Of a DNA stretch of 62,168 bases, positions 1-62,168 are shown piece by piece. The notes beneath the pieces are model-generated. The model was given only the letters and a program-made list of their open reading frames with translations. It did not search any database and had not been told where the DNA came from. Origin of the DNA: a virus; IMG/VR virus record IMGVR_UViG_3300042887_001901, positions 1 through 62,168 of that record. One strand, 5' to 3'. Position 1 is the first letter of the stretch, and each line of letters opens with the position of its first letter. A program made the translations under genes and the position numbers.

Positions 1-1
1 T

Positions 2-220
2 AAAACCGATGATGAAGGAGAAATTTATGGTGATGAACAAACCACAATAGTAGAAAACTGGTATTCTGATTACAAATCAGCAGCATCAGTAGAGCGTATT
101 GAAGCATTTATTAAATTAGGACGTCCTGATCCTGTAGCATATGCTGACGAAACAGGACCTGTAACATGGGAAGTAGCTAAGACTCATGTAGAACAAGTAT
201 TAGCTGAACACAATTCGTAA
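2..220 (+). CDS. 3' end of an unrecognised acidic protein (partial)
   Basis: The frame is open from the left edge to the TAA at 218-220, giving the last 72 residues of a protein whose start lies outside the window. The fragment is acidic at its start (KTDDEGEIYGDE) and carries no motif I recognise. It is followed by a short A-rich gap and the next small gene. Confidence 0.6.
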   Translation, partial: KTDDEGEIYGDEQTTIVENWYSDYKSAASVERIEAFIKLGRPDPVAYADETGPVTWEVAKTHVEQVLAEHNS

Positions 221-239
221 ATAAAAACCAAATATAGTT

Positions 240-476
240 ATGAGTTATCAAACTAAAGTTCGTGCGAACTATTTAAACCGCACAGCAAAATTGTCATTCT
301 TCACTCACCGTCAAAAAACAGGTGATTTGACAAGATTATCAGAAGAGACAGGTTATTCAGTTAGCCATTTGTCTAATGTAACTAACGGTGCTCGTAGAGT
401 AAATGATACAATTGCTAACGCAATGTACAACTTGACAAGCCGCAGAATGAAAAAAGCTGAATTCGCTCAAGCGTAA
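240..476 (+). CDS. small helix-turn-helix DNA-binding protein
   Basis: A basic 78-residue protein. Residues 29-58 (DLTRLSEETGYSVSHLSNV...) read as a Cro/phage-type helix-turn-helix, with the pattern of a turn (ETGYS) followed by a recognition helix (VSHLSNVTNG). It is likely a phage transcription regulator; its target is unknown. The ATG lies 19 bases after the previous stop without a Shine-Dalgarno, as for most genes here. A strong intrinsic terminator follows at once, so it ends a transcription unit. Confidence 0.6.
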   Translation: MSYQTKVRANYLNRTAKLSFFTHRQKTGDLTRLSEETGYSVSHLSNVTNGARRVNDTIANAMYNLTSRRMKKAEFAQA

Positions 477-486
477 TTCGCAACCC

Positions 487-514
487 AACATCCCCCGAAA
501 GGGGGATGTTTTTT
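487..514 (+). terminator. intrinsic terminator after the HTH gene
   Basis: Perfect 10-bp stem AACATCCCCC / GGGGGATGTT with a GAAA tetraloop, followed by TTTT. This is the clearest rho-independent terminator in the window. Confidence 0.9.
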
Positions 515-530
515 ATTTTACTATTAAAAC

Positions 531-692
531 ATGGACAAAATGAAGTGTATTAAAAATAAAGAGACAGGTAACATTATTAGAGTTACTAATCAACAAGCCG
601 ACCAAATGGTAGGCCGTAAATGGTTATTTACGTCAAAATCAGAGTGGAAATCACAAGAAAGACCTACATCTAAAACAGAAGAAATAAAATAA
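531..692 (+). CDS. small basic protein, 53 aa, unknown
   Basis: ATG at 531 (MDKMKCIKNKETGN...) to TAA at 690-692. The central part (TNQQADQMVGRKWLFTSKSEWK) looks like a compact phage-type small domain with Lys/Trp/Ser content. It is the first gene after the terminator and leads directly into the next small gene and the QueE-like gene. No function recognised. Confidence 0.55.
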   Translation: MDKMKCIKNKETGNIIRVTNQQADQMVGRKWLFTSKSEWKSQERPTSKTEEIK

Positions 693-693
693 T

Positions 694-828
694 ATGCACG
701 AGCTATTACATACAATAGAACATGCTTTAGGATTATGTGGTGAAAGACATATTAGCATTGTTGCTATAATCTCTGAGTGGCATAATTTTAGTCCTATATT
801 TAATTATATAAAAACAATATTCAAATGA
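694..828 (+). CDS. small protein, 44 aa, unknown
   Basis: ATG at 694 (MHELLHTIEHALGLCGERHIS...) to TGA at 826-828. It overlaps the QueE-like start by ATGA, the junction type used across this genome, which supports it as real. His-rich N-terminus; the C-terminal half is hydrophobic with aromatics. No known family. Confidence 0.5.
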   Translation: MHELLHTIEHALGLCGERHISIVAIISEWHNFSPIFNYIKTIFK

Positions 829-1673
829 GTAAAATTGACCCTCATAAACTACTTATCAGTAGTGATTTCTATACAATACAGGGTGAGGGTATCTCATCAG
901 GTATCCCTGCATACTTTGTCCGTTTAGGTATTTGTAACCTAACTTGTGGTATGTCTCGTGCATTTACTAATATGTTAGCTAAAGAAGCTAAATTAGAAGA
1001 CGGAGAGATATTCGAAGGTGATTTAGTTAAGGAAGGTAAAGCTACCTGGACTTGTGATTCTACATCTCAGTGGTTATGGAGAGGTGAAGATAAAGAGTTC
1101 CAATATCTAATTGATAGATGGAAAGAAGAAGGTGTATATGATGATATAAACCGTGGTACTGTTCATATTATTTGGACAGGTGGTGAACCAACAATTAAAG
1201 GTCATCAAGAAGCAATTGTTAATTTTAACAACTATTGGGGTAATATTATGTCACAGGGCACTAGCTGGCATGAATTTATTCCATTCCAAGAAATTGAAAC
1301 TAATGGTACTATAGTAATTGATTTACCTTTATTTAATATACTAGATCAAATCAACTGTTCACCTAAATTAGCTAATTCAGGTATGACTGAGAAACAACGT
1401 ATTGTACCAGAGGCTATTCAACGTATAATGCATCATGATAACTACCAATTTAAGTTCGTTATTAGCACTGAAGATGATGTATTAGAATTATTCCGTGACT
1501 TTGTAGTACCATTTAATATACCGCTTAAAAACGTTGTTTGTATGCCTGGTTTAGATGATGCTTCTAACTTTGAAGAGCGTACTCGATTCGTAATGGAAAT
1601 GGCTAAGAAATATAGATTTAGAGGATTAACTAGATTGCATATTGCAGCTTGGGATAAAACATTAAACGTATAA
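825..1673 (+). CDS. queE: QueE-like radical SAM enzyme (7-carboxy-7-deazaguanine synthase)
   Basis: QueE converts 6-carboxytetrahydropterin to 7-carboxy-7-deazaguanine, an intermediate of queuosine and of phage 7-deazaguanine DNA modifications. The substrate motif FYTIQGEG is at residues 16-23, the cluster cysteines are C37 and C41, and WTGGEP at 117-122 is the SAM-binding GGE motif. The third cluster cysteine is probably C77 (TWTCDS), displaced by about 35 residues, so the usual compact CxxxCxxC is split by an insertion. At 282 aa it is longer than typical QueE (about 210-250). FolE, the first enzyme of the same pathway, lies two genes downstream. QueD, QueC and a DNA transglycosylase are not in the window. 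Confidence 0.8.
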   Translation: MSKIDPHKLLISSDFYTIQGEGISSGIPAYFVRLGICNLTCGMSRAFTNMLAKEAKLEDGEIFEGDLVKEGKATWTCDSTSQWLWRGEDKEFQYLIDRWKEEGVYDDINRGTVHIIWTGGEPTIKGHQEAIVNFNNYWGNIMSQGTSWHEFIPFQEIETNGTIVIDLPLFNILDQINCSPKLANSGMTEKQRIVPEAIQRIMHHDNYQFKFVISTEDDVLELFRDFVVPFNIPLKNVVCMPGLDDASNFEERTRFVMEMAKKYRFRGLTRLHIAAWDKTLNV

Positions 1674-1674
1674 A

Positions 1675-2151
1675 ATGACTGATAAACTAGATCCAGACTT
1701 TATGTACAACTGGATTAGAGAAAAAAGTGGTAAAACAACAAAAATGGAAAATAAACAAATAACAATGTGGACTTGTCAATTCTGTAGTAAGGACACTTCA
1801 AACGTAGATTACGATTACTTAAATGGTTATGATCATTTATCTTGCGCTTTAGAAGCAGAAAATAAAACTAAAGCAAATGAATTTGATCACTGTGTATTAT
1901 GTGGAGTAGAAACAGCATACAAACGCTCTACTCATATTGATATGAGAATTGGTTATGTTGAAGGTGCAGGGCAATTATGTTCTAAATGTTATCATTTTGA
2001 TACAGTTTCAGTTACAAAAGATGAAAATCCTATTCCTTTAGATTCTCATAGACAACTATTTACAGTATCTGAGTACATGGTTTTAAGTACTCCAAACGAT
2101 CAAGAGTTGGGAGCCAAAGTAAGACAATTATATTGGGAAAATAAAAAATAA
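1675..2151 (+). CDS. multi-CxxC zinc-binding protein, unknown
   Basis: 158 residues with CxxC pairs at C34/C37, C73/C76 and C102/C105, plus H54 and C57, so it should bind two or more zinc ions. The N-terminal 23 residues could be an extension, since an internal ATG (residue 24, MENKQITM) is an alternative start. It sits between queE and folE in one operon. It may assist nucleic-acid or deazaguanine work, but the sequence does not say how. Confidence 0.55.
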   Translation: MTDKLDPDFMYNWIREKSGKTTKMENKQITMWTCQFCSKDTSNVDYDYLNGYDHLSCALEAENKTKANEFDHCVLCGVETAYKRSTHIDMRIGYVEGAGQLCSKCYHFDTVSVTKDENPIPLDSHRQLFTVSEYMVLSTPNDQELGAKVRQLYWENKK

Positions 2152-2157
2152 AAACAA

Positions 2158-2790
2158 ATGAATTTATTAGGAAAATCAAATGGTAACTTAGCTCGTACAC
2201 CAGAAGAAATCGAGCAAATGATTGATCAAGCAGCAGTAGCATACGGGCATTTCCTTAATGCAGTAGGATTTGATTACACAGCAGATAGACAAACAGTAGA
2301 TACACCAAGACGTGTAGCAAAAGCGTGGTTAAAAGATTTAATTGTAGGTTCTGTTACTGACGAACCAAACATTACAGTATTTCCTAATGATGAAGGGTAC
2401 GATGGATTAGTAATTCAATCAGGTATTCCTATTGTTAGTATGTGTGCTCACCATAACTTAGCATTTACAGGTTATGCTACAGTAGCTTATGTACCAGCAG
2501 AAAACGTTATTGGTTTAAGTAAATTAAATAGAATTGTTGAATGGTTTGGACGTAGACCACAAATGCAAGAGTCATTAACAACTCAAATTCATGATTATAT
2601 TGCTGACAAAATGATATGTAATTCAGTAGCAGTTAGTATTGCTTGTAAGCATACATGTTGCTCACATAGAGGTATTAAGCATGGTTCTGTAATGACTACA
2701 AATAAATTTAGTGGTGTGTTTATGGAGAAAGATAATTTAATTAGAGAAGAATTTCTACACGCTATCGAAGTAAATGGAACAAAATTCTAA
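2158..2790 (+). CDS. folE: GTP cyclohydrolase I
   Basis: FolE opens GTP to dihydroneopterin triphosphate, the entry step for folate and for 7-deazaguanines. 210 residues with the catalytic zinc site MCAHHN (C96, H98, H99) and the second-shell HTCCSHRG segment (H165, C167), plus the conserved GLSKLNRIVEW (119-129) and QESLTTQI. Length and motifs match the single-domain bacterial enzyme. Together with the QueE-like gene this points to phage 7-deazaguanine synthesis for DNA or tRNA modification (inference). Confidence 0.93.
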   Translation: MNLLGKSNGNLARTPEEIEQMIDQAAVAYGHFLNAVGFDYTADRQTVDTPRRVAKAWLKDLIVGSVTDEPNITVFPNDEGYDGLVIQSGIPIVSMCAHHNLAFTGYATVAYVPAENVIGLSKLNRIVEWFGRRPQMQESLTTQIHDYIADKMICNSVAVSIACKHTCCSHRGIKHGSVMTTNKFSGVFMEKDNLIREEFLHAIEVNGTKF

Positions 2791-2791
2791 T

Positions 2792-2956
2792 ATGCAACCT
2801 AAAGAATCAAATTCAGCTAAACATTTCTATATTAGTTTAGCAAAATCAACTTTAAGAATACTTGCAGGGGTCGTGTTAATGACCTCTGGAGATTTACTTA
2901 AAGCAGGTGCTTTATTAGTAGTTGCTGAAGTACTAGGAATAGCTGAGGAGCTTTAA
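2792..2956 (+). CDS. small membrane protein, 54 aa
   Basis: ATG at 2792 directly follows the folE stop (TAATATG), giving MQPKESNSAKH...; an ATG at 2774 in the same frame would overlap folE by 17 bases and is less likely. The C-terminal 30 residues (RILAGVVLMTSGDLLKAGAL...) form one or two short hydrophobic segments. Function unknown. Confidence 0.5.
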   Translation: MQPKESNSAKHFYISLAKSTLRILAGVVLMTSGDLLKAGALLVVAEVLGIAEEL

Positions 2957-2969
2957 TATATTTATTTAT
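2957..2969 (+). promoter_or_regulatory. TATATTTA promoter-like element before iscU
   Basis: TATATTTA at 2957-2964 resembles the Bacteroidota -7 element TAnnTTTG and sits only 5 bases before the iscU ATG. If used, the transcript would have almost no leader. Confidence 0.35.
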
Positions 2970-3380
2970 ATGGCATACTCAGATAAAGTAATAGCACATT
3001 ACGAAAACCCACGTAACATCGGCACATTAGATAAATCTAAAGCAAATGTTGGTACAGGATTAGTCGGAGCTCCGGAATGTGGAGACGTAATGCGTTTACA
3101 AATAGAAGTAGAAAATAATATAATTGTTGATGCTAAATTCAAAACATTTGGATGTGGTTCAGCAATTGCATCTTCTTCAGTAGCAACTGAATGGCTAAAA
3201 GGTAAGACATTAGACGAAGCTATTACTATAGATAACATGGATTTAGTAGAGGAATTAAATTTACCTCCAGTTAAAATTCACTGTTCAGTTTTAGCAGAAG
3301 ACGCAATCAAAGCAGCTATTAATGATTATCGAGTAAAACAAGGTTTAGAGGCAATTATATTTGAAGAATCACATATTTAA
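2970..3380 (+). CDS. iscU: IscU-type Fe-S cluster scaffold protein
   Basis: IscU assembles [2Fe-2S] clusters and hands them to carriers. All ligands are present: C37 and D39 in GAPECGDVM, C62 in TFGCGSAIASSS, and C105 in KIHCSVLAEDA. The LPPVK motif (98-102), the HscA-binding site of IscU, is intact although no HscA is seen here. 136 aa, full length. The stop overlaps the iscA start by one base, so the pair should be co-translated. No cysteine desulfurase is in the window, so sulfur may come from the host. Confidence 0.92.
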   Translation: MAYSDKVIAHYENPRNIGTLDKSKANVGTGLVGAPECGDVMRLQIEVENNIIVDAKFKTFGCGSAIASSSVATEWLKGKTLDEAITIDNMDLVEELNLPPVKIHCSVLAEDAIKAAINDYRVKQGLEAIIFEESHI

Positions 3381-3703
3381 TGATTACAGTATCAGAAACA
3401 GCAGCAATAAAATTAAATTCACTAATTGAAGAAAGTGGATTTCAAACTCCATTTGTTAGAGTATCTGTTAAAGGAGGTGGATGTAGTGGATTATCTTATG
3501 ATTTATCCTTTGATACTGAACAACTCCCCTCGGATACATTAGCAGAAGATAAAGGCGTAAAAATACTTGTAGATATGAAATCTCTATTGTATCTTTATGG
3601 CACTGAATTAGAATTTAGTGGTGGGTTAAATGGTAAAGGATTTCAATTTATTAATCCAAATGCTTCACGAACCTGTGGTTGCGGTGAATCATTTGCAGTA
3701 TAA
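3380..3703 (+). CDS. iscA: IscA/HesB-type Fe-S carrier
   Basis: A-type carrier that receives clusters from IscU and delivers them to client proteins. 107 aa with the three invariant cysteines: C35 in GGGCSGLSY and C99/C101 in the C-terminal TCGCGESF. The A of the start codon is the last base of the iscU stop codon. Candidate phage clients are the QueE-like, RfbH-like and RecB/Cas4-like proteins (inference). Confidence 0.92.
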   Translation: MITVSETAAIKLNSLIEESGFQTPFVRVSVKGGGCSGLSYDLSFDTEQLPSDTLAEDKGVKILVDMKSLLYLYGTELEFSGGLNGKGFQFINPNASRTCGCGESFAV

Positions 3704-3714
3704 AAAATAAAGTT

Positions 3715-4236
3715 ATGTTAAACGCAAAACAAATTATTGACGAAGGACTATTATTACTAGAACATGCACAAGGCAAACCAGCACAAGTTGGTTATGATAT
3801 TACCTTAAAAGCAGTAAATAAAATTGGTAACAGAATTGGTTATAACATGTTTAAGGAAGGTAGAATTGGTAAAGTATTAAAAGATAAAACTGAATTAACT
3901 ACTTATACTTTACAAAATACTATTATGTTAGATGGTGTTGAAGGATGGTTATTGCACGATGGTGTATATGATATTACATTTAATGAAGGTTGTAAAATCC
4001 CTGAAAATCGTGTAGCATTTATTAAACAACGCTCATCATTGTATCGTAATGGTGCAATTATTAATAGCCCTGTATTTGATCCAGGGTTTGAAACAGAAAA
4101 TATGGGCACATTATTGTACGTTCATGAGCCATTATTTATTGAATTAAATGCTCGTGTTGCTCAAATTTATTTCCACGAATGTGAACCTGCCGAAAAATAT
4201 GATGGTCAATGGCAGAATGATAAGCAAAGATTATAG
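3715..4236 (+). CDS. dCTP deaminase/dUTPase-superfamily protein
   Basis: 173 residues with RSSLYRNG (106-113), FDPGF (121-125) and C-terminal AQIYF...YDGQWQ, which match the trimeric dCTP deaminase/dUTPase fold. Such enzymes make dUMP or dUTP and control dUTP during phage DNA synthesis. Deaminase and dUTPase activities cannot be told apart here; the YDGQWQ tail resembles Dcd more than Dut. Confidence 0.75.
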   Translation: MLNAKQIIDEGLLLLEHAQGKPAQVGYDITLKAVNKIGNRIGYNMFKEGRIGKVLKDKTELTTYTLQNTIMLDGVEGWLLHDGVYDITFNEGCKIPENRVAFIKQRSSLYRNGAIINSPVFDPGFETENMGTLLYVHEPLFIELNARVAQIYFHECEPAEKYDGQWQNDKQRL

Positions 4237-4269
4237 TTAGCGTATATTTATATGTAAAGCATATTCATT

Positions 4270-4539
4270 TTGAGAAATAACTCTTTATTAGGATCAACAT
4301 CTAGGCTTTCAGGTAAACCTGCTAAACCATACACAGTTGGTTTAAGCATTATAGATGATAAGACCATAGATGGTGCTGGAGGTGTATATTATCTTAGCCA
4401 AACAGTAGCAGGTGGTGGTGATGGTAACCAAGAACTTAAAAGTTACTATACTCCTTTAGATGATATTGCTGGAAATGGTTATTATGATATAGAAAATAAT
4501 TCTACTTATTATAACGTTGTTTCTGAACCCATTATTTAA
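4270..4539 (+). CDS. small Gly-rich protein, TTG start, unknown
   Basis: The frame has no in-frame ATG upstream; TTG at 4270 gives 89 aa starting RNNSLLGSTSRLSG after the initiator. A TATATTTA element at 4243-4250 lies about 20 bases before it. Composition (Gly, Ser, Tyr, Asn; AGGGDGNQE) resembles small virion appendage proteins, and it precedes a fibre-like gene. Confidence 0.45.
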   Translation: MRNNSLLGSTSRLSGKPAKPYTVGLSIIDDKTIDGAGGVYYLSQTVAGGGDGNQELKSYYTPLDDIAGNGYYDIENNSTYYNVVSEPII

Positions 4540-4554
4540 TAATATTTACAAATT

Positions 4555-5283
4555 ATGTCATTAATAAAAAGAACAGTAAAAGGAAGCCCACTAACATTCG
4601 CTGAGGGTGACGCTAACTTAGATTATTTAGAAGCATTAGCCCTTAGTACAAGCTCACTTGCTACTACAGGATCTAATGTATTTAGAGCAAATCAAACCAT
4701 CATTGGAGGTTCTCTATATGTTCAAGCAGCTACTGTAACTGCTGGTGCTTTTGAAGCAACTCAAAATAACTTCATAGAACTTTCACTTCAAAACTCATCA
4801 ATAGGCCCTTCAGCATCCGCTGATTTTGTTGTTTATGGTGATAATGGTACTTTATTTGATCACTATATTGATATGGGTATTAATAACAGTGGATTAGCTT
4901 CTGACTTTCAATACGGTAGTACATTTTTAGGAAGAGCAGATGATGCTTATTTATATCACGTTGGTGGTAATTTTAAAATAGGTACTGCTACTACATCATC
5001 AATCTCCCAATCATTATACTTATTTGCTAATCCTTCAGGAAATATAGATTTAGCAATTACAGGTAGCAGAGTAGGTATCAGAAAATCAGGTTCATTAAAT
5101 GCTACTTTAGATGTGAATGGTAGTGCTATTATAACAGGTAGTTTAACAGTAACAACAATTACAACATTCCCATTAGTATCATCAAGCTATGAATTTGCAA
5201 ACGATTACTCAGCATCACTCGGTGGTATCCCATTGGGAGGATTATATCACACCTCAGGGGTAATAAGAATTAGATTGGCATAA
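4555..5283 (+). CDS. phage fibre/baseplate-type structural protein
   Basis: 242 aa. The N-terminus GSPLTFAEGDANLDYLEAL is the attachment motif seen in many phage fibre proteins. The middle (SADFVVYGDNGT, YIDMGINNSGL, YLYHVGGNFKIGT) is the repeat-type beta domain found in tail fibres and related structural proteins of large phages. The tail (TLDVNGSAIITGSLTV) is a typical beta-helical repeat. It is isolated from any other structural gene in this window. Confidence 0.6.
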   Translation: MSLIKRTVKGSPLTFAEGDANLDYLEALALSTSSLATTGSNVFRANQTIIGGSLYVQAATVTAGAFEATQNNFIELSLQNSSIGPSASADFVVYGDNGTLFDHYIDMGINNSGLASDFQYGSTFLGRADDAYLYHVGGNFKIGTATTSSISQSLYLFANPSGNIDLAITGSRVGIRKSGSLNATLDVNGSAIITGSLTVTTITTFPLVSSSYEFANDYSASLGGIPLGGLYHTSGVIRIRLA

Positions 5284-5293
5284 AATTTGATTC

Positions 5294-5320
5294 TGGCAAG
5301 ATAATATCTTATATTTAAGG
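5294..5320 (+). promoter_or_regulatory. two-block promoter before the DNA polymerase gene
   Basis: GGCA at 5294 and TCTTA at 5307 have the 13-base register seen at the other copies of this motif; the -7-like TATATTTA follows at 5310-5317. The polymerase ATG at 5322 lies where other copies have TATAA, so the leader would be nearly absent. Confidence 0.55.
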
Positions 5321-5321
5321 T

Positions 5322-7892
5322 ATGTATCAAGCAATTTATTACGATAGGTCTACCTACACATTCAATTTACGTGACGACAAGACTGGTTGGAGCGAATTCA
5401 AATATCATCGCCCACGATTTAAGATTGATCCTAATGGACAATACCAAACATTAGATGGTAAGCGTGCTAACGCTATAACCAAATATGATTGGAAAGATAA
5501 TTCATTATATGAATCTGACTTAGACGCTTATACATCAGTACTAATTGATAGATATAAAGACAGTGATGATGCTGCTGAATGGCAGAACATTGTTTACTTT
5601 GATATTGAGTGTGAGATTGCAGGTGCATTAACACCTGAGCTTATTAAGAATGCTCCTACTAAAATTACCTCTATAGCTGTTTATGATAATACTACTCAAA
5701 AGTATTACTGTTTAATTTTAGATGAAAAACAACAGCTACAAACTGTTAATGAGGAAAATAGAGCTATTATTCCATTTCCTCATGAGCATGATTTACTACA
5801 TGCCTTTCTTAACTTATGGGAACAATTAGATCCTACTATTATTACAGGATGGAATACAGAATATTTTGACGTTCCGTTCTTATACTATAGAATAGAAAAT
5901 CAACTAGGTACTATTGATGCTGCTCGTATGTCTCCTTTACGTAAAGTAAAATTTGGAACATATTCACATGATGCTCCTGTAGAATTAGCAGGATTAAATC
6001 ATTTGGATTATATGTTATTATTTAAAAAATATAATGCAAAACAAGAACCATCTTACAAACTAGGTGATATAGGAGAGAAATATGCTAACTTAGCTAAGAT
6101 TGAATATGAAGGTAATTTAGATAGATTATTCAATGAGGATATAAATAAATTTATTGAGTATAATATTCGTGACGTTGAAATTCTTATTGAATTAGAAAAA
6201 CGATTCAAATTTATAGAATTAACAATTGCAATTTGCCATTTATGTCATGTGCCTTACGAGCAAATTTACTTATCAACAGCATTGAATGATGGAGCTATAT
6301 TAACATATCTAAAACGTCAAAATATAGTTTCACCAAATAAACCCACTACAATTCGACCTGCATTGTATGACATCAAGGAAGAATACGCTGGTGGGTACTT
6401 AAAAGACCCAGTACCAGGATTATATGAATGGGTTATTGATTTGGATTTTACGTCGCTGTATCCGTCAATTATACGCTCACTTAATATTGGTATTGAAACA
6501 TACATTGGACGTATAGTTAATAAAGATAAATACGATAATAATTGGACATTAGATGATCTTAAAGGAATGGATTATGAGCAATTAGTTACTATTGAGCGTC
6601 TAAAAGATGATAAAACAACATCACAAAGCGAAATTAAAGTAGGTCAAATTATTGATTACATTGAGCAAGGAGGAATGATGATTGCAGCGTCAGGTGCTAT
6701 CTTTAGAACTGATAAACCATCTGTAGTATGTGAGGTATTAACTGACTGGTTTAATAAACGTGTTGAATATAAAAACTTAATGAAGAAAGCCTATAAAGCA
6801 GGTGATGCTGTTAAAGGTGAATTTTATAATAGACGACAACACGCTTATAAAATTAAATTGAATGACCTTTATGGCTGCTATGCCATTAATGGTTGGCGCT
6901 ATACAGATGGCCATAAAATTATTTCTAAAGCAATTACACTTACAGGCCAGCGTGTTACTCAGGAATCTATTAAGTTTATAAATGCCTGGATGAATGAACA
7001 ATTAGGTACTACTGATAAAGACTATGTTGTTACTTCAGACACCGATTCATTATTTATTCAGGTTAAAGATTTAGTATTACAACGTTATCCTGAAACTAAA
7101 ACTAAGGATGAATATATTAAAGCTGTATTAGAGATTGCTACTGAGGTACAAAAATATGCTAATGCTAATATTGAACGTGTAGCTAGAGAAAAATTCAATA
7201 TTAAGGGTGATCATTACTTCGAATTAAAACAAGAGGTGGTTATTGAAAGAGGTTACTTTGCAGGTAAAAGACGTTATGCAATGTATATTGTAAATAAGGA
7301 AGGTGTTACTGTTGATGAAATGGTAATGATGGGTCTTGATCTAATGAAGTCAAACATGACTCCAATGTATCGTAAATTTGGAGAGGAGTTACTAAAACAA
7401 ATCATGTTTGGTGCCCCTAAATCAGATATTGATAAACGTATACTTGACTTTAAAAAATATGTTAAAGACTTACCATTAGGAGATATAGCAAAACCAACTG
7501 GAGTAAAACAAGTAGCATCATATATTGATCGTAAACCGGGTATTGGTGAGATATTTAGTACATTAAAATTAAAATGTCCTATTAATACTAAAGCAGCAGT
7601 ATGGTATAATGACCTATTACGCTTTAAGAAATTAGATAAAAAATACCCATGTTTTAGAGAAGGTGATAAAATGAGATATATTCAATTAAAAGATAATCCA
7701 TATAGAATTGATGTAATAGGATTTACAGGTAATGACCCTGAATTCATAGTTGAATTTATGGATAAGTATGCTGATAGAGAACAGGGATTCGAATCATCAT
7801 TGATGAATAAATTAGTAGGTATTTATGAGGATTTAGGATGGGTATTCCCATCGATGCATGAGAAAGCAGGTAAATTCTTTAAATTTGATTAG
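5322..7892 (+). CDS. 43: family B DNA polymerase, T4 gp43-like
   Basis: Replicative polymerase with 3'-5' exonuclease. Exo I is YFDIEC (D94, E96), Exo II GWNTEYFDVPF (N178, D183), Exo III YNIRD (Y280, D284). The polymerase motifs are A DFTSLYPS (375-382), B KIKLNDLYG (510-518) and C TSDTDS (571-576). All catalytic acids are present, so it should be active. At 856 aa it is close to T4 gp43. The C-terminus (EKAGKFFKFD) suits a clamp-binding tail. Clamp and clamp-loader genes follow within 7 kb. Confidence 0.97.
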   Translation: MYQAIYYDRSTYTFNLRDDKTGWSEFKYHRPRFKIDPNGQYQTLDGKRANAITKYDWKDNSLYESDLDAYTSVLIDRYKDSDDAAEWQNIVYFDIECEIAGALTPELIKNAPTKITSIAVYDNTTQKYYCLILDEKQQLQTVNEENRAIIPFPHEHDLLHAFLNLWEQLDPTIITGWNTEYFDVPFLYYRIENQLGTIDAARMSPLRKVKFGTYSHDAPVELAGLNHLDYMLLFKKYNAKQEPSYKLGDIGEKYANLAKIEYEGNLDRLFNEDINKFIEYNIRDVEILIELEKRFKFIELTIAICHLCHVPYEQIYLSTALNDGAILTYLKRQNIVSPNKPTTIRPALYDIKEEYAGGYLKDPVPGLYEWVIDLDFTSLYPSIIRSLNIGIETYIGRIVNKDKYDNNWTLDDLKGMDYEQLVTIERLKDDKTTSQSEIKVGQIIDYIEQGGMMIAASGAIFRTDKPSVVCEVLTDWFNKRVEYKNLMKKAYKAGDAVKGEFYNRRQHAYKIKLNDLYGCYAINGWRYTDGHKIISKAITLTGQRVTQESIKFINAWMNEQLGTTDKDYVVTSDTDSLFIQVKDLVLQRYPETKTKDEYIKAVLEIATEVQKYANANIERVAREKFNIKGDHYFELKQEVVIERGYFAGKRRYAMYIVNKEGVTVDEMVMMGLDLMKSNMTPMYRKFGEELLKQIMFGAPKSDIDKRILDFKKYVKDLPLGDIAKPTGVKQVASYIDRKPGIGEIFSTLKLKCPINTKAAVWYNDLLRFKKLDKKYPCFREGDKMRYIQLKDNPYRIDVIGFTGNDPEFIVEFMDKYADREQGFESSLMNKLVGIYEDLGWVFPSMHEKAGKFFKFD

Positions 7893-7919
7893 TCACAATA
7901 AAGGTTATATATTCACGTT
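7890..7919 (+). promoter_or_regulatory. variant two-block promoter before the 7920 gene
   Basis: TAGTCA at 7890 takes the place of TAGGCA, and TATATTCACGTT follows in the register of the TACATTCACGT copies. The ATG overlaps the third block. Confidence 0.4.
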
Positions 7920-8258
7920 ATGGAAATAATTTATGGTATTATGTATGGTCTATTAGGCCAAGTCGGATCGTTTATGCAACTACAAGGTGCAATGAAATTA
8001 GGTTGGTACCCAAAATACTTTTGGCCTGTCCTACTTATGAGTGTACCTTTAAGTTGGTTATATATCAAATCCGTAGAACACTTTGTAGCAGCATTTGATG
8101 GTCAACTATGGCCTAGTCGATTAATTGGGTTTGGTTTAGGTATAACAATCTTTAGCATAATGAGTCATTTCTTATTTAAAGAACCACTTACACCTAAAAC
8201 ACTAGTGTGTATAGGATTAGGAGTAACAATTATATTAATACAAATACTTTGGAAATAA
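7920..8258 (+). CDS. small membrane protein, DMT-transporter-like half
   Basis: 112 aa with about four hydrophobic segments. The C-terminal part (LFKEPLTPKTLVCIGLGVTIILIQ) resembles the end of EamA/SMR-type drug/metabolite transporters (GE-LT--Q--G--LI). Full EamA proteins have ten helices, so this is half-size or smaller, as in SMR dimers. Located between polymerase and clamp genes. Substrate unknown. Confidence 0.5.
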   Translation: MEIIYGIMYGLLGQVGSFMQLQGAMKLGWYPKYFWPVLLMSVPLSWLYIKSVEHFVAAFDGQLWPSRLIGFGLGITIFSIMSHFLFKEPLTPKTLVCIGLGVTIILIQILWK

Positions 8259-8259
8259 T

Positions 8260-8982
8260 ATGGAAAAACAATCATTAACATCAATCATAGACAAGTACTA
8301 CCTAAATGGTATAGGCGAAAAAGTAAAATGGACAGTTAAAGACAACATTGTTACTATTAAGACATTCTCACCTACTAAAGATATGGTAGGGGTAGTTACT
8401 GCTCCATTCGAATTTCCAGATAGTGAATTTGTAATATTCGATACGTCCAAATTTTTAAAGCTTGTCGGGATATGTAATCAATTCCTTACTATGGATATAC
8501 AGCTTGAAGGTAAAATAGCAACTAAACTATTATTAGCCGACAGCGAATATAACTTAGAGTACGCTTTAGCAAACTTAATGTTAGCACCAAACGTTAACTT
8601 TACAGTTAGTGAATTTGAAAGCGACTATGAATTTACTATTGATAATGAATTTATTAACAATTGGATCAAAGCTAAAAAAGCATTAAATTCAGATACAACA
8701 ATATTAAAAGCATACACAAACGAGGATAGTGAACATAAGGTAAACTTTACATTAGGCGAGCCCGAAGGACACTCAAATAAAATACAATTTGAAATACCAA
8801 TTACAGAATTAGTAGTAGATAGTACTACATTAAAATTCAATGCGGACTATTTAAAAGCTATATTTGATGCTAACTATGGAGCAGTAGGTAATGCTTATGT
8901 TTCAAATGATGGTGCTATGAAATTAGATTTCATGACAGAAGATGGTCAACAATCTTCTTATATAATTCTCGCGAAAATATAA
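8260..8982 (+). CDS. 45: sliding clamp, T4 gp45-like
   Basis: 240 aa with the two-domain alternating beta/alpha pattern of gp45: an N-terminal half with FVIFDTSKFLKLVGICNQF (the inter-domain helix region) and a C-terminal half with LKFNADYLKAIFDANYG before a terminal strand YIILAKI. Sequence identity to T4 is low; the call rests on length, pattern and place between polymerase and clamp loader. The clamp is a trimeric ring for the polymerase and, in T4, for late transcription. Confidence 0.8.
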   Translation: MEKQSLTSIIDKYYLNGIGEKVKWTVKDNIVTIKTFSPTKDMVGVVTAPFEFPDSEFVIFDTSKFLKLVGICNQFLTMDIQLEGKIATKLLLADSEYNLEYALANLMLAPNVNFTVSEFESDYEFTIDNEFINNWIKAKKALNSDTTILKAYTNEDSEHKVNFTLGEPEGHSNKIQFEIPITELVVDSTTLKFNADYLKAIFDANYGAVGNAYVSNDGAMKLDFMTEDGQQSSYIILAKI

Positions 8983-8989
8983 TCTTGGA

Positions 8990-9023
8990 TATATTTATAT
9001 TTGAGATACGACAGGTCTCAAAT
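8990..9023 (+). promoter_or_regulatory. promoter-like TATATTTA plus hairpin/operator upstream of hsp20
   Basis: TATATTTA at 8990-8997 overlaps a perfect 8-bp hairpin ATTTGAGA/TCTCAAAT (8999-9006/9016-9023). Inside and across it lies ACGACAGGTCTC (9008-9019), whose exact reverse complement recurs at 9528-9539 beside the groES promoter. Confidence 0.5.
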
Positions 9024-9037
9024 TTTATTATTAAACC

Positions 9038-9054
9038 GCTTACCTTAGGGGAGC
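9038..9054 (+). promoter_or_regulatory. possible RNA thermometer hairpin sequestering the hsp20 ribosome site
   Basis: GCTTACC (9038-9044) can pair with GGGGAGC (9048-9054) with one A-G mismatch and a 3-base loop. The paired GGGGAG is one of the very few good Shine-Dalgarno sequences in the window, 8 bases before the GTG start. Heat melting could control translation (inference). Confidence 0.4.
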
Positions 9055-9061
9055 ACAAAAT

Positions 9062-9514
9062 GTGAACAAAATGACACAATTACAACATTGGGCAATGGAC
9101 CCATTCGACATTGTTTGGAAGAATTTTTTAGATGTAAATTCCCCATTCAATACATTAGACAACAAAATCAACTACCCAGTTGACATTTATGAAATCGAAA
9201 ACGGTTTACGTTTCGAATTAGCAGTAGTAGGTCTCAATCAAGAAGACTTAGACATTCAAGTAGAAGGAGATACACTTAGAATTACCCACGACAGAAAGGC
9301 AGCAGATGAGTACCGTCCTTATATCCAAAGAGGTATAGCTAGACGTTCATTTGATTTAGCATGGAAAGTAGCAATGAAATTTGATTTAACTCAATTAACA
9401 GCTACTATGGATAAAGGATTGTTAATAATTGACATTCCAGTTTCAGCAGAAAGAGCACCAAAGAAAATTTCAATTAATGCTCCGCTTGAATTAAAAACAA
9501 GCAAGAAAAAATAA
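9062..9514 (+). CDS. Hsp20 small heat-shock protein
   Basis: 150 aa ATP-independent holdase. The alpha-crystallin domain covers about residues 38-130 (YPVDIYEIENG..., FELAVVGL, LLIIDIPV) with the GxLxIxIP-type motif, and the C-terminal ISIN supplies the I-x-I anchor for oligomers. GTG at 9062 is preferred over ATG at 9071 because GGGGAG lies 8 bases upstream; an ATG at 9060 is closed at once by TGA. It groups with groESL just downstream. Confidence 0.9.
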   Translation: MNKMTQLQHWAMDPFDIVWKNFLDVNSPFNTLDNKINYPVDIYEIENGLRFELAVVGLNQEDLDIQVEGDTLRITHDRKAADEYRPYIQRGIARRSFDLAWKVAMKFDLTQLTATMDKGLLIIDIPVSAERAPKKISINAPLELKTSKKK

Positions 9515-9527
9515 GTTTTGAAAATCC

Positions 9528-9547
9528 GAGACCTGTCGTTATATTTA
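9528..9547 (+). promoter_or_regulatory. shared heat-shock element and promoter before groES
   Basis: GAGACCTGTCGT (9528-9539) is the reverse complement of 9008-9019 before hsp20 and directly abuts TATATTTA (9540-9547), a -7-like element. This fits a common operator for the two chaperone units. Confidence 0.5.
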
Positions 9548-9567
9548 AAAATAAACAAAGTTATAAA

Positions 9568-9873
9568 ATGAAAATTATCCCGTTACACAACAACGTTGTG
9601 ATTAAACAAACTGACAACACAGAAGAGATGTATGGAAACATCTTAATACCTGATATGGGTAAAGAAAAACCATTGATGGGTGAAATTGTAGCAATTGGAT
9701 TAGGTAGAACTACTGAAACAGGTGCTTATGTAAAAACAATTTTAGAACCAGGACAAACAGTAGTATTCCCTGCATTTGGGGGTGTTAAAGTAAATGTTGA
9801 TGGTGAAGAATATGTAGTATGTAAAGAAACAGATTTAATTGCAGTAATAGAAAAAACAACAACAAATGAGTAA
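9568..9873 (+). CDS. groES: GroES co-chaperonin
   Basis: 101 aa, 10-kDa lid of the chaperonin. MKIIPLHNNVVIKQ at the N-terminus, the mobile loop around residues 18-32 (EEMYGNILIPDMGKEKP) with the hydrophobic ILIP contact, and GEIVAIGLG and VVFPAFGG follow the family. The gene overlaps groEL by 8 bases. Confidence 0.93.
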   Translation: MKIIPLHNNVVIKQTDNTEEMYGNILIPDMGKEKPLMGEIVAIGLGRTTETGAYVKTILEPGQTVVFPAFGGVKVNVDGEEYVVCKETDLIAVIEKTTTNE

Positions 9874-11485
9874 AATAATTAGTTTTGATCGCGAGGCGAA
9901 AGAAAAATTACAAAACGGAATTGATAAAGTAAATAAAGCAGTAGCTACAACAATGGGTCCTTTTGGGCGTAATGTATTAATTGAAAAAGAACATGGTGAG
10001 GTTTCATCAACTAAAGATGGTGTTACAGTAGCTAAAACTATTACTTTGGAAGATCCAATTGAAAATATGGCCGCTACAGTTATTAAGCAAGCAGCACAAA
10101 AAACAGTTGATGCAGCAGGTGATGGTACAACAACATCTACTGTATTAGCACATGCTATTGCAACACAAGCATTACATGCAACATCATATGCTTCATCTAA
10201 TGCAACTCAAATTAAGCGTGGTATTGAAGCCGCTGTTAAATCAGTAGTAAATGAGTTAAAAGTAATGTCAGTAGATATTACTAGTGAAGACCAAATTAAG
10301 CAAGTAGCAACATTATCAGCTAATGGCGACACTGAAATTGGTGAATTAGTAGCTACAGCGATTGATAAAGTAGGTAGAGATGGGGTAGTAACAGTTGAGG
10401 AATCTCGTTCAGGTGAAACATCACTTGAAGTAGTAGAGGGTTTACAGTTTGATAGAGGTTATAAATCACATTACTTTGTAACTGATAATAACACAATGTC
10501 AGCTGTATTAAATGAACCATTAATTTTAATTTACGATAAGAAAATTACTACAATTAAGGATTTATTACCATTACTAGAGAAAGTATCGGCTGAACAAAAA
10601 TCGTTACTTATTATCGCTGAAGATATTGAAGGTGAAGCATTAGCTACATTAGTAATGAATAAAGGTAGAGGTGCATTGAAAGTAGCTGCTGTTAAAGCTC
10701 CAGGCTTTGGTGATTTAAGAGATCAAATGTTAGAAGATATGGCTACCTTAACTGGTGCTACAGTTATTTCTTCAAACAGGGGTATGACATTAGCTAAGTT
10801 AAATATGGATTGGTTAGGTAATGCTAGAGTTGCTACTGTAGGTAAAGAAACAACTACATTAGTTGATGGTAAAGGTAATCCTGAAAAAATCGAAGAACGT
10901 ATCTTAGCACTTAAAGCACAATTAGATAAAGAAACTACACCATACAACGTTGAGCGTTTACAAGAGCGTTTAGGTAAGTTAGTAGGTGGAGTTGCTATTA
11001 TTAATGTAGGTGGTGGTACTGAAATCGAAATGAAAGAAAAGAAAGACCGCTTAGACGATGCGTTACAAGCAACTAAAGCAGCTTTAGATGAGGGTGTATT
11101 GCAAGGTGCAGGTGTAGCATTATTAAGAGCTAGAAATGCAATTAGTAATAGAGGTAATACTGATTTTGGTAAAGGTGGAACAATTGTATATAATGCTTGT
11201 GAAGCTCCATTCCAACAGATCCTTAAAAATGCAGGTGAAAATCCTACTAAATGGGAAATTATCTTAAAAGATGTAGATAAAAAACATGTTCCAGATATTA
11301 CTAATGAAACTGTAATAGATGCATTCGCAGCAGGCATTATTGACCCAACTAAAGTTGTACGTTCAGCATTGGAAAACGCAGCAGCAGCCGCGGTTACATT
11401 ACTTATGACTGAATGTGTTATCCATACTAAACCAGATGATAAGAAAAAAGACGCTGGGTTTGATATGGCAGGATTAGGAATGTAA
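9866..11485 (+). CDS. groEL: GroEL chaperonin
   Basis: 539 aa, near the bacterial 545. ATP-site motifs are present: [31 protein letters not shown], and the C-terminal equatorial GAGVALLRA. The apical domain spans roughly residues 190-375. The C-terminus ends DMAGLGM without the usual GGM repeats. With its own GroES it can form a complete phage chaperonin that does not need host GroES. Likely clients are phage proteins; which ones cannot be read from sequence. Confidence 0.96.
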
Positions 11486-11505
11486 TTTGATAAAAATATA
11501 AGGTT

Positions 11506-12426
11506 ATGAAACAACACACTCTTTGGATCGAAAAATACAGATCAGAAACATTAGAACAATACATCGGCAATGATGCGATTAAAACCCGCATCGCCGATTG
11601 TATTGCTAAAAACGATATACCCCATCTCATATTCGCTGGTAGCGCAGGCACAGGGAAAACTACCCTCGCGAAGTTAATTGTCAAGAATATCCAATGTGAT
11701 TATCTTTATATTAACGCCAGCGATGAGAATGGAATTGATACTATTAGAGAAAGAGTTAAAGGATTTGCTTCAACAGCATCGTTTCAACCACTTAAGGTTG
11801 TTATATTAGATGAGGCTGATTTCTTGACTCAACCCGCTCAAGCAGCATTACGTAATTTAATTGAGGAATACTCAGCGTATACTCGCTTTATATTAACTTG
11901 TAATTATGTAGAGCGTTTAATTGAACCACTTCAATCACGTTGTGAATTGCATATGTTAAAACCACCTACTAAAGGTGCTGTTGCAAAACATATTTGCACT
12001 AACGTTTTAGACGTTGAAGGTGTTACTTATGAAATGAGTGATATAGCTCAAATAGTAAATTTATTTTACCCTGATGTAAGATCAATTATTAAAACATTAC
12101 AACAAAATTGTAAAGATGGTAAATTAACTATTACTACTATAGATGATAATTGGTGTAAACCATTAGTTGAAATACTAAAAAAACGCGATAAAAATGCTTG
12201 GTATCAAGTTCGCCAACTAGTAGCTGATGCGCAAGTAGATGATTTTCAAACCGCTTATAGATATATGTTTGATAATTTATCCGAATTTAGTTATGGAAAT
12301 GACGCTCAATTGTCAGTTATATTAGATGATTTCATCTGGAGAGCAGGTGTAGTACCTGATAAAGAAATTAACTTTGCGGCTTGTATAGCCAAAGTATTAG
12401 ACACAAATAAAAAACAAATATTATAA
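11506..12426 (+). CDS. 44: clamp loader large subunit, T4 gp44-like AAA+ ATPase
   Basis: 306 aa with Walker A GSAGTGKTT (45-53), Walker B VVILDEAD (98-105) and the arginine-finger SRC motif (144-146), plus N-terminal WIEKYRSETLEQYIG typical of RFC small-subunit/gp44 proteins. It opens and loads the gp45-like clamp with the gp62-like protein encoded three genes on. Stop and next ATG overlap by one base. Confidence 0.93.
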   Translation: MKQHTLWIEKYRSETLEQYIGNDAIKTRIADCIAKNDIPHLIFAGSAGTGKTTLAKLIVKNIQCDYLYINASDENGIDTIRERVKGFASTASFQPLKVVILDEADFLTQPAQAALRNLIEEYSAYTRFILTCNYVERLIEPLQSRCELHMLKPPTKGAVAKHICTNVLDVEGVTYEMSDIAQIVNLFYPDVRSIIKTLQQNCKDGKLTITTIDDNWCKPLVEILKKRDKNAWYQVRQLVADAQVDDFQTAYRYMFDNLSEFSYGNDAQLSVILDDFIWRAGVVPDKEINFAACIAKVLDTNKKQIL

Positions 12427-12674
12427 TGCAACAACAACAAGGACCACAAGTTGATATTTCAGCTACAACACCATTAGCGTGTGAGTGTGGAAACGAAACA
12501 TTTAAAGAAGTAATGTACTTACGTAAAGAATCTAGATTAATGTCAGGTTTACCTGAAGATAGATTAGTGCCAATTCAATTATTGGCTTGTGGTAAATGTG
12601 GAATTTTAGTTGAAACCTTTATTCCTGCACCATTAAAACAATTTTATGGTAAAGATGCTATTCAATCTTTTTAA
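12426..12674 (+). CDS. small zinc-ribbon protein between clamp-loader genes
   Basis: 82 aa with C19-x-C21 and C55-xx-C58 spaced by a beta-rich stretch, a zinc-ribbon pattern (LACECGNETF...LLACGKCGIL). It shares one base with the gp44-like stop, so it is tightly co-expressed with the clamp loader. A replication or transcription adaptor role is possible but unproven. Confidence 0.6.
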   Translation: MQQQQGPQVDISATTPLACECGNETFKEVMYLRKESRLMSGLPEDRLVPIQLLACGKCGILVETFIPAPLKQFYGKDAIQSF

Positions 12675-12684
12675 TAAAAGAAAA

Positions 12685-12900
12685 ATGGAAATAGAACAAC
12701 TAAAACAAGAAAATAATGCTTTAAAAGCACAAATTGCTGGTATATCCTTTAATTTAAAAAATGCTGATAATATAGTTCAACAACAACAACGAGAACTAGA
12801 GACATTAAATGCTCAAATTAAAGATTTAAAGCAACAAATTACTCAGCTTAATCTAGTAGTTGACTCAGTTAACAGAAACAACGAATCAAGATATTACTAA
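12685..12900 (+). CDS. small coiled-coil protein
   Basis: From ATG 12685 it is 71 aa (MEIEQLKQENNALK...), almost entirely a heptad coiled coil (EQLKQENNALKAQIAG..., QQRELETLNAQIKDLKQQI). In-frame ATGs at 12646 and 12655 would add MVKMLFNLFNKRK but overlap the previous gene by up to 29 bases; I cannot decide between them. Its stop shares a base with the gp62-like start. Confidence 0.55.
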   Translation: MEIEQLKQENNALKAQIAGISFNLKNADNIVQQQQRELETLNAQIKDLKQQITQLNLVVDSVNRNNESRYY

Positions 12901-13274
12901 TGAATATATTTGACCATATTAAAAACATCACTACTAATAAGGGTACTTATTTAGGAGATGAAGGTTGGAACAATTGGATGATCAACCGCTTCTTAAGTAT
13001 GGATCCTGATTATTGTGAAGTAGTAAATATAGTTCAGAAGAATACTTGGCAGATGAAAGGTGAGTACTTATACAACCTGTATAAGGATCTTATTCCTAAA
13101 CAATACAAGTATCTTAAGTATATTAAATCGTCTAAGAAAAACGAATATGATGCTGGTGATATTGAAGCTGTAGTTACTTACTTTGAGGTTAGTAAAAAAG
13201 AAGCTAAGCAATATATTGATATGCTACCTAAAGATGAATTAAAAAATATAATAGCACAAATAAATGGAAAATAA
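12900..13274 (+). CDS. 62: clamp loader small subunit, gp62-like
   Basis: 124 aa. The pattern NNWMINRFLSMDPDY...YLYNLYKDLIPK...KYIKSSKK followed by a helical C-terminus (VVTYFEVSKKEAKQYIDMLPKDEL) matches the short gp62 of T4-like phages such as those of cyanobacteria: an NR-LS motif, a basic patch, and a DA/EA helix. Place just after gp44-like supports it. Sequence divergence leaves some doubt. Confidence 0.7.
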   Translation: MNIFDHIKNITTNKGTYLGDEGWNNWMINRFLSMDPDYCEVVNIVQKNTWQMKGEYLYNLYKDLIPKQYKYLKYIKSSKKNEYDAGDIEAVVTYFEVSKKEAKQYIDMLPKDELKNIIAQINGK

Positions 13275-13473
13275 ATTAGATTCAGTAGTTACATCTATCA
13301 TAGAACAATTTACATCACGAGCTAAAATGGGTAAGGCAAAGTACGGTGTTGATCTTGATCGTACAGATTTATCATTAGTAGAATGGATTGAGCATGCTAA
13401 ACAAGAGCATATGGATGCTATTCTGTATTTAGAAAAAATTAAACAAATAGCAAGTGGCGAAAAAATCCTTTGA
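13264..13473 (+). CDS. MazG-like/dNTP pyrophosphohydrolase-like small protein
   Basis: 69 aa with RAKMGKAKYGVDLDRTDLSLVEWIEHAKQEHMDAILYL in two pieces: a K-YG--LDR-DLS--EW substrate part and an H--QEHMDA-LYL helix typical of short phage MazG-related or dATP/dGTP pyrophosphohydrolase-like proteins. It overlaps the gp62-like gene by 11 bases. Only one ExxD-like helix is evident, so activity is uncertain. Confidence 0.5.
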   Translation: MENKLDSVVTSIIEQFTSRAKMGKAKYGVDLDRTDLSLVEWIEHAKQEHMDAILYLEKIKQIASGEKIL

Positions 13474-14395
13474 GATAGAGCTTAAAATAAAAAACTACCA
13501 GAAACCTGAGATTAACCATGCATTCCAAAAAAGCGTGTCTTATTCTCAGTTTTCTATGTGGGCGTCATGTCCTCATAAATGGTATCTTACTTATGTAGAG
13601 AATAAACAACCTTACCAAGCTAGTATTCATACTGTATTTGGAACAGCGTTTCATGAAACTATACAAGACTACATTACAGTAATGTATAATGAAAGTGGAG
13701 CTGCAGCTGATAGAATGGATTTAATTACTTTATTCCAAGATAAATTTAGAGAAGTATACTCTAAAGAATATAAAGCAGCAGGGGCTCATTTTACTAACCC
13801 AGTTCAGATGGGTGAATTTTTTGAAGATGCTGTTGCTATATTAAATTTCATTCAAAAAAATAGAAATAAATTATTTACTATACGTAAAATGCGTTTACTA
13901 GGTATAGAGATACCTTTATTATTAAATGTAGCTAATAATATATTTTTAAAGGGGTTTATTGATTTTGTGTTGTATGATGAAGAATTAGATAAAGTTTATA
14001 TATATGATATCAAAACATCAACAAGAGGATGGAGCGACTCTGAAAAGAAAGACGATAATAAAATTGCTCAAATCCTATTATACAAGGAGTACTTTTCAAA
14101 ACAATTTGGGTTCGATGTTGAGAAAATCGAAGTCGAATATTTCATCGTTAAACGAAAAATCTGGGAACAATCCGAGTATGCTATCCCCAGAACCCAATCA
14201 TTTAAACCAGCAAGTGGGAAAAATAAGCGTAAACAAGCAGTAGAAAATTTCCAATCATTTATTAAAGACTGTTTCGACGATAGTGGTAAACCACAAATGA
14301 AGTCGTACCTTAAAAATGTAGGTGAAAGCAGCTGCAAATGGTGCCCCTACAAAGACTCACCAGATCTTTGCGATAAAGTTGCAGGTTCTATGTAG
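13454..14395 (+). CDS. RecB/Cas4-like PD-(D/E)XK nuclease with four-Cys Fe-S site
   Basis: 313 aa. Nuclease motifs: GTAFHE (63-68), KGFIDFVL with D170, YDIKTS with D185 and K187, and a downstream helix with Q and Y (IAQILLYKEYF). C39 near the N-terminus and C294, C297, C306 at the C-terminus give the C-n-CxxC-n-C arrangement that holds a 4Fe-4S cluster in AddB, Dna2 and Cas4. It starts at GTG 13454, overlapping the previous gene by 20 bases. Probable role: DNA end processing or recombination. No Cas genes are nearby. Confidence 0.85.
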   Translation: MAKKSFEIELKIKNYQKPEINHAFQKSVSYSQFSMWASCPHKWYLTYVENKQPYQASIHTVFGTAFHETIQDYITVMYNESGAAADRMDLITLFQDKFREVYSKEYKAAGAHFTNPVQMGEFFEDAVAILNFIQKNRNKLFTIRKMRLLGIEIPLLLNVANNIFLKGFIDFVLYDEELDKVYIYDIKTSTRGWSDSEKKDDNKIAQILLYKEYFSKQFGFDVEKIEVEYFIVKRKIWEQSEYAIPRTQSFKPASGKNKRKQAVENFQSFIKDCFDDSGKPQMKSYLKNVGESSCKWCPYKDSPDLCDKVAGSM

Positions 14396-14412
14396 TCGTA
14401 TATATTTATATC
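14396..14412 (+). promoter_or_regulatory. promoter-like TCGTATATATTTATA element
   Basis: TCGTA (14396-14400) followed by TATATTTATA, with TTGCAGG about 17 bases upstream in place of TTGGCA. It precedes the RHH gene and could drive the long glycan operon. Confidence 0.4.
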
Positions 14413-14425
14413 AAAATATAATATT

Positions 14426-14626
14426 ATGGCAAAATCAAACATGCAACTAACAAGTGTAAAGATCCCTGAGGATTTGTTTGAACAATTCAAAATCGCCTGT
14501 GTTAGATATAAGTTCAGTGTTCAGAAATTAACAGAACGCACAATGTATCTATACTTAACAAGTGATGAATTTAGAAAACAAATTCACAATCAATTAGACA
14601 CAACATTAACAAAAGAAACAGAATAA
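14426..14626 (+). CDS. ribbon-helix-helix-type regulator
   Basis: 66 aa. MQLTSVKIPEDLFEQFKIAC reads as the beta strand and first helix of an RHH domain, followed by a second helix (FSVQKLTERTMYLYL). First gene after the promoter-like element and immediately before the glycan block, so it may regulate that block or itself. Confidence 0.6.
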   Translation: MAKSNMQLTSVKIPEDLFEQFKIACVRYKFSVQKLTERTMYLYLTSDEFRKQIHNQLDTTLTKETE

Positions 14627-14632
14627 CACGTT

Positions 14633-16090
14633 ATGAAAGAAGGTTATATCCCGCAGGAGAAACGTAAAAAAATCCTATTATTATGTGATGATATTCGAAT
14701 GACTAGTGGTATTTCCACTATGGCTAGAGAAATCGTTATAGGTACTGCTCATAGATTTAATTGGGCAAATATTGGAGGTGCTATCCAACACCCAGACAAA
14801 GGTAAACGATTTGATTTAAACGCCGATACTAACATGCATGCTGGTATTACGGATGCAAGTGTTTTCCTTTATCCTATTGATGGTTATGGTTCTCCTGAAT
14901 TAATTAGACAAATGATGGAGATAGAAAAACCAGATGCAATTATGATCTTTACAGATCCTAGATATTGGATTTGGTTATTTCAAATGGAACATGAGATTAG
15001 AAGACAAATTCCATTAATTTATTTAAACATTTGGGATGACTTACCTTATCCAATGTATAATAAACCATACTATGAATCATGTGATTGTTTATTAGCAATT
15101 AGTAAACAAACAGAAAACTTAAATCGCGCTGTATTAGGACCAGAATTGTCAGCTGAGAAGGTTATTAAATATGTTCCACACGGAATTAATCACAAAATAT
15201 TCTTCCCTATTACAACTGAACATCCTGAATATTTGGCATTACAAGAATTTAAAAAACGTTTATATGGAGAAAAAACTTACGATTTTGCTTTATTATATAA
15301 TGCGCGTAACATCCGTCGTAAATCCGTTCCTGATTTAATGTTAGCATGGAAGATATTCCGTGATAACTTACCTCAAGATAAAAAAGATAAAGTATGTTTA
15401 GTAATGCATACACAAAAAATAGATGAAAATGGAACTGATTTACCTGCAGTACAACAAATGTTGTTTGGTAAAGAAGGTGGTAGCATAATTTGGGATGAGA
15501 ATAGATATCCATCAAATATTATGAATTTACTTTATAACTGTGTAGATGGTACAGCATTAATTTCATCTAATGAAGGTTGGGGATTATCATTAACTGAATC
15601 TATGATGTGTGGTAAACCAATTATTGCTACTGTAACAGGTGGTATGCAAGACCAAATGCGTTTTGAAGATGAAAATGGTGAGTGGATTAAATTTACAGAA
15701 GAATTTGGTTCAAACCATAGAGGTAAATATAAAAAACATGGAGTTTGGGCTTACCCAGTATTCCCATCTAATTTAAGTTTAATTGGTTCAGTACCTACAC
15801 CTTATATCTTTGATGATAGAGCACAACCAGAAGACATAGCTGATCAGATTAAAAATCTCTATACAGCAAAGACTGAAGTCCCTGATATGTTCAATAGGAT
15901 TGGAGAATTAGCTCATGAATGGGCTATGTCTGATGAAGCAATGATGACAGCTGAAAATATGTCTAAAAACGTCATTGATGGTATTGAAGAAACATTCGCT
16001 AAATGGGAACCTAGATATGCATTTGAGTTAATCAAAGTAGAACCATTAGATGAACCTAAACATTTTGTAAAACACGTTATCGCACAATAA
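14633..16090 (+). CDS. GT4-type glycosyltransferase
   Basis: 485 aa GT-B enzyme. N-terminal Rossmann half begins KKILLLCDDIRMTSGIST; the C-terminal donor site has YNARNIRRKSVPDLMLAW and SNEGWGLSLTESMMCGKPII, the E-x7-E region of family 4. It opens a co-directional run of sugar genes with gaps of 0-5 bases. Donor and acceptor are unknown. Phage GTs may modify DNA, virion or host surface. Confidence 0.82.
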   Translation: MKEGYIPQEKRKKILLLCDDIRMTSGISTMAREIVIGTAHRFNWANIGGAIQHPDKGKRFDLNADTNMHAGITDASVFLYPIDGYGSPELIRQMMEIEKPDAIMIFTDPRYWIWLFQMEHEIRRQIPLIYLNIWDDLPYPMYNKPYYESCDCLLAISKQTENLNRAVLGPELSAEKVIKYVPHGINHKIFFPITTEHPEYLALQEFKKRLYGEKTYDFALLYNARNIRRKSVPDLMLAWKIFRDNLPQDKKDKVCLVMHTQKIDENGTDLPAVQQMLFGKEGGSIIWDENRYPSNIMNLLYNCVDGTALISSNEGWGLSLTESMMCGKPIIATVTGGMQDQMRFEDENGEWIKFTEEFGSNHRGKYKKHGVWAYPVFPSNLSLIGSVPTPYIFDDRAQPEDIADQIKNLYTAKTEVPDMFNRIGELAHEWAMSDEAMMTAENMSKNVIDGIEETFAKWEPRYAFELIKVEPLDEPKHFVKHVIAQ

Positions 16091-16091
16091 T

Positions 16092-17381
16092 ATGAAACCA
16101 TTAGTAGTTATAAGTTGCCCTGCTGACACATTCTCAGGATATGGGGCTAGAAGTAGAGATATAGCATTACCACTTATCAAATCAGGTAAGTATGATGTTA
16201 AAATATTACCTCAAAGATGGGGTAGTACACCATGGGGCTTTTTACAAGACAGTAATCCTGATCATAAATTGATTAAAGACTGTTTCTTGCAAAATAATCA
16301 ATTACCTAAACAACCAGATGTTTGGATGCAGATTACTGTACCAAATGAATTTCAACCTGTAGGTAAATTTAATATTGGTATTACTGCTGGTATTGAAACT
16401 ACAATATGTGCTCCTCAATGGATTGAAGGTTTAAATAGAATGAGTTTAAACTTAGTATCTTCAGAACATGCTAAAAAAGTATTTCAAGATTCTAAATTTG
16501 AAAAACGTAATTCACAAACACAACAAGTAGAGGGTGTTATTGAATTAACAGCACCTGTAGAGGTATTATTTGAAGGGGCTAATTTAGATATCTATAAAAA
16601 GATAGAAAAGTTAACTACTGAAGTTAAACCTGTATTAGATAGTATTAAAGAAGAATTTTGTTACTTGTTTGTAGGCCATTGGTTACAAGGTGAAATGGGG
16701 CAAGATAGAAAAGATGTTGGTATGTTAATTAAAACATTCCTTGAAACATTTAAAAATAAAAAACAACGCCCTGCTTTAATTTTAAAAACACAATCCGCTA
16801 CTTCATCTGTAATGGATAGAGAGGAAATGTTAGATAAAATTAGAATAATTGAAGGAAGTGTAGGTGGTAATTTACCAAGTATCTATTTATTACATGGTGA
16901 ATTGAGTGATGAAGAGATGAATGAATTATATAACCATCCTAAAGTAAAAGCATTTGTATCATTTACTAAAGGCGAAGGATATGGTCGCCCATTACTTGAA
17001 TCATCAATTTCAGCTAAACCAGTATTAGTTAGTGGCTATAGTGGCCATTTAGATTTCCTAGATAAAGATATGTCTATTATCCTACCAGGCGAAATCAAAC
17101 AAATACACAGTTCAGCAGTAGTACAAGATATGTTAATTCCTGAAAGTGGATGGTTTACTATTAATTATGAAACTGCAGCATCAGCATTAGAAGAAGTTTA
17201 TAAGAACTATAAAAAGTATCTTGATGGTGCAAAGAGACAAGCGTATCGTTCACGTACTGAATTTAGTTTAGAAAAAATGGGTGAGAAATTACTTGATATA
17301 CTAGACGCTAAAGTACCTAAACCTGTTGAGTTTAAATTACCTCAATTAAAGAAAATTGAATTACCTAAAATTAAGAAGTAA
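16092..17381 (+). CDS. GT-B glycosyltransferase
   Basis: 429 aa. N-terminus VVISCPADTFSGYGARSRDIA resembles GT4 acceptor-side loops (SGYG). The C-terminal half has VGHWLQGEMGQDRKD, and FTKGEGYGRPLLESS as the donor-site E-x7-E motif. The Lys-rich tail (PKPVEFKLPQLKKIELPK) is an added low-complexity end. Stop overlaps the next ATG by one base. Confidence 0.78.
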   Translation: MKPLVVISCPADTFSGYGARSRDIALPLIKSGKYDVKILPQRWGSTPWGFLQDSNPDHKLIKDCFLQNNQLPKQPDVWMQITVPNEFQPVGKFNIGITAGIETTICAPQWIEGLNRMSLNLVSSEHAKKVFQDSKFEKRNSQTQQVEGVIELTAPVEVLFEGANLDIYKKIEKLTTEVKPVLDSIKEEFCYLFVGHWLQGEMGQDRKDVGMLIKTFLETFKNKKQRPALILKTQSATSSVMDREEMLDKIRIIEGSVGGNLPSIYLLHGELSDEEMNELYNHPKVKAFVSFTKGEGYGRPLLESSISAKPVLVSGYSGHLDFLDKDMSIILPGEIKQIHSSAVVQDMLIPESGWFTINYETAASALEEVYKNYKKYLDGAKRQAYRSRTEFSLEKMGEKLLDILDAKVPKPVEFKLPQLKKIELPKIKK

Positions 17382-17773
17382 TGAACGAACAATTAATAAT
17401 ATGTCCTAAATGTGGTGGTGATGCTTGTCATGAAGCCTCAAATAATAAACTTACGGTTTGGAGTTGTTATGGATGTGGATTTACATCCAATACAACTTTA
17501 ACAGAAGATAAATTAACTGAAGTAGAAGCAGTAATACCTCAATTATATAAAGATTTAAAATTTAAAGATGAAAAAGGATATTATTGGTATCCTATGACAG
17601 TAATTTTAGATGATAAGTCAATGGTATTTGCTGAAGGTACTAATGCTAATGATTGGAAATGGTCCGCTGTGCAATCTAAAGATAGCAAAGCAGATATGAC
17701 AACTAAAAAAGAATTTGAAATTAATGAATTCATAGAAGGATTAGATTATATAGGATATTTCAATAAAAAATAA
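17381..17773 (+). CDS. zinc-ribbon protein, unknown
   Basis: 130 aa with CPKCGGDACHEA and WSCYGCGF, a two-CxxC zinc ribbon at residues 8-33, followed by an all-beta domain with many aromatic residues (YYWYPMTVILDDKSMVF). Its place inside the glycan run suggests a linked role, but the family is found in phages generally as an uncharacterised protein. Confidence 0.55.
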   Translation: MNEQLIICPKCGGDACHEASNNKLTVWSCYGCGFTSNTTLTEDKLTEVEAVIPQLYKDLKFKDEKGYYWYPMTVILDDKSMVFAEGTNANDWKWSAVQSKDSKADMTTKKEFEINEFIEGLDYIGYFNKK

Positions 17774-17777
17774 TGTT

Positions 17778-18383
17778 ATGCCCTCAATTAGTTATGCAAT
17801 TACAGCTTGTAATGAGCACATTGAATTAGAGAGACTACTAAACCAGTTATCATCCGCTATTAGAGATGAAGATGAGATTGTAGTACAAATGGATATTACT
17901 GCTACTGATGAAGTAAAAGATGTAGTTAACAAATATAAGTTAATGAATTACTTCCATCCATTAAATAAAGATTTCGCTACATTTAAAAATAATCTTAAAG
18001 GTCTATGTACTAAAGATTATATCTTCCAAATTGATGCTGATGAGTACCTATCAGAAGAATTACTAGCATATCTTCCAGCTATATTAGAGGACAATAACCG
18101 TGTTGAGATGTTCTCTCTACCACGTATTAATACAGTTGAAGGCTTAACTCAAGAACATATTAAACAATGGGGTTGGAGAGTTGATGAAAGAGGATGGGTT
18201 AATTATCCTGATTACCAAAATCGTATACTTAGAAATAAACCTGAAATACATTGGGTAAATAAAGTACACGAAAAGATAATTGGCGCTATGGTCACAACAG
18301 AAATACCTCCAGGATTAGATTTAATACATCCTAAGACAATAGAAAAACAAGAAAAACAAAACAATTATTATAATACAATATGA
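17778..18383 (+). CDS. GT2-family glycosyltransferase
   Basis: 201 aa GT-A enzyme. N-terminal SISYAITACNE..., strand EDEIVVQMD, and the metal-binding motif QIDADEY (D-A-D). It is short compared with full GT2 enzymes and resembles the LPS core GT2 type. ATGA overlap with the next gene. Confidence 0.75.
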   Translation: MPSISYAITACNEHIELERLLNQLSSAIRDEDEIVVQMDITATDEVKDVVNKYKLMNYFHPLNKDFATFKNNLKGLCTKDYIFQIDADEYLSEELLAYLPAILEDNNRVEMFSLPRINTVEGLTQEHIKQWGWRVDERGWVNYPDYQNRILRNKPEIHWVNKVHEKIIGAMVTTEIPPGLDLIHPKTIEKQEKQNNYYNTI

Positions 18384-19411
18384 AAACAGCACTAGTATTA
18401 GGGGCAGGTGGGTTTATTGGCTCACACCTCGTTAAACGATTAAAATCAGAAGGATTTTGGGTACGTGGAGTAGATTTAAAATATCCCGAGTATGACAAAA
18501 CAGAAGCTGATGACTTTAAAATTTATGATTTACGTGATCCTAAAAACGTAGAAGCCGTTATGAGATTAGAAGGAGCTAATGGACAACCACTTCCTGTAGC
18601 CTACCACCACCATCCCTTCTCTGAAGAACTTCAATTTGATGAAGTGTATCAATTAGCAGCCGATATGGGTGGTGCAGGTTATATTTTTACAGGTGAAAAT
18701 GATGCTAATGTAATGCATAATTCAGCTACTATTAATTTAAATGTAGCTCATGAAGCAGTTAAGCAAAAAGTTAAACGTGTATTCTACAGTTCATCTGCTT
18801 GTATGTATCCTGAACATAATCAATTAGATCCAAACAATCCTAATTGTGAAGAATCATCAGCATACCCTGCTAATCCAGATTCTGAATATGGTTGGGAAAA
18901 ATTATTTAGTGAGAGAATGTATTTAGCATTTGCTAGAAACTATGGCTTAACAGTTCGTATAGCTCGTTTTCACAATATATTTGGCCCTTATGGTACTTGG
19001 AAAGGTGGTAAAGAAAAAGCACCAGCAGCAATGTGTCGTAAAGTAGTTGAAATGTTAGAGGGTGGAGAAATTGAAGTATGGGGTGATGGTCAACAAACAA
19101 GATCGTTCTTATACATTGACGAGTGTGTTGAAGGTGTATTACGCTTAATGCGTTCTGATTTTGAAGAACCAGTTAATATTGGTAGTGAAGAAATGGTTAC
19201 TATTAATCAATTAGCTCAATACGCAATTGATATTAGTGGTAAAAACATTACTATTAAAAATATAGAAGGGCCTACAGGAGTTAGAGGTAGAAATAGTGAT
19301 AATAAATTAATCCAAGAAAAATTAGGTTGGTCTCCAAATTACCCATTATATAATGGTCTAACAGAAACATTTAACTGGATTAATAAACAAGTAAATAAAC
19401 AAGATGTATAA
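18380..19411 (+). CDS. gme: GDP-mannose 3,5-epimerase
   Basis: 343 aa extended SDR. GAGGFIGSHL binds NAD; LAADMGGAGYI, SSSACMYPE (catalytic Cys), YGWEKL (YxxxK), RFHNIFGPYGTWKGGKEKAPAA, WGDGQQTRSFLYIDECVEGVLRL in two parts, and GVRGRNSDN closely follow plant and bacterial GDP-mannose 3,5-epimerases, whose products are GDP-L-galactose and GDP-L-gulose. This is the most secure substrate call in the block. A GT10 enzyme downstream could use the GDP-L-sugar (inference). Confidence 0.88.
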   Translation: MKTALVLGAGGFIGSHLVKRLKSEGFWVRGVDLKYPEYDKTEADDFKIYDLRDPKNVEAVMRLEGANGQPLPVAYHHHPFSEELQFDEVYQLAADMGGAGYIFTGENDANVMHNSATINLNVAHEAVKQKVKRVFYSSSACMYPEHNQLDPNNPNCEESSAYPANPDSEYGWEKLFSERMYLAFARNYGLTVRIARFHNIFGPYGTWKGGKEKAPAAMCRKVVEMLEGGEIEVWGDGQQTRSFLYIDECVEGVLRLMRSDFEEPVNIGSEEMVTINQLAQYAIDISGKNITIKNIEGPTGVRGRNSDNKLIQEKLGWSPNYPLYNGLTETFNWINKQVNKQDV

Positions 19412-21317
19412 AGTAGTTCATAAACCTTGGGGTAAAGAAGAATGGCTTGAGTTAAATGATGCTTACTGCTATAAAAGAATTTATATCAATGCCGGTTATA
19501 AAACATCATACCAATACCATCAGTTTAAAAAAGAAACCAATTATATTATAGAGGGTACAGCTGAGGTATGGTTAGAAAATGATGAAGGCGTTGTTGAAAA
19601 GAAGATAATGAAAGGTGGAGAATTTTTTAATGTAACACCTCCTAAAAAACATAGAGTAATAGCTATCACAGATATTATCCTACAAGAGGTATCTACACCA
19701 CACGTAGATGATGTATTTAGAATTGATGATGAGTTTCATAGAGCAGATGGTAAAGTAGAAGCAGAACATAAAACACCAGCTGTATTAGTATTAGCTGCAG
19801 GTTTAGGTTCTCGTTTAGGTAATTTAACTAAAAATATAAATAAAGCAATGTTACCAATAGATAACAAAGCTATTATATCTTATATTGTAGATAAGTTTCC
19901 TAAAGAATATGAATTTATAGTTTGCTTAGGTTATAAAGGTGAAGAATTAAAACAATACTGCCAATTAGCTTATCCAGAACATAACTTTACATTTGTTAAC
20001 ATTGACAAGTACGAAGGCGAAGGTTCAGGACCAGGTTATTCATCATTACAATGTAAACAATACTTACAACGTCCATTCTACTTTGTAGTAGCGGATTGTA
20101 TTATTGATTCTAAAATGCCTCACTTAGATGGTAACTGGTTAGGTGTTTATCCTACAGCTTACCCTGAAAAATATTCTACAGCACAATTAGATAAAGATGA
20201 TAATGTAACATCATTTGTAAATAAAAATGCTGAGGGTTATGATAACGCATTTATTGGTTTAGCTAGTATTTGGGACTATGATGTATTCTGGAGTGAATTA
20301 GAGGCTAATATGAAAAATGGAGAAATAGTATCTGCATTTGAAAATGTTTCTAAATATCCTGGTTTTAAAGCTAAACATTTAAAGTGGTTAGATACAGGTA
20401 ATTTAGACGACTTAAATAGAACTAAAGAATATTTTAATGATAATCCTTTATCGTTGTATAAAGTAACAGATGAAATTACTTATAAAGCATCTAAGTTTAT
20501 TAAATTCGTTCCTAATAAGGATCTTAATAAAAATAAATCTGAACGTGCTGAAATACTAAAAGATTTAATTCCATCAGGATTTGCATCAACAGATAACTTT
20601 ATCAGTTATGACTGGGAATCAGGTGATACATTATATCGTTATGATTCAAGTTATATCTACATTAAATTCCTAGATAAATTAAAATCTAATATTATCAAAA
20701 GTGAAAAATACCATGGTGATAGAGAATTATTTGATAAATTTTACGGTATTAAAACTAAAGATAGAGTAGATGCATTTTTAGATAGATTTGGTTCTGAATA
20801 CTTTACTCAAAAGTATAATATTAATGGTAAACAATATAAATCAATGGATTCTATATTGGCTCAATATAATACAGATGTATTCTATGATAATCCAATGTAT
20901 ACATTATTTCATGGTGATTTACAGTTTGATAATATACTTTGGGATAATTCAAATAAATTTACATATATCGACTGGAGAGAATCATTTGGTGGGTCAACAA
21001 AAGGTGGCGATATTTACTACGATTTAGCTAAGCTATATGGTGGTACTATTATTCCTTATAATATGATGAAGGAAGAAAATGCTATTGAATTAGTAGAAGG
21101 ATCTACAGTAGTAAAATATGATTATTTTGTTAGTGAAGACCTAGATGAATTTAGAGACTATTATAAAGATTGGTTAGCTAAAAATGGATATGATCTAAAT
21201 AAAGTAAAATTAATAACCGCTATAATATTCTTAAACATGTCTCCACTACATGATGAGAAATTTGGAAAGATGTTATGGTTCAAATCAATCGAATTATTAA
21301 GTGAATACTATAAATAA
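19404..21317 (+). CDS. cupin - nucleotidyltransferase - phosphotransferase fusion
   Basis: 637 aa in three parts. Residues 1-110 form a cupin like the C-terminal isomerase domain of ManC (PWGKEEW, QYHQFKKE, GGEFFNVTPPKKHRV). Residues 126-345 are a sugar-phosphate/choline-phosphate nucleotidyltransferase (LAAGLGSRLG at 130-139, KAMLPI, VVADCI). Residues 355-637 are an APH/choline-kinase-like domain (FHGDLQFDN at 502-510, YIDWRES). One chain could thus phosphorylate and nucleotidylate a sugar or alcohol, in the manner of LicA/LicC, and isomerise it. Substrate unknown. Overlaps neighbours at both ends. Confidence 0.75.
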   Translation: MYKVVHKPWGKEEWLELNDAYCYKRIYINAGYKTSYQYHQFKKETNYIIEGTAEVWLENDEGVVEKKIMKGGEFFNVTPPKKHRVIAITDIILQEVSTPHVDDVFRIDDEFHRADGKVEAEHKTPAVLVLAAGLGSRLGNLTKNINKAMLPIDNKAIISYIVDKFPKEYEFIVCLGYKGEELKQYCQLAYPEHNFTFVNIDKYEGEGSGPGYSSLQCKQYLQRPFYFVVADCIIDSKMPHLDGNWLGVYPTAYPEKYSTAQLDKDDNVTSFVNKNAEGYDNAFIGLASIWDYDVFWSELEANMKNGEIVSAFENVSKYPGFKAKHLKWLDTGNLDDLNRTKEYFNDNPLSLYKVTDEITYKASKFIKFVPNKDLNKNKSERAEILKDLIPSGFASTDNFISYDWESGDTLYRYDSSYIYIKFLDKLKSNIIKSEKYHGDRELFDKFYGIKTKDRVDAFLDRFGSEYFTQKYNINGKQYKSMDSILAQYNTDVFYDNPMYTLFHGDLQFDNILWDNSNKFTYIDWRESFGGSTKGGDIYYDLAKLYGGTIIPYNMMKEENAIELVEGSTVVKYDYFVSEDLDEFRDYYKDWLAKNGYDLNKVKLITAIIFLNMSPLHDEKFGKMLWFKSIELLSEYYK

Positions 21318-21918
21318 AGATACAAAGATATACGGCTCGTTTTCCTCTAACCCGGGAAATAACGGCTGTATGTTCTTTAATAATAAATTCCAAAAAAACA
21401 GCATAAATGCCATTTACAAATCATTCTACTCAGATAACATTCTCAGTTCAATAGTAGCTGCTAAGATTTTAAATTTCAGTGGTTTTGCTGTTAGTATGCC
21501 CTTTAAAGTAGAAGTATTAAATCATGTTAATGAAATAGATTTTGCAGCTAAAGTAATTGGTGCTGCTAATACTATTATAAACAGTAATGGATTTTTAAAA
21601 GCATATAATACTGATTGGATGGGTGTTTATAATTATCTTTCATTATTAACTAAACCAGAACACTTATATATCTTAGGTAATGGTGGGTTTGGTAAAGCAG
21701 TAGAATACGCTTGTATTCAGTTAAATATACCTTGCAGATTTATTCTTAGAGCTGAATGGGATAAAGTACCTAATTTAGAGGGTATGGTATTTAATGCTAC
21801 ACCAGTAGATGTAGAAGTAAGAGGAACATTGATTGATGGTAGACCATTTGTTGAAGGACAAGGTAGAGTAATTGCTGATTTACAAGCTGAAGAACAATAT
21901 AAAATTTATACAAAATGA
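21301..21918 (+). CDS. shikimate dehydrogenase-like (AroE-like) protein
   Basis: 205 aa from GTG 21301, overlapping the previous gene by 17 bases. AroE motifs: SMPFK (K69, catalytic Lys), IGAANT (N90), YNTDWMG (D105, catalytic Asp) and the NADP loop GNGGFGKA (126-133). It is shorter than bacterial AroE (about 270 aa), mainly at the N- and C-terminal edges. A gene for shikimate metabolism is unexpected here; it may reduce a cyclitol or sugar-like substrate used by the neighbouring enzymes. Confidence 0.7.
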   Translation: MNTINKDTKIYGSFSSNPGNNGCMFFNNKFQKNSINAIYKSFYSDNILSSIVAAKILNFSGFAVSMPFKVEVLNHVNEIDFAAKVIGAANTIINSNGFLKAYNTDWMGVYNYLSLLTKPEHLYILGNGGFGKAVEYACIQLNIPCRFILRAEWDKVPNLEGMVFNATPVDVEVRGTLIDGRPFVEGQGRVIADLQAEEQYKIYTK

Positions 21919-22889
21919 GTAATGTAAAATATTTCATTGGACCAATGTCTAAAAACATTGTAGATGCTATAGTTGAATTCTGTGCTAACACAGGAAATAC
22001 AATAGCCTTTATTCCTTCTCGTAGACAAGTAGAATGGGATGGGGGTTATGTAAATAACTGGACTACAGAAGAATTTAGTAAGTATGTTACTACATTACCA
22101 CTACAACGTGATCATAGTGGTCCTGGACAAGGTAACAATGACGATGATGGACTTGAATCATTAGCTTATGATGCTAAATACTTTCAATTAATTCATATTG
22201 ATCCTTGGAAAAAATATCCTGGATATGTTGATGGATTAGAGCAAACAATTAAAATGATTAAATTTGCTCTTGAAATTAATCCCCAATTAATATTTGAGGT
22301 TGGTACTGAAGAGGCAATTAGACCGTTTGAGGCAGATGAATTAAATCAATTAGTAATAGATTTATGGGCTGCTTTACCTAAAGAAACATATAAACAGATA
22401 AAATACCTAGTTATACAATCAGGAACATCACTTAAAGGTACTGATCAAACAGGTAACTATGATGCTGAACGTTTAAAAGAAATGATTAAAGTAGCTCAAC
22501 GTCATGATTTAATTTCTAAAGAACATAATGGTGATTATATTCCTGTAGAAACAATTAAAGAAAAATTTGATTTAGGATTAGATTGTATAAACATTGCTCC
22601 TGAATTTGGCTTAATAGAAACTCAAACATATCTTGATGAAATAAAAGATAGTAAAATATTTGATAGATTTTGGCAAATATGTTATGATTCTAAAAAATGG
22701 GTTAAATGGGTTAGTCCTAGCTTTGACCCTTACTACAATAAAGAACAACTAATCAAAATATGTGGTCATTATGTTTTATCTTATCCTGAATTTACTTCAG
22801 AAATAAAATCACAATTTCCAGGTATAGATGAAAAAATTAAATCAAACGTTACAAGAAAATTAAATCAGTTACATGGATACGAGGCCTAA
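21915..22889 (+). CDS. GatZ/KbaZ-like TIM-barrel aldolase-family protein
   Basis: 324 aa. IPSRRQVEWDGGY, QRDHSGPGQ (64-72), LIHIDPWKK and FEVGTEEAIRP follow in order the motifs of the tagatose-1,6-bisphosphate aldolase GatZ/KbaZ family (NQV--GGY, GDH-GP, KIHLD, EVGTE). GatZ itself is a partner subunit of a class II aldolase; the phage version may act alone on a sugar phosphate. Sits between AroE-like and HAD genes, overlapping both. Confidence 0.6.
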   Translation: MSNVKYFIGPMSKNIVDAIVEFCANTGNTIAFIPSRRQVEWDGGYVNNWTTEEFSKYVTTLPLQRDHSGPGQGNNDDDGLESLAYDAKYFQLIHIDPWKKYPGYVDGLEQTIKMIKFALEINPQLIFEVGTEEAIRPFEADELNQLVIDLWAALPKETYKQIKYLVIQSGTSLKGTDQTGNYDAERLKEMIKVAQRHDLISKEHNGDYIPVETIKEKFDLGLDCINIAPEFGLIETQTYLDEIKDSKIFDRFWQICYDSKKWVKWVSPSFDPYYNKEQLIKICGHYVLSYPEFTSEIKSQFPGIDEKIKSNVTRKLNQLHGYEA

Positions 22890-23232
22890 AACAATTATAT
22901 GTGATATAGATGGAACATTAGTTAAACATAATATTCCAACAAAAAACACATCACCAAACAATTTATTAGAATTATTACCAGGCACTGTTGAAAAATTATC
23001 TGAATGGGACGCTAAAGGTTATAATATAATTTTAATTACAGGTAGAAGAGAATCAATGAGAGAAGCTACTGAAAAACAGTTAGCTGAAGTAGGTATATTT
23101 TATGACCAGTTAATTATGGGTATAGGTGGTGGGCCTAGAATTGTAATTAATGACAATAAACCTACTGGACAAGAAACAGCATTCGCTATTAATTTAGAAC
23201 GCAATAAAGGTATCGATGATATTATTCTGTAA
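22873..23232 (+). CDS. HAD-family phosphatase
   Basis: 119 aa with DIDGTLV (D11 nucleophile, D13 acid), LITGRRES (motif II) and RIVINDNKP (motif IV acids), the core of a small capless HAD phosphatase similar in size to polynucleotide kinase-type or KdsC-type enzymes. Probably removes a sugar phosphate made by neighbours (inference). Overlaps both neighbours by 17 bases. Confidence 0.72.
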   Translation: MDTRPKTIICDIDGTLVKHNIPTKNTSPNNLLELLPGTVEKLSEWDAKGYNIILITGRRESMREATEKQLAEVGIFYDQLIMGIGGGPRIVINDNKPTGQETAFAINLERNKGIDDIIL

Positions 23233-24298
23233 CACATTTATTACTGAGGCTAAACCATTTGGTAAAGGAAATGTAGTTAGAGATAACTTAAAGTCCTTTA
23301 ATAATTTAGATATATTCAAATATTCACTAGCTAGTTTAGCTGTTGCTTATGACTGGAGTAAAGTAATACTAAAAATATCATTAGACGACTGTTATAAACA
23401 CAGAAAAGATGAATTAGAACAATTTATCAAAAATAACTTTAGTCAATTTAATTTAGTTTTAACTTGGCAGAGAAGTGAGTATCAAAACGATTGGAAACAA
23501 GATTACGAATTATTAGATAATAATTTAATTTGGTATTATTGTAATCATGATCATATATTCTTTGATTCGTCTAAAGATTATTTAGCTGAATTAGTTGATG
23601 AAATGAAAGATGAGGAATTATGTTCATTACAATTCTCTCATTGGCCTGAAAATATTAGAACAGCTAAAAAGAATCCTAATTATGTTATCCATAACAACCA
23701 TATTTCATTTGAATCTATTAACTTTGATAGTATTCAAATTATAACTAAAGAATTATATCGTAGATGGTGGTTTGAAGGTGAATTTAACCATATTAAATTA
23801 GGTAGACCTGATTTCTTTGGAATTGGATTAGCTGAAATTAAACCTATGCCTATGCATAAGGTAATAGTACCTTTTAAAGAAATATGTCGACACTTCGATG
23901 GTTATCAACATGTACAACCTATTATAAATAATAATCAATGCCCTGCAATTGATATTCCTGTTGGATTCTTTGAAAACGATATCAAAATTAGGTATGGTTA
24001 TGATGATTATATAGAAGGATGGACCAATATAAATCCTAAAAATTTAGATTATTACGCTTACAATACAACAGGAACTGATTATAAGTTTACATTAAATGAT
24101 TTACCATTAGTTTGGAAAGATAAAACATCAGTTATAGATTCAAATATAAAATCTGACGATGACGAAATAGTTCAACATCGTTTAAAGGCAATATTTGATA
24201 TGTTTAATACATCAGAATATTTTCCTATAGATAGTGAAGTAGAAAATAAAATATTTAATAAATACTTAGAAAATTTTAATTATAGTATAGATGCTTAA
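23216..24298 (+). CDS. putative glycosyltransferase, unclassified
   Basis: 360 aa, overlapping genes on both sides. No standard GT motif is clear. A GT-A-like opening (ILFCNTFITEAKPFGKGNVVRDNL), an acidic-aromatic segment (WYYCNHDHIFFD) that could be the DxD region, and a helical RRWWFEGEFNHIKLG resemble uncharacterised capsule-cluster proteins. Context makes transferase the best guess; I do not recognise the family. Confidence 0.45.
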   Translation: MILFCNTFITEAKPFGKGNVVRDNLKSFNNLDIFKYSLASLAVAYDWSKVILKISLDDCYKHRKDELEQFIKNNFSQFNLVLTWQRSEYQNDWKQDYELLDNNLIWYYCNHDHIFFDSSKDYLAELVDEMKDEELCSLQFSHWPENIRTAKKNPNYVIHNNHISFESINFDSIQIITKELYRRWWFEGEFNHIKLGRPDFFGIGLAEIKPMPMHKVIVPFKEICRHFDGYQHVQPIINNNQCPAIDIPVGFFENDIKIRYGYDDYIEGWTNINPKNLDYYAYNTTGTDYKFTLNDLPLVWKDKTSVIDSNIKSDDDEIVQHRLKAIFDMFNTSEYFPIDSEVENKIFNKYLENFNYSIDA

Positions 24299-25649
24299 AA
24301 TATATTCCAATTTTATTCCACAAAACGAGCTTGAAGAAGCAATTAATGTGCCTGAATTAATTAATAAGCCCATTACTGTGTTTAATGATTACCCTAATGT
24401 AACCCCAGAATTACTTAATTTTAATCCATTTAATATATTAATGGTATTAGAACCAAATCAGTTATTTGGTATTCATGATTGGGCACTTCAAAACTACAAT
24501 TTATTTAGTTGTATATTAACAGGTGGACAAGAAATATTAGACAAATGTCCTAATGCTTTATTCTTTCCAATGGGTATTTCTTGGTTAGATAAGGAATATG
24601 TTGATAATGTAGATAATATTCAAAAACGATTTGAGGTATCGTTCTTATGTGGGGGTAAACAAAGAATTGAGGGTCATCATTTAAGACATAGATTACATAA
24701 ACGCGGTGATGAAATTACTATTCCTAAACAATGGCATTATACTTTACCTGATTATGATTATAATGAGGGTCATCATACAGTAACAGACATGTATGGTAAA
24801 AAAGTATTATGGGAAAGCATGTTTACTATTGCTATTGAAAATTCATCAAATAGAAGTTACCATACTGAAAAAATTATTGATGCATTTATTTCTAAAACAT
24901 TTCCTATATATTGGGGTTGTCCAAATTTAGAAGAATTAGGATATAATCCAGATGGATTTATATATTGTGAAAACGAAGATCAAATTATTGATGCTGTAAA
25001 TAAATTAACACCTGAATTATATGCTGAAAGAAAAGAAGCAATAGATTATAATTGTGAATTAGCTAAGCATTATGGTGATTTATTTGGTCGTTTTAAAACA
25101 ATGGTAGAAACATTAGTTGAATTTAATAATATAGAAGATAAAGTATTATCTTACGATCAGTTATTTAAAAAATATAAAGGCGATCATAAATTATTCTTTG
25201 AGACGGGTACTCATAAAGGAGATGGTGTTCAAAACGCTTTAAATATGGGCTTTGAAGAAGTTATATCAGTTGAGATATTACCTGAACTTTATGAAGGTTG
25301 TGTTAAACGTTTTAAAAATAATAATAAAATACATTTGTTCTTAGGCGATTCAAATGAGAGAATGGAGGAAATGCTTGAATTAATTAAGGAACCATCATTA
25401 ATATTTTTAGATGGACATTTTAATAATGGAGACCCATTATGGAAAGAATTAGAAATATTAAAAAACCATCCAATCAAAACACATACTATTATAGTAGATG
25501 ATATGCCTAATTACTATGGTAATGGAGAAAAAGTAAAAGAAAAATTGTTAGAAATTAATCCTAATTATACTTTAGTATATGAAGACTCACTAAACTCTGG
25601 AACAGGTAAAATACACAGAAATCATAATTTAACCGCTTATATTAAGTAA
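24291..25649 (+). CDS. GT10 fucosyltransferase-like - methyltransferase fusion
   Basis: 452 aa. Residues about 1-280 form a GT10-like transferase: FTIAIENSSNRSYHTEKIIDA (178-198) is the alpha-1,3-fucosyltransferase donor motif (ENS---Y-TEK), followed by PIYWGCPN. Residues 285-452 form a class I methyltransferase-like domain: ETGTHKG (304-310) and LIFLDGHF (370-377). GT10 enzymes use GDP-L-fucose; GDP-L-galactose from the upstream epimerase has the same L-galacto configuration and is a plausible donor. The second domain may methylate the sugar or acceptor. Confidence 0.75.
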   Translation: MLKIYSNFIPQNELEEAINVPELINKPITVFNDYPNVTPELLNFNPFNILMVLEPNQLFGIHDWALQNYNLFSCILTGGQEILDKCPNALFFPMGISWLDKEYVDNVDNIQKRFEVSFLCGGKQRIEGHHLRHRLHKRGDEITIPKQWHYTLPDYDYNEGHHTVTDMYGKKVLWESMFTIAIENSSNRSYHTEKIIDAFISKTFPIYWGCPNLEELGYNPDGFIYCENEDQIIDAVNKLTPELYAERKEAIDYNCELAKHYGDLFGRFKTMVETLVEFNNIEDKVLSYDQLFKKYKGDHKLFFETGTHKGDGVQNALNMGFEEVISVEILPELYEGCVKRFKNNNKIHLFLGDSNERMEEMLELIKEPSLIFLDGHFNNGDPLWKELEILKNHPIKTHTIIVDDMPNYYGNGEKVKEKLLEINPNYTLVYEDSLNSGTGKIHRNHNLTAYIK

Positions 25650-26338
25650 TGAAAATATTTGTAACAGGAGGTAGTGGACATTTAGGAAAAGTATTAGTTG
25701 ATTACTTGCAAAAGGATCATGATATACTTGCTCCTAATAGTAAAGAGTGTAATGTACTTAATACCTATAATCTATATAAAATAATTAAAGATTTTAATCC
25801 TGATATTGTTATCCATTTAGCTGCTTTTGTAGATACATTTGGATGTGAGGAACGTAAAATAGATGCTTTAGATACAAACGTTTTAGGAACACTCAATATG
25901 GTAGAAGCATGTATGTATCTTGATTGTAAATTTATATACATTTCCTCTGAATATGTGTTTGGAGGTAGTAAAGGTAACTATACAGTAGATGATAGATTAG
26001 ATCCTATTAATGTGTATGGTAAAACAAAAGCAGCAGCTGAATATATAGTTTCAGTATTACCAAATCATCAAATAATAAGAGCTCCATTCATTAGACAAGT
26101 ATATCCTAAAGTATTTACTGATCAATATTGTTCTAGATACTTTCTAGATGAAGTAGTAGAAAAAATATCAAATAATATATTCAATAATCCAGATAAATTA
26201 GTTCATATAGCCTCTGAAAGGATGTCACTATATGAGTTGTATATTAAACACGAAATTGAAGCGGAACCAATTACAATGCCTGAAAATCAATTAGGTATTA
26301 TTCCTAAAGATACAAGCTTAATAAATAACAGTATATGA
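25649..26338 (+). CDS. RmlD-like NAD(P)-dependent reductase/epimerase
   Basis: 229 aa extended SDR: TGGSGHLGKVL dinucleotide loop, DIVIHLAAFVD, TNVLGTLNMVEA, ISSEYVFGG and YGKTKAAAE (YxxxK). It resembles dTDP-4-dehydrorhamnose reductase but is shorter (about 290 typical). It may reduce the 4-keto sugar made by the RmlB and RfbH proteins encoded 1-3 kb downstream. Overlaps the next gene by ATGA. Confidence 0.75.
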   Translation: MKIFVTGGSGHLGKVLVDYLQKDHDILAPNSKECNVLNTYNLYKIIKDFNPDIVIHLAAFVDTFGCEERKIDALDTNVLGTLNMVEACMYLDCKFIYISSEYVFGGSKGNYTVDDRLDPINVYGKTKAAAEYIVSVLPNHQIIRAPFIRQVYPKVFTDQYCSRYFLDEVVEKISNNIFNNPDKLVHIASERMSLYELYIKHEIEAEPITMPENQLGIIPKDTSLINNSI

Positions 26339-27231
26339 GTAAAAAAACAGCCTGCGTAGTATATTATACTGATGACAGATATGATGAATTAGCTAAAAAC
26401 GTTAAAAATAGTTTCTTAGCACATAACGGTGAGGAATGTGATTATCACCAAATTGATTATACTAATCAAGAAGAATATAATAAATTATTAGAGTATTATG
26501 AATTTGCTCCTGAAACATTCTTGATGCAGTTTATTTATGCTTATGAAATAATGAAAAAACATAATTATGAAAAGATAATTGTGTTAGGGACTGATACTAT
26601 TGTTTGTAACAGACTAGATGAATTTTTAAATGATAACACTACTCCAGTACTAGCATCTTTAAACTACCCAAATCAAGATGGAACTGAACATTGGATTACT
26701 CCATTAGTTCAAGTAACATTACCTGATGGAAATGTAGTAATGGATCATATGAATATTAATGCTGATGTAACTTGCTTTAATAGCGCTGATGCTTTAAAAA
26801 AGGTAATTGATTTAAGTATTGAACATTATTGTCATTTCTCAATTCAAGGTGGGTTAAATGAATTAGCATTTGTTGATAAATCATATGAAGTTAAAATTGT
26901 AGATGCACCTTACCCAACTAGTAAAGTAGTATACAATGCTCGCTCTAAAGGTGTGTTTGGTACTGATATGATTAGAAAAGGATTATTAGCCAAATATGGT
27001 CCTCAATATGATGGACAACCATCACCTATTAGACATTGGTATGTTAATGATAACAAATTATATACTCATGACCATAAGCAAATTAAATGCTTTCACTTCG
27101 TAGAAGGGTTAGGGGGTCGACCAATTGAATCATTTAAAGAATTAATTAATGACTTTAAAACCAATTGGTTCAATGAAGACACAATTAAGTTCTTTAAAGA
27201 ACAATGTGGATGTTCAGAATTCTTTAATTAA
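26335..27231 (+). CDS. GT8-like glycosyltransferase
   Basis: 298 aa. The N-terminal half looks GT-A: CVVYYTDDRYDELAKNVKNS, EFAPETFLMQFIYAYEIM, and IIVLGTDTIV as a DxD-like region. Near the C-terminus CFHFVEGLGGRPIE resembles the HF-G--KPW motif of GT8. Assignment is tentative within GT-A enzymes. Confidence 0.55.
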   Translation: MSKKTACVVYYTDDRYDELAKNVKNSFLAHNGEECDYHQIDYTNQEEYNKLLEYYEFAPETFLMQFIYAYEIMKKHNYEKIIVLGTDTIVCNRLDEFLNDNTTPVLASLNYPNQDGTEHWITPLVQVTLPDGNVVMDHMNINADVTCFNSADALKKVIDLSIEHYCHFSIQGGLNELAFVDKSYEVKIVDAPYPTSKVVYNARSKGVFGTDMIRKGLLAKYGPQYDGQPSPIRHWYVNDNKLYTHDHKQIKCFHFVEGLGGRPIESFKELINDFKTNWFNEDTIKFFKEQCGCSEFFN

Positions 27232-27240
27232 ATTTAGTGT

Positions 27241-28554
27241 ATGCAAGAAATATTAAAATTAGTAGATGAGTATATTCAGAAGAAACATTCTGAAAAGTCG
27301 TGGACCGCAGGTAAAGACTGGGTTCAATATGCTGGCCCATATTTCGATTCATCGGAATATATGGCTGCTGTTAAATCGTTATTAGGCGAATGGTTAGTGT
27401 TAGGTGCCGATGCGATTAAGTTCGAACGTAAATTTCCTAAATTATTCGGTAAAGAGTATGGTTTATTAACGAATAGTGGTTCAAGTGCTAATCTGTTAAT
27501 GATGGTTGCTATGACCTCTAAACGCGGCTATAATCTGCCTAAAGGAACGAAAGTAATTACTCCTATAGCTGGTTTCCCAACTACTGTAGCACCAATTATC
27601 CAATTAGGATTCGCCCCTATATTCGTTGATATCGAGCTTGAAACATTAAACCTCGATTTAGATCAAGTTGAACAAGCGTGCATTGATAACCCCGACGCTA
27701 AAATCATTACGTTCGCTCACGTATTAGGTAATCCACCAAACATGAATCGCTTGATGGCGATTATTGAAAAGTATAATTTAATATTATTAGAGGATTGCTG
27801 TGATGCTTTGGGTTCTACATTTGAAGGTAAACCATTAGGATCATTTGGTAAAATGGCTAGTTGTTCATTCTATCCAGCCCACCACATCACAATGGGTGAA
27901 GGTGGATTTGTAGCAATGAATGATCAAAATACAGAACGTATTGTTCGTAGTTTTAGAGAGTGGGGTAGAGGATGTTATTGTGTTGGTAAACAAAACTTAT
28001 TAGAAAATGGTACTTGCGATTGTCGTTTTAATAATTGGCTTCCATCATTACCAAACGATATATTTGATCACAAATATGTTTATGAGGAAATAGGATACAA
28101 TATGAAACCAATTGAATTACAAGCATCTATTGGTTTAGTACAAATGGAGAAATTAGAAGAAATAGGTATTAAACGTAAAGAAAATTATAAAAACTTATTC
28201 CAAGCATTTAGTAAATACAAACAATACTTCCAGTTACACGAAGCACAACCAGGAGCTGATGTTGATTGGTTTGCATTTCCAATAACAATTAAGGATAATA
28301 CTCCATTTAAACGTTCTGATATTTGTAAGTTCTTAGAGGCAAATAAAATACAAACACGTCCTTACTTTGCAGGTAATATTATGTTACAACCTGCTTATAC
28401 ACACTTGATGGATTCTAAAGAGGTAATTGAAAAATATCCTGTAGCTAGAAAAGTTACAACTGATACATTCTTCTTAGGTACATCACCTGTTATTAATAAG
28501 GAAAAAACAGATTATATAGAAACAATTTTAGATAAATTCATTAATCAATTATAA
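27241..28554 (+). CDS. rfbH: RfbH/DdhC-type [2Fe-2S] PMP-dependent sugar 3-dehydrase
   Basis: 437 aa, DegT/DnrJ/EryC1 fold. It has His instead of the PLP lysine (YPAHHITMGEGG, H215), the mark of 3-deoxygenating enzymes. C187, C245 and C247 give the C-X57-C-X-C spacing described for CDP-4-keto-6-deoxyglucose-3-dehydrase (E1), with C259/C261 to complete a [2Fe-2S] site. E1 removes the C3 hydroxyl of a nucleotide 4-keto-6-deoxyhexose. An E1 reductase (RfbI/AscD) is not seen here. The 5' part of the gene has more GC-rich codons than neighbouring genes, perhaps from transfer. Confidence 0.85.
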   Translation: MQEILKLVDEYIQKKHSEKSWTAGKDWVQYAGPYFDSSEYMAAVKSLLGEWLVLGADAIKFERKFPKLFGKEYGLLTNSGSSANLLMMVAMTSKRGYNLPKGTKVITPIAGFPTTVAPIIQLGFAPIFVDIELETLNLDLDQVEQACIDNPDAKIITFAHVLGNPPNMNRLMAIIEKYNLILLEDCCDALGSTFEGKPLGSFGKMASCSFYPAHHITMGEGGFVAMNDQNTERIVRSFREWGRGCYCVGKQNLLENGTCDCRFNNWLPSLPNDIFDHKYVYEEIGYNMKPIELQASIGLVQMEKLEEIGIKRKENYKNLFQAFSKYKQYFQLHEAQPGADVDWFAFPITIKDNTPFKRSDICKFLEANKIQTRPYFAGNIMLQPAYTHLMDSKEVIEKYPVARKVTTDTFFLGTSPVINKEKTDYIETILDKFINQL

Positions 28555-29501
28555 TGAAGAAAATAGTATACATAACTGGATGTTTAGGATTTATAGGTTC
28601 ACACGTTACTAGACTATGCTTAAAGCAAGGATGGTATGTAAGAGGTATTGATAAATGTACTTATGCTGCTAATCTTAATTTATTAACAGAATTTCATGAA
28701 TATGATAACTTTGAATTTGAAAACGAAGATATTAATGATATAAAATTCTTATATGAATGTGATTATGTTATTAATACGGCTGCTGAAACGCATGTTGGAA
28801 ATTCAATAGCTAATAGTGATGCCTTTATTAAATCAAATATTGATGGTGTTCATAATTTACTTAATTTAATTAAAAATTATAGACACGAATCACCTAAATT
28901 ACCTACACTATTACATTTCAGTACTGATGAGGTATATGGTGATATAGATGAAGGAGCCCACACAGAAACAGATTTATTAAAACCATCTAATCCATATTCA
29001 GCAACTAAAGCAGCTGCTGATATGTTAGTATTAGCTTGGGGTAGAACATATAAATTACCTTATATTATTGTTAGACCAACTAACAACTATGGTGTTGGTC
29101 AGTATGTTGAAAAATTAATTCCTAAAACATGTAAGTATTTAGAATTAGGTAGAAAAATACCTTTACATAATAATGGTACACCTATTAGAAATTGGTTACA
29201 TGCTCATGATACAGCTAGAGCTATTGTTACTATTATTAATAAAGGGGTTGAAAATGAAATTTATAATATTGCAGGTGGGTTTGAGCAATCAAATTATGAT
29301 ACTGTTAGAAAAGTAATTACTGAATATAATGGTAGTAATATAGAAGATCATCTTGATTTAACTTACTCTAGAGTAGGACAAGATGTTAGATATGCTTTAG
29401 ATGACTCTAAATTAAAATCATTAGGTTGGAGACCAGTTGTAAGCTTTGATGATACATTACCTTCAATAGTAGAATATTATAAAAATAGATTTATATGGTA
29501 A
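28554..29501 (+). CDS. NDP-glucose 4,6-dehydratase (RmlB-like)
   Basis: 315 aa. GCLGFIGSHV, NTAAETHVGNSI, STDEVYGDIDEG (catalytic T-D-E), YSATKAAAD (YxxxK), RPTNNYGVGQYVEKLIP and NWLHAHDTARAI are all RmlB-family motifs. It would supply the 4-keto-6-deoxy sugar that RfbH needs. Whether it uses CDP-, dTDP- or another NDP-glucose is not decided by sequence alone. It shares a base with the rfbH stop. Confidence 0.85.
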   Translation: MKKIVYITGCLGFIGSHVTRLCLKQGWYVRGIDKCTYAANLNLLTEFHEYDNFEFENEDINDIKFLYECDYVINTAAETHVGNSIANSDAFIKSNIDGVHNLLNLIKNYRHESPKLPTLLHFSTDEVYGDIDEGAHTETDLLKPSNPYSATKAAADMLVLAWGRTYKLPYIIVRPTNNYGVGQYVEKLIPKTCKYLELGRKIPLHNNGTPIRNWLHAHDTARAIVTIINKGVENEIYNIAGGFEQSNYDTVRKVITEYNGSNIEDHLDLTYSRVGQDVRYALDDSKLKSLGWRPVVSFDDTLPSIVEYYKNRFIW

Positions 29502-30121
29502 ATTTAAAAAAACGAATAGCAGAAATTGCTTATAAAAACAAATTAGGACACTTAGGAAGTTATTTTTCTAGTGTTGGAATTATAGATGAAATCTATTCTA
29601 AAATGGATAAAGATGATATATTCATCTTATCTTCAGGACATGCTGCTTTAGCATTATACGTTTGTTTAGAAAAATATAAAGGACAAGATGCTGAAGCATT
29701 ATTTATTAAACATGGTGGTCATCCTCACAGAGATGAAGAATGTGAAATTTATTGTTCTACAGGATCATTAGGTTTAGGTTTATGTGTTGCTTTAGGTAGA
29801 GCAGTAGCTAATCCAAAAAGAAAAGTTCAAGTATTAATTAGTGATGGTGAGTGTGCTGAGGGTAGTATTTGGGAGGCCTTAAAAACTATTAAGGAAGAAG
29901 GTATTACTAATATAGAAGTTCATGTTAATATAAATGGATATGCTGCTTATAAAGAAGTAGATGCATTATATCTTGAACAAAGATTAAAAGCATTCCTACC
30001 AGAAATTAAAATACACCATACAAATGTAGAGCAATATTCATTCTTAAAAGGATTAAATGCTCACTACCACGTAATGAATGAAGAAAATTATAATGAAGTT
30101 TTAAATTCAAACAATGACTAG
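29495..30121 (+). CDS. split transketolase, N-terminal (TPP pyrophosphate) half
   Basis: 208 aa, thiamine-diphosphate domain: GHLGSYFSSVGIID, LSSGHAALALYV, YCSTGSLGLGL and ISDGECAEGSIWEAL (the GDG metal/TPP motif). Shorter than usual split transketolase A subunits (about 270). It overlaps the partner gene by 8 bases and should form the active enzyme with it. Transketolases move a two-carbon ketol unit. Confidence 0.8.
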   Translation: MVNLKKRIAEIAYKNKLGHLGSYFSSVGIIDEIYSKMDKDDIFILSSGHAALALYVCLEKYKGQDAEALFIKHGGHPHRDEECEIYCSTGSLGLGLCVALGRAVANPKRKVQVLISDGECAEGSIWEALKTIKEEGITNIEVHVNINGYAAYKEVDALYLEQRLKAFLPEIKIHHTNVEQYSFLKGLNAHYHVMNEENYNEVLNSNND

Positions 30122-30593
30122 AAAATTATTTGCCCAATTATTACTTGATGAGATGGCTGTTAATGATGACATCTATCTTATTACAGGAGACTTAGGATAT
30201 GGTTTGTGGGATAAAATTAGAGATACCTTTCCAGATAGATTTTTCAATGTAGGTTCATCTGAGATGGCTATGATGGGTATGGGAGTTGGATTAGCGATGG
30301 AGGGTAAAATTCCTTTCGTATATTCAATTACACCGTTTGCTATTTATAGACCATTTGAAATGATTCGTAATTATTTAGATCATGAAAAAATACCTGTAAA
30401 TATTATTGGTGGAGGTCGAGATCAAGATTATGGTTACTTAGGTTTCTCACATTGGTCCGAAGATGATAAGAAATTTATGACTCAATTTAATAATATTGCT
30501 AACGCCTGGCCTGAAAATGAAGATCATTTACAAAAATGTATGGACTACTGCTTGGAAAAAGTAGGTCCAGTATATATAAACTTAAAACGATAA
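30114..30593 (+). CDS. split transketolase, pyrimidine-binding half
   Basis: 159 aa: ITGDLGYGLWDKI, FNVGSSEMAMMGMGVGLAM (with the conserved Glu that activates TPP), PFVYSITPFAIYRPFE and YGYLGFSHWSEDD. It corresponds to the middle transketolase domain and lacks most of the C-terminal third domain (about 300 aa usual). With a 4-keto-3,6-dideoxy sugar pathway next door, a two-carbon branch on a sugar is possible (inference). Confidence 0.78.
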   Translation: MTRKLFAQLLLDEMAVNDDIYLITGDLGYGLWDKIRDTFPDRFFNVGSSEMAMMGMGVGLAMEGKIPFVYSITPFAIYRPFEMIRNYLDHEKIPVNIIGGGRDQDYGYLGFSHWSEDDKKFMTQFNNIANAWPENEDHLQKCMDYCLEKVGPVYINLKR

Positions 30594-31363
30594 TGAGAAT
30601 ATTAATTACAGGAGCAAATGGCTATATAGGTAAATCATTACATACTGCTTTAAAAGATAAGTATGATGTAACAGCAATTACTAGAAATGGTTTTGATTTA
30701 ACGGATGCTGTTGCTATGTTTAAATTTTTCCAAAGTAGACAAAACTTTGATTTAGTATTACATTGTGCTGTAGCAGGTGCTGCTAATCCAAGAGATACTA
30801 ATTGGAATATTGCAGATACTAATTTAATAATATATTATAATTTATTACAACATAAAAATCATTTTGCTAAATTAATACACTTTGGATCTGGAGCTGAAAC
30901 CCACCTTCCAGATACGCCTTATGGGTATAGCAAAAAGGTTATTGCTAAGTCTATCCTAAATCAAGATAACTTTTATAACATTAAAATATTTGGTATATTT
31001 GATGAAAATGAATTAGATACTAGATTTATTAAGGCTAGCTTAAAACGATATATAGCTAAAGAACCAATTCAAATTCATCAAGATAAAGTAATGGATTTCT
31101 TCTACATGCAAGACTTAGTTAATGTACTAGAATATTATATGAGTGAAGAAAATCCACCTAAAGAATTTGATTGTGCTTATAATGAATTTTATTCATTAAA
31201 AAATATAGCAGACATTATTAATACTTTAGATGAATATAAGGTTGAAATTAATATTGAAAAAGAAGGTAGGGCTATGTATAAATCTAATTATCGTAGTGTA
31301 TTACCAATTGATTTAATTGGGTTAGAACAAGGAATTAAAAACGTATATGATAAGTTGAAATGA
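30593..31363 (+). CDS. NAD-dependent epimerase/dehydratase
   Basis: 256 aa from ATG 30593, which overlaps the transketolase stop by one base; a longer frame from 30536 would overlap by 58 bases. MRILITGANGYIGKSL is the NAD loop, DLVLHCAVAGA, and YGYSKKVIAK the YxxxK-like catalytic site. The C-terminal sugar domain is present. Similar to reductases/epimerases of O-antigen clusters. Confidence 0.75.
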   Translation: MRILITGANGYIGKSLHTALKDKYDVTAITRNGFDLTDAVAMFKFFQSRQNFDLVLHCAVAGAANPRDTNWNIADTNLIIYYNLLQHKNHFAKLIHFGSGAETHLPDTPYGYSKKVIAKSILNQDNFYNIKIFGIFDENELDTRFIKASLKRYIAKEPIQIHQDKVMDFFYMQDLVNVLEYYMSEENPPKEFDCAYNEFYSLKNIADIINTLDEYKVEINIEKEGRAMYKSNYRSVLPIDLIGLEQGIKNVYDKLK

Positions 31364-32244
31364 ATATAAAAATAAAAATACATTATATGCCTTGGGAAGT
31401 AGACTATGCTCTACTTCAATTTATGCAACTTAAAAAAGCATCACAGCATTTGAGTGATGATATTTACTTTCATATTGGTTTAAATTTATCATCTCATATT
31501 ATTAATTGGAACGAATCTAAATTACCTAAAGAATATTTCATTAATAAGTTTAATGCTAATCTTAAGATGTTAGATTGGGCTAAAGATGTAAATGTTACTA
31601 TATATGAGGGAGATGAGTTATGGGGTCATTTAGATTTAGAAAAAACACAAATGGATCCTAAAATTGATTATTACATGTCAATTTGCCCTGATATGTGGTT
31701 CCATGAATATGCTTTATTCTATATTATAGAGGCAGCTAAACAAATTAAAGACAAACATTTCATTATTACCCCAGAAATTCATAAATTATGGGACTGGACG
31801 TGGGATGAATTGGTAAATGATAATTATCAAAATGTATCTTACAGTGATTGGAATAAATCAGATATATTTGAAATACAATCTAGAGCATTAGGTGAACCAT
31901 ACTTACAATTAACATCACGCTTTAAATATGCTGGTTGGTTTGATTTGTATAGTAAAGATTTTATGGAATTAATTCCAATACCTGATGACTGGAAAGGATA
32001 CGGCCCTTGGGATTACTATAGTATGCTAGTTTCAGATATAGCTGTTAAAAATGGTATTGATATTAAAGAATATGTTTTAAAAAACCAAATCATATTTGAA
32101 TATCATCCAAATAAAGAAGATAAAAGTAATTTTGCAGATTATTATAAAGACTTACTTTCACTAAATAAAATAGAAAATCAAAGACAAGTTGTAGAATCAA
32201 AATTCTCTCATTATATTGAACAATGGACAAACAAAAACTTATGA
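31360..32244 (+). CDS. putative glycosyltransferase-like protein, unclassified
   Basis: 294 aa, rich in Trp, Tyr and Asp, with IHYMPWEVDYALLQFMQLKKA at the start, a possible GT-A core (YYMSICPDMWFHEYALFYI) and KGYGPWDYYSML. This looks like an uncharacterised transferase found in phage or capsule clusters; I cannot name a family. Overlaps previous (4 bases) and next (4 bases) genes. Confidence 0.4.
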   Translation: MNIKIKIHYMPWEVDYALLQFMQLKKASQHLSDDIYFHIGLNLSSHIINWNESKLPKEYFINKFNANLKMLDWAKDVNVTIYEGDELWGHLDLEKTQMDPKIDYYMSICPDMWFHEYALFYIIEAAKQIKDKHFIITPEIHKLWDWTWDELVNDNYQNVSYSDWNKSDIFEIQSRALGEPYLQLTSRFKYAGWFDLYSKDFMELIPIPDDWKGYGPWDYYSMLVSDIAVKNGIDIKEYVLKNQIIFEYHPNKEDKSNFADYYKDLLSLNKIENQRQVVESKFSHYIEQWTNKNL

Positions 32245-33164
32245 AAAAATTTATAGTAACAACAACAATTAATCATCCTACAGAAGCAACTCTTAAATTT
32301 ATTGAAATTGCTAAACGTGATAATTGGCACTTTGTAGTAGTAGGTGATACTAAAACACCACACGCTGAATATGAAAGATTAGACTGTATTTACTTACATC
32401 CAAATAATCAAGAATTGACGTATCCTAAATTAAGTAAGATTATTGGTTGGAAAACAATTCAACGTCGTAATATTGGATTCGTTTATGCTTATGAACATGG
32501 AGCTGATGTAGTAGCTACAGTTGATGATGATAATATTCCTTATGATAATTGGGGAACTGATTTATATGTTGGTAAGGAAGTAGAAGTAGATTATTACACT
32601 AACAAAGAACTTTTAGTATTTGATCCATTATCTGTAACTAATCAATCTAACTTATGGCATAGAGGATTCCCAATCGATTTATTGCCTTACAAAAATCTTA
32701 TTGAATATAAAGGTAAAAAGAAAATTACACCATTAATTCAAGCAGATTTATGGGATGGTGATCCTGATATTGATGCAATGTGTAGATTATCATTTAAACC
32801 AATTGTTAAATTCGATACTACATCTCCATTTGCTGCAGCTGAAATATCTCCATTCAACTCTCAAAATACATTCATTCATAGAGATGCTTTAAAGCATTAT
32901 GCAGTATGGCCTTATGTAGGTAGAATGGATGACATTTGGGGTGGTTATTATGCTCAAAAGATGATTGGTGATGATAAATTAATTTATAATAGAGCATCTG
33001 TTTATCAAGATAGAAATGTTCAAGATTTAATTACCAATTTAGAAAAAGAAATTATTGGATATAGACACACATTAGACTTTACTAAATTTCCAAACATCAC
33101 TAGTGATTATATTCCAGCAAAAACTAAAGAATTCTTAGACATTTATTTTAATAGTTTTAAATAA
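32241..33164 (+). CDS. STELLO/RGP-like (GT75-type) glycosyltransferase
   Basis: 307 aa from ATG 32241 (ATGA overlap); ATG 32223 in frame is less likely. VTTTINHPTEAT, VVVGDTKTP, RRNIGFVYAYEHGADVVAT in pieces, then VDDDNIP as the metal-binding DDD, and IQADLWDGDPDIDA are features of reversibly glycosylated/STELLO-type proteins, including UDP-arabinopyranose mutases. Mutase or transferase role not decided. Confidence 0.6.
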   Translation: MKKFIVTTTINHPTEATLKFIEIAKRDNWHFVVVGDTKTPHAEYERLDCIYLHPNNQELTYPKLSKIIGWKTIQRRNIGFVYAYEHGADVVATVDDDNIPYDNWGTDLYVGKEVEVDYYTNKELLVFDPLSVTNQSNLWHRGFPIDLLPYKNLIEYKGKKKITPLIQADLWDGDPDIDAMCRLSFKPIVKFDTTSPFAAAEISPFNSQNTFIHRDALKHYAVWPYVGRMDDIWGGYYAQKMIGDDKLIYNRASVYQDRNVQDLITNLEKEIIGYRHTLDFTKFPNITSDYIPAKTKEFLDIYFNSFK

Positions 33165-34033
33165 TGAAAATATCAGCAGTTATAGTATCCCGAAATGATG
33201 GATACGGAGGACATTTAAACGAAAGAGCAACATATTGCTTTAATTCAGCAATTGATACTTACGATGAAGTAATTTATGTAGACTGGAACTCAGAAACTCA
33301 TAGCTTACTTTATGATATTAAGGATAATATCAATTTTAAGGGTAACTTTAAGCATATCGTTATTACACCTGAAGTAGCCTCGTTATTAACTAACAACGAC
33401 CCATACGCTCAAAAATGTTGTGAGGTGTTAGGACGTAACATTGGATTAAGACGTGCTACAGGAGATTATTTAGTATCAACTAATATTGATATTATTCATC
33501 CAAAACGTGATCAATTAGAAGAAACAATCGCTCAATTAGACCCTAAAACATTCTATACCATTAGTAGAAGACATGCTGATTGGAATATGATTAAGGAATT
33601 TCATAATGGTGAAATACCATTTGCAGAATGGAAACCATTAAGAGAACATTTAATTGCCACTTCAGAAGAACGTCACTTTGAGGAAACAACTGTAAGTGGA
33701 GACAATTATAGTATTATTAATTGCTGTGGTGATTATCAAATTGCATCACGTGAGGTATGGAACACAATTCGTGGATTTGAAGAAGAATTAATATACGCTT
33801 TATTCGCTGATACTAATGTTCAAAAGAAAGCATTAATGCATGGGCTTGGATTAAAAGCAATATATAACCCAGCATTATTCCATATTGAACACGGCAAGGG
33901 TGGTGGTGGATTCTTAGATGGTATTAATAAGAAAACAAATGACCAATACAGAGCGGTAATATATCAACAACAAACAGAAAATACTGAGTCATGGGGATTT
34001 GGAGATACTGAAATTGAATTTGAAATATTCTAA
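33164..34033 (+). CDS. GT2-like glycosyltransferase
   Basis: 289 aa GT-A fold: ISAVIVSRNDGYGG, DEVIYVDWNS, LGRNIGLRRATGDYLVSTNIDII in pieces, where NID replaces the usual DxD. SRRHADWN and the C-terminal LKAIYNPALFHIEHGKGGGG fit GT2 proteins of galactosyltransferase type. Last gene of the glycan run; it overlaps the previous stop by one base. Confidence 0.65.
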   Translation: MKISAVIVSRNDGYGGHLNERATYCFNSAIDTYDEVIYVDWNSETHSLLYDIKDNINFKGNFKHIVITPEVASLLTNNDPYAQKCCEVLGRNIGLRRATGDYLVSTNIDIIHPKRDQLEETIAQLDPKTFYTISRRHADWNMIKEFHNGEIPFAEWKPLREHLIATSEERHFEETTVSGDNYSIINCCGDYQIASREVWNTIRGFEEELIYALFADTNVQKKALMHGLGLKAIYNPALFHIEHGKGGGGFLDGINKKTNDQYRAVIYQQQTENTESWGFGDTEIEFEIF

Positions 34034-34064
34034 AAAGGATATTATATTTATTAAAAATTAGTTT

Positions 34065-34607
34065 ATGTCAAGAGAGCGCCGTTCTAAATTAGACCCGTTA
34101 AGTCGAATCATAACATTAGGCGACATTGACCCTATCACAGTTAATGAGGTTATCCAAGATATATACGAGATTAATGCTGAAGACGCTAAAAGGCAAATAG
34201 TAGAACCTATAAAACTAATTATTAACTCATTTGGAGGAGAGGTGTACAGTGGGCTTGCTTTAATTGATGTAATTGATAATTCACAGACTCCTATCCATAC
34301 TATATGTCACGGTACTGCAATGTCAATGGGATTAATTGTATATGCTGCGGGACATATTAGACAAGCAAGTAAATATTCTACATTTATGTATCATGAAGCG
34401 CTATATGAACTTGATGGTAAAGTAGCATTTCATAAACAAGAATTAAAAGAAACAGAACGTGTTGATAAAATATGTGATGCCTATTTAATATCTAAAACTA
34501 AACTCACTGATAAAATATTAAAACCACATAGAGATAAACAAGCTGAATGGTATTTCGATGTTAAAACAGCCCAAAGATATGGTTTAGTTGATAGTATTCT
34601 AGAATAG
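34065..34607 (+). CDS. clpP: ClpP-like serine protease
   Basis: 180 aa. Catalytic triad S87 (GTAMSMG), H110 (FMYHEAL) and D165 (WYFDVKTAQRYGLVD), with INSFGGEVYSGLAL for the ClpP fold. Shorter than host ClpP (about 200). It could be a capsid maturation protease, but no head genes are adjacent; a role with host ClpX, for example on tmRNA-tagged proteins, is an alternative inference. A promoter-like TATATTTA lies at about 34044. Confidence 0.82.
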   Translation: MSRERRSKLDPLSRIITLGDIDPITVNEVIQDIYEINAEDAKRQIVEPIKLIINSFGGEVYSGLALIDVIDNSQTPIHTICHGTAMSMGLIVYAAGHIRQASKYSTFMYHEALYELDGKVAFHKQELKETERVDKICDAYLISKTKLTDKILKPHRDKQAEWYFDVKTAQRYGLVDSILE

Positions 34608-34611
34608 TTCA

Positions 34612-34635
34612 CATATTTATATATAAACATAGACC
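34612..34635 (+). promoter_or_regulatory. promoter-like ATATTTATATAT element
   Basis: ACATATTTATATATAAACAT lies in the gap between the ClpP gene and the next gene, about 18 bases before the ATG. Same -7-like core as elsewhere; no GGCA block upstream. Confidence 0.3.
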
Positions 34636-34959
34636 ATGGCTGAAATGCAACCAAAACTTAAAGTAGACGTAAACCATAACCCAACTAAAAAGGGTATTAA
34701 GGTTCAATTTATATTACCTCAAGCAATTGAAGGTGATGCTAAAGCTACTATGGTTCAGAAATTACAATCTAAATTAAATGCTGGTTTGGCTCAATACCAA
34801 ATGACAGCAAATACTGATACTGATGTTCCTTATGCTAACGTAATTGGGTTCTTAATTAGTATTCAAGATGTAAGATTGTTAATCAAAAACGCTCTTAAAG
34901 GAGCACCTGCAGCACCTGCTGCTCCCGCAGAATTACCTCCTGCAGAACCAAACATTTAA
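34636..34959 (+). CDS. small protein with Ala/Pro-rich tail, unknown
   Basis: 107 aa. An N-terminal alpha/beta part (KLKVDVNHNPTKKGIKVQFILP...) and a flexible C-terminal tail of Ala and Pro (APAAPAAPAELPPAEP). Such tails occur in phage virion or scaffold proteins. No family recognised. Confidence 0.45.
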   Translation: MAEMQPKLKVDVNHNPTKKGIKVQFILPQAIEGDAKATMVQKLQSKLNAGLAQYQMTANTDTDVPYANVIGFLISIQDVRLLIKNALKGAPAAPAAPAELPPAEPNI

Positions 34960-34961
34960 CT

Positions 34962-35261
34962 ATGAAAAGACAAATACCAGTGTTTAGAGTTCACGTTCAA
35001 CCTGGTGCTGACTATAACCAACTACATGAAATACCTGAAGTTAAAGAGGTAGTGATTGAAGAGGTTATCGTTGCAGTTAGAGATGCAATCAAAAGAAAAA
35101 AATCAAGCATAGAATTGTTTGAAGTAGCAAATTCAGATTATTATCTTCAATTAAATAAAGATAAATTCAAACCATCTCTTGAAGCAGCAATCGAATACTT
35201 CGTTGAAAAAGAAGAATACGATAGATGTATTGAATGTAGAGATTTGATAAATAAATTGTAG
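34962..35261 (+). CDS. unknown protein, paralogue of the 37923 gene
   Basis: 99 aa. The segment KRKKSSIELFEV...LQLNKDKFKPSLEAAIEYFVEKEEYDRC in pieces matches, position by position, the protein at 37923-38249 (DGIDIFDI..., IEKSQYTDLLSNCLNDLIAIEEYELC). Both end in a Cys-x-(D/E)-hydrophobic helix. It looks like a small alpha/beta domain with a C-terminal helical hairpin. Function unknown. Confidence 0.5.
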   Translation: MKRQIPVFRVHVQPGADYNQLHEIPEVKEVVIEEVIVAVRDAIKRKKSSIELFEVANSDYYLQLNKDKFKPSLEAAIEYFVEKEEYDRCIECRDLINKL

Positions 35262-35263
35262 TT

Positions 35264-35689
35264 ATGGAAAAAGGAGAACAACATGCTCAAGGAGTTAAAA
35301 CAACACTTGAGACGATGATTGGTACAGATTTATCCCTCAAACGTAAGAAAAAAAGCGAACACGACTTAAACAAAGAACTGTTTGAAAAGATTATTATTGC
35401 TTTAGAAAGAACAAACATAAGAACTGCTTTAATAGGTACTGAATTTGATGTTGATTTAAGCAAGTATGATGAAACTTTCTATGAAGTAATAGACAATCTA
35501 ATGCTAATGCAGTTTGGAAAGCAAGCAGCCGAAGTAATATTCTTTTATGTTTATGAAAGAATGAATCCAGATGGAACAATCAATGAACTGAGAGATGTAA
35601 ATGACAATCCTATAATACTAAATAGTCCATCTGAATTATGGGATTTAATAAATGTTATAAGAAATGCCAGCAGCAAAACCACTAAGTAA
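35264..35689 (+). CDS. unknown protein, 141 aa
   Basis: Highly charged N-terminus (SLKRKKKSEHDLNKELFEK) then a mostly helical acidic domain (TEFDVDLSKYDETFYEVIDNLM, AEVIFFYVYERMN) ending in a SELWDLINVI helix. Common style of phage proteins; I do not recognise a family. Overlaps the next gene by 26 bases. Confidence 0.5.
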   Translation: MEKGEQHAQGVKTTLETMIGTDLSLKRKKKSEHDLNKELFEKIIIALERTNIRTALIGTEFDVDLSKYDETFYEVIDNLMLMQFGKQAAEVIFFYVYERMNPDGTINELRDVNDNPIILNSPSELWDLINVIRNASSKTTK

Positions 35690-36254
35690 AGAAGATATAC
35701 TACGTGCAATGCGATTTACAAAATCAAATCGTGCTGCAGCTCGCTATTTAGGTTGTTCATACCAACACTATAAACCGTATGCTAAACTTCATACTAATGA
35801 TGAAGGTATAAGTTTATTTGATGCTCATCTAAATCAAAGTGGTAAAGGTATTCCTAAGTTCCTACCTAATAGACGTAAGGAACCAAACGTTAAAATTATA
35901 GTTGAAACAGGTACTGGTTGGGAATCATTTACACCTGAAAAAATTAAATCAAGGTTAATCGCTGAAGGTTATTTAAAAGAAGAATGTTATAATTGTAGCT
36001 TCTGTGAACGTAGAGTTACAGATTATAAAATGCCATTATTACTTAATTTTAAAGATGGTAATAAAAATAACTATCTATTAGATAACCTTGAATTGTTATG
36101 TTATAATGACTACTTTTTATTAGTAGCAGACCCATTAACACCAGACCAAGTTCGCCACATTGAAGACAATACTCAAGTATTAGCGGTGCAACATAACTGG
36201 GACATGGATGAAGCTCATATGGAAAACATGCGAGCATTAGGATTGTTGGATTAG
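35664..36254 (+). CDS. HTH plus degenerate HNH-like zinc-finger protein
   Basis: 196 aa. Residues 8-45 form a helix-turn-helix (KEDILRAMRFTKSNRAAARYLGCS). Residues 108-149 carry CYNCSFCERR, then LLLNFKDGNKNNYLLDNLELLC, the layout of HNH proteins (GN--N---DNLELLC--C). The DH histidine is replaced and the last CxxC reads CYND (C146, D149), so nuclease activity is doubtful. It may be a DNA-binding regulator derived from an HNH endonuclease. Confidence 0.6.
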   Translation: MPAAKPLSKEDILRAMRFTKSNRAAARYLGCSYQHYKPYAKLHTNDEGISLFDAHLNQSGKGIPKFLPNRRKEPNVKIIVETGTGWESFTPEKIKSRLIAEGYLKEECYNCSFCERRVTDYKMPLLLNFKDGNKNNYLLDNLELLCYNDYFLLVADPLTPDQVRHIEDNTQVLAVQHNWDMDEAHMENMRALGLLD

Positions 36255-36287
36255 GCAAAATCCAGTCGTACATTCACGATATAAATA
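36254..36287 (+). promoter_or_regulatory. two-block promoter (GGCA / TCGTA / TATAAATA)
   Basis: GGCA at 36254, TCGTACATTCACG from 36266, TATAAATA at 36280-36287. It overlaps the TAG stop of the previous gene and precedes the ATG at 36299. Confidence 0.7.
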
Positions 36288-36298
36288 AACAATAAAAT

Positions 36299-36562
36299 AT
36301 GAGTTACGAATTAGCACAGAAATATGCTGAGTTTAAATCACCAGACGTTAGCGGGTATTCAAAAGCATTCCTTAAAATGATGTTATTTGCCCAAGAAGTT
36401 AAATTAACTAACAGTGATATTGACTTCTATATGAATCAAAAACCAATGAGACAAGATGATGAAACATCTGAAGAATTAAAGTCTAGATCTAAATTCTCAA
36501 AAGTATTATACAAGTATAGACCATTTCTATACGATTATTCAGTATTTGAAAAACAAAATTAA
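36299..36562 (+). CDS. unknown helical protein, 87 aa
   Basis: MSYELAQKYAEFKSPDVSG... is mostly helical and charged, with a Met-rich stretch (LKMMLFAQEV) and aromatic C-terminus (YKYRPFLYDYSVFEKQ). First gene after a two-block promoter. No family recognised. Confidence 0.5.
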   Translation: MSYELAQKYAEFKSPDVSGYSKAFLKMMLFAQEVKLTNSDIDFYMNQKPMRQDDETSEELKSRSKFSKVLYKYRPFLYDYSVFEKQN

Positions 36563-36568
36563 TAAAAC

Positions 36569-36781
36569 ATGTCACAATATTTCCAAGTAAAAGTACAGTT
36601 TGTCAACGAAGACAACAAAAAGCAAAGTGTTGCATATTTAGTCGATGCAATGTCAGTTACAGAAGCGGAAGCTAAAACAATTGAATATTTAACTAATGAA
36701 GGTGAACAAACCTTTGAAGTTAAAGCAGCTAGTGAATCTAAAATAGCTCATGTAATTTCATCGCCAGAAGTAACAGAATAA
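36569..36781 (+). CDS. DUF4494-like small protein
   Basis: 70 aa. YFQVKVQFVNEDNKK followed by VAYLVDAMSVTEAEAKTIEYL matches the V-Y------YLVDA-SFTEAEA signature I associate with DUF4494, a family of Bacteroidota and their phages. It supports the host inference. Role unknown. Confidence 0.6.
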   Translation: MSQYFQVKVQFVNEDNKKQSVAYLVDAMSVTEAEAKTIEYLTNEGEQTFEVKAASESKIAHVISSPEVTE

Positions 36782-36784
36782 AAA

Positions 36785-37120
36785 TGCAACTGCCTACCGC
36801 GGGTATAACCATCGCATGACGAGGAGGCGACTTTGAAAAATAGTGGGTAGTTGTTATAATATTAAAGTGTATCCTTTAACTGTAGGAAGGGCGGATACAC
36901 TAGGTTGATTGGGATAAGCATTTATTGCATAAATCGGTTAGAAAAGCCAATTGTAAAAGTAGATGTCCACGCACCCATCTTCTACTTTCCTAAACTTAAA
37001 GACGTTGGCTGCCAAAACGTCTCTAATATAAGCAGAACCATTAGAAACGATATCTAATTCTAATGGTTAGTGGTAGATGAGTATTGATGACTGCAGCCTC
37101 TAATACTCACACCACTGTAA
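36785..37120 (+). ncRNA. candidate structured RNA: chain of about seven hairpins
   Basis: 336 bases without a convincing ORF. Stems read from sequence: CTACC 36794/GGTAG 36846; AGTGTATCC 36866/GGATACACT 36893; ATTTAT 36920/ATAAAT 36929; AAAGTAG 36956/CTACTTT 36982; GACGTT 37001/AACGTC 37016; AACCATTAGAA 37036/TTCTAATGGTT 37058; AGTGGT 37069/ACCACT 37111 enclosing TGAGTATT 37078/AATACTCA 37102. The last hairpin ends 5 bases before tRNA-Ser. Placement beside phage tRNAs resembles that of large ornate phage RNAs such as GOLLD and ROOL, but this is shorter and I cannot show homology. Confidence 0.6.
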
Positions 37121-37121
37121 T

Positions 37122-37206
37122 GGAAAGCTGGCAGAGTGGTTGAATGCACCGGTCTTGAAAACCGGCAACTGTAACAGGTTCTGAGGTTCGAATCCTTGGC
37201 TTTCCG
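37122..37206 (+). tRNA. tRNA-Ser (anticodon TGA)
   Basis: Acceptor stem GGAAAGC/GCTTTCC, anticodon stem CCGGT/ACCGG with loop CTTGAAA (anticodon TGA at the centre), a long variable arm (CAACTGTAACAGGTT), T-arm with GGTTCGAATCC, and G discriminator as expected for Ser. CCA is not encoded (GCAA follows). Reads UCA, a common codon in this AT-rich genome. Confidence 0.93.
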
Positions 37207-37220
37207 CAAAATTATATTAT

Positions 37221-37445
37221 ATGTTATTAGGTTATTACATTATTTGTGTTATTTACTGTTTCTATCAGTTAAATAAAAAATATAAAACAAGAGGTATTGA
37301 TTATGGTATATCACCAGAAATGGATGCTATAATGGTATTAGTTATGGCTTGGGTATTAGCCCCAGTTGACGTATCTATTACTTGGATTAAAATGGTTAAA
37401 GAAGCTGAAGAGGCTAAGCGTAGAAATAGTAATAGATGGATTTAA
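37221..37445 (+). CDS. small membrane protein between tRNA genes
   Basis: 74 aa with two hydrophobic segments (LLGYYIICVIYCFYQL and MDAIMVLVMAWVLAPVDVSI) and a basic C-terminus (KRRNSNRW). Starts 15 bases after the tRNA and ends 3 bases before the tRNA-like RNA. Function unknown. Confidence 0.5.
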   Translation: MLLGYYIICVIYCFYQLNKKYKTRGIDYGISPEMDAIMVLVMAWVLAPVDVSITWIKMVKEAEEAKRRNSNRWI

Positions 37446-37448
37446 CAA

Positions 37449-37604
37449 TGTAGGGTGGCGGAAATGACGGCAGTCAAGGTAGACGTGCCCTCTCGTCTAG
37501 AGGGTGCTGATAAGAGATAGATATAAGATATGGGTTGACCACAAAGCCGGCTTAGTTGTCTTATATTGAATCGCAGCGTGCTGGTTCGACTCCAGCCCCT
37601 ACAG
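37449..37604 (+). ncRNA. aberrant tRNA-like RNA with giant variable arm
   Basis: Acceptor TGTAGGG (37449-37455) pairs with CCCTACA (37597-37603), and a perfect T-arm GCTGG-TTCGACT-CCAGC lies at 37580-37596, with G discriminator. The D-arm area has Leu-like GGCGGAAATG...GGTAGAC but with about 12 extra bases. The would-be anticodon stem CCCTC/GAGGG has loop TCGTCTA, lacking U33 and a purine at 37. About 75 bases follow in place of the variable loop, with a 10-bp helix ATATAAGATA/TGTCTTATAT. It is about 156 nt against 85 for a Leu tRNA. It may be an intron-bearing tRNA or a tRNA mimic. Confidence 0.65.
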
Positions 37605-37606
37605 CA

Positions 37607-37623
37607 AGTTGCTGTTCTTTAAC
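37607..37623 (+). repeat. left arm of 17-bp perfect inverted repeat
   Basis: AGTTGCTGTTCTTTAAC; its exact reverse complement is at 37891-37907. The two arms bracket one small gene. Confidence 0.85.
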
Positions 37624-37641
37624 ATATAGGAGAAATAAATT

Positions 37642-37884
37642 ATGGAAATACTATCATTCGTTTTAGGGGTAGCATTTGTAGTGGTTATTGCTGTTGCAAT
37701 AGTTGCTGTTTATGCTTTCGTTAAGGTAAGACAAGTAAAACAAGAACTACAAAGTACTCAATTAACATTGAGTAGTGAAATTGAAAATGTGTATCGAGTA
37801 ATACATGATGAAAAAATGAATATGTATTCATCAATCGACTCACGTTTGGACAAATTAGAATCTAAATTAACTAATAAAAAATAA
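37642..37884 (+). CDS. single-pass membrane coiled-coil protein inside an inverted repeat
   Basis: 80 aa: N-terminal membrane helix (ILSFVLGVAFVVVIAVAIVAVYAF) and a coiled-coil tail (VRQVKQELQSTQLTLSSEIE..., SSIDSRLDKLESKL). GGAG at 37629 is a rare Shine-Dalgarno-like sequence 9 bases before the start codon. The 17-bp inverted repeat lies 18 bases before the ATG and 6 after the stop, so the mRNA could fold into a long hairpin containing this gene alone. Function unknown. Confidence 0.55.
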   Translation: MEILSFVLGVAFVVVIAVAIVAVYAFVKVRQVKQELQSTQLTLSSEIENVYRVIHDEKMNMYSSIDSRLDKLESKLTNKK

Positions 37885-37890
37885 AAATTA

Positions 37891-37907
37891 GTTAAAGAAC
37901 AGCAACT
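37891..37907 (+). repeat. right arm of 17-bp perfect inverted repeat
   Basis: GTTAAAGAACAGCAACT, reverse complement of 37607-37623. It sits just before a promoter-like AAATATTTATCG ahead of the next ATG. Confidence 0.85.
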
Positions 37908-37922
37908 AAAATATTTATCGTT

Positions 37923-38249
37923 ATGGCGTGTCATTGTTTAACATTAAAGGATCAACGTGAATTCTTTCGATTAATGAAAGAAAGGGATAGCGATTTGATA
38001 CTTAAAATGGTTAAATGTGTACTTAGTGCATATAAGCGAAATAAAGACGGAATTGATATATTTGATATCACATTCAAAGATATGAGTGGCATGGTATTTA
38101 ATATTGAAAAATCGCAGTACACTGATTTATTATCCAATTGTTTAAATGATTTAATTGCAATTGAAGAATATGAACTATGTGCTGATATTAAGAAAATATT
38201 AGATAAGAAATCACGTAAAAAACATGGGGATGCCCTGGAATTGATTTAA
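37923..38249 (+). CDS. unknown protein overlapping the tmRNA 5' end; paralogue of the 34962 gene
   Basis: 108 aa. DGIDIFDITFKDMSG..., YTDLLSNCLNDLIAIEEYELC align with the 34962-35261 protein. The last eight codons (GDALELI plus stop) lie inside the tmRNA gene, which begins at 38226. The C-terminal basic run KKSRKKH is just before the overlap. The end may be an accident of read-through into the RNA gene, since the coding sense of the overlap is fixed by tmRNA structure. Function unknown. Confidence 0.5.
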   Translation: MACHCLTLKDQREFFRLMKERDSDLILKMVKCVLSAYKRNKDGIDIFDITFKDMSGMVFNIEKSQYTDLLSNCLNDLIAIEEYELCADIKKILDKKSRKKHGDALELI

Positions 38250-38583
38250 TTGTAGAGGTAATACCACACGTAGACAAAGTAAGAATGTCTTTAAATACTT
38301 GCAAAACAATAACCGTAGAATTATCTACCATGACCTTCGCAGACTTAATGTCTTTCGTAGGCGCTGACGAGTACGCATACGCGGCTTAATAAGCATCGGG
38401 TGTAACATCCTAGGAACAGAAGTTACAAGCTAGGTTTTCTTTGTAGTCGTAAAACAAAGTGGTGGTAACTGGTACTTAACTGTACGGCCCTTTACTGATC
38501 AGCTTAAAATGTAGATCTAAACGTGTGACACGCTGGTATAGCTGTCTCTATTAAAGACAGGGGTTCGACTCCCCTCATCTCCA
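38226..38583 (+). ncRNA. ssrA: tmRNA (trans-translation RNA)
   Basis: 5' acceptor GGGGATG pairs with 3' CATCTCC, with G-U as third pair, the alanine identity signal. The T-arm is AGGGG-TTCGACT-CCCCT, and A is the discriminator base, with no encoded CCA. The tag frame ends GADEYAYAA followed by TAATAA at 38387-38392. Upstream AAATACT at 38293 is like the resume region of Bacteroidota tmRNAs; the frame then opens TGC AAA ACA from 38300, giving a 29-residue tag (CKTITVELST...). The resume codon is inferred from frame only. It should rescue stalled ribosomes and mark proteins for proteolysis. Confidence 0.92.
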
Positions 38584-38587
38584 CTGC

Positions 38588-38616
38588 AGAGCAACCCTAA
38601 TCGGTTGCTCTTTTTC
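38588..38616 (+). terminator. intrinsic terminator after tmRNA
   Basis: AGAGCAACC/GGTTGCTCT 9-bp stem with a 6-base loop followed by TTTT; ends the RNA locus. Confidence 0.9.
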
Positions 38617-38645
38617 TATATTTATGTCCGTTAAAAATTAAAAGT

Positions 38646-39137
38646 ATGAAACAGCTTGCTATAGTTGTTTTCGCATTACTAATCAGTTTTGTAGGAAACA
38701 CGCAAGTTACTCCTACAAAGCTATACATCAGTAGCGTAAACAATTTAATCAAAGTCGGACCACTAACAAATAACACAAACCTAGCGTTTGGTGTTAAAAA
38801 CATTCTTGAGGAAGCTACTCAAGATAAAGGTTACTCTATTGTGACTGATAGATGGGATGCTGATTTGGTTTTAGATATCGACATTATTTATTTTGATATT
38901 GAAAAATCAAAAACTAATATATCCATATTTCACAGAGATGAAAATGCAGTTGTAATTAGAATGAAAGGCCAAGTTACAAAAGATGGTAAAGTTATAAAAA
39001 ATGTTCTTGTTGAAGACAGTTCAAGTGAAATAGTTGCGTCAACTGGTTTAGTTGCGACCGATGGTAAATTTAATTCTACAGTATCAAGAAACGCTATTAA
39101 AAAAACATGCGTATTGGTTGTGTCTAAACTTTTTTAA
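38646..39137 (+). CDS. secreted CsgG-like/periplasmic protein
   Basis: 163 aa with a signal peptide (MKQLAIVVFALLISFVGNTQ). LAFGVKNILEEATQDKGYSIV followed by ADLVLDIDIIYFDI and the end FNSTVSRNAIKKTCVLVVSKL resemble the nucleotide-binding-like fold of CsgG and relatives. The C-terminus parallels the protein at 43470 (FNQSTISICTKKALDIACARIL), so the two are probably related. First gene of the exported block, after the tmRNA terminator and a TATATTTA element at 38616. Confidence 0.55.
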   Translation: MKQLAIVVFALLISFVGNTQVTPTKLYISSVNNLIKVGPLTNNTNLAFGVKNILEEATQDKGYSIVTDRWDADLVLDIDIIYFDIEKSKTNISIFHRDENAVVIRMKGQVTKDGKVIKNVLVEDSSSEIVASTGLVATDGKFNSTVSRNAIKKTCVLVVSKLF

Positions 39138-39140
39138 GAC

Positions 39141-41273
39141 ATGAAGAAATTATTAGTATTATTGCTTACATTAGTAAGCTTTGGAGCAGTAGCACAAAAT
39201 CCAATTAAATTTAGAGCATTATCATCAGTAGGTGGAGCTACACTTGATAGAGGAGGTACATTTGAGTACATCGTTCAAGCAAATGGTAACAGCAATGCTA
39301 CCACACGTCAGGTATTGGTTGATATGCAATATGACAAAGATAACTTTGAATTAGTATCTGTTGCTCATACTGGAACTGGTGGTAATGGAGGTATATTACC
39401 TGGAGGATCAACAATCAGTTTAAGTTACTATAACTATCCAGGATATACATTTACAACAGTATCATCAGGCAATAGTGCTAATAACACAACAAATGGTACT
39501 ACTAACTACCAATATGCTCAATATACATTTAGTAATACAAGTGCAAATGCTATTTTAAGAACCACATTAACATGGTCTACTACAGCAGCAATGCCGTATA
39601 CTAGCTATGATAGATTGATTGTATTTACATTTAGATTAAAAGCGGCATCAACTGCTTACACATTCAATCCAATCAAATTAAACTTCGTTTCCGCTTGGAA
39701 TGCATCAGGAGCTCAAGAGGCTACTTTAATGGAATCTCCTTTATCAACAGCAGTATTAATGAACCAAAACTTTGGTAAATTTGTAAGTGCTAAAGTTGAT
39801 TTAAACTCAAACTTATACAATTTATCTAGTTTAAAAGTATCATTTAGAGATACAGCAACAAACCAAGGACAATTATTCTCAGTATTAGCTGATGGTACTG
39901 TTGATGTTAATCAAGGACTATTAGCTGCTAGCAAAGTTTATGATGTTAGTTTAATGCATGAAATGGATAAAATATACACTATATATAATAGTGCTATTAC
40001 AATATCTGATTTCTCAACAGCACAAGCTGAATTTACATCTATGGGCTTAACAGCAACTAAAGGTGTTAACTTAAATACAGGTCAAGCATTATATGCTGCT
40101 GATATTAATAGAAATAAAGCAATTGATGGCGGTGATTTACCTAGATTATTAGGTCAAGTAGCAGGTAAAGACACATTAATGACACTACCAGCAGGTTATA
40201 CAGCAGGTAGTGGTGGTTGGATGAGTTTACCAACTTGGAGAGCAGCAGACGCTACTACAACATGGGGTCAAACAGAATGGGCTTATGTTTCTCCAAATAG
40301 TTACTCTACAGGAGTTAGTGCTTTAAGAATTGATATGAGAGAATTTCCAGCTGGAACAACTCCAAATCAAGTAAAAAGTGTTCAATTATTTGATGTTTAT
40401 ACAGGTCCCGTTGAATATATGAGTGAAGATGCTGCTTGGGCTGTATATAAAGTACCATCTACATTTGCTAAAGCAACAGACGGAACTTCAACTTATGCTG
40501 CTTATATAAGACAAAACACTACAGATTATAATTTCAGAGCTGAATTTGAATTTAATACTTCAGTTGATAATTCTTGGGGTGCTATTACAACTTCAAACTG
40601 GAATAACATTACATATCCTAAAACATACTTTAAAACAGGTACTTTAGGTGCAAACGCTGTATTAGATCTTAAATATCTTTTATGGGGTGATGTAAACCGT
40701 TCTCACTCATCTCAAGTAGTAACTACAGCAGGTGGTTCAAGTACAATTCAAACAAATGCTATTCCAAGTTTACAAATGAATATGGCATTTAATGAAACAA
40801 CAAGTAAAATGTCAATGGCATCTACAGGACCATTTATCAATACTAACTTCGCTTACACTTCAATTGATGTTAATTTAGCTAATCAAACAGTAACTGGAAA
40901 TATAGTTGAAATACCAGTTAATATTGATACTAAAGGTAATAGTATGGGAGGTTTACAACTTGAATTTGCATATGATCCTACTAAGATTAAATTTGAAGAA
41001 ATGATTTCAAATGTACCTAACAGTTGGTTTGTATTTGCAAATGCTAAAGAGGGTGTAGTTAAATTTGGAGCATTAGATCAAAATAATAGTAATCCAATTA
41101 AAGGAATAAACATACCATTTAAATTAAAATTCTCAACTATTGGTAATGGTGTTGATGTATTAACATCATTAAAAGTATCTCAAACAATGGATGCTGCTGA
41201 TAATAAGGGTAATCAATTAGGTGTAGTTTTAAATATGACAAACATTAAATTAACAGGATATAACAATTTCTAA
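39141..41273 (+). CDS. secreted cohesin/dockerin-type protein, 710 aa
   Basis: Signal peptide to AVAQ (19). The N-terminal domain (FEYIVQANGN...RQVLVDMQYDKDNFELVSV) and C-terminal domain (about 580-710; VEIPVNIDTKGNSMGGLQLEF, AYDPTKIKFEEM) both read as cohesin-like beta sandwiches. ADINRNKAIDGGDL (320-333) is a full dockerin-type calcium loop (D321, N323, N325, D332), and WGDVNRSHSS is a second, weaker one. The protein may self-assemble or bind partners outside the cell. No type IX secretion tail is obvious. Highly unusual for a phage gene. Confidence 0.7.
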   Translation: MKKLLVLLLTLVSFGAVAQNPIKFRALSSVGGATLDRGGTFEYIVQANGNSNATTRQVLVDMQYDKDNFELVSVAHTGTGGNGGILPGGSTISLSYYNYPGYTFTTVSSGNSANNTTNGTTNYQYAQYTFSNTSANAILRTTLTWSTTAAMPYTSYDRLIVFTFRLKAASTAYTFNPIKLNFVSAWNASGAQEATLMESPLSTAVLMNQNFGKFVSAKVDLNSNLYNLSSLKVSFRDTATNQGQLFSVLADGTVDVNQGLLAASKVYDVSLMHEMDKIYTIYNSAITISDFSTAQAEFTSMGLTATKGVNLNTGQALYAADINRNKAIDGGDLPRLLGQVAGKDTLMTLPAGYTAGSGGWMSLPTWRAADATTTWGQTEWAYVSPNSYSTGVSALRIDMREFPAGTTPNQVKSVQLFDVYTGPVEYMSEDAAWAVYKVPSTFAKATDGTSTYAAYIRQNTTDYNFRAEFEFNTSVDNSWGAITTSNWNNITYPKTYFKTGTLGANAVLDLKYLLWGDVNRSHSSQVVTTAGGSSTIQTNAIPSLQMNMAFNETTSKMSMASTGPFINTNFAYTSIDVNLANQTVTGNIVEIPVNIDTKGNSMGGLQLEFAYDPTKIKFEEMISNVPNSWFVFANAKEGVVKFGALDQNNSNPIKGINIPFKLKFSTIGNGVDVLTSLKVSQTMDAADNKGNQLGVVLNMTNIKLTGYNNF

Positions 41274-41275
41274 TT

Positions 41276-41632
41276 ATGAAAAAAGCAACATTAATAATGG
41301 TTATGTTCTTAGCGGTGGCTTGTACAAAGATTGCTCCAACACCACAACAAGTAATTGATTTAGGTGTACAATCACAAGCAACCAGTATTAAATCAGTTGT
41401 TCAAACAAATAATACAGTAACAGCTGTATTTGAAACAACACCAGGTGCTAAGTATTCAGTACAAGTAATCCCGTTTGGTAGTGATAAACCTGCATTTAAA
41501 GAAGGATTCACGGCAAGCGACGCAACAACACAGAAAATATATAATTTGTCAACTTTAACAAAGAGTGACTACGATTTAATATTTATCGATATAAGTGGTA
41601 AAGAAATTAAATACCCAATCGTAATTAAATAA
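41276..41632 (+). CDS. lipoprotein, FN3-like
   Basis: 118 aa; lipobox LAVAC with Cys16. The rest is a small beta sandwich (TVTAVFETTPGAKYSVQVIPFG, YDLIFIDISGKEIKYPIVI) of fibronectin-III character. Two bases after the cohesin-type gene, suggesting the two act together at the envelope. Confidence 0.6.
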   Translation: MKKATLIMVMFLAVACTKIAPTPQQVIDLGVQSQATSIKSVVQTNNTVTAVFETTPGAKYSVQVIPFGSDKPAFKEGFTASDATTQKIYNLSTLTKSDYDLIFIDISGKEIKYPIVIK

Positions 41633-41643
41633 AATTAATAAAA

Positions 41644-41955
41644 ATGTCAGAAGAAGTAGAAAAATCAGAAAGTACCGGTGGTTCAATTAAGAACATACTT
41701 ATCGGTTTAGTATCAACAATCACATTAGGTGTTGGTGGTTGGTTTACAACTAAATTAACAGGTGGTGACAAGGAAGAAGCTCCAGTACAACAAGCAGCTC
41801 CAGTAATTAATATTACTAATAGCAACCAACAGTCTCAAGCTGCAGGTGGTAAAACAGTAATTATTAAAGAAAAGGAAGTAGCAGCTAAACCAGCAGCTCC
41901 AGCTAAACCTAAGAAAGAAGCTGACGAATTTAAAGAGAAACCAGCAGCGTGGTAA
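41644..41955 (+). CDS. single-pass membrane protein with Ala/Pro/Lys tail
   Basis: 103 aa. Acidic N-terminus, one membrane segment (IKNILIGLVSTITLGVGGWF), then a disordered linker with Ala, Pro, Lys and Gln (AAKPAAPAKPKKEADEFKEK). Layout is like spanins or small inner-membrane anchors. It precedes holin-like genes, so a lysis role is possible. Confidence 0.5.
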   Translation: MSEEVEKSESTGGSIKNILIGLVSTITLGVGGWFTTKLTGGDKEEAPVQQAAPVINITNSNQQSQAAGGKTVIIKEKEVAAKPAAPAKPKKEADEFKEKPAAW

Positions 41956-41975
41956 TAAAAATAAAATAAAGTAAA

Positions 41976-42581
41976 ATGGCAGAACAACCAAGTGGTTTTA
42001 AAGACCTATTAAATAAAATGATGAGCCGTAGATGGTATATTACGGCAATGGTATTGGGTGGGTTTATGTTTATCATAGGAGGTATGTTTGCCGCTATTGC
42101 TGCTAAAACAGAAATAGCTGGTGAATGGAAAGAATTAATATTATTATTATTAGGTGCTTTTATTGGTAGCTACGGTAAAATTATTGATTACTGGTTCTCT
42201 GATACAGATAAAGATAAAATGTTAGTTCAGAAAATGGATGAGGAAGATGGTATAGCATTAGGTAGTGTTAATGATATTAAAGAAAGTAACAAACCATTCA
42301 CTCCATTAATTCCAGATGCATTCGTTCAAGGTGCTCAAGCAGCTAGAGAATTAGCAGCTGTTGAAAATAAGCAAAAGTTCGAATTGAAAAAAGATCAACA
42401 AGAACATGATCAAGCTTTAGAAGCAGACGCTCAAGAGCATGATCAAGAAATGGAAAAATTAGAATTCGAACACCACGCTCATAGACAATGTCAACATGTT
42501 TGGGGTGATTCAGATAACGATGGTGAATTAGAGTGTCAAAATTGCGGTCTATTAAAAGACTTCTACGATGACTCTCATTAA
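41976..42581 (+). CDS. two-TM protein with coiled coil and zinc finger
   Basis: 201 aa: two membrane segments (YITAMVLGGFMFIIGGMFAA and LILLLLGAFIGSYGKIIDYW), a long charged coiled coil rich in Gln, Glu, His (about 120-168), and a C-terminal zinc ribbon CQHVWGDSDNDGELECQNCG. The first half is holin-like; the zinc finger on a holin-like protein is unusual. Could be an anchor with a cytoplasmic nucleic-acid- or protein-binding end. Confidence 0.5.
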   Translation: MAEQPSGFKDLLNKMMSRRWYITAMVLGGFMFIIGGMFAAIAAKTEIAGEWKELILLLLGAFIGSYGKIIDYWFSDTDKDKMLVQKMDEEDGIALGSVNDIKESNKPFTPLIPDAFVQGAQAARELAAVENKQKFELKKDQQEHDQALEADAQEHDQEMEKLEFEHHAHRQCQHVWGDSDNDGELECQNCGLLKDFYDDSH

Positions 42582-42602
42582 TAAAAATTAAAAATTAAAA
42601 GT

Positions 42603-42842
42603 ATGACTTTCAAACAATGGGTGATCGACCTTTTCAAAGATGAAAGAGGAGCAATCTCAGTTAAACCAGTTATTGCCTTCGTAGGTGCAATGTTTTTATG
42701 TGTTACAATGATTTTAAACTCATTCTCACATGCAGACTTTGCTCCCTCACCTGAATTAGTAAATGCAGTAATGATTATTACTGGTATTGGAATGGGTGCT
42801 GATACATTTGATAAGTTCTCTCATAAGAAAAAAGAAGATTAA
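42603..42842 (+). CDS. holin-like protein
   Basis: 79 aa with two membrane segments (VKPVIAFVGAMFLCVTMIL and LVNAVMIITGIGMGADTFDKF), charged N-terminus (FKDERGAIS) and Lys-rich end (KKKED). Size and topology fit a phage holin. No endolysin is nearby in the window. Confidence 0.55.
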   Translation: MTFKQWVIDLFKDERGAISVKPVIAFVGAMFLCVTMILNSFSHADFAPSPELVNAVMIITGIGMGADTFDKFSHKKKED

Positions 42843-42846
42843 TCAC

Positions 42847-42866
42847 AGGGGTCTAAAACGACCCCT
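42847..42866 (+). terminator. hairpin, probable terminator
   Basis: AGGGGTC/GACCCCT 7-bp stem, 6-base loop; the U-tract is short (TTTAAT), so efficiency is uncertain. Confidence 0.6.
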
Positions 42867-42880
42867 TTAATATACAGTTT

Positions 42881-43048
42881 ATGAAACAAAAATTATTCGA
42901 AGGGTTTGTAAAGTTAGCATTTGCATGGACAGTATTTGCTTTATCATTTCAAGTTACAATGTTAACTTTAAGTGTAACAAATCCTAAATTAGCAACAAAA
43001 ATCGGTAACGAATTAACTTGGGCTATTGACGGTCGATTTAATAAGTAA
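42881..43048 (+). CDS. small membrane protein, 55 aa
   Basis: ATG 42881 to TAA 43046-43048. MKQKLFEGFVKLAFAWTVFALS gives one membrane helix, then a short polar end (PKLATKIGNELTWAIDGRF). Located between the hairpin and another membrane protein. Function unknown. Confidence 0.5.
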   Translation: MKQKLFEGFVKLAFAWTVFALSFQVTMLTLSVTNPKLATKIGNELTWAIDGRFNK

Positions 43049-43052
43049 AATT

Positions 43053-43466
43053 ATGATAACAACAGCATTAGTAATATTAATGATAGCTTACCTAGTATCT
43101 TGGGTAATATATCAAAAACATCAGTTTCTAGAAAGAGATTTATATGCAACTGACCCTCAAACAGCATATGAAATCCATAATAAAAAGTGGCATTTCTGGA
43201 AAGGTGTAAACCAAGGTTGTGTGTATGGTATAGTATTTTTAGGGTTCGGATTTAAAATGATGGTGATATTTGCAGTATTATTTTGGGCTGGGTTTGATTT
43301 ATTCTGTAATAAAATTGTATTAAACAGACCTTGGTTATCTGTAGGTAAAACAGCTGATACAGATCTATTTATTAGAAAAGTAGCAGATGTAATTCATATC
43401 AAACCAGAGTATACTTCTTTATTAATCAAAGCAGTAATTTTATTAGCTGCAATTATATTATTATAG
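43053..43466 (+). CDS. membrane protein, about three TM segments
   Basis: 137 aa from ATG 43053; an in-frame ATG at 43026 would overlap the previous gene. Hydrophobic segments TTALVILMIAYLVSWVI, VYGIVFLGFGFKMMVIFAVLFWAGF and the C-terminal LLIKAVILLAAIILL. Function unknown. Confidence 0.5.
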   Translation: MITTALVILMIAYLVSWVIYQKHQFLERDLYATDPQTAYEIHNKKWHFWKGVNQGCVYGIVFLGFGFKMMVIFAVLFWAGFDLFCNKIVLNRPWLSVGKTADTDLFIRKVADVIHIKPEYTSLLIKAVILLAAIILL

Positions 43467-43469
43467 TGT

Positions 43470-44186
43470 ATGAAAAATTTATTAGTATTATTAGGGTTAT
43501 TCTTAACTATAAGTGCAACTGCCCAAACTGTAGGAAGCACTAAAACAGAACAATATAAAGCATCGTTTGAAACTGCTATTGACATTAGTCAATTTATGGA
43601 TTATGAAGGTAAACAAATACCAATTCAAATCCTTAAAGCAGGTATTAGTGATGAGATATATGAAATGTATCCTGAATTAAAAGAAAAACGTGTTGGGTTA
43701 GGTGTTGCTAACATTACAATGGAATACCTAGAAAACTTAAACCGATTCAAATTTACAGAAGATAAAACTGAAATTAAGAATCGTATGGTTAAACAATTCC
43801 AAGCATCAGCAGCAGGTATTTCTGAAAATAAATTAGATGGTAGAGGTAAAATCAACTTAGCTGAATACTTCGTTACAGTTGAATGTTATGATTATTCAGT
43901 ATCTGAAGACGAAACTATCAACTTAAAAGACGGTATTAAAGATAATTTAGTAACTCGTTTAGGTTTACAAGTTAGATTTACTAACGCTGAAACAGGGGTT
44001 GTATTTGGAGCATCTGGTTTAGGTGAAGCCACTACAAAACGTGAATTAACTTTACTATCAGACGCAACTATAGATCCAATTAAATTTAACCAATCAACAA
44101 TCAGTATCTGTACTAAAAAAGCACTTGATATTGCTTGTGCTCGTATTTTAAAGAGAATGGTTGATAAAAAAATATTCGATAAGTAA
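43470..44186 (+). CDS. secreted CsgG-like protein
   Basis: 238 aa with signal peptide (MKNLLVLLGLFLTISATAQ) but no lipobox Cys, unlike true CsgG. RVGLGVANITMEYLENLNRFKF, a LAEYFVTVECYDYSV strand and ETGVVFGASGLGEATTKRE follow the CsgG/curli-assembly core. CsgG forms an outer-membrane secretion pore; whether this one does is unknown. It ends in the same helix type as the 38646 protein. Confidence 0.6.
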   Translation: MKNLLVLLGLFLTISATAQTVGSTKTEQYKASFETAIDISQFMDYEGKQIPIQILKAGISDEIYEMYPELKEKRVGLGVANITMEYLENLNRFKFTEDKTEIKNRMVKQFQASAAGISENKLDGRGKINLAEYFVTVECYDYSVSEDETINLKDGIKDNLVTRLGLQVRFTNAETGVVFGASGLGEATTKRELTLLSDATIDPIKFNQSTISICTKKALDIACARILKRMVDKKIFDK

Positions 44187-44293
44187 TGGCAAATAAAAAA
44201 CCAAAACCTCGTTCAATGCGTAGCAGACGCTCTGGAGTTAAAAAAGCAGAATTAGTTAAGGCTAATCAAGTTATATTAAGTAAATTAAAATAA
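44186..44293 (+). CDS. very small basic protein, 35 aa
   Basis: ATG 44186 overlaps the previous TAA by one base; MANKKPKPRSMRSRRSG... ends at TAA 44291-44293. Strongly basic with Arg/Lys; may bind nucleic acid or be a fragment. Retained because both junctions are tight. Confidence 0.4.
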   Translation: MANKKPKPRSMRSRRSGVKKAELVKANQVILSKLK

Positions 44294-44294
44294 C

Positions 44295-44576
44295 ATGAGA
44301 TTATTATTATTAATATTATTTCTTGCTCTAGCAGGATGTACTTCACTACAATACGTGTATGTAGATCCTAAAGATTCAGTAGTTAAAAAACAAAGAATAA
44401 TATACGATTATCAGTATACACCTTTATTTTATAATACAATTCCATATTATAATCCAATTATAATTCAAAGATGGGGTGTGCCTAGATACCAACCACAACG
44501 TTGGATACCTCAAAGACCAACTCATCGCTTTGTTCCACAAAGACAATTACCTCCTCGTCCATCTAGAAAAAGATAA
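44295..44576 (+). CDS. lipoprotein with Arg/Pro/Gln-rich tail
   Basis: 93 aa. Lipobox LALAGC with Cys15, then Tyr- and Pro-rich sequence (YDYQYTPLFYNTIPYYNPI) and a basic RPTHRFVPQRQLPPRPSRK end. Probably outer-membrane anchored. Stop overlaps the next ATG. Confidence 0.55.
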   Translation: MRLLLLILFLALAGCTSLQYVYVDPKDSVVKKQRIIYDYQYTPLFYNTIPYYNPIIIQRWGVPRYQPQRWIPQRPTHRFVPQRQLPPRPSRKR

Positions 44577-45385
44577 TGAAATACTTATTAATCATATTAT
44601 TCCTATTACCTACATTAGTATTCTCTCAAGATTCAAAGAATAGAGAGATGCAAATGCAAGTAAATAACTTACAACCACCTCCACCACCACCTCCTGGACC
44701 AAGGGGTTCATTAGTTAAAACAAATGCATTCTTAACATCATCTGACTTTGTATTCTTACAAAAACCAACTTATGTAGGTGGATGGTTACAAGCAATATCA
44801 TTAGGTGGAGGCAGATCATCAGCAAATGGCGTTTACTCATATGGTGGAAATGGGTTTGCAACAACAGATGGTTCTCAGTTAGGTATTTCTGGATTTATAT
44901 CTAAAGGCAACAATAATTTATTTCTATCTTATGTTGAGTTAGCTAAAAGTAGAACAACAACAGCTACATATGTAAAAATGTATAAAGGTAAATGGAATAA
45001 AGGATTCGGTATTAATTTATCTTCGTCATTTACGCAAGTTGCAAATTCCGATTCATTACCCCCAATGCATATAGTAGCACCTTCGATGATGTTGTTCATT
45101 AATAGAACATTCACTGCAGGTAAATTTACAATAACACCTGACTTATTACTTAGTTATTCAAATCCTTATTTTGATGCAGGTAAAAATTCAGTGACATTTT
45201 TAGGAGCTGAAAGATGGATCGGATTTCAATATGATCCAACATTCAATGCTTTAGTTGGTACTTCATTTGGATATAAATTATCTAAAAGATTTATATTATT
45301 AGTTGCTTATAGAGGTAATATAAATACTAATCCAAAATTTGGGTTAATGAATAATATCTCAATAGGTAACAAATTTAATTTATAA
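44576..45385 (+). CDS. outer-membrane beta-barrel-like secreted protein
   Basis: 269 aa. Signal peptide (MKYLLIILFLLPTLVFSQ), proline run (QPPPPPPPGPRG), then alternating strands typical of a small OM barrel. The last part (LVGTSFGYKLSKRFILLVAYRGN) resembles the end of the 45386 protein. It may be a porin-like or adhesin base. Confidence 0.55.
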   Translation: MKYLLIILFLLPTLVFSQDSKNREMQMQVNNLQPPPPPPPGPRGSLVKTNAFLTSSDFVFLQKPTYVGGWLQAISLGGGRSSANGVYSYGGNGFATTDGSQLGISGFISKGNNNLFLSYVELAKSRTTTATYVKMYKGKWNKGFGINLSSSFTQVANSDSLPPMHIVAPSMMLFINRTFTAGKFTITPDLLLSYSNPYFDAGKNSVTFLGAERWIGFQYDPTFNALVGTSFGYKLSKRFILLVAYRGNINTNPKFGLMNNISIGNKFNL

Positions 45386-46759
45386 TTGAAAAAGTGGCTA
45401 ACAAGTCTATTAATATTAGTTTCGTTCATATTCGCCAATAAGGCGAATGGTCAATTTATTACTCAAACCTACATTGATCCCTGTGACTCTAAAGTTTACA
45501 CAGTATTAGTTCCTATAGCATCAAACCAACCTGGTGTAGTCGTACTTATTAGAAACAAATCAAGAACATTTACATATGCTGATTTTGCTTCGGGTACAGT
45601 AACTAAATGGATCAGTGAAATATTTGCAACTCCATGTCCTACAAACACAGCAGTACAACAAACAATAACGGCGAATGTAGCTCAAGCCGCCTCAGCAGCA
45701 GCATCATCTGCAGCAAGCGCAGCTTCATCCGCAGCCTCTTCAGCTGCAAGTTCAGCAGCTTCATCAGCGTCATCATCAGCAAGCTCAAGTGCATCAAGCG
45801 CCGCATCATCCTCAGCTTCCACCACCTCAACTTCCAGTGGTTCAACATCTCAATCTTCAACCTCATCGGGCTCATCGTCATCCTCCCAATCGTCATCGTC
45901 TTCTGGGGAATCATCTTCATCAGGTTCAAGTTCGGAGAGTTCAGGATCAAGCAGCGAAACAAAAAGCGAGAGCAGTTCCGAGAGCAAGTCAGAAAGCAAA
46001 TCGGAGTCGAAAGAAGAATCTAAATCTGAGTCTAAAGAGGAAAAAAAAGAAGATAAAAAAGAGGAAAAGAAAGATGATAAGAAAAAAGATGAAAAGAAAC
46101 AATTACGATTAAATCCAATATTAGTTAACTCAGACTTAACTACAGCTCAAAACCCAACAGGTGGTTTTACACCTATAGTATCATTAGGTATGTCTTCAGC
46201 ATCAGCAGCAGGCGATGCGAGTTGGGGTTTATCAAGTATGATTTACGCTGATTTGAAATCATTTGCATTATCCGGTAACACTAGTAATATGGTGATGGAT
46301 AAGAAAGGTGGATTAAAAGCAATTAAAGCATATTCATATACATTCGCTTGGATGAATGGTATTCCAATGACATTTGGTGGTTATACTTACGTTATGCCTC
46401 ATCCTAAATACGGTGTAATGGGTTATAACTTATCAATTATTAATATTAAACTTAAAGGTGCAGATAGCTACTCATATCAGTTCGCATCGTCGACTACAGG
46501 CTTCTGGACTAAACCTTATCCGTTGCATAACAAATCAACGGTATCCCCAGGGGTCTTCATTATGGGTTCCCCGTATTCATACAATACGGAAACCGGAGGC
46601 TCCTGGAACTATAACATAGCTGGGTTAGTAGGTGTTGGTTATTCATTACAATTGTCAAAGCGATTCGCATTTGCCATTGATTGGAAAATTAACGCATCAA
46701 CGGTACCCAATTCACCAATATTAAATTTCTTCATGATTGGAGCAAGAACTATGTTCTAA
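45386..46759 (+). CDS. secreted Ser/Ala-rich stalk with barrel-like C-terminus
   Basis: 457 aa from TTG 45386 directly after the previous stop. Signal peptide (MKKWLTSLLILVSFIFA), a Cys-containing N-domain to about 95, then about 70 residues of Ala/Ser repeats, a Ser/Gly/Glu run, a Lys/Glu run, and a beta-rich domain ending GARTMF with the terminal Phe of OM barrels. LVGVGYSLQLSKRFAFAIDW parallels the 44576 protein. Looks like a surface stalk anchored in the outer membrane. The GC-rich repeat is prone to length variation. Confidence 0.6.
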   Translation: MKKWLTSLLILVSFIFANKANGQFITQTYIDPCDSKVYTVLVPIASNQPGVVVLIRNKSRTFTYADFASGTVTKWISEIFATPCPTNTAVQQTITANVAQAASAAASSAASAASSAASSAASSAASSASSSASSSASSAASSSASTTSTSSGSTSQSSTSSGSSSSSQSSSSSGESSSSGSSSESSGSSSETKSESSSESKSESKSESKEESKSESKEEKKEDKKEEKKDDKKKDEKKQLRLNPILVNSDLTTAQNPTGGFTPIVSLGMSSASAAGDASWGLSSMIYADLKSFALSGNTSNMVMDKKGGLKAIKAYSYTFAWMNGIPMTFGGYTYVMPHPKYGVMGYNLSIINIKLKGADSYSYQFASSTTGFWTKPYPLHNKSTVSPGVFIMGSPYSYNTETGGSWNYNIAGLVGVGYSLQLSKRFAFAIDWKINASTVPNSPILNFFMIGARTMF

Positions 46760-46769
46760 GATTGGAGAT

Positions 46770-46802
46770 GGCAGAATTAGGTTGTATATTTAAGTATAAA
46801 TA
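46770..46802 (+). promoter_or_regulatory. two-block promoter
   Basis: GGCA 46770, TTGTATATTTAAG from 46782, TATAAATA 46795-46802; drives the lipoprotein at 46813. Confidence 0.7.
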
Positions 46803-46812
46803 AAAACATATT

Positions 46813-46971
46813 ATGAAAAAATTATTAGCAATCGTAGCAGTAGCTACATTGACAGCTTGTGGTGGTGCTTCTACTACAGCAACAACGGATTCAACTGCAG
46901 TAGCAGTAGATTCAACAGTAGTAGCGACAGATTCATCTGCAGCAGTAGTTGACTCAACTACAACTAAGTAA
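46813..46971 (+). CDS. small Thr/Ser/Val-rich lipoprotein, 52 aa
   Basis: MKKLLAIVAVATLTACGG with lipobox Cys16, then a repetitive TTDSTAVAVDSTVVATDS tail. ATG 46813 to TAA 46969-46971. Own promoter and own terminator, so expressed alone and probably strongly. May coat the outer membrane. Confidence 0.65.
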   Translation: MKKLLAIVAVATLTACGGASTTATTDSTAVAVDSTVVATDSSAAVVDSTTTK

Positions 46972-46979
46972 TAAGTTAA

Positions 46980-46999
46980 GGCCTATCTTCGGATAGGCC
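46980..46999 (+). terminator. UUCG-tetraloop hairpin terminator
   Basis: GGCCTATC/GATAGGCC 8-bp stem with TTCG loop, followed by AACTTTCT. Confidence 0.75.
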
Positions 47000-47023
47000 A
47001 ACTTTCTACTCTAAATTAACGTT

Positions 47024-47389
47024 ATGTGGAAAATTAAAGAATATACTAGAAAAATTAAAAACCTAATTAGATGGGCTCCAATTATATGGAAAGACCGTGA
47101 TTGGGATTATTATTTCATCTACGAAATATTAAAACACAAACTCATATTTACTGAGGAATTTATTCGTGAGAAAGGTGTTCATATGTTTAATACTGAAGAT
47201 GCTGATAGTATTTTAAAGGCAATTGATTTAATAAATAAAGCACAAACCGAATATCATCTTGATAAATACTTATCAGAAGCAACTGAGTGGACTACTGAAG
47301 GTATAGATAAAGCAGTAGAAGATCATGACAAAATAAAACAAGAATTATTCCAGCATTTGAATGATAACATTGAAAAATGGTGGGATTAA
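47024..47389 (+). CDS. conserved-style phage protein, 121 aa
   Basis: IRWAPIIWKDRDWDYYFIYEIL and a C-terminus LNDNIEKWWD are a combination I associate with uncharacterised proteins of many tailed phages. Mostly helical and acidic. Function unknown. Confidence 0.55.
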   Translation: MWKIKEYTRKIKNLIRWAPIIWKDRDWDYYFIYEILKHKLIFTEEFIREKGVHMFNTEDADSILKAIDLINKAQTEYHLDKYLSEATEWTTEGIDKAVEDHDKIKQELFQHLNDNIEKWWD

Positions 47390-47399
47390 AATTATAATT

Positions 47400-47648
47400 A
47401 TGAAAGAATACATTGCACCCCTATTACGATTTGGAGCGTTAATATTATTATTAACTACTATTTACGAACAAAATAACGCCATAAACGAATACAAAGCAAA
47501 AGCTAGTGTTAACATTGATAGTTTGCAAAATGAATTATTTATTAATCAATCTAATGTTGGTAGATATGAGACTGCATTAGGACTATTGAGTGAAGAGGAT
47601 AGTGTTGCTGCTAAAAAATTTGAAGATAAACTAAGCGAAACCGAGTAG
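47400..47648 (+). CDS. small single-pass membrane protein
   Basis: 82 aa from ATG 47400 (MKEYIAPLLRFGALILLLTTIYEQ); an in-frame ATG at 47361 would overlap the previous gene. One membrane helix then a charged helix. Topology recalls small lysis or assembly proteins. Confidence 0.5.
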   Translation: MKEYIAPLLRFGALILLLTTIYEQNNAINEYKAKASVNIDSLQNELFINQSNVGRYETALGLLSEEDSVAAKKFEDKLSETE

Positions 47649-47657
47649 TATATATTT

Positions 47658-48362
47658 ATGTGTATGAATACTCAACTTACTATAGTCATTCCATGTAAAA
47701 ATGAAGGTAGAGGTGTTATTGATACATTAAAATTAATACGTAAACAACAAGTAGACTGCCAAGTAATAATAGCTGATTCATCAGATGATGAAGGTACATT
47801 ATTATTACTTAAAAAGTACCAAGCAGCATCTCCAATGGTTACTCGAATAGTATCTGGAGGTTTACCATCAGTGGCTCGTAATATTGGAGCTAAGTATGTT
47901 AAAACACCATACGTGTTATTTTTAGATGCTGATATATATCTACAAGAACCTGGTATAATTAGTAAGTGTTTAGCTATGGCTGTAGGTGGAGATTACGATT
48001 TGATTACCTGTCGCTTTAAAACGTTGGATGGTAAATATGATTTTATTTTTCAAATATTTAACGCTGTACAATCAATTATTTCAAAATTCACACCATTCGC
48101 TATAGGTGGTTTCATGCTATTTAAAACAGAAACATTCAGATCATTAGGTGGATTTGATGAAGAAGTTAAAATAGCAGAAGATTATCGTTTAAGTAAACAG
48201 ATAAAACCCAACAAATTTAAAGTAGTTAACAAAGTAGCTTACACCACTAGTAGACGATTTGAAAATAAAGGTGTATGGTATATGGTTAAATTAATGGTTA
48301 ATAGTTGGTGGAACAGAAACAACCCAGAATGGTTTAAACACGACCACGATTACTGGAAATGA
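47658..48362 (+). CDS. GT2-family glycosyltransferase
   Basis: 234 aa: LTIVIPCKNEGRG, IIADSSDDEGT, VLFLDADIYL (D-A-D metal site), FKTETFRSLGGFDE and AEDYRLSKQI (the ED acid motif). Complete GT2 core. Separate from the main glycan run and paired with a LpxH-like phosphatase. Overlaps the next start by ATGA. Confidence 0.82.
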   Translation: MCMNTQLTIVIPCKNEGRGVIDTLKLIRKQQVDCQVIIADSSDDEGTLLLLKKYQAASPMVTRIVSGGLPSVARNIGAKYVKTPYVLFLDADIYLQEPGIISKCLAMAVGGDYDLITCRFKTLDGKYDFIFQIFNAVQSIISKFTPFAIGGFMLFKTETFRSLGGFDEEVKIAEDYRLSKQIKPNKFKVVNKVAYTTSRRFENKGVWYMVKLMVNSWWNRNNPEWFKHDHDYWK

Positions 48363-49102
48363 ATTACAAAGCAATCATCGCTTCAGACCTACATTTAGGT
48401 ACTAAAGACTCCCAAGCAAAAGAATTTATTGAGTTCCTAGAACAACACCCAACAGACCTCCTTATATTGAATGGAGATATAATTGATGGATGGGCACTTA
48501 ACAGAGGTGCTAAGTGGAAAAAAGGACATACTAAAGCAGTAGCGGCTCTACTTAAATTATCTAATAAAACTAAAATCATTTGGATTAGAGGTAATCACGA
48601 TGAATTCTTATCTGAATTTATAGGTAGCCACTTTGGCAACATTGAGATTAGAGAAAACTATGTTATTAATACTAGTAAATGGGTAGCAGATGATTTATAT
48701 GAGCAACAACGTTATTTCGTATTTCATGGTGATGTTATAGATGTATTCATTACTAAGTATAAATGGTTATCTAAAATAGGTTCTATTGGTTATGATTTCG
48801 CTTTATGGATGAATAGATGGTATAACAGATATAGAGCATGGCGTAAGTTACCTTACCAATCCATATCTCAAGATATTAAAGCAGGAGTTAAAGCAGCAAC
48901 TAATTACGTTAATGACTTTGAAACTACAGCTATTAAAATGGCTGCTCAAAATGGATGTCACGGTGTTATTTGTGGACACATCCATCAACCAGCTGATATA
49001 CGCATTAATGGAGCTCATTATCTAAATTCAGGAGATTGGATTGAAAATAGAACTGCAATCTTATTGGATTATCAAAGCAATCTTACTATATTTAAGTTGT
49101 AA
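48359..49102 (+). CDS. LpxH-like metallophosphoesterase
   Basis: 247 aa with all calcineurin-type metal motifs: SDLHLG, NGDIIDGW, RGNHDEF, FHGD and CGHIHQP. The SDLHLG and internal helical insert (WMNRWYNRYRAWRKLP) resemble UDP-2,3-diacylglucosamine hydrolases (LpxH). May act on nucleotide sugars or lipid A precursors. Confidence 0.8.
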   Translation: MNYKAIIASDLHLGTKDSQAKEFIEFLEQHPTDLLILNGDIIDGWALNRGAKWKKGHTKAVAALLKLSNKTKIIWIRGNHDEFLSEFIGSHFGNIEIRENYVINTSKWVADDLYEQQRYFVFHGDVIDVFITKYKWLSKIGSIGYDFALWMNRWYNRYRAWRKLPYQSISQDIKAGVKAATNYVNDFETTAIKMAAQNGCHGVICGHIHQPADIRINGAHYLNSGDWIENRTAILLDYQSNLTIFKL

Positions 49103-49115
49103 TTAAATTTAGGTT

Positions 49116-49886
49116 ATGAAATTAGTAGCAATAGGGGATATCCATGGTCACGATTCGTGGAAACAAGTCGTAGCACAAGAACAAGATGTAGACATGTTTG
49201 TGTTTGTAGGTGACTACTTTGATTCATTTACAGTTAAAGGTCTAGACCAAATTAACAATTTCCTAGATATTATTGAATTTAAAAAGCAATCTAAAGTGCC
49301 CGTTGTAATGTTAATTGGCAATCATGATTATCATTACTATCCAGGTATTGAGGATAGTGGTACATCAGGATATCAAACATTAATGGCTCCATCAATTCAA
49401 GCAGTTATAAATGACAATAAACACAATCTACAATTAGTTTATAAGTTAGGTGAGTTTGTATTTTCACATGCTGGATTAAGTAGTGAATGGTTAGATGATA
49501 CATTTGTAGAGTGGGATATAGAGGATTTAGACGATGCTGTTAATGATTTATTTACATATCAACCTAATAAAGTTGCTTATCGCTCATTCAAATATTATGA
49601 TTATGAAAATAACCAAGCGGTATTAGCTAGTGGTTATGGAAGGGAAACGTTTCAAGGTCCACTTTGGATTAGACCTGAGTCTTTAATGAAGGCCAATTAT
49701 GATACACTACGTAACCAAATTATTCAAGTTGTAGGACATACAACCAGAAAACAAATTGATATTGAAGGTAAATCTACAGGTGGCCGTTACTACTTCATAG
49801 ACACATTACCAAGAGAATATTTGATTGTCACTGATGGGGTCGTATCTTCAGGCAAATTAAATAATGAAAAAGCCCAAACAAAATAA
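49116..49886 (+). CDS. calcineurin-like phosphoesterase
   Basis: 256 aa: GDIHGHD, VGDYFDS, IGNHDYHY, FSHAGLS and VGHTTRK, a bacterial/phage PPP-type layout. T4-like phages often carry such a phosphatase. Substrate unknown. Confidence 0.82.
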   Translation: MKLVAIGDIHGHDSWKQVVAQEQDVDMFVFVGDYFDSFTVKGLDQINNFLDIIEFKKQSKVPVVMLIGNHDYHYYPGIEDSGTSGYQTLMAPSIQAVINDNKHNLQLVYKLGEFVFSHAGLSSEWLDDTFVEWDIEDLDDAVNDLFTYQPNKVAYRSFKYYDYENNQAVLASGYGRETFQGPLWIRPESLMKANYDTLRNQIIQVVGHTTRKQIDIEGKSTGGRYYFIDTLPREYLIVTDGVVSSGKLNNEKAQTK

Positions 49887-50064
49887 AACACCCGAATTCG
49901 TTATATTCAGTGAGGATGGATTCTTCACTGGATTAGCAAATGGGGGTCAACCACAATGGTCAATGGATATTAAAAACGGTAAACCGTTTAGGGATGAATG
50001 TAAGCTAGGAGCATTACAATACGTTGTAGGTGCTAAAGAATTATTAATTGAATATATAAATTAG
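49864..50064 (+). CDS. small protein, 66 aa
   Basis: Basic start (MKKPKQNKTPEF) then FSEDGFFTGLANGGQPQWSMD and GALQYVVGAKELLIEYI. Overlaps the phosphatase by 23 bases. Unknown. Confidence 0.5.
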   Translation: MKKPKQNKTPEFVIFSEDGFFTGLANGGQPQWSMDIKNGKPFRDECKLGALQYVVGAKELLIEYIN

Positions 50065-50067
50065 GTT

Positions 50068-50631
50068 ATGAGTTTAAAATATACATTACAAAGCCTTAGA
50101 TGGATTAAAGCATTATGGAGTCCCTTTAAACCATTCAAAGTTAGTTTCTACGCTGGTAAACTATCAATAGGTACTCCATATTTCTTTCCTAGAAAATGGG
50201 TTAAATATACAGATGCAGATGCAATAAAAGCATCTGTAGAACATAAAGCTAATAAAGATAAAGTATTAGTATCTGATAAGCAACTGTTTAAAATGTATAA
50301 AAACTATAGCAAAGCAGTACCAATTAAAGTTGGATTCGATTGGTGTAGTTTAGGATGGAAAACAAAATGGACAGATACTGATTTCAGACATGAATGGAAC
50401 CCAGTATTTACATTTGTATTCTTCGGCTACCAAATTGCACTAACAATTTACAGCCCATATCGTAGTCATTATTGGGAAGCATGGTTATATTATGAATATG
50501 CTACTGATAAAACTAAATCAAAGCGTGAGCGAATAGAACAGTGTAGAAAAGAGCATAATCAAACTTGGACAGTTAGTGGAGGTGAAATAGACTATTACGA
50601 ATATATACTCAAACCAAAATATCTAAAATGA
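50068..50631 (+). CDS. unknown aromatic-rich protein, 187 aa
   Basis: Rich in Trp, Tyr, Phe and Lys (SLRWIKALWSPFKPFKVSFYAG; HYWEAWLYYEYATDK). No hydrophobic membrane helix long enough to be clear. Typical orphan phage gene. Overlaps the next by ATGA. Confidence 0.5.
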   Translation: MSLKYTLQSLRWIKALWSPFKPFKVSFYAGKLSIGTPYFFPRKWVKYTDADAIKASVEHKANKDKVLVSDKQLFKMYKNYSKAVPIKVGFDWCSLGWKTKWTDTDFRHEWNPVFTFVFFGYQIALTIYSPYRSHYWEAWLYYEYATDKTKSKRERIEQCRKEHNQTWTVSGGEIDYYEYILKPKYLK

Positions 50632-50903
50632 AACGAGCAGATAAAAATAAACTAGTATTAAAAGAACTGATTGATAAGATGTTTGAGATAGCAGGTCATC
50701 CTCTTAAATTTGAAGATGTTGAAGGTAGAAAGGATAATTGGTTTCAACAACATACAATGACTGAAGCCCAAAATGAGGAGTGGCGAGAGTGGGGTACTAA
50801 ATTCATAATGAAAAAACATCGTTACAATAAGTATCTAGCTGATCGTGAAATGAGAATGCTAGATTTATATTGTGGATTAAAAATATCAGACTATGAAAAA
50901 TAA
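50628..50903 (+). CDS. unknown protein, paralogue of the 53493 gene
   Basis: 91 aa. DNWFQQHTMTEAQNEEWREWGTKFI and MLDLYCGLKISDY match PNWFQNNQLTKKQYAEWKEYSIKTI and FDMGYGLSV of the 53493 protein. Helical; function unknown. Confidence 0.5.
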   Translation: MKRADKNKLVLKELIDKMFEIAGHPLKFEDVEGRKDNWFQQHTMTEAQNEEWREWGTKFIMKKHRYNKYLADREMRMLDLYCGLKISDYEK

Positions 50904-50982
50904 TTATTGGATTTCAACAGTAAGTACAACAGTAACAGGTTATAACAATATAAACTTTATATACAATGCCAGTATATCCTAA
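50893..50982 (+). CDS. possible 29-aa ORF
   Basis: ATG 50893 lies inside the end of the previous gene and reads MKNNYWISTVSTTVTGYNN... to TAA 50980-50982, overlapping the next gene. It fills the only gap here but may be chance. Confidence 0.2.
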   Translation: MKNNYWISTVSTTVTGYNNINFIYNASIS

Positions 50983-51157
50983 AGAAAGTCCTGAGTATAG
51001 ACAGAAAATATTAAAATCGTTCTATAAACAGGTTCAAGAAACAAATTGGGGTGTACCTGAAGAACGTATTTGTAAGCGTAGAGGGCGTAAACCACAAGAG
51101 CGAGTAATAGTACAACGAGAAATAAAATCACAAACTAAATTCTTTAATTTTCATTAA
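50966..51157 (+). CDS. small basic protein with AT-hook-like core
   Basis: 63 aa. CKRRGRKPQER is an AT-hook-like R-G-R-(K)-P core in a basic protein, fitting minor-groove binding to AT-rich DNA. Confidence 0.5.
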   Translation: MPVYPKESPEYRQKILKSFYKQVQETNWGVPEERICKRRGRKPQERVIVQREIKSQTKFFNFH

Positions 51158-51158
51158 T

Positions 51159-51356
51159 ATGGAAAACAAATATCAAGCATTAGGCAGTAATTTATTCGGA
51201 TTTGAAATATTCGAAGAAGTATTTAAAGTAATAAACGAACGTGGTTATGAAAGTAACGAACAAATGTTTAAAGCAGGTGTAGCAAGCGCTGAAGCCGCAG
51301 TTAGACGCTTACGTGAAGAATACTACGAATCAATATCTAAGGATACTGGTGAATAG
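51159..51356 (+). CDS. small helical protein, 65 aa
   Basis: MENKYQALGSNLFGFEIFEE... with a long amphipathic helix (SAEAAVRRLREEYYESIS). Unknown; sits before a promoter-like TATATTTAT at 51358. Confidence 0.45.
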   Translation: MENKYQALGSNLFGFEIFEEVFKVINERGYESNEQMFKAGVASAEAAVRRLREEYYESISKDTGE

Positions 51357-51370
51357 CTATATTTATCGGC

Positions 51371-52000
51371 ATGAAGAAATGCCTATTAGCTCTGTTATTA
51401 TTAGTTAGTTTTACAGTTACAGCTCAAGATGTAGTTATACTAACACACAAAGCGTACACAACGCACTACAGTAAATCAAAACACTATCCGGTTAAAGTTG
51501 AATGGTGGATTACTAAAGCAGGCTTAACATGCCCTGTTAAAGTAAAACGCGGTGATAAATTCATTGCTGACCCAAAATTACCAACTGAAACAAATTTACA
51601 ATCAGATTATACAGGCGCTGGGTTCGATCGCGGACACAATATGCCTGCAGCTGACGTTGTATGTGATCAAGTAGCAAACGAAGAATCATTCTTCTTCAGT
51701 AATATGACTGCTCAATACCCTGCATTAAACAGAGGTGATTGGAAATCATTAGAGATGTTATCTCGTGAAATTGCACTTAGAGACGATTCAGTTAAAGTAT
51801 GGTGTGGTTCAGTAGGCGTAGCTAAGAAGATAGGTACAACATCAGTACCAACTCAATGTTGGAAAGTAGTTTATACTAAGAAGACAAAAGAATACATGGC
51901 ATTTATATTTGATAACAATACAACTAAAGCAGACGGCATTCACAATAATCAAGTCGATCTAATTGATGTTGAAAAATTAACAGGATTTAAGTTTAAGTAA
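51371..52000 (+). CDS. secreted DNA/RNA non-specific endonuclease (NucA/EndA type)
   Basis: 209 aa with signal peptide (MKKCLLALLLLVSFTVTAQ). The beta-beta-alpha-metal motif DRGH (86-89) gives the general base H89; N120 in SNMTAQYPALNRGDW coordinates the metal. Close in size to small bacterial NUC enzymes. Export suggests a role outside the cytoplasm, such as digestion of competing or host-released DNA. Confidence 0.85.
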   Translation: MKKCLLALLLLVSFTVTAQDVVILTHKAYTTHYSKSKHYPVKVEWWITKAGLTCPVKVKRGDKFIADPKLPTETNLQSDYTGAGFDRGHNMPAADVVCDQVANEESFFFSNMTAQYPALNRGDWKSLEMLSREIALRDDSVKVWCGSVGVAKKIGTTSVPTQCWKVVYTKKTKEYMAFIFDNNTTKADGIHNNQVDLIDVEKLTGFKFK

Positions 52001-52401
52001 TGTTCGTACCAAATCACCTCCACCTATTAGTAAAGGGTTATATTACTAATCCACCAAATTCAGAAGAAATACTAAACCAATGGTTTAGAGAATTAGTAAA
52101 TAAAGTCGGAATGGTAGTTGTAGCAGGACCTACCTCAGTATATGTTAATGAACTTGGAAACGAGGGAATAACAGGTACAGTAACACTAGCTACATCTCAT
52201 GCCTCAATACACGTTTGGGATGCAATTCATCCATCAATGTTCCAATTCGATTTATACAGTTGCTGTGATTTTAAACCTGAGCAAGTATTAAATCATATTA
52301 ATGAGCACTTCAATCTACAATCAGCAGCATATCAATTCATAGATAGAAACGATATGGAATTTAAGGTGATTGATAGTGGTAAGTGGGTGGCAGAGCAATA
52401 A
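52000..52401 (+). CDS. AdoMet decarboxylase-like (SpeD/SpeH type) protein
   Basis: 133 aa. ATSHASIHVWD carries S66 at the position of the pyruvoyl-forming Ser and H71 five residues on, as in the small prokaryotic enzyme; C88/C89 in DLYSCCDF matches the catalytic Cys. The residue before the Ser is Thr rather than the usual Glu, so self-cleavage needs checking. Product decarboxy-AdoMet feeds spermidine synthesis. One-base overlap with the nuclease stop. Confidence 0.65.
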   Translation: MFVPNHLHLLVKGYITNPPNSEEILNQWFRELVNKVGMVVVAGPTSVYVNELGNEGITGTVTLATSHASIHVWDAIHPSMFQFDLYSCCDFKPEQVLNHINEHFNLQSAAYQFIDRNDMEFKVIDSGKWVAEQ

Positions 52402-52420
52402 TCGTACATTCACGTCAAAT
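52389..52420 (+). promoter_or_regulatory. two-block promoter
   Basis: GGCA 52389 (inside the last codons of the previous gene), TCGTACATTCACG from 52402, then TCAAATAA. Confidence 0.6.
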
Positions 52421-52428
52421 AATTAAGT

Positions 52429-52614
52429 ATGACAATAGAATTACAAGTTAAATGTTTAGAAGTAGAAAACTGGACACGAGCATTAGTAATGCGAGGTACA
52501 GATAGAGAAGAAATTGTATATCGTATTAGTGATATGTACGATTGTATGACTGAAGAGGAAATGGAAGCCGTTGCAGAAGCAATTGCATACGCACGTTTAG
52601 GTGTCCTGAACTAA
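52429..52614 (+). CDS. small acidic protein, 61 aa
   Basis: MTIELQVKCLEVENWTRAL... with an acidic helix (CMTEEEMEAVAEAIAYARLG). Follows its own two-block promoter. Unknown. Confidence 0.5.
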   Translation: MTIELQVKCLEVENWTRALVMRGTDREEIVYRISDMYDCMTEEEMEAVAEAIAYARLGVLN

Positions 52615-52621
52615 TTTGGAT

Positions 52622-52654
52622 GGCAGAGTCTAGGTCGTAGATTTAAGTATAATA
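52622..52654 (+). promoter_or_regulatory. two-block promoter
   Basis: GGCA 52622, TCGTAGATTTAAG from 52635, TATAATA 52648-52654; one of the best copies. Confidence 0.75.
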
Positions 52655-52673
52655 AAAAATTAAATTAATAGTT

Positions 52674-53420
52674 ATGAGTTACAACATTGAACAAATTAAG
52701 GCAATAGCGCCGTCAGTATTTACAACTGAAAAAGCTTCACATTTATCTGATAAATATATTCAGACACCTACAATTAAGGTTGTAGAAGATTTAATGAATT
52801 TAGGTTGGGAAGTTACTAAAGTACAAGAGGTTAAGTCTCGTAAGTACAAAGGTTTCCAAAAGCATTTAATCATGTTCCGTAATCCTGATATTACAATTAA
52901 GGGAGCAAACGGTGATGATGCTCAACCTCAAATCCTACTTACCAACTCACATGATGGTAAGGCAGCATTTAATTTTAGAGTTGGTATCTTCCGATTCGTA
53001 TGTAGTAATGGTTTAGTAATTAGCGATGCTGATTTTGGTGTAATGTCTATTAGACACTTAAATTACACATTCGAATCATTACAAGCTAAAGTTGCTGAAA
53101 TGATTGGTAAATTACCAAAATTGGTAAATAAAATCAATACATTTAAAGCTAAAGAATTAACTGAAGAACAAATGACTGATTTCGCTACTAAAGCATCAGC
53201 ATTGAGAACTAAGAAAATAGTTAACATTATGGATGTACTTACTCCTACACGTACTGAAGATCAAGGTAATGATTTGTGGGTTGTATTTAACAGAGTACAA
53301 GAAAAAATATTAGGTGGTTCATATACTTCAGGTGGTCGTAAGGCTAGATCTGTAAAGAATTTCCAAAAAGATATTCAGTTGAATGAACAATTATTCGTAT
53401 TAGCTGAGTCATATCTATAA
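52674..53420 (+). CDS. DUF932/DUF945-like phage protein
   Basis: 248 aa. LLTNSHDGKAAFNFRVGIFRFVCSNGLVIS in pieces is the central signature of DUF932 phage/plasmid proteins (NSHDG--A----G-FR-VC-NGL). Often linked to plasmid and phage accessory loci; biochemical role unknown. Own promoter and terminator. Confidence 0.75.
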   Translation: MSYNIEQIKAIAPSVFTTEKASHLSDKYIQTPTIKVVEDLMNLGWEVTKVQEVKSRKYKGFQKHLIMFRNPDITIKGANGDDAQPQILLTNSHDGKAAFNFRVGIFRFVCSNGLVISDADFGVMSIRHLNYTFESLQAKVAEMIGKLPKLVNKINTFKAKELTEEQMTDFATKASALRTKKIVNIMDVLTPTRTEDQGNDLWVVFNRVQEKILGGSYTSGGRKARSVKNFQKDIQLNEQLFVLAESYL

Positions 53421-53433
53421 TTTTAAGAAGTAG

Positions 53434-53456
53434 AGGGGGAGTGTCAAGCTCCCCTT
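53434..53456 (+). terminator. hairpin terminator after DUF932-like gene
   Basis: GGGGAG/CTCCCC core extended by G-U and A-U pairs, 7-base loop, followed by TTCCTA. Confidence 0.65.
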
Positions 53457-53492
53457 CCTACCTTATATTTACGACCATCTAAAACATGTTAC

Positions 53493-53765
53493 ATGAAACG
53501 CCTGTTCCAACGTCGACCAAAGCTCAATGAGCAAACTATTGCAATGCATCTAATTAATGAGCAACTTGCTTATGTGGGTAAGACTTGGGATGAGGTTAAA
53601 GATGATCCAAATTGGTTTCAAAATAACCAATTGACTAAGAAGCAATATGCTGAGTGGAAGGAATACAGTATAAAGACTATACAGGACGTTTATAAGTTTG
53701 ATCATCAACAAGCATCATTAGAATTCAGTTGGTTCGATATGGGTTACGGGTTGTCAGTTAAATGA
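53493..53765 (+). CDS. unknown protein, paralogue of the 50628 gene
   Basis: 90 aa. PNWFQNNQLTKKQYAEWKEY and the C-terminal WFDMGYGLSV align with the 50628 protein. Basic N-terminus (MKRLFQRRPK). Preceded by TTATATTTACG. Confidence 0.5.
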   Translation: MKRLFQRRPKLNEQTIAMHLINEQLAYVGKTWDEVKDDPNWFQNNQLTKKQYAEWKEYSIKTIQDVYKFDHQQASLEFSWFDMGYGLSVK

Positions 53766-53779
53766 ATTAAATAAAGGTT

Positions 53780-54073
53780 ATGAGTGAAAATAAAGGTGAA
53801 ATATATCTAGGTGGTGGAAATAATTTGTTAATGACCACATCTAAATTAGTAACGTGTCATGAAGTATTAACATTAGTAGTTAATGGTAAAGGTGGAATAC
53901 CTTTAGAGGTTAAAATACAAGCTGATTTTAGTACTATACCTGAAGAATATCATGAAGTATTTTTAAACATGTTAGCATCTAAATACTGTAAGACAGTATC
54001 GTTTGGTGATAACCCATTTAGTAGATGTTTACCTACACCTAAAAGACGTTGGTATCAATTTTGGAAACATTAA
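53780..54073 (+). CDS. unknown protein, 97 aa
   Basis: MSENKGEIYLGGGNNLLMT... mixed alpha/beta with two Cys and a basic aromatic end (TPKRRWYQFWK). No family recognised. Confidence 0.45.
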   Translation: MSENKGEIYLGGGNNLLMTTSKLVTCHEVLTLVVNGKGGIPLEVKIQADFSTIPEEYHEVFLNMLASKYCKTVSFGDNPFSRCLPTPKRRWYQFWKH

Positions 54074-54101
54074 TTATATTTATCAACAATAAACCAATCA
54101 A

Positions 54102-54299
54102 ATGGCATTTCAAACCAGGGATCAGTTTCAAGACAAAGCATCTAAAAAGTTAGATCGAGTATTAAACAAAAAATCAAAACGTAAGCCATTAAGTGAAGAA
54201 ACTTGGGGTGAGTTAAATCAACGAGGCGCTACATTAGCAGAACAACTTGAGTGGTTGAGATTAGCTAAAATTAAAAAAGACAGACTAAATCATGGGTAA
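54102..54299 (+). CDS. small basic protein, 65 aa
   Basis: Charged helical protein (FQDKASKKLDRVLNKKSKRK; ATLAEQLEWLRLAKIKKDR). Overlaps the next small gene by 8 bases. Unknown. Confidence 0.45.
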   Translation: MAFQTRDQFQDKASKKLDRVLNKKSKRKPLSEETWGELNQRGATLAEQLEWLRLAKIKKDRLNHG

Positions 54300-54459
54300 A
54301 CAAGACGATTTAAGAACTATAGGCGCGTTTCTAGAGGAAGCCGCTGAATATGGATTGGAGGCAGAAGTAATCTATACTGCACTTAAAAATATGCAGGAAG
54401 ATTCTAATCTAACACCAGCTCAAGCGATGCAGTTTGGGATGGAAGAGTGGATTAAGTAA
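54292..54459 (+). CDS. small acidic protein, 55 aa
   Basis: ATG 54292 (MGKQDDLRTIGAFLEEAAEYG...) to TAA 54457-54459. Helical, with TPAQAMQFGMEEWIK at the end. Its ATGGGTAA overlap with the previous gene supports it. Confidence 0.5.
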   Translation: MGKQDDLRTIGAFLEEAAEYGLEAEVIYTALKNMQEDSNLTPAQAMQFGMEEWIK

Positions 54460-54493
54460 GGCACAGTAACGTTCGTACATTGACGTTATAAAA
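54460..54493 (+). promoter_or_regulatory. two-block promoter
   Basis: GGCA 54460, TCGTACATTGACG from 54473, TATAAAA from 54487. Confidence 0.75.
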
Positions 54494-54501
54494 TTAAAGT
54501 T

Positions 54502-54861
54502 ATGTCAGTTATTATTGCAGGCGATAAATTAATCGTCCACAGCTACATGGTTCCAGTAGTGTTTGATTCAGTTGTGGAACCAAGCAAACGTTATGTTATT
54601 GCTGATGGTCAGTGGACTCAAATCCCAAACCATTTAGGTTATAAACACATTAACCATTTCAAACGAGAATATAAGGGTGCTAAAAACGAAGCATTCAAAA
54701 CTAATTACGAAACCGAAGTTGCAGGTAGTAAAGGCAAATCATACACAGTTAAATGCGAAAGTAATGTTTGGAGTTGTACTTGCCCTGCTTATGGTTGGTC
54801 AGGTAATAGTCACACTTGTAAGCACATTACTCAAGTTAAAACTGATAATAAATGGAATTAA
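54502..54861 (+). CDS. SWIM-type zinc-finger protein
   Basis: 119 aa; the C-terminal WSCTCPAYGWSGNSHTCKHI has the CxC-n-CxH pattern of SWIM zinc fingers, which bind DNA or proteins. N-terminal half is a small beta domain. Overlaps the next gene by 10 bases. Confidence 0.65.
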   Translation: MSVIIAGDKLIVHSYMVPVVFDSVVEPSKRYVIADGQWTQIPNHLGYKHINHFKREYKGAKNEAFKTNYETEVAGSKGKSYTVKCESNVWSCTCPAYGWSGNSHTCKHITQVKTDNKWN

Positions 54862-55310
54862 AAGATAGAATAGCTACGTTTCAAAGAAACACCTACAACA
54901 AGTTTTGGTGGTGGAGACGATTTCAACCACGTCAAATGCTTCATAAGTATAGACGTTTAGACGAACGTATTCCAAATGGCGATTTCGAAGTATCAGATTA
55001 TCATTGGCAATTGCAATATGAAAACGTATTAGAACAAGAAGCAACAGATAAAGAACCAAATCCAGATAAGAAACACGAGATTAGATGTATGTTTGGAGAG
55101 CGTAGACGCCGTTTATCTAAGGATTATGAGGCGGATGAAACTAAAATACTAGACGAAATGTATAAAGCATTCAAAAACGAACTCGGATTAAATCGTGATC
55201 AGATTGATGATGAAATGCTTAACTTCGATGGTACATTGGCAGAATTCTATTATTATCTTACCAATAAACAAAAAATTAAAATATGTCAAGCAGTAACGAC
55301 GAACTCCTAA
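54852..55310 (+). CDS. unknown charged protein, 152 aa
   Basis: Basic aromatic N-terminus (NKFWWWRRFQPRQMLHKYRR) and acidic C-terminal half. May bind nucleic acid. Overlaps the next gene by 28 bases. Confidence 0.45.
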   Translation: MELKDRIATFQRNTYNKFWWWRRFQPRQMLHKYRRLDERIPNGDFEVSDYHWQLQYENVLEQEATDKEPNPDKKHEIRCMFGERRRRLSKDYEADETKILDEMYKAFKNELGLNRDQIDDEMLNFDGTLAEFYYYLTNKQKIKICQAVTTNS

Positions 55311-55531
55311 CAGACGAACAAATTAGTTCAATCTATGATCAATTAGTAATAGTATTTAGAGATGATGCTGAAACATTAGCTGAAACTGTATTAAATAACT
55401 ACTTAGCCGAAGATAAAAACATGTTATGGGCTAATATGGTTGAGTTAGTGGATCAAGCTAAAAAAGGCGAGTTACTAACTATAGATCAAGTTAATTCAAT
55501 GTTAAAAGAAGACAGTCATGATAACGCTTAA
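55283..55531 (+). CDS. small acidic protein, 82 aa
   Basis: MSSSNDELLTDEQISSIYDQL..., acidic and helical throughout. Unknown. Overlaps neighbours at both ends. Confidence 0.45.
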   Translation: MSSSNDELLTDEQISSIYDQLVIVFRDDAETLAETVLNNYLAEDKNMLWANMVELVDQAKKGELLTIDQVNSMLKEDSHDNA

Positions 55532-55676
55532 AATATTCCTAATACTGTTCATCCTTGGGTTTGGATCCTTAATACTATTAGTAATGGGTGAAACGTATGC
55601 TATGAATAATACACATCCCAAATTCACTATATGGTGGAGAAAACATATAATTGGTAATGAAAACAAATTAAAATAA
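55518..55676 (+). CDS. small membrane protein, 52 aa
   Basis: ATG 55518 to TAA 55674-55676; one membrane helix (LKIFLILFILGFGSLILLLVM) and a polar tail with FTIWWRKHIIG. Overlaps the previous gene by 14 bases. Confidence 0.5.
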   Translation: MITLKIFLILFILGFGSLILLVMGETYAMNNTHPKFTIWWRKHIIGNENKLK

Positions 55677-55682
55677 ACAACA

Positions 55683-55970
55683 ATGGCTAAATCAAAACAA
55701 CACCCAGTAGAAACAAAAACAGTAACATTAACTAAAGAACAATACGCAGTGTTGTTTAAAGTTAGATCATTATTAGACAGTGCTTCAGATACATTAGACG
55801 GCATTGATGGTAGTAGTAATTTATTTGAAATTGGTAAGCAAGTAGGTGATGCTTGTGGTGATATTATCAATGCATTTAACGATTTAGGTGATTTGATTGA
55901 CGAAACGAATCCTAATGATGTTAAAGAAGAAGATAGCAATGATGATGATGATGTATGGACATTTGCTTAG
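55683..55970 (+). CDS. small protein with very acidic C-terminus
   Basis: 95 aa. VTLTKEQYAVLFKVRSLLD then a disordered acidic tail (EEDSNDDDDVWTF). Such acidic tails can mimic DNA or bind basic proteins; no family recognised. Confidence 0.45.
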   Translation: MAKSKQHPVETKTVTLTKEQYAVLFKVRSLLDSASDTLDGIDGSSNLFEIGKQVGDACGDIINAFNDLGDLIDETNPNDVKEEDSNDDDDVWTFA

Positions 55971-55994
55971 TATTTAAGGTTAGTAAATTTTGGG

Positions 55995-56030
55995 TAGGCA
56001 CAGCAATGTGCCTATCTTTATGTCAAATAA
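55995..56030 (+). promoter_or_regulatory. two-block promoter with embedded hairpin
   Basis: GGCA at 55997 and GCCTATCTTTATGTC from 56010 are in register with the other copies, but TAGGCACA/TGTGCCTA also forms an 8-bp hairpin with GCAA loop, so it may act as a terminator too. Confidence 0.5.
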
Positions 56031-56037
56031 ATAAGTT

Positions 56038-56592
56038 ATGAAAACATTAATAGTACACCCCGAAGATCGCAGTACGGATTTCTTAAAGCCGATATACGAG
56101 AATGTAAGCGATGCAACCATTATACATGGTGGAGTTAGTAAAGCACAAATTAAACAGTTAATAACTGAACACGACCGAATTATGATGATGGGTCATGGTT
56201 CACCATCAGGTCTATTTAGCTGTGCTAAATTTGGTGGTGATAATGATTACAGTGCTTTTATAATTGATCAAACAATGGTTAAAGAGTTAAGCAGTAAAGA
56301 ATGTATATTCATTTGGTGTAATGCAGATCAATTCGTTACTAAACATAACTTGAAAGGATTATATAGTGGTATGTTTATTAGCGAGGTAAGCGAAGCACAT
56401 TATTGTGGATTACCAGGTACACCTCAATCAGTAGTAGATACGTCAAACAATTCATTTGCTCGTTGGATGGGTGAAAACGTAAACATGGCTTTAAATGAGA
56501 TATATCATAACACAATGGATAATTATGAAGTATTAGCAATGGATAATCCTGTAGCAGATTATAATGCACAACGATTGTGTTTGGCAGAGTAA
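56038..56592 (+). CDS. candidate caspase-fold cysteine peptidase
   Basis: 184 aa. A hydrophobic strand leads to MGHGSPSG (H53) and a second to FIWCNADQF (C94), the His-Gly then Cys arrangement of clan CD peptidases (caspases, gingipains, CHAT) with about 40 residues between. The segment SGMFISEVSEAHYCGL follows. I cannot prove the fold; a non-peptidase Rossmann-like protein is the alternative. Confidence 0.45.
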   Translation: MKTLIVHPEDRSTDFLKPIYENVSDATIIHGGVSKAQIKQLITEHDRIMMMGHGSPSGLFSCAKFGGDNDYSAFIIDQTMVKELSSKECIFIWCNADQFVTKHNLKGLYSGMFISEVSEAHYCGLPGTPQSVVDTSNNSFARWMGENVNMALNEIYHNTMDNYEVLAMDNPVADYNAQRLCLAE

Positions 56593-56615
56593 TAGTCGTA
56601 GATTTAAGTATAATA
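56583..56615 (+). promoter_or_regulatory. two-block promoter
   Basis: GGCA 56583 (within the last codons of the previous gene), TCGTAGATTTAAG from 56596, TATAATA 56609-56615; nearly identical to the 52622 copy. Confidence 0.75.
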
Positions 56616-56635
56616 AAAAATTAAAACAACAAGTT

Positions 56636-57454
56636 ATGAGTAAAGCAATTAAGCCAAAACAAGGCATCGTTTATGAGTGTTACAAAGGATTCGTAGATCA
56701 TTATGGTGATCGTTGTAGAACAGGTCAAAAATTCACTTATGATGGTGATAATGAAATGGCTGAAGAGAATGAATACTATACATTAGATAAAGCATCAGGT
56801 CGTGGAATACAAATTGCAGTGCCATTAGATAAATTTGCTGCTCATTTTATTCCAGTAACAGAGCAATCAAAATTCAAAATAGGTGATAAAGTTATGATTA
56901 GTGATGATTCACCATATTACGGTGGAGGAAATAATAATCCTACTAATGTTGAAGGTATTATTACTGAAATTAAGGATGAAGATTTAGGTATCATTGTTAA
57001 ATGGTCAAATGACACATCAAATAGTTACAATGATCGTGATTTAATATTGTGGAAGGCAAAGCCCAAATCGTACCTTGACGGCGTTGAAAATAAAGATAGT
57101 AAAAAATTAAAAGAAAACAATATGAACATCAATTTAAGTGCAATCGCGATCACTGATTTAGAACAAATCAAAGCAATCGCTGAATTAATCCCAAGTGTTA
57201 AAGAGCAAATCATGGCTCAGTATCCTGAATTATTCGAACCTGAAGTAAAACATAAGGTAGGTAATAGATACGAACATAGTGATGGCCAAACTTACATACT
57301 AACAGGTGAAAATGGCCACGTTGCCTTAACTAACCTAAATACAGGTATGGTTGAATCACGTACAGTTCAAGTAGATGATTACCAAAACATAACTGCAGAT
57401 GAATTTGAAGGGTTATGTGACGATACAGAAGAATTAGAGTTAATCGAATTTTAA
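56636..57454 (+). CDS. SH3-like-domain protein, 272 aa
   Basis: ATG 56636 follows a promoter; an in-frame ATG at 56564 lies upstream of it and inside the previous gene. FKIGDKVMISDDSPYY..., VEGIITEIKDEDLGIIVKW is an SH3-like beta-barrel (about 80-135), and a second small beta domain (VGNRYEHSDGQTYILTGENG) lies near 215-245. Probably a modular binding protein; partner unknown. Confidence 0.55.
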   Translation: MSKAIKPKQGIVYECYKGFVDHYGDRCRTGQKFTYDGDNEMAEENEYYTLDKASGRGIQIAVPLDKFAAHFIPVTEQSKFKIGDKVMISDDSPYYGGGNNNPTNVEGIITEIKDEDLGIIVKWSNDTSNSYNDRDLILWKAKPKSYLDGVENKDSKKLKENNMNINLSAIAITDLEQIKAIAELIPSVKEQIMAQYPELFEPEVKHKVGNRYEHSDGQTYILTGENGHVALTNLNTGMVESRTVQVDDYQNITADEFEGLCDDTEELELIEF

Positions 57455-57467
57455 TCCAACTAACTGA

Positions 57468-57490
57468 AAGGCGCCATTAAGGCGCCTTCT
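57468..57490 (+). terminator. hairpin terminator
   Basis: AAGGCGCC/GGCGCCTT 8-bp stem with ATTAA loop, followed by CTCGG; short U content. Confidence 0.7.
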
Positions 57491-57498
57491 CGGTGTTT

Positions 57499-57532
57499 GG
57501 CAAAGTTCCGTTCGTACATTGACGTTATAAAA
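57499..57532 (+). promoter_or_regulatory. two-block promoter
   Basis: TTTGGCA with GGCA 57499, TCGTACATTGACG from 57512, TATAAAA from 57526. Confidence 0.78.
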
Positions 57533-57546
57533 ATAAAATAAAAGTT

Positions 57547-58431
57547 ATGAGTAAACAAATTATCTTAGATGCATTAGCATCACAGTTCGCAATTAAGCAA
57601 AACGAATTCATTCAATACGAAACAACAGTACATAGCCCAGCATTAGAGGGATTAAATAAATCCATCAGTGATTGGTTCAGTAGCGTTCTAAGTGTAAGTC
57701 CACACAGCGCCAAATATACAGGCGACACATTAGAAATCGTCCCAATGAACGAAGATAATGGTAGATGGCCTAGCGCAATTAACATTAGAAAACATTACAG
57801 CTATAGAGATGATAAAGATAATTACTATGATATTGATTACAGAAGTAGTCATAACAAAGTAGATACTGCTAACATGTATTACTTAACTACATTAGGTAAA
57901 ATAGCACAACATTCAGCTTTAATCATTAACAACATAGAAAACGAATGGAAACCAGCATACAAAGTGATATACACTCCATACTATGAATTAAGCAATGAAT
58001 TACGTAAGTTAGAACAAGAAATAAACACAATTAAACGAGATATTGATATTGCTAAACGTGAAGAGTATAAAGTAGTAGGGTTCGAACATACCATATCGCC
58101 TAACTTATACTGTAAAATGAATTACGATACAGATCAATATGAATTAGTAGAACAATCACGAACCTTTAATTTAGAAACAGGAAAAGGTAAATGGGATTAC
58201 GTTCATGTAAACGCTTATAGAGTAATTGGCGCTGCCAAATACAATAAAATAGCACTACAGGTTAAGCGAGTAGATGATGAACGATGGAGTGATATCGAGG
58301 TTAAACACGACTACTTCGACTCATTCATTGAAACAGTATATAAGTGGGAAACAAACGATAAAGCGAAACGAGACACTGATGAAACGACTCGTTACAATAG
58401 ATATGTTAGGCAGGCAGAACAAACAGCGTAA
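57547..58431 (+). CDS. unknown protein, 294 aa
   Basis: Mixed alpha/beta with a central charged helix (LSNELRKLEQEINTIKRDID) and Tyr-rich strands (YYDIDYRSSHNKVDTANMYY). Stands behind its own promoter. I do not recognise it. Confidence 0.5.
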   Translation: MSKQIILDALASQFAIKQNEFIQYETTVHSPALEGLNKSISDWFSSVLSVSPHSAKYTGDTLEIVPMNEDNGRWPSAINIRKHYSYRDDKDNYYDIDYRSSHNKVDTANMYYLTTLGKIAQHSALIINNIENEWKPAYKVIYTPYYELSNELRKLEQEINTIKRDIDIAKREEYKVVGFEHTISPNLYCKMNYDTDQYELVEQSRTFNLETGKGKWDYVHVNAYRVIGAAKYNKIALQVKRVDDERWSDIEVKHDYFDSFIETVYKWETNDKAKRDTDETTRYNRYVRQAEQTA

Positions 58432-58440
58432 ATTGATAAT

Positions 58441-58614
58441 ATGAACAAATACCAAATATTTTATAGAGCGTGGATACCAAGTTACCGCGACATTGATCAT
58501 GATGATATGATAATCGAAGCGGTAGACGAACAAGACGCACTTAGACAATTCCACGAATCAGTAAAATTCGTTAACAGATACGAAATAAAATTAATTGAAA
58601 ATGAAAACATTTAA
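58441..58614 (+). CDS. small acidic protein, 57 aa
   Basis: ATG 58441 (MNKYQIFYRAWIPSYRDID...) to TAA 58612-58614; beta-alpha with EAVDEQDALRQFHESV, a layout seen in small DUF-type phage proteins. Overlaps the next gene by 14 bases. Confidence 0.55.
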   Translation: MNKYQIFYRAWIPSYRDIDHDDMIIEAVDEQDALRQFHESVKFVNRYEIKLIENENI

Positions 58615-58864
58615 TGATTTAGAATTTAAACCACACCCATCAGGAATAGGTGGAATAGTAAGCCGTATTAAATTTGACAATGGATACGGAGCAAGCGTAG
58701 TTCAAGGCCCACACACATATGGTGGTGAAGACGGCTTATATGAATTAGCTGTATTAGATAGTAACGGCGAATTAACATACGAAACGCCTATAACGAGCGA
58801 TGTTGAAGGATACCTAAATGAACAGGACGTAACAAAATTATTAGAACAAATACAATCATTATAA
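58601..58864 (+). CDS. small protein, 87 aa
   Basis: From ATG 58601 (MKTFNDLEFKPHPSGIGGIV...). IKFDNGYGASVVQGPHTYGGEDGLYELAVL is a pattern found in uncharacterised phage proteins. A TTG two codons upstream is less likely as start. Confidence 0.55.
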   Translation: MKTFNDLEFKPHPSGIGGIVSRIKFDNGYGASVVQGPHTYGGEDGLYELAVLDSNGELTYETPITSDVEGYLNEQDVTKLLEQIQSL

Positions 58865-58865
58865 C

Positions 58866-59096
58866 ATGAATAATAGACAACGAGCAAACGGCATCACAGG
58901 AGGAATCATATCAATAATATTAGGTATAATAATATTTGTAATTACATTCCCAAGTATATTCTTAGGTGGTGCACTTATAGTAGCGGCTGCAGGTGGGTTA
59001 TATTTACTATTCAAAGTAATACGTAATGTAGTTGAAGACCATTTAGATGAAGAAGACGCAAATGAGAAGTGGAAACAAAATAAAAACATAAAATAG
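58866..59096 (+). CDS. small membrane protein, two TM
   Basis: 76 aa with two hydrophobic segments (GIISIILGIIIFVITF and LGGALIVAAAGGLYLLF) and a charged C-terminus. Unknown function; size suits a phage membrane effector. Confidence 0.5.
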   Translation: MNNRQRANGITGGIISIILGIIIFVITFPSIFLGGALIVAAAGGLYLLFKVIRNVVEDHLDEEDANEKWKQNKNIK

Positions 59097-59254
59097 AACC
59101 CTAAAATTCAGCTCTAAAAGGCCGGTTCGCACACACCACTACCAATATCCGTATATACGATTAGATGTGAATAAATTATATGCAAACACATACAATTATA
59201 ACATATTATATCAAATTATATTTAAAAACATATAAGCAGTAGATGATAATTTAC

Positions 59255-59389
59255 ATGATGGAAACCATAGCACTAATAGCGAAGGGCGATCCACAATTTA
59301 AAATACCAACTCCAACCCGAGTTGGAGAGTCAGATAAAGGTAAGTACCTTGTATACGAAATAAATAAAGCAAATGAAACAGATAAATGA
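59255..59389 (+). CDS. small protein, 44 aa
   Basis: ATG 59255 (MMETIALIAKGDPQFKIPTPTR...) to TGA 59387-59389. Overlaps the next gene by 17 bases. The 158 bases before it (59097-59254) are AT-rich with no ORF. Confidence 0.4.
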   Translation: MMETIALIAKGDPQFKIPTPTRVGESDKGKYLVYEINKANETDK

Positions 59390-59714
59390 TAAGCTCGACG
59401 GATTAAGTGAATTAGTAACACGAATCGACGCTAAAATATTAGACATAAACACTAAGTTAGACGAATTAATCAAGGCGTTACACGAGTATGATGACGACCA
59501 ATTACATTGCGAGTACAGTGGATTGCCGTCCGTTAAGGCATATGATAATGAAAAGGACATATTGAGTTGGGACGTAGATGGAGCAGAACGTCGAACACAC
59601 CACGTAACGAACGAGGAAGCGGATGACGATGCTAGATCTAATAATATTCAGACTAAACATACGGGCGAACCTAAGAAACGTAACAAACGTTACTACAAAC
59701 CCAAAGCGAAATAA
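59373..59714 (+). CDS. coiled-coil protein with basic tail
   Basis: 113 aa: N-terminal coiled coil (INDKLDGLSELVTRIDAKIL, DINTKLDELIKAL), acidic middle and basic end (KKRNKRYYKPKAK). Possibly DNA-associated. No family recognised. Confidence 0.5.
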   Translation: MKQINDKLDGLSELVTRIDAKILDINTKLDELIKALHEYDDDQLHCEYSGLPSVKAYDNEKDILSWDVDGAERRTHHVTNEEADDDARSNNIQTKHTGEPKKRNKRYYKPKAK

Positions 59715-60165
59715 CGACGATTTTTTGTTCACTGGGTTGTTTATTTAAGGCGGTGTATTGGCAGCTTTTTTGTCGCCTACAACGTATAATATAATAATTT
59801 TTTCGCGTTTATCTCGCATTATATGCGCGGTAAATGCGCATTTTTTTGCTGCTACATTACAACGTAATGGGTGACAAATGACTACAATGGGTAGTGTATT
59901 AGTAGTAATTTTGTAGTAACTACATTTTGTAGTGCGATCGTATGTGACCTGTTTGTTGTGTATGGGGTGTGTTGTGTGCTGTAGTCGTCTGCCTTTTCCG
60001 TGCCGCTCCACACTTTTTTCTGTCGACAGTATATATACACAGTAAATTTTTCTGCGTTCACTTGTTGTTGCAGTAATTTTGTCTGTACTACTATTTGTAG
60101 TTGCTGATTAACATTTGTAGTACTAAATTGTGTAGTATAGTTTTTTGTTTAGTAATGTTTTGTTT
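59715..60165 (+). other. noncoding region rich in GTAGT/ACTAC repeats and T-runs
   Basis: No gene on either strand that I support. GTAGT occurs at 59891, 59902, 59913, 59929, 59981, 60097, 60117 and 60132, and ACTAC at 59881, 59919 and 60087. The 13-base palindrome TGTAGTAACTACA is at 59912 and the CATTAC/GTAATG hairpin at 59855. Poly-T runs follow several short stems. A replication origin, a packaging or nucleoid site, or an operator array are possible. Confidence 0.55.
59823..59847 (+). terminator. intrinsic terminator
   Basis: ATGCGC/GCGCAT stem with GGTAAAT loop followed by seven T. Confidence 0.75.
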
Positions 60166-60199
60166 GGCAAAGTTTTGTTTGTAGATTGATGTTATAAAA
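60166..60199 (+). promoter_or_regulatory. two-block promoter
   Basis: TTTGGCA with GGCA 60166, TTGTAGATTGATG from 60179, TATAAAA from 60193. Confidence 0.75.
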
Positions 60200-60208
60200 G
60201 TTAAAATA

Positions 60209-60856
60209 ATGAAAGTAATTGAAAAAGATTTTGTTGTGGGTGGGTCGAAACTAGGCACCTACAACACATATCAGGACATTGAACCTGAATTGTTGCGTTT
60301 CCGTCCTGGACAACGTGTACTCCCAGCACCGTTTTTTTACGAGTCAGGTGAGACATTTACGCTGATCGCTAAACATGAGCCTGGTGCTCCTTTTTACCCA
60401 AACGGTGGTTTTGAGGTACGCGATAGCGGAGGTGGTGTCCGCCACTACGATCTAGACCAGATGATTGTTCACCCAGCAACATGTAAACACCAACCAACAC
60501 TAGACCTGATGACGCGCCGTGAGGAACGTGAAGCGGCAGCTGCTGAACGAGCTGTTTTGCGCGGTGATAAGGTGAAGGTGAAGGTAGAGGGTGCCCGCAG
60601 AGGTCGTCCAGCAATTGATCCCGCAGTGAAAGCTGCCCGCGAAGCGGAGAAGGTTTTACGCGCCCAGAGATCAGGGGGAAGGAGGGGCCGTCCAGCTTCT
60701 GGGATCGCGAAGCCCCAGACGGTAAAAACCACTAGTGGTAAGCGCGGGCGACCAGCTTTGTCCGCAGACCAGGTACAGGCTAAGGCTAACGCGATCGCAG
60801 CTACCAAAGCACGTAGCGGAGGTAAACGTGGACGCCCATCGTCAAAACGTGGGTAG
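60209..60856 (+). CDS. AT-hook protein with four R-G-R-P cores
   Basis: 215 aa. N-terminal folded part (1-95; GETFTLIAKHEPGAPF, GFEVRDSGGG) and a basic Ala-rich C-terminus with four AT hooks: RRGRPAID, RRGRPASG, KRGRPALS and KRGRPSSK. AT hooks bind the minor groove of AT-rich DNA, which describes this genome. The gene itself is GC-rich with CGC and GGT codons, unlike its neighbours. Likely nucleoid-like or regulatory protein. Confidence 0.8.
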   Translation: MKVIEKDFVVGGSKLGTYNTYQDIEPELLRFRPGQRVLPAPFFYESGETFTLIAKHEPGAPFYPNGGFEVRDSGGGVRHYDLDQMIVHPATCKHQPTLDLMTRREEREAAAAERAVLRGDKVKVKVEGARRGRPAIDPAVKAAREAEKVLRAQRSGGRRGRPASGIAKPQTVKTTSGKRGRPALSADQVQAKANAIAATKARSGGKRGRPSSKRG

Positions 60857-60888
60857 GCACTGTTTTGTGTGTAGATTTATGTATAATA
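60856..60888 (+). promoter_or_regulatory. two-block promoter
   Basis: TAGGCA, where TAG is the AT-hook gene's stop codon; GTGTAGATTTATG from 60869; TATAATA from 60882. Confidence 0.72.
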
Positions 60889-60901
60889 AAATTAATAAGT
60901 T

Positions 60902-61117
60902 ATGAGTAAGAAATTTAAGTGTATTAAAGGAATAGCAACAGATCATTTTGTTGTTTGTATGCAGAATGATGTTGTTGAGTTAATATCAGTAGACGAAAAT
61001 GAGATTGTTGTGTTGGGTATTTTTGGTTGGTGTGCTAATGCAGAAATTACTTTTTCCGCTAAAGAATTCACTAATAGTTTTTGTGTGTGGGAAAATATGG
61101 TAACAATTGTAAGGTAG
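60902..61117 (+). CDS. small protein, 71 aa
   Basis: All-beta looking (FVVCMQNDVVELISVDENEIVVLG) with three Cys. Own promoter. Unknown. Confidence 0.5.
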   Translation: MSKKFKCIKGIATDHFVVCMQNDVVELISVDENEIVVLGIFGWCANAEITFSAKEFTNSFCVWENMVTIVR

Positions 61118-61149
61118 GCACTGTCCCGTTCTTATCTTGAATTATAAAA
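61117..61149 (+). promoter_or_regulatory. two-block promoter
   Basis: TAGGCA with TAG as upstream stop; TCTTATCTTGAAT from 61130; TATAAAA from 61143. Confidence 0.68.
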
Positions 61150-61158
61150 TTAAAAATT

Positions 61159-61362
61159 ATGAATATAGAATTGTTTATTAGTAAGGACAGAGTTCCTTAC
61201 ATCGTTAAGGAGATTGGTGCAGACAGAGTTACTGTATCAGAGCATAATGAAGATCAAGACATGATCAAATTTGAGTTAACCAGTCAGCTAGATGTTTTGT
61301 TCATGTTCCATGCTGGAGTAAGGTATGGTAGTGATAGTATGGCTAAAGCATTAACCAAATAA
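61159..61362 (+). CDS. small protein, 67 aa
   Basis: MNIELFISKDRVPYIVKEIG..., alpha/beta with FMFHAGVRYGSDSMAKAL at the end. Own promoter. Unknown. Confidence 0.5.
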   Translation: MNIELFISKDRVPYIVKEIGADRVTVSEHNEDQDMIKFELTSQLDVLFMFHAGVRYGSDSMAKALTK

Positions 61363-61369
61363 TTTGGTT

Positions 61370-61403
61370 GGCAACGTTTTGTTCCTACCTTCACATTATA
61401 AAA
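61370..61403 (+). promoter_or_regulatory. two-block promoter
   Basis: TTGGCA with GGCA 61370, TCCTACCTTCACA from 61383, TATAAAA from 61397. Confidence 0.68.
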
Positions 61404-61412
61404 TTAAAAAGT

Positions 61413-61622
61413 ATGAATGTAAATGAATTAAAATCAATTTATTACTTGTTTGGTAATAAAGGAGCTGTGTGGACAAATACAGTACACATCGCTCAGTCTG
61501 GAGATGCAGTAACGCTTTGTGGTACACCAATGTTGTCTAGCAATTGGGCGTCCATTGAGGGAGTGAAGGAAGCTGGTTGTCCAAAGTGTCTGGCTAAAGT
61601 GAAAGACACTGATGTGGGTTAG
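61413..61622 (+). CDS. small zinc-knuckle-like protein
   Basis: 69 aa from ATG 61413; the longer in-frame start at 61368 would lie within the promoter. VTLCGTPMLSS and GCPKCLAK give a Cys-n-CxxC site of the type found in small uncharacterised phage proteins. Confidence 0.5.
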   Translation: MNVNELKSIYYLFGNKGAVWTNTVHIAQSGDAVTLCGTPMLSSNWASIEGVKEAGCPKCLAKVKDTDVG

Positions 61623-61656
61623 GCAGGGTTTTGTTCCGAATTTTGTAAATATAATA
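61622..61656 (+). promoter_or_regulatory. two-block promoter
   Basis: TAGGCA with TAG as upstream stop; TCCGAATTTTGTA from 61635; TATAATA from 61650. Confidence 0.6.
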
Positions 61657-61677
61657 ATAAAAATAAAACAAACAGTT

Positions 61678-61917
61678 ATGTCAAAAGAAACAGGTAAAAG
61701 AGGTCGTCCAGTAGTAGCTGGATCAGCTCGTCAAGCAAGATTAGATGCGCGTGCTCAAAGAGCAGCTCAAGGATTGTCAATTGGTAGAGGCCGCCCAGCT
61801 AGCCAGACAAGTGCTCGCCAGGCTAAGCTAGCCGCTAAGGCAGCTAAGATCGCTGCGGGTATTGAGATCAAGCGCGGCGCGCCAAAGAAAACTAAATCTG
61901 AGCCAGCGATGGCTTAG
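61678..61917 (+). CDS. AT-hook protein, short
   Basis: 79 aa from ATG 61678 (the longer frame from 61612 reads through the promoter). Hooks KRGRPVVA and GRGRPASQ and a third, weaker KRGAPKK, with Ala/Gln/Arg-rich helical spacers in near-repeat (SARQARLDARA / SARQAKLAAKA). Similar in design to the C-terminus of the 60209 protein. Ends before a terminator. Confidence 0.75.
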   Translation: MSKETGKRGRPVVAGSARQARLDARAQRAAQGLSIGRGRPASQTSARQAKLAAKAAKIAAGIEIKRGAPKKTKSEPAMA

Positions 61918-61934
61918 TGGGTTAGGAGTAACCC

Positions 61935-61976
61935 GATCCCCGAGCCTGTTGGTGTGGTGAGGGGATCATTTTTTCA
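61935..61976 (+). terminator. intrinsic terminator
   Basis: GATCCCC (61935) / GGGGATC (61961) stem with a 19-base loop, then ATTTTTTC. Confidence 0.75.
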
Positions 61977-61992
61977 TTATTAAATTTAAGTT

Positions 61993-62168
61993 ATGAGTAA
62001 AGTATTTTATATTAAAGAAACTATTATTAGCTTTTTATTAACGTTTATATTCGGGATGCGAGTGCAAGGTGAGCCGATCAACTTGGAGTACGGTACGCGA
62101 GTATCGTTCACTACTAGTGACCCAGCTGATCGCCCAGACGAATTCGCCTGGTACCGTGAGTTGAGAGT
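61993..62168 (+). CDS. 5' part of an unrecognised protein (partial)
   Basis: ATG 61993 (MSKVFYIKETIISFLLTFIFG...), open to the right edge for 58 codons. Starts with a hydrophobic segment that could be a membrane helix; later codons are GC-rich (DPADRPDEFAWYREL). No family recognised. Confidence 0.5.
   Translation, partial: MSKVFYIKETIISFLLTFIFGMRVQGEPINLEYGTRVSFTTSDPADRPDEFAWYRELR

Follow-up and report, generated by a model that had tools for sequence, protein, structure and literature searches.

Curli (type VIII, T8SS) genes have been described in pelagiphages and methylophages, e.g. HTVC008M and Melnitz, where a lytic-phage cluster encodes an exported protein of the CsgG fold (PMC7029224, PMC9599517, PMC9004378). 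In these phages CsgG is recognisable, being 37-40% identical to that of E. coli, and is accompanied by CsgF and curlin-repeat proteins; a role in altering the infected cell at its envelope or surface has been proposed. For the CsgGF of methylophage Melnitz, the proposal is disruption of the outer membrane in lysis (PMC9004378). Cryophage, a phage of Bacteroidota, encodes cargo of the type IX secretion system (T9SS): proteins that carry a C-terminal sorting domain and presumably leave through the secretion system of the host. They are enzymes plus a PA14 protein, and their genes lie in variable islands (PMC7468147). Adhesion genes and a hypothesis of host aggregation have also been reported for a T4-like marine Bacteroidetes virus contig (PMC7198788). 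FapF, the functional-amyloid exporter of Pseudomonas (5o68), combines a 12-strand outer-membrane barrel with a long periplasmic N-terminal segment. PelC and LptE, which like YajG-type proteins have a fold of the CsgG-like superfamily, are soluble and act as helpers to an outer-membrane barrel.

The locus described here occupies positions 38646-46971 of the window, by which we mean the whole analysed stretch of 62,168 nucleotides (IMG/VR record IMGVR_UViG_3300042887_001901). It forms one operon of 14 ORFs, all on one strand, with intergenic gaps of -23 to +53 bp, most of them below 40 bp. The following features are discussed below.

38646-39137, plus strand: csgA163, exported, 163 aa; second CsgG-superfamily member, YajG/Lipoprotein_16-like
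39141-41273, plus strand: coh710, exported cohesin/dockerin-type scaffold, 710 aa; C-terminal cohesin at about 584-696, dockerin motif at about 317-343
41276-41632, plus strand: lp118, lipoprotein of 118 aa encoded 3' of coh710; corresponds in position to the k13 lipoproteins
41644-41955, plus strand: m103, 103 aa; one predicted TM helix, Asn/Pro/Ala-rich tail, C-terminal Trp invariant in the alignment
41976-42581, plus strand: m201; two TM segments, cytoplasmic coiled coil and Cys/His ribbon, as predicted from the sequence
42603-42842, plus strand: h79, two-TM, holin-like; probably a neighbouring lysis function
43026-43466, plus strand: m146, four-TM-like by its hydrophobic segments; specific to this phage
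43470-44186, plus strand: csg238, exported, 238 aa, CsgG fold; signature gene of the module
44295-44576, plus strand: lp93, Tyr/Pro/Arg-rich lipoprotein of 93 aa with a lipobox; accessory
44576-45385, plus strand: bar269, second exported barrel-like protein, 269 aa
45386-46759, plus strand: bar457, exported, 457 aa; N-terminal DPC...C domain, long low-complexity stalk, predicted 12-strand outer-membrane barrel in the C-terminal half
46813-46971, plus strand: lp52, small Ser/Thr/Val-rich lipoprotein of 52 aa, an ORF with a lipobox; accessory

The preliminary description of this DNA listed eight proteins with a signal peptide or lipobox, three of them lipoproteins. All eight were found at the positions given there, each with an export motif as scored by a simple heuristic (a hydrophobic N-terminus plus a signal-peptidase or lipobox motif) rather than by SignalP, and lp118, lp93 and lp52 each carry a lipobox.

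The block is a conserved module and no chance cluster, and it is carried by many large viruses of aquatic Bacteroidota. Relatives of csg238 are encoded in 491 candidate stretches of viral contigs, and co-occurrence was counted strictly in those 86 related viral loci whose flanks are complete. All 86 have a cohesin-type gene and a barrel gene along with the csg238-type gene, 85 have a csgA163-type gene, and at least 80 have m103 (a strict figure with at least one known undercount, locus L003; 141 of 162 loci in a wider count). Genes of the module are always on the same strand in these loci, while 26% of other nearby genes are on the opposite one. The set recurs across 39 csg238 clusters (93% identity), and every module gene tested is under purifying selection, with dN/dS of 0.07-0.40 where dS was unsaturated. 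Together with the near-invariant co-occurrence, this selection places the block far beyond chance. The earlier remark that such a set is rare in phages is wrong for this lineage, in which it is near-universal among the loci examined.

Two membrane proteins that the preliminary description did not count among the set, m103 and m201, are probable parts of the module. The m201 family occurs in 87 loci and in 24 of the 39 dereplicated clusters, and its relatives include shorter forms of about 116 aa. For m146 the single related locus is the window record itself, and lp93 is found in 15-16 of the first 82 loci. Related contigs reach 336 kb, and there is a cultured carrier of the module, Flavobacterium phage immuto. 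The module is often near lysis genes, a position that fits a lysis role too; h79 matches a phage holin weakly (E 0.084).

That csg238 and csgA163 are two related CsgG-like proteins holds at the level of fold. The AlphaFold2 (AF2) model of csg238 (pLDDT 76.6, pTM 0.71) has CsgG 6l7c as its best Foldseek match (E 7.9e-7), and the top matches 6l7c, 4uv2 and 4uv3 have E values of about 1e-6 and prob 1.00, with TM-scores of only about 0.35-0.48. The best viral structure match is a phage CsgG (E 1.1e-6), and PelC, LptE and YajG-type proteins rank below CsgG. By sequence csg238 goes unrecognised as CsgG, unlike the CsgG of HTVC008M and Melnitz; CsgF and CsgA were not found, and barrel, cohesin/dockerin and lectin proteins stand in their stead. 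It has no match to Pfam CsgG (PF03783), which is matched by 2 of 44 relatives (best 1.9e-4); profile-profile alignment with CsgG gave an hhalign prob of 15, and single-sequence comparison with E. coli CsgG matched the signal peptide alone. The csg238 and csgA163 families are related to one another (hhalign prob 96, E 2.8e-9), a kinship that emerged with profiles, the family alignment A1 being uninformative against the single csgA163 sequence. The csgA163 homologue in locus L013 matches PF03923 (3.8e-6, 27.2 bits against a cut-off of 25).

The suggestion that the CsgG-like protein forms an outer-membrane pore, as CsgG does in curli secretion, has fared less well. A curli-type pore is doubtful because Pfam CsgG misses csg238 and because the hairpins look soluble: the model has one long hairpin, charged, with invariant acidic residues, and the region of the second is short. 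The lipobox Cys is also missing from csg238, and a lipobox-like motif occurs in 29 of 158 relatives. By analogy with the PelC and LptE systems, we infer that csg238-type proteins may act in partnership with bar457.

Of the two proteins described as barrel-like, bar457 is the better candidate for a pore than the CsgG-like protein, as judged from its model. AF2 places 12 strands at residues 245-455 (pLDDT 62), preceded by a disordered Ser/Ala/Lys/Glu stalk at about 86-239 modelled with low confidence, in support of the barrel in the preliminary description. Its model is closest to FapF and autotransporter domains, with 5o68 the best Foldseek match (E 1.1e-4) and EspP next. bar457 shares with FapF the 12-strand barrel and the long periplasmic N-terminal segment, but differs in its N-terminal domain, with a TM-score of about 0.4 and about 9% identity; Fap amyloid genes were not found, and the ten block proteins gave no Pfam match to Fap operon partners. 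Barrels of 12 strands can also be simple porins or enzymes. The second call, bar269, has BLAST identity as its basis (26-29% over about 220 aa to barrel-type ORFs of loci L027, L038 and L060), and the module of L164 holds a similar protein of 273 aa.

The 710-aa protein had been called a cohesin/dockerin protein, and these domains are real in its relatives: of 26 family members, 20 have a PF00963 cohesin (best 1.3e-11) and 8 a weak dockerin (best 2.3e-4). The cohesin match of coh710 itself is sub-threshold (E 6.4e-4; 20.4 bits, cut-off 24.1), with the immuto, L115 and L164 homologues exceeding the cut-off. Where scores are shown, the PF00404 dockerin reaches 13.1-19.3 bits against a cut-off of 22.9; coh710 has one clear calcium-loop-like dockerin motif, spotted by eye near residues 317-343. 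Phage cohesin/dockerin modules were not found in the literature searched, which was largely without subscription papers.

A link to T9SS sorting domains and a C-type lectin partner, both in relatives, had been missed. Counterparts in the immuto clade match PF18962 (Por_Secre_tail) above the cut-off, at up to 1.9e-11, with one sorting domain per genome, inside the module where coordinates were compared; in this clade the module holds a sorting-domain scaffold and a C-type-lectin/dockerin protein. PF18962 is absent from coh710, whose route out of the cell as proposed below is tentative for this reason, and from all eight window-clade genomes sampled. Sorting domains are fused (76 loci) or lipoproteins are separate (64 loci), never together, a pattern that divides along two clades and carries no independent weight. 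Some of the k13 lipoproteins resemble a T9SS sorting domain, with matches to the sorting-domain HMM down to 1.3e-4, and the ratio of k13 to cohesin genes is 1:1 or 2:2 in 58 of 71 loci; lp118 did not match this HMM (best 0.77). The immuto clade resembles the Cryophage cargo (PMC7468147) in its sorting domains, but here several genes are conserved together as a module, and the domain is lacking in the window clade. Adhesion genes and the aggregation hypothesis are shared with the T4-like marine Bacteroidetes virus. That virus is known from one contig, whose annotation lists curli genes and ubiquitous surface proteins, and a module of cohesin, lectin or barrel proteins is not described for it (PMC7198788).

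In the cellular genomes searched, no csg238-type gene was found except on two phage-like MAG contigs. One of 300 Flavobacteriaceae genomes matched csg238, through a phage-like contig, and the only other matching genome, L164, bears phage tail-collar and endolysin genes; origin from a bacterial operon was rejected on these counts. The csgA163 family likewise matched 1 of 200 genomes, and the barrel profile gave three further matches, weak and partial. Diversification of the lectin by a retroelement was rejected after 14 related records (131-336 kb) yielded no reverse transcriptase. A role in anti-defence or known defence was rejected too, ten module proteins having no PADLOC match. PHROGs and NCBIfam searches gave no useful family, and nothing matched in PDB sequence searches.

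On sequence and models, we moderately favour reading the block as the window's version of a trans-envelope export and display module that is specific to phages and serves the infected cell. Its products probably assemble at the surface of that cell into a structure for display or export, and the block is best read as something other than a curli operon or a set of ordinary virion parts. It is unlikely that the barrels and CsgG-fold proteins instead act late, perforating or weakening the outer membrane with holin, endolysin and spanin. An h79-type gene does lie within 5 kb of the csg238-type gene in 61 of the 74 loci having h79, as does a putative endolysin in 53 of 76; m201 and h79 are both two-TM proteins, and Melnitz CsgGF provides a precedent (PMC9004378). 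However, cohesin, dockerin, lectin and T9SS sorting domains have no lysis role, and 19 of 76 loci have the endolysin gene on the other strand, whereas module genes always share one strand. We think it quite unlikely that the module serves superinfection exclusion only, lipoproteins and surface lectins masking receptors or blocking DNA entry without an export channel. The several small lipoproteins, one weak Cor-type match (phrog_1119, E 0.041) and the surface lectin of the immuto clade would suit such a role, but it leaves the most constant parts (the two CsgG-fold proteins, the 12-strand barrel and m103) unneeded.

There is little to recommend placing the cohesin and lectin proteins on the particle, as fibres or decorations. 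C-type lectin and Ig-like folds are frequent on virions, but nearly all members of every exported family have signal-like hydrophobic N-termini, T9SS sorting domains are present in relatives, and the immuto module sits amid replication and nucleotide-metabolism genes, not structural genes. The signal peptides argue against virion assembly in the cytoplasm, and none of the module proteins resembles a usual virion component. That the block is a genuine but divergent curli (type VIII) system secreting amyloid fibres is very improbable, even though csg238 has CsgG and the barrel has a Fap amyloid exporter as best fold match, and T8SS genes occur in pelagiphages (PMC9599517). CsgF, CsgE and curlin repeats are unmatched in Pfam among the ten block proteins scanned, and csg238 aligns poorly with CsgG, lacks a lipobox and is short in the second transmembrane hairpin region; a genuine curli operon was rejected, those partners being unmatched and CsgG seen at fold level only.

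The export and display module may tentatively be pictured, at somewhat below even confidence, as a phage-only secretion/display machine (barrel, CsgG-fold ring and m103 anchor) that exports scaffolds alone or with the host T9SS and gives infected Bacteroidota an adhesive coat. In the moderately favoured reading, the Sec pathway would export the scaffolds during infection, and the barrel, its function read from its fold, might carry or hold them at the outer membrane. CsgG-fold proteins could serve as a periplasmic ring or adaptor to the barrel, with m103 and m201 as a putative inner-membrane anchor. In the immuto clade the host T9SS would take the sorting-domain scaffolds, instead of or together with the barrel channel. 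Cohesin-dockerin pairing could then cover the infected cell with a layer, or furnish it with a fibre, that bears lectins. The likely gain is that neighbouring hosts adhere or aggregate, or that receptors are masked and superinfection is kept out.

If this is true, widespread large aquatic phages remodel the surface of infected Bacteroidota with an export operon of their own, which goes further than the incomplete sets of curli genes seen in pelagiphages. A number of abundant but uncharacterised phage protein families would then gain roles. Phage immuto on Flavobacterium LMO8 would offer a testable cultured model for phage handling of the host envelope, covering the outer membrane, the T9SS-dependent surface and the cell-cell contacts of major polysaccharide degraders.

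The 62,168-base virus record derives from a large phage. Flavobacterium phage vB_FspM_immuto (160 kb) is its closest cultured relative carrying csg238; the two csg238 proteins are 50% identical. The block of exported proteins proposed at 38646-46971 in the preliminary description was confirmed: 14 ORFs share one strand and are spaced -23 to +53 bp apart, and 8 carry signal peptides or lipoboxes as called by a simple heuristic. The genes of this module discussed here are:

38646..39137, + strand: csgA163, second CsgG-like protein (163 aa)
39141..41273, + strand: coh710, cohesin/dockerin-type scaffold protein
41276..41632, + strand: lp118, lipoprotein
41644..41955, + strand: m103, one-TM protein
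41976..42581, + strand: m201, two-TM protein
43470..44186, + strand: csg238, exported CsgG-fold protein (238 aa)
44576..45385, + strand: bar269, barrel-like protein, a shorter relative of the barrel-type ORFs
45386..46759, + strand: bar457, exported protein whose N-terminal domain shows a conserved DPC...C pattern, followed by some 150 residues of low-complexity stalk and a predicted 12-strand barrel

Directly upstream lies a phage tmRNA gene (38226-38584). Its predicted tag is unusually long and conserved at 23-24 residues (e.g. DELSTMTFDDLMAFVGADYALAA) in the window, L006, L013, L026, L029, L035, L037, L051, L065 and L075; the common 8-residue type is seen in two further relatives, L003 (ANEYALAA) and L008 (AEEYAYAA). 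Close to the module, a 95-aa protein with an N-terminal TM and coiled coil (47361-47648) is a candidate inner-membrane spanin. A secreted protein resembling DNA/RNA endonuclease G, which has a signal peptide (51371-52000; L002, 9935-10513), is often encoded nearby in related phages. Elsewhere, about 20 kb (14633-34033) resembles a surface-polysaccharide locus, with glycosyltransferases, sugar epimerases/nucleotidyltransferase, a transketolase-like pair and an aminotransferase. Judging by sequence, two adjacent ORFs at 2970-3703 appear IscU-like and IscA-like, putative iron-sulfur assembly genes unusual for a phage, and consecutive genes at 9062-11485 probably encode small heat-shock, GroES-like and GroEL-like proteins.

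In pattern-matched viral contigs, csg238 retrieved 491 stretches encoding relatives, the best 80 of which were used, and the immuto protein retrieved 80 further, more divergent loci. ORFs from all 162 loci were clustered by the Louvain method, which can merge or split families, and co-occurrence was counted in the 86 loci with full flanks, with length limits applied to ORFs. The genes are indeed kept as a set in other phages: cohesin-type and barrel proteins were present in 86/86, while 85 loci had the second CsgG-like protein and 80 had m103 (too low by at least one, as a match in L003 DNA was lost in ORF selection). All of these lie on the csg238 strand. Other genes within 7 kb lay on the opposite strand in 275 of 1058 cases. 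Clustering csg238 at 93% identity (47 clusters, 39 with full flanks) left this picture unchanged. The loci are related by shared ancestry and so cannot be counted as independent trials. Selection is nevertheless shown by dN/dS values from 0.07 to 0.40, where dS was unsaturated, for every module gene tested. The usual order in the window clade is csgA163, cohesin gene(s), lipoprotein(s), m103, m201, csg238 and barrel; in the immuto clade it is cohesin gene(s), m103, csg238 and barrel, followed downstream by csgA163 and frequently a lectin/dockerin gene.

Among phages in INPHARED, the csg238 family occurs in immuto isolates only. A scan of about 85,000 species genomes, which detects close relatives only, found csg238 in 2, both MAG contigs. 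One (L164) is clearly phage, with tail collar, endolysin and topoisomerase genes, and the other (L163) is short; the presence of these apparent phage contigs in bacterial MAG records is likely a binning artefact. A profile search recovered the family in 1/300 Flavobacteriaceae, a MAG already found in the scan; ordinary CsgG, by contrast, occurs in 16/60.

The AlphaFold2 model of csg238 (mean pLDDT 76.6, pTM 0.71), built like the others from a low-depth alignment, matched CsgG best in the PDB (Foldseek, 6l7c, E 7.9e-7), then PelC, HpaA, FlgT and LptE, all of a single superfamily, with TM-scores to CsgG of only 0.35-0.48. Phage CsgG was the sole match below 0.001 in a viral structure library. 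The sequence link is faint: 2/44 family members reach PF03783 (best 1.9e-4), and profile-profile comparison with a CsgG alignment gave prob 15 in the expected register. The fold suspected earlier is upheld, but an outer-membrane pore is doubtful. Given that E146 and D147, both acidic and invariant, sit on the first long hairpin, and that the region of the second hairpin is short, csg238 would rather have a periplasmic role, like PelC or the CsgG periplasmic domain. The csgA163 and csg238 families are homologous (prob 96, E 2.8e-9), bearing out the proposed relationship; one member of the former exceeds the Lipoprotein_16 cut-off.

The cohesin and dockerin parts were borne out in relatives: among 26 scaffold proteins, cohesin was matched in 20, a T9SS sorting domain in 10, dockerin in 8 and lectin in 5. 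Cohesin domains exceed the Pfam cut-off in immuto gp015, L115 and L164, followed by the sorting domain (2.4e-8 to 1.9e-11), and fall slightly below it in L154; in immuto gp013 and its relatives, dockerin-like loops occur alongside a C-type lectin (3e-15 to 1.4e-16). The sorting domain occurs exactly once per genome in six immuto-clade genomes (131-309 kb), within the module where coordinates were compared (immuto, L154), and was absent from eight window-clade genomes searched. In 76 loci the scaffold carries the sorting domain as a fusion and lacks a companion lipoprotein; in 64 the domain is missing and the scaffold is followed by lipoproteins. Of these lipoproteins (k13), 25/72 match the sorting-domain HMM below 0.01, and cohesin and lipoprotein gene counts are equal in 58/71 loci. 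The window's lp118 has no match to this HMM, so its likeness to them is one of position and size.

Of all genes accompanying csg238, bar457 is the most constant; its best PDB matches are FapF (E 1.1e-4) and the autotransporter domain of EspP, and by its fold it is the best channel candidate. Judged by sequence, lipid anchor and partner proteins, the module does not belong to the curli system; it may nevertheless work in a manner resembling curli or Fap export. Phage precedents include T8SS genes in pelagiphages (PMC7029224, PMC9599517), curli and surface-protein genes on a contig from a marine virus of Bacteroidetes (PMC7198788) and T9SS cargo in Cryophage (PMC7468147); no description of this module was found in the literature searched, coverage of which was incomplete. 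The main rival is a role in lysis, ranked so because holin-like and endolysin genes often neighbour the module and such a role has been proposed for Melnitz CsgGF (PMC9004378). The exported scaffolds, barrel, CsgG-fold proteins and small inner-membrane protein, which are inherited together, are best read, from sequence and models, as a putative export/display module for the infected cell.
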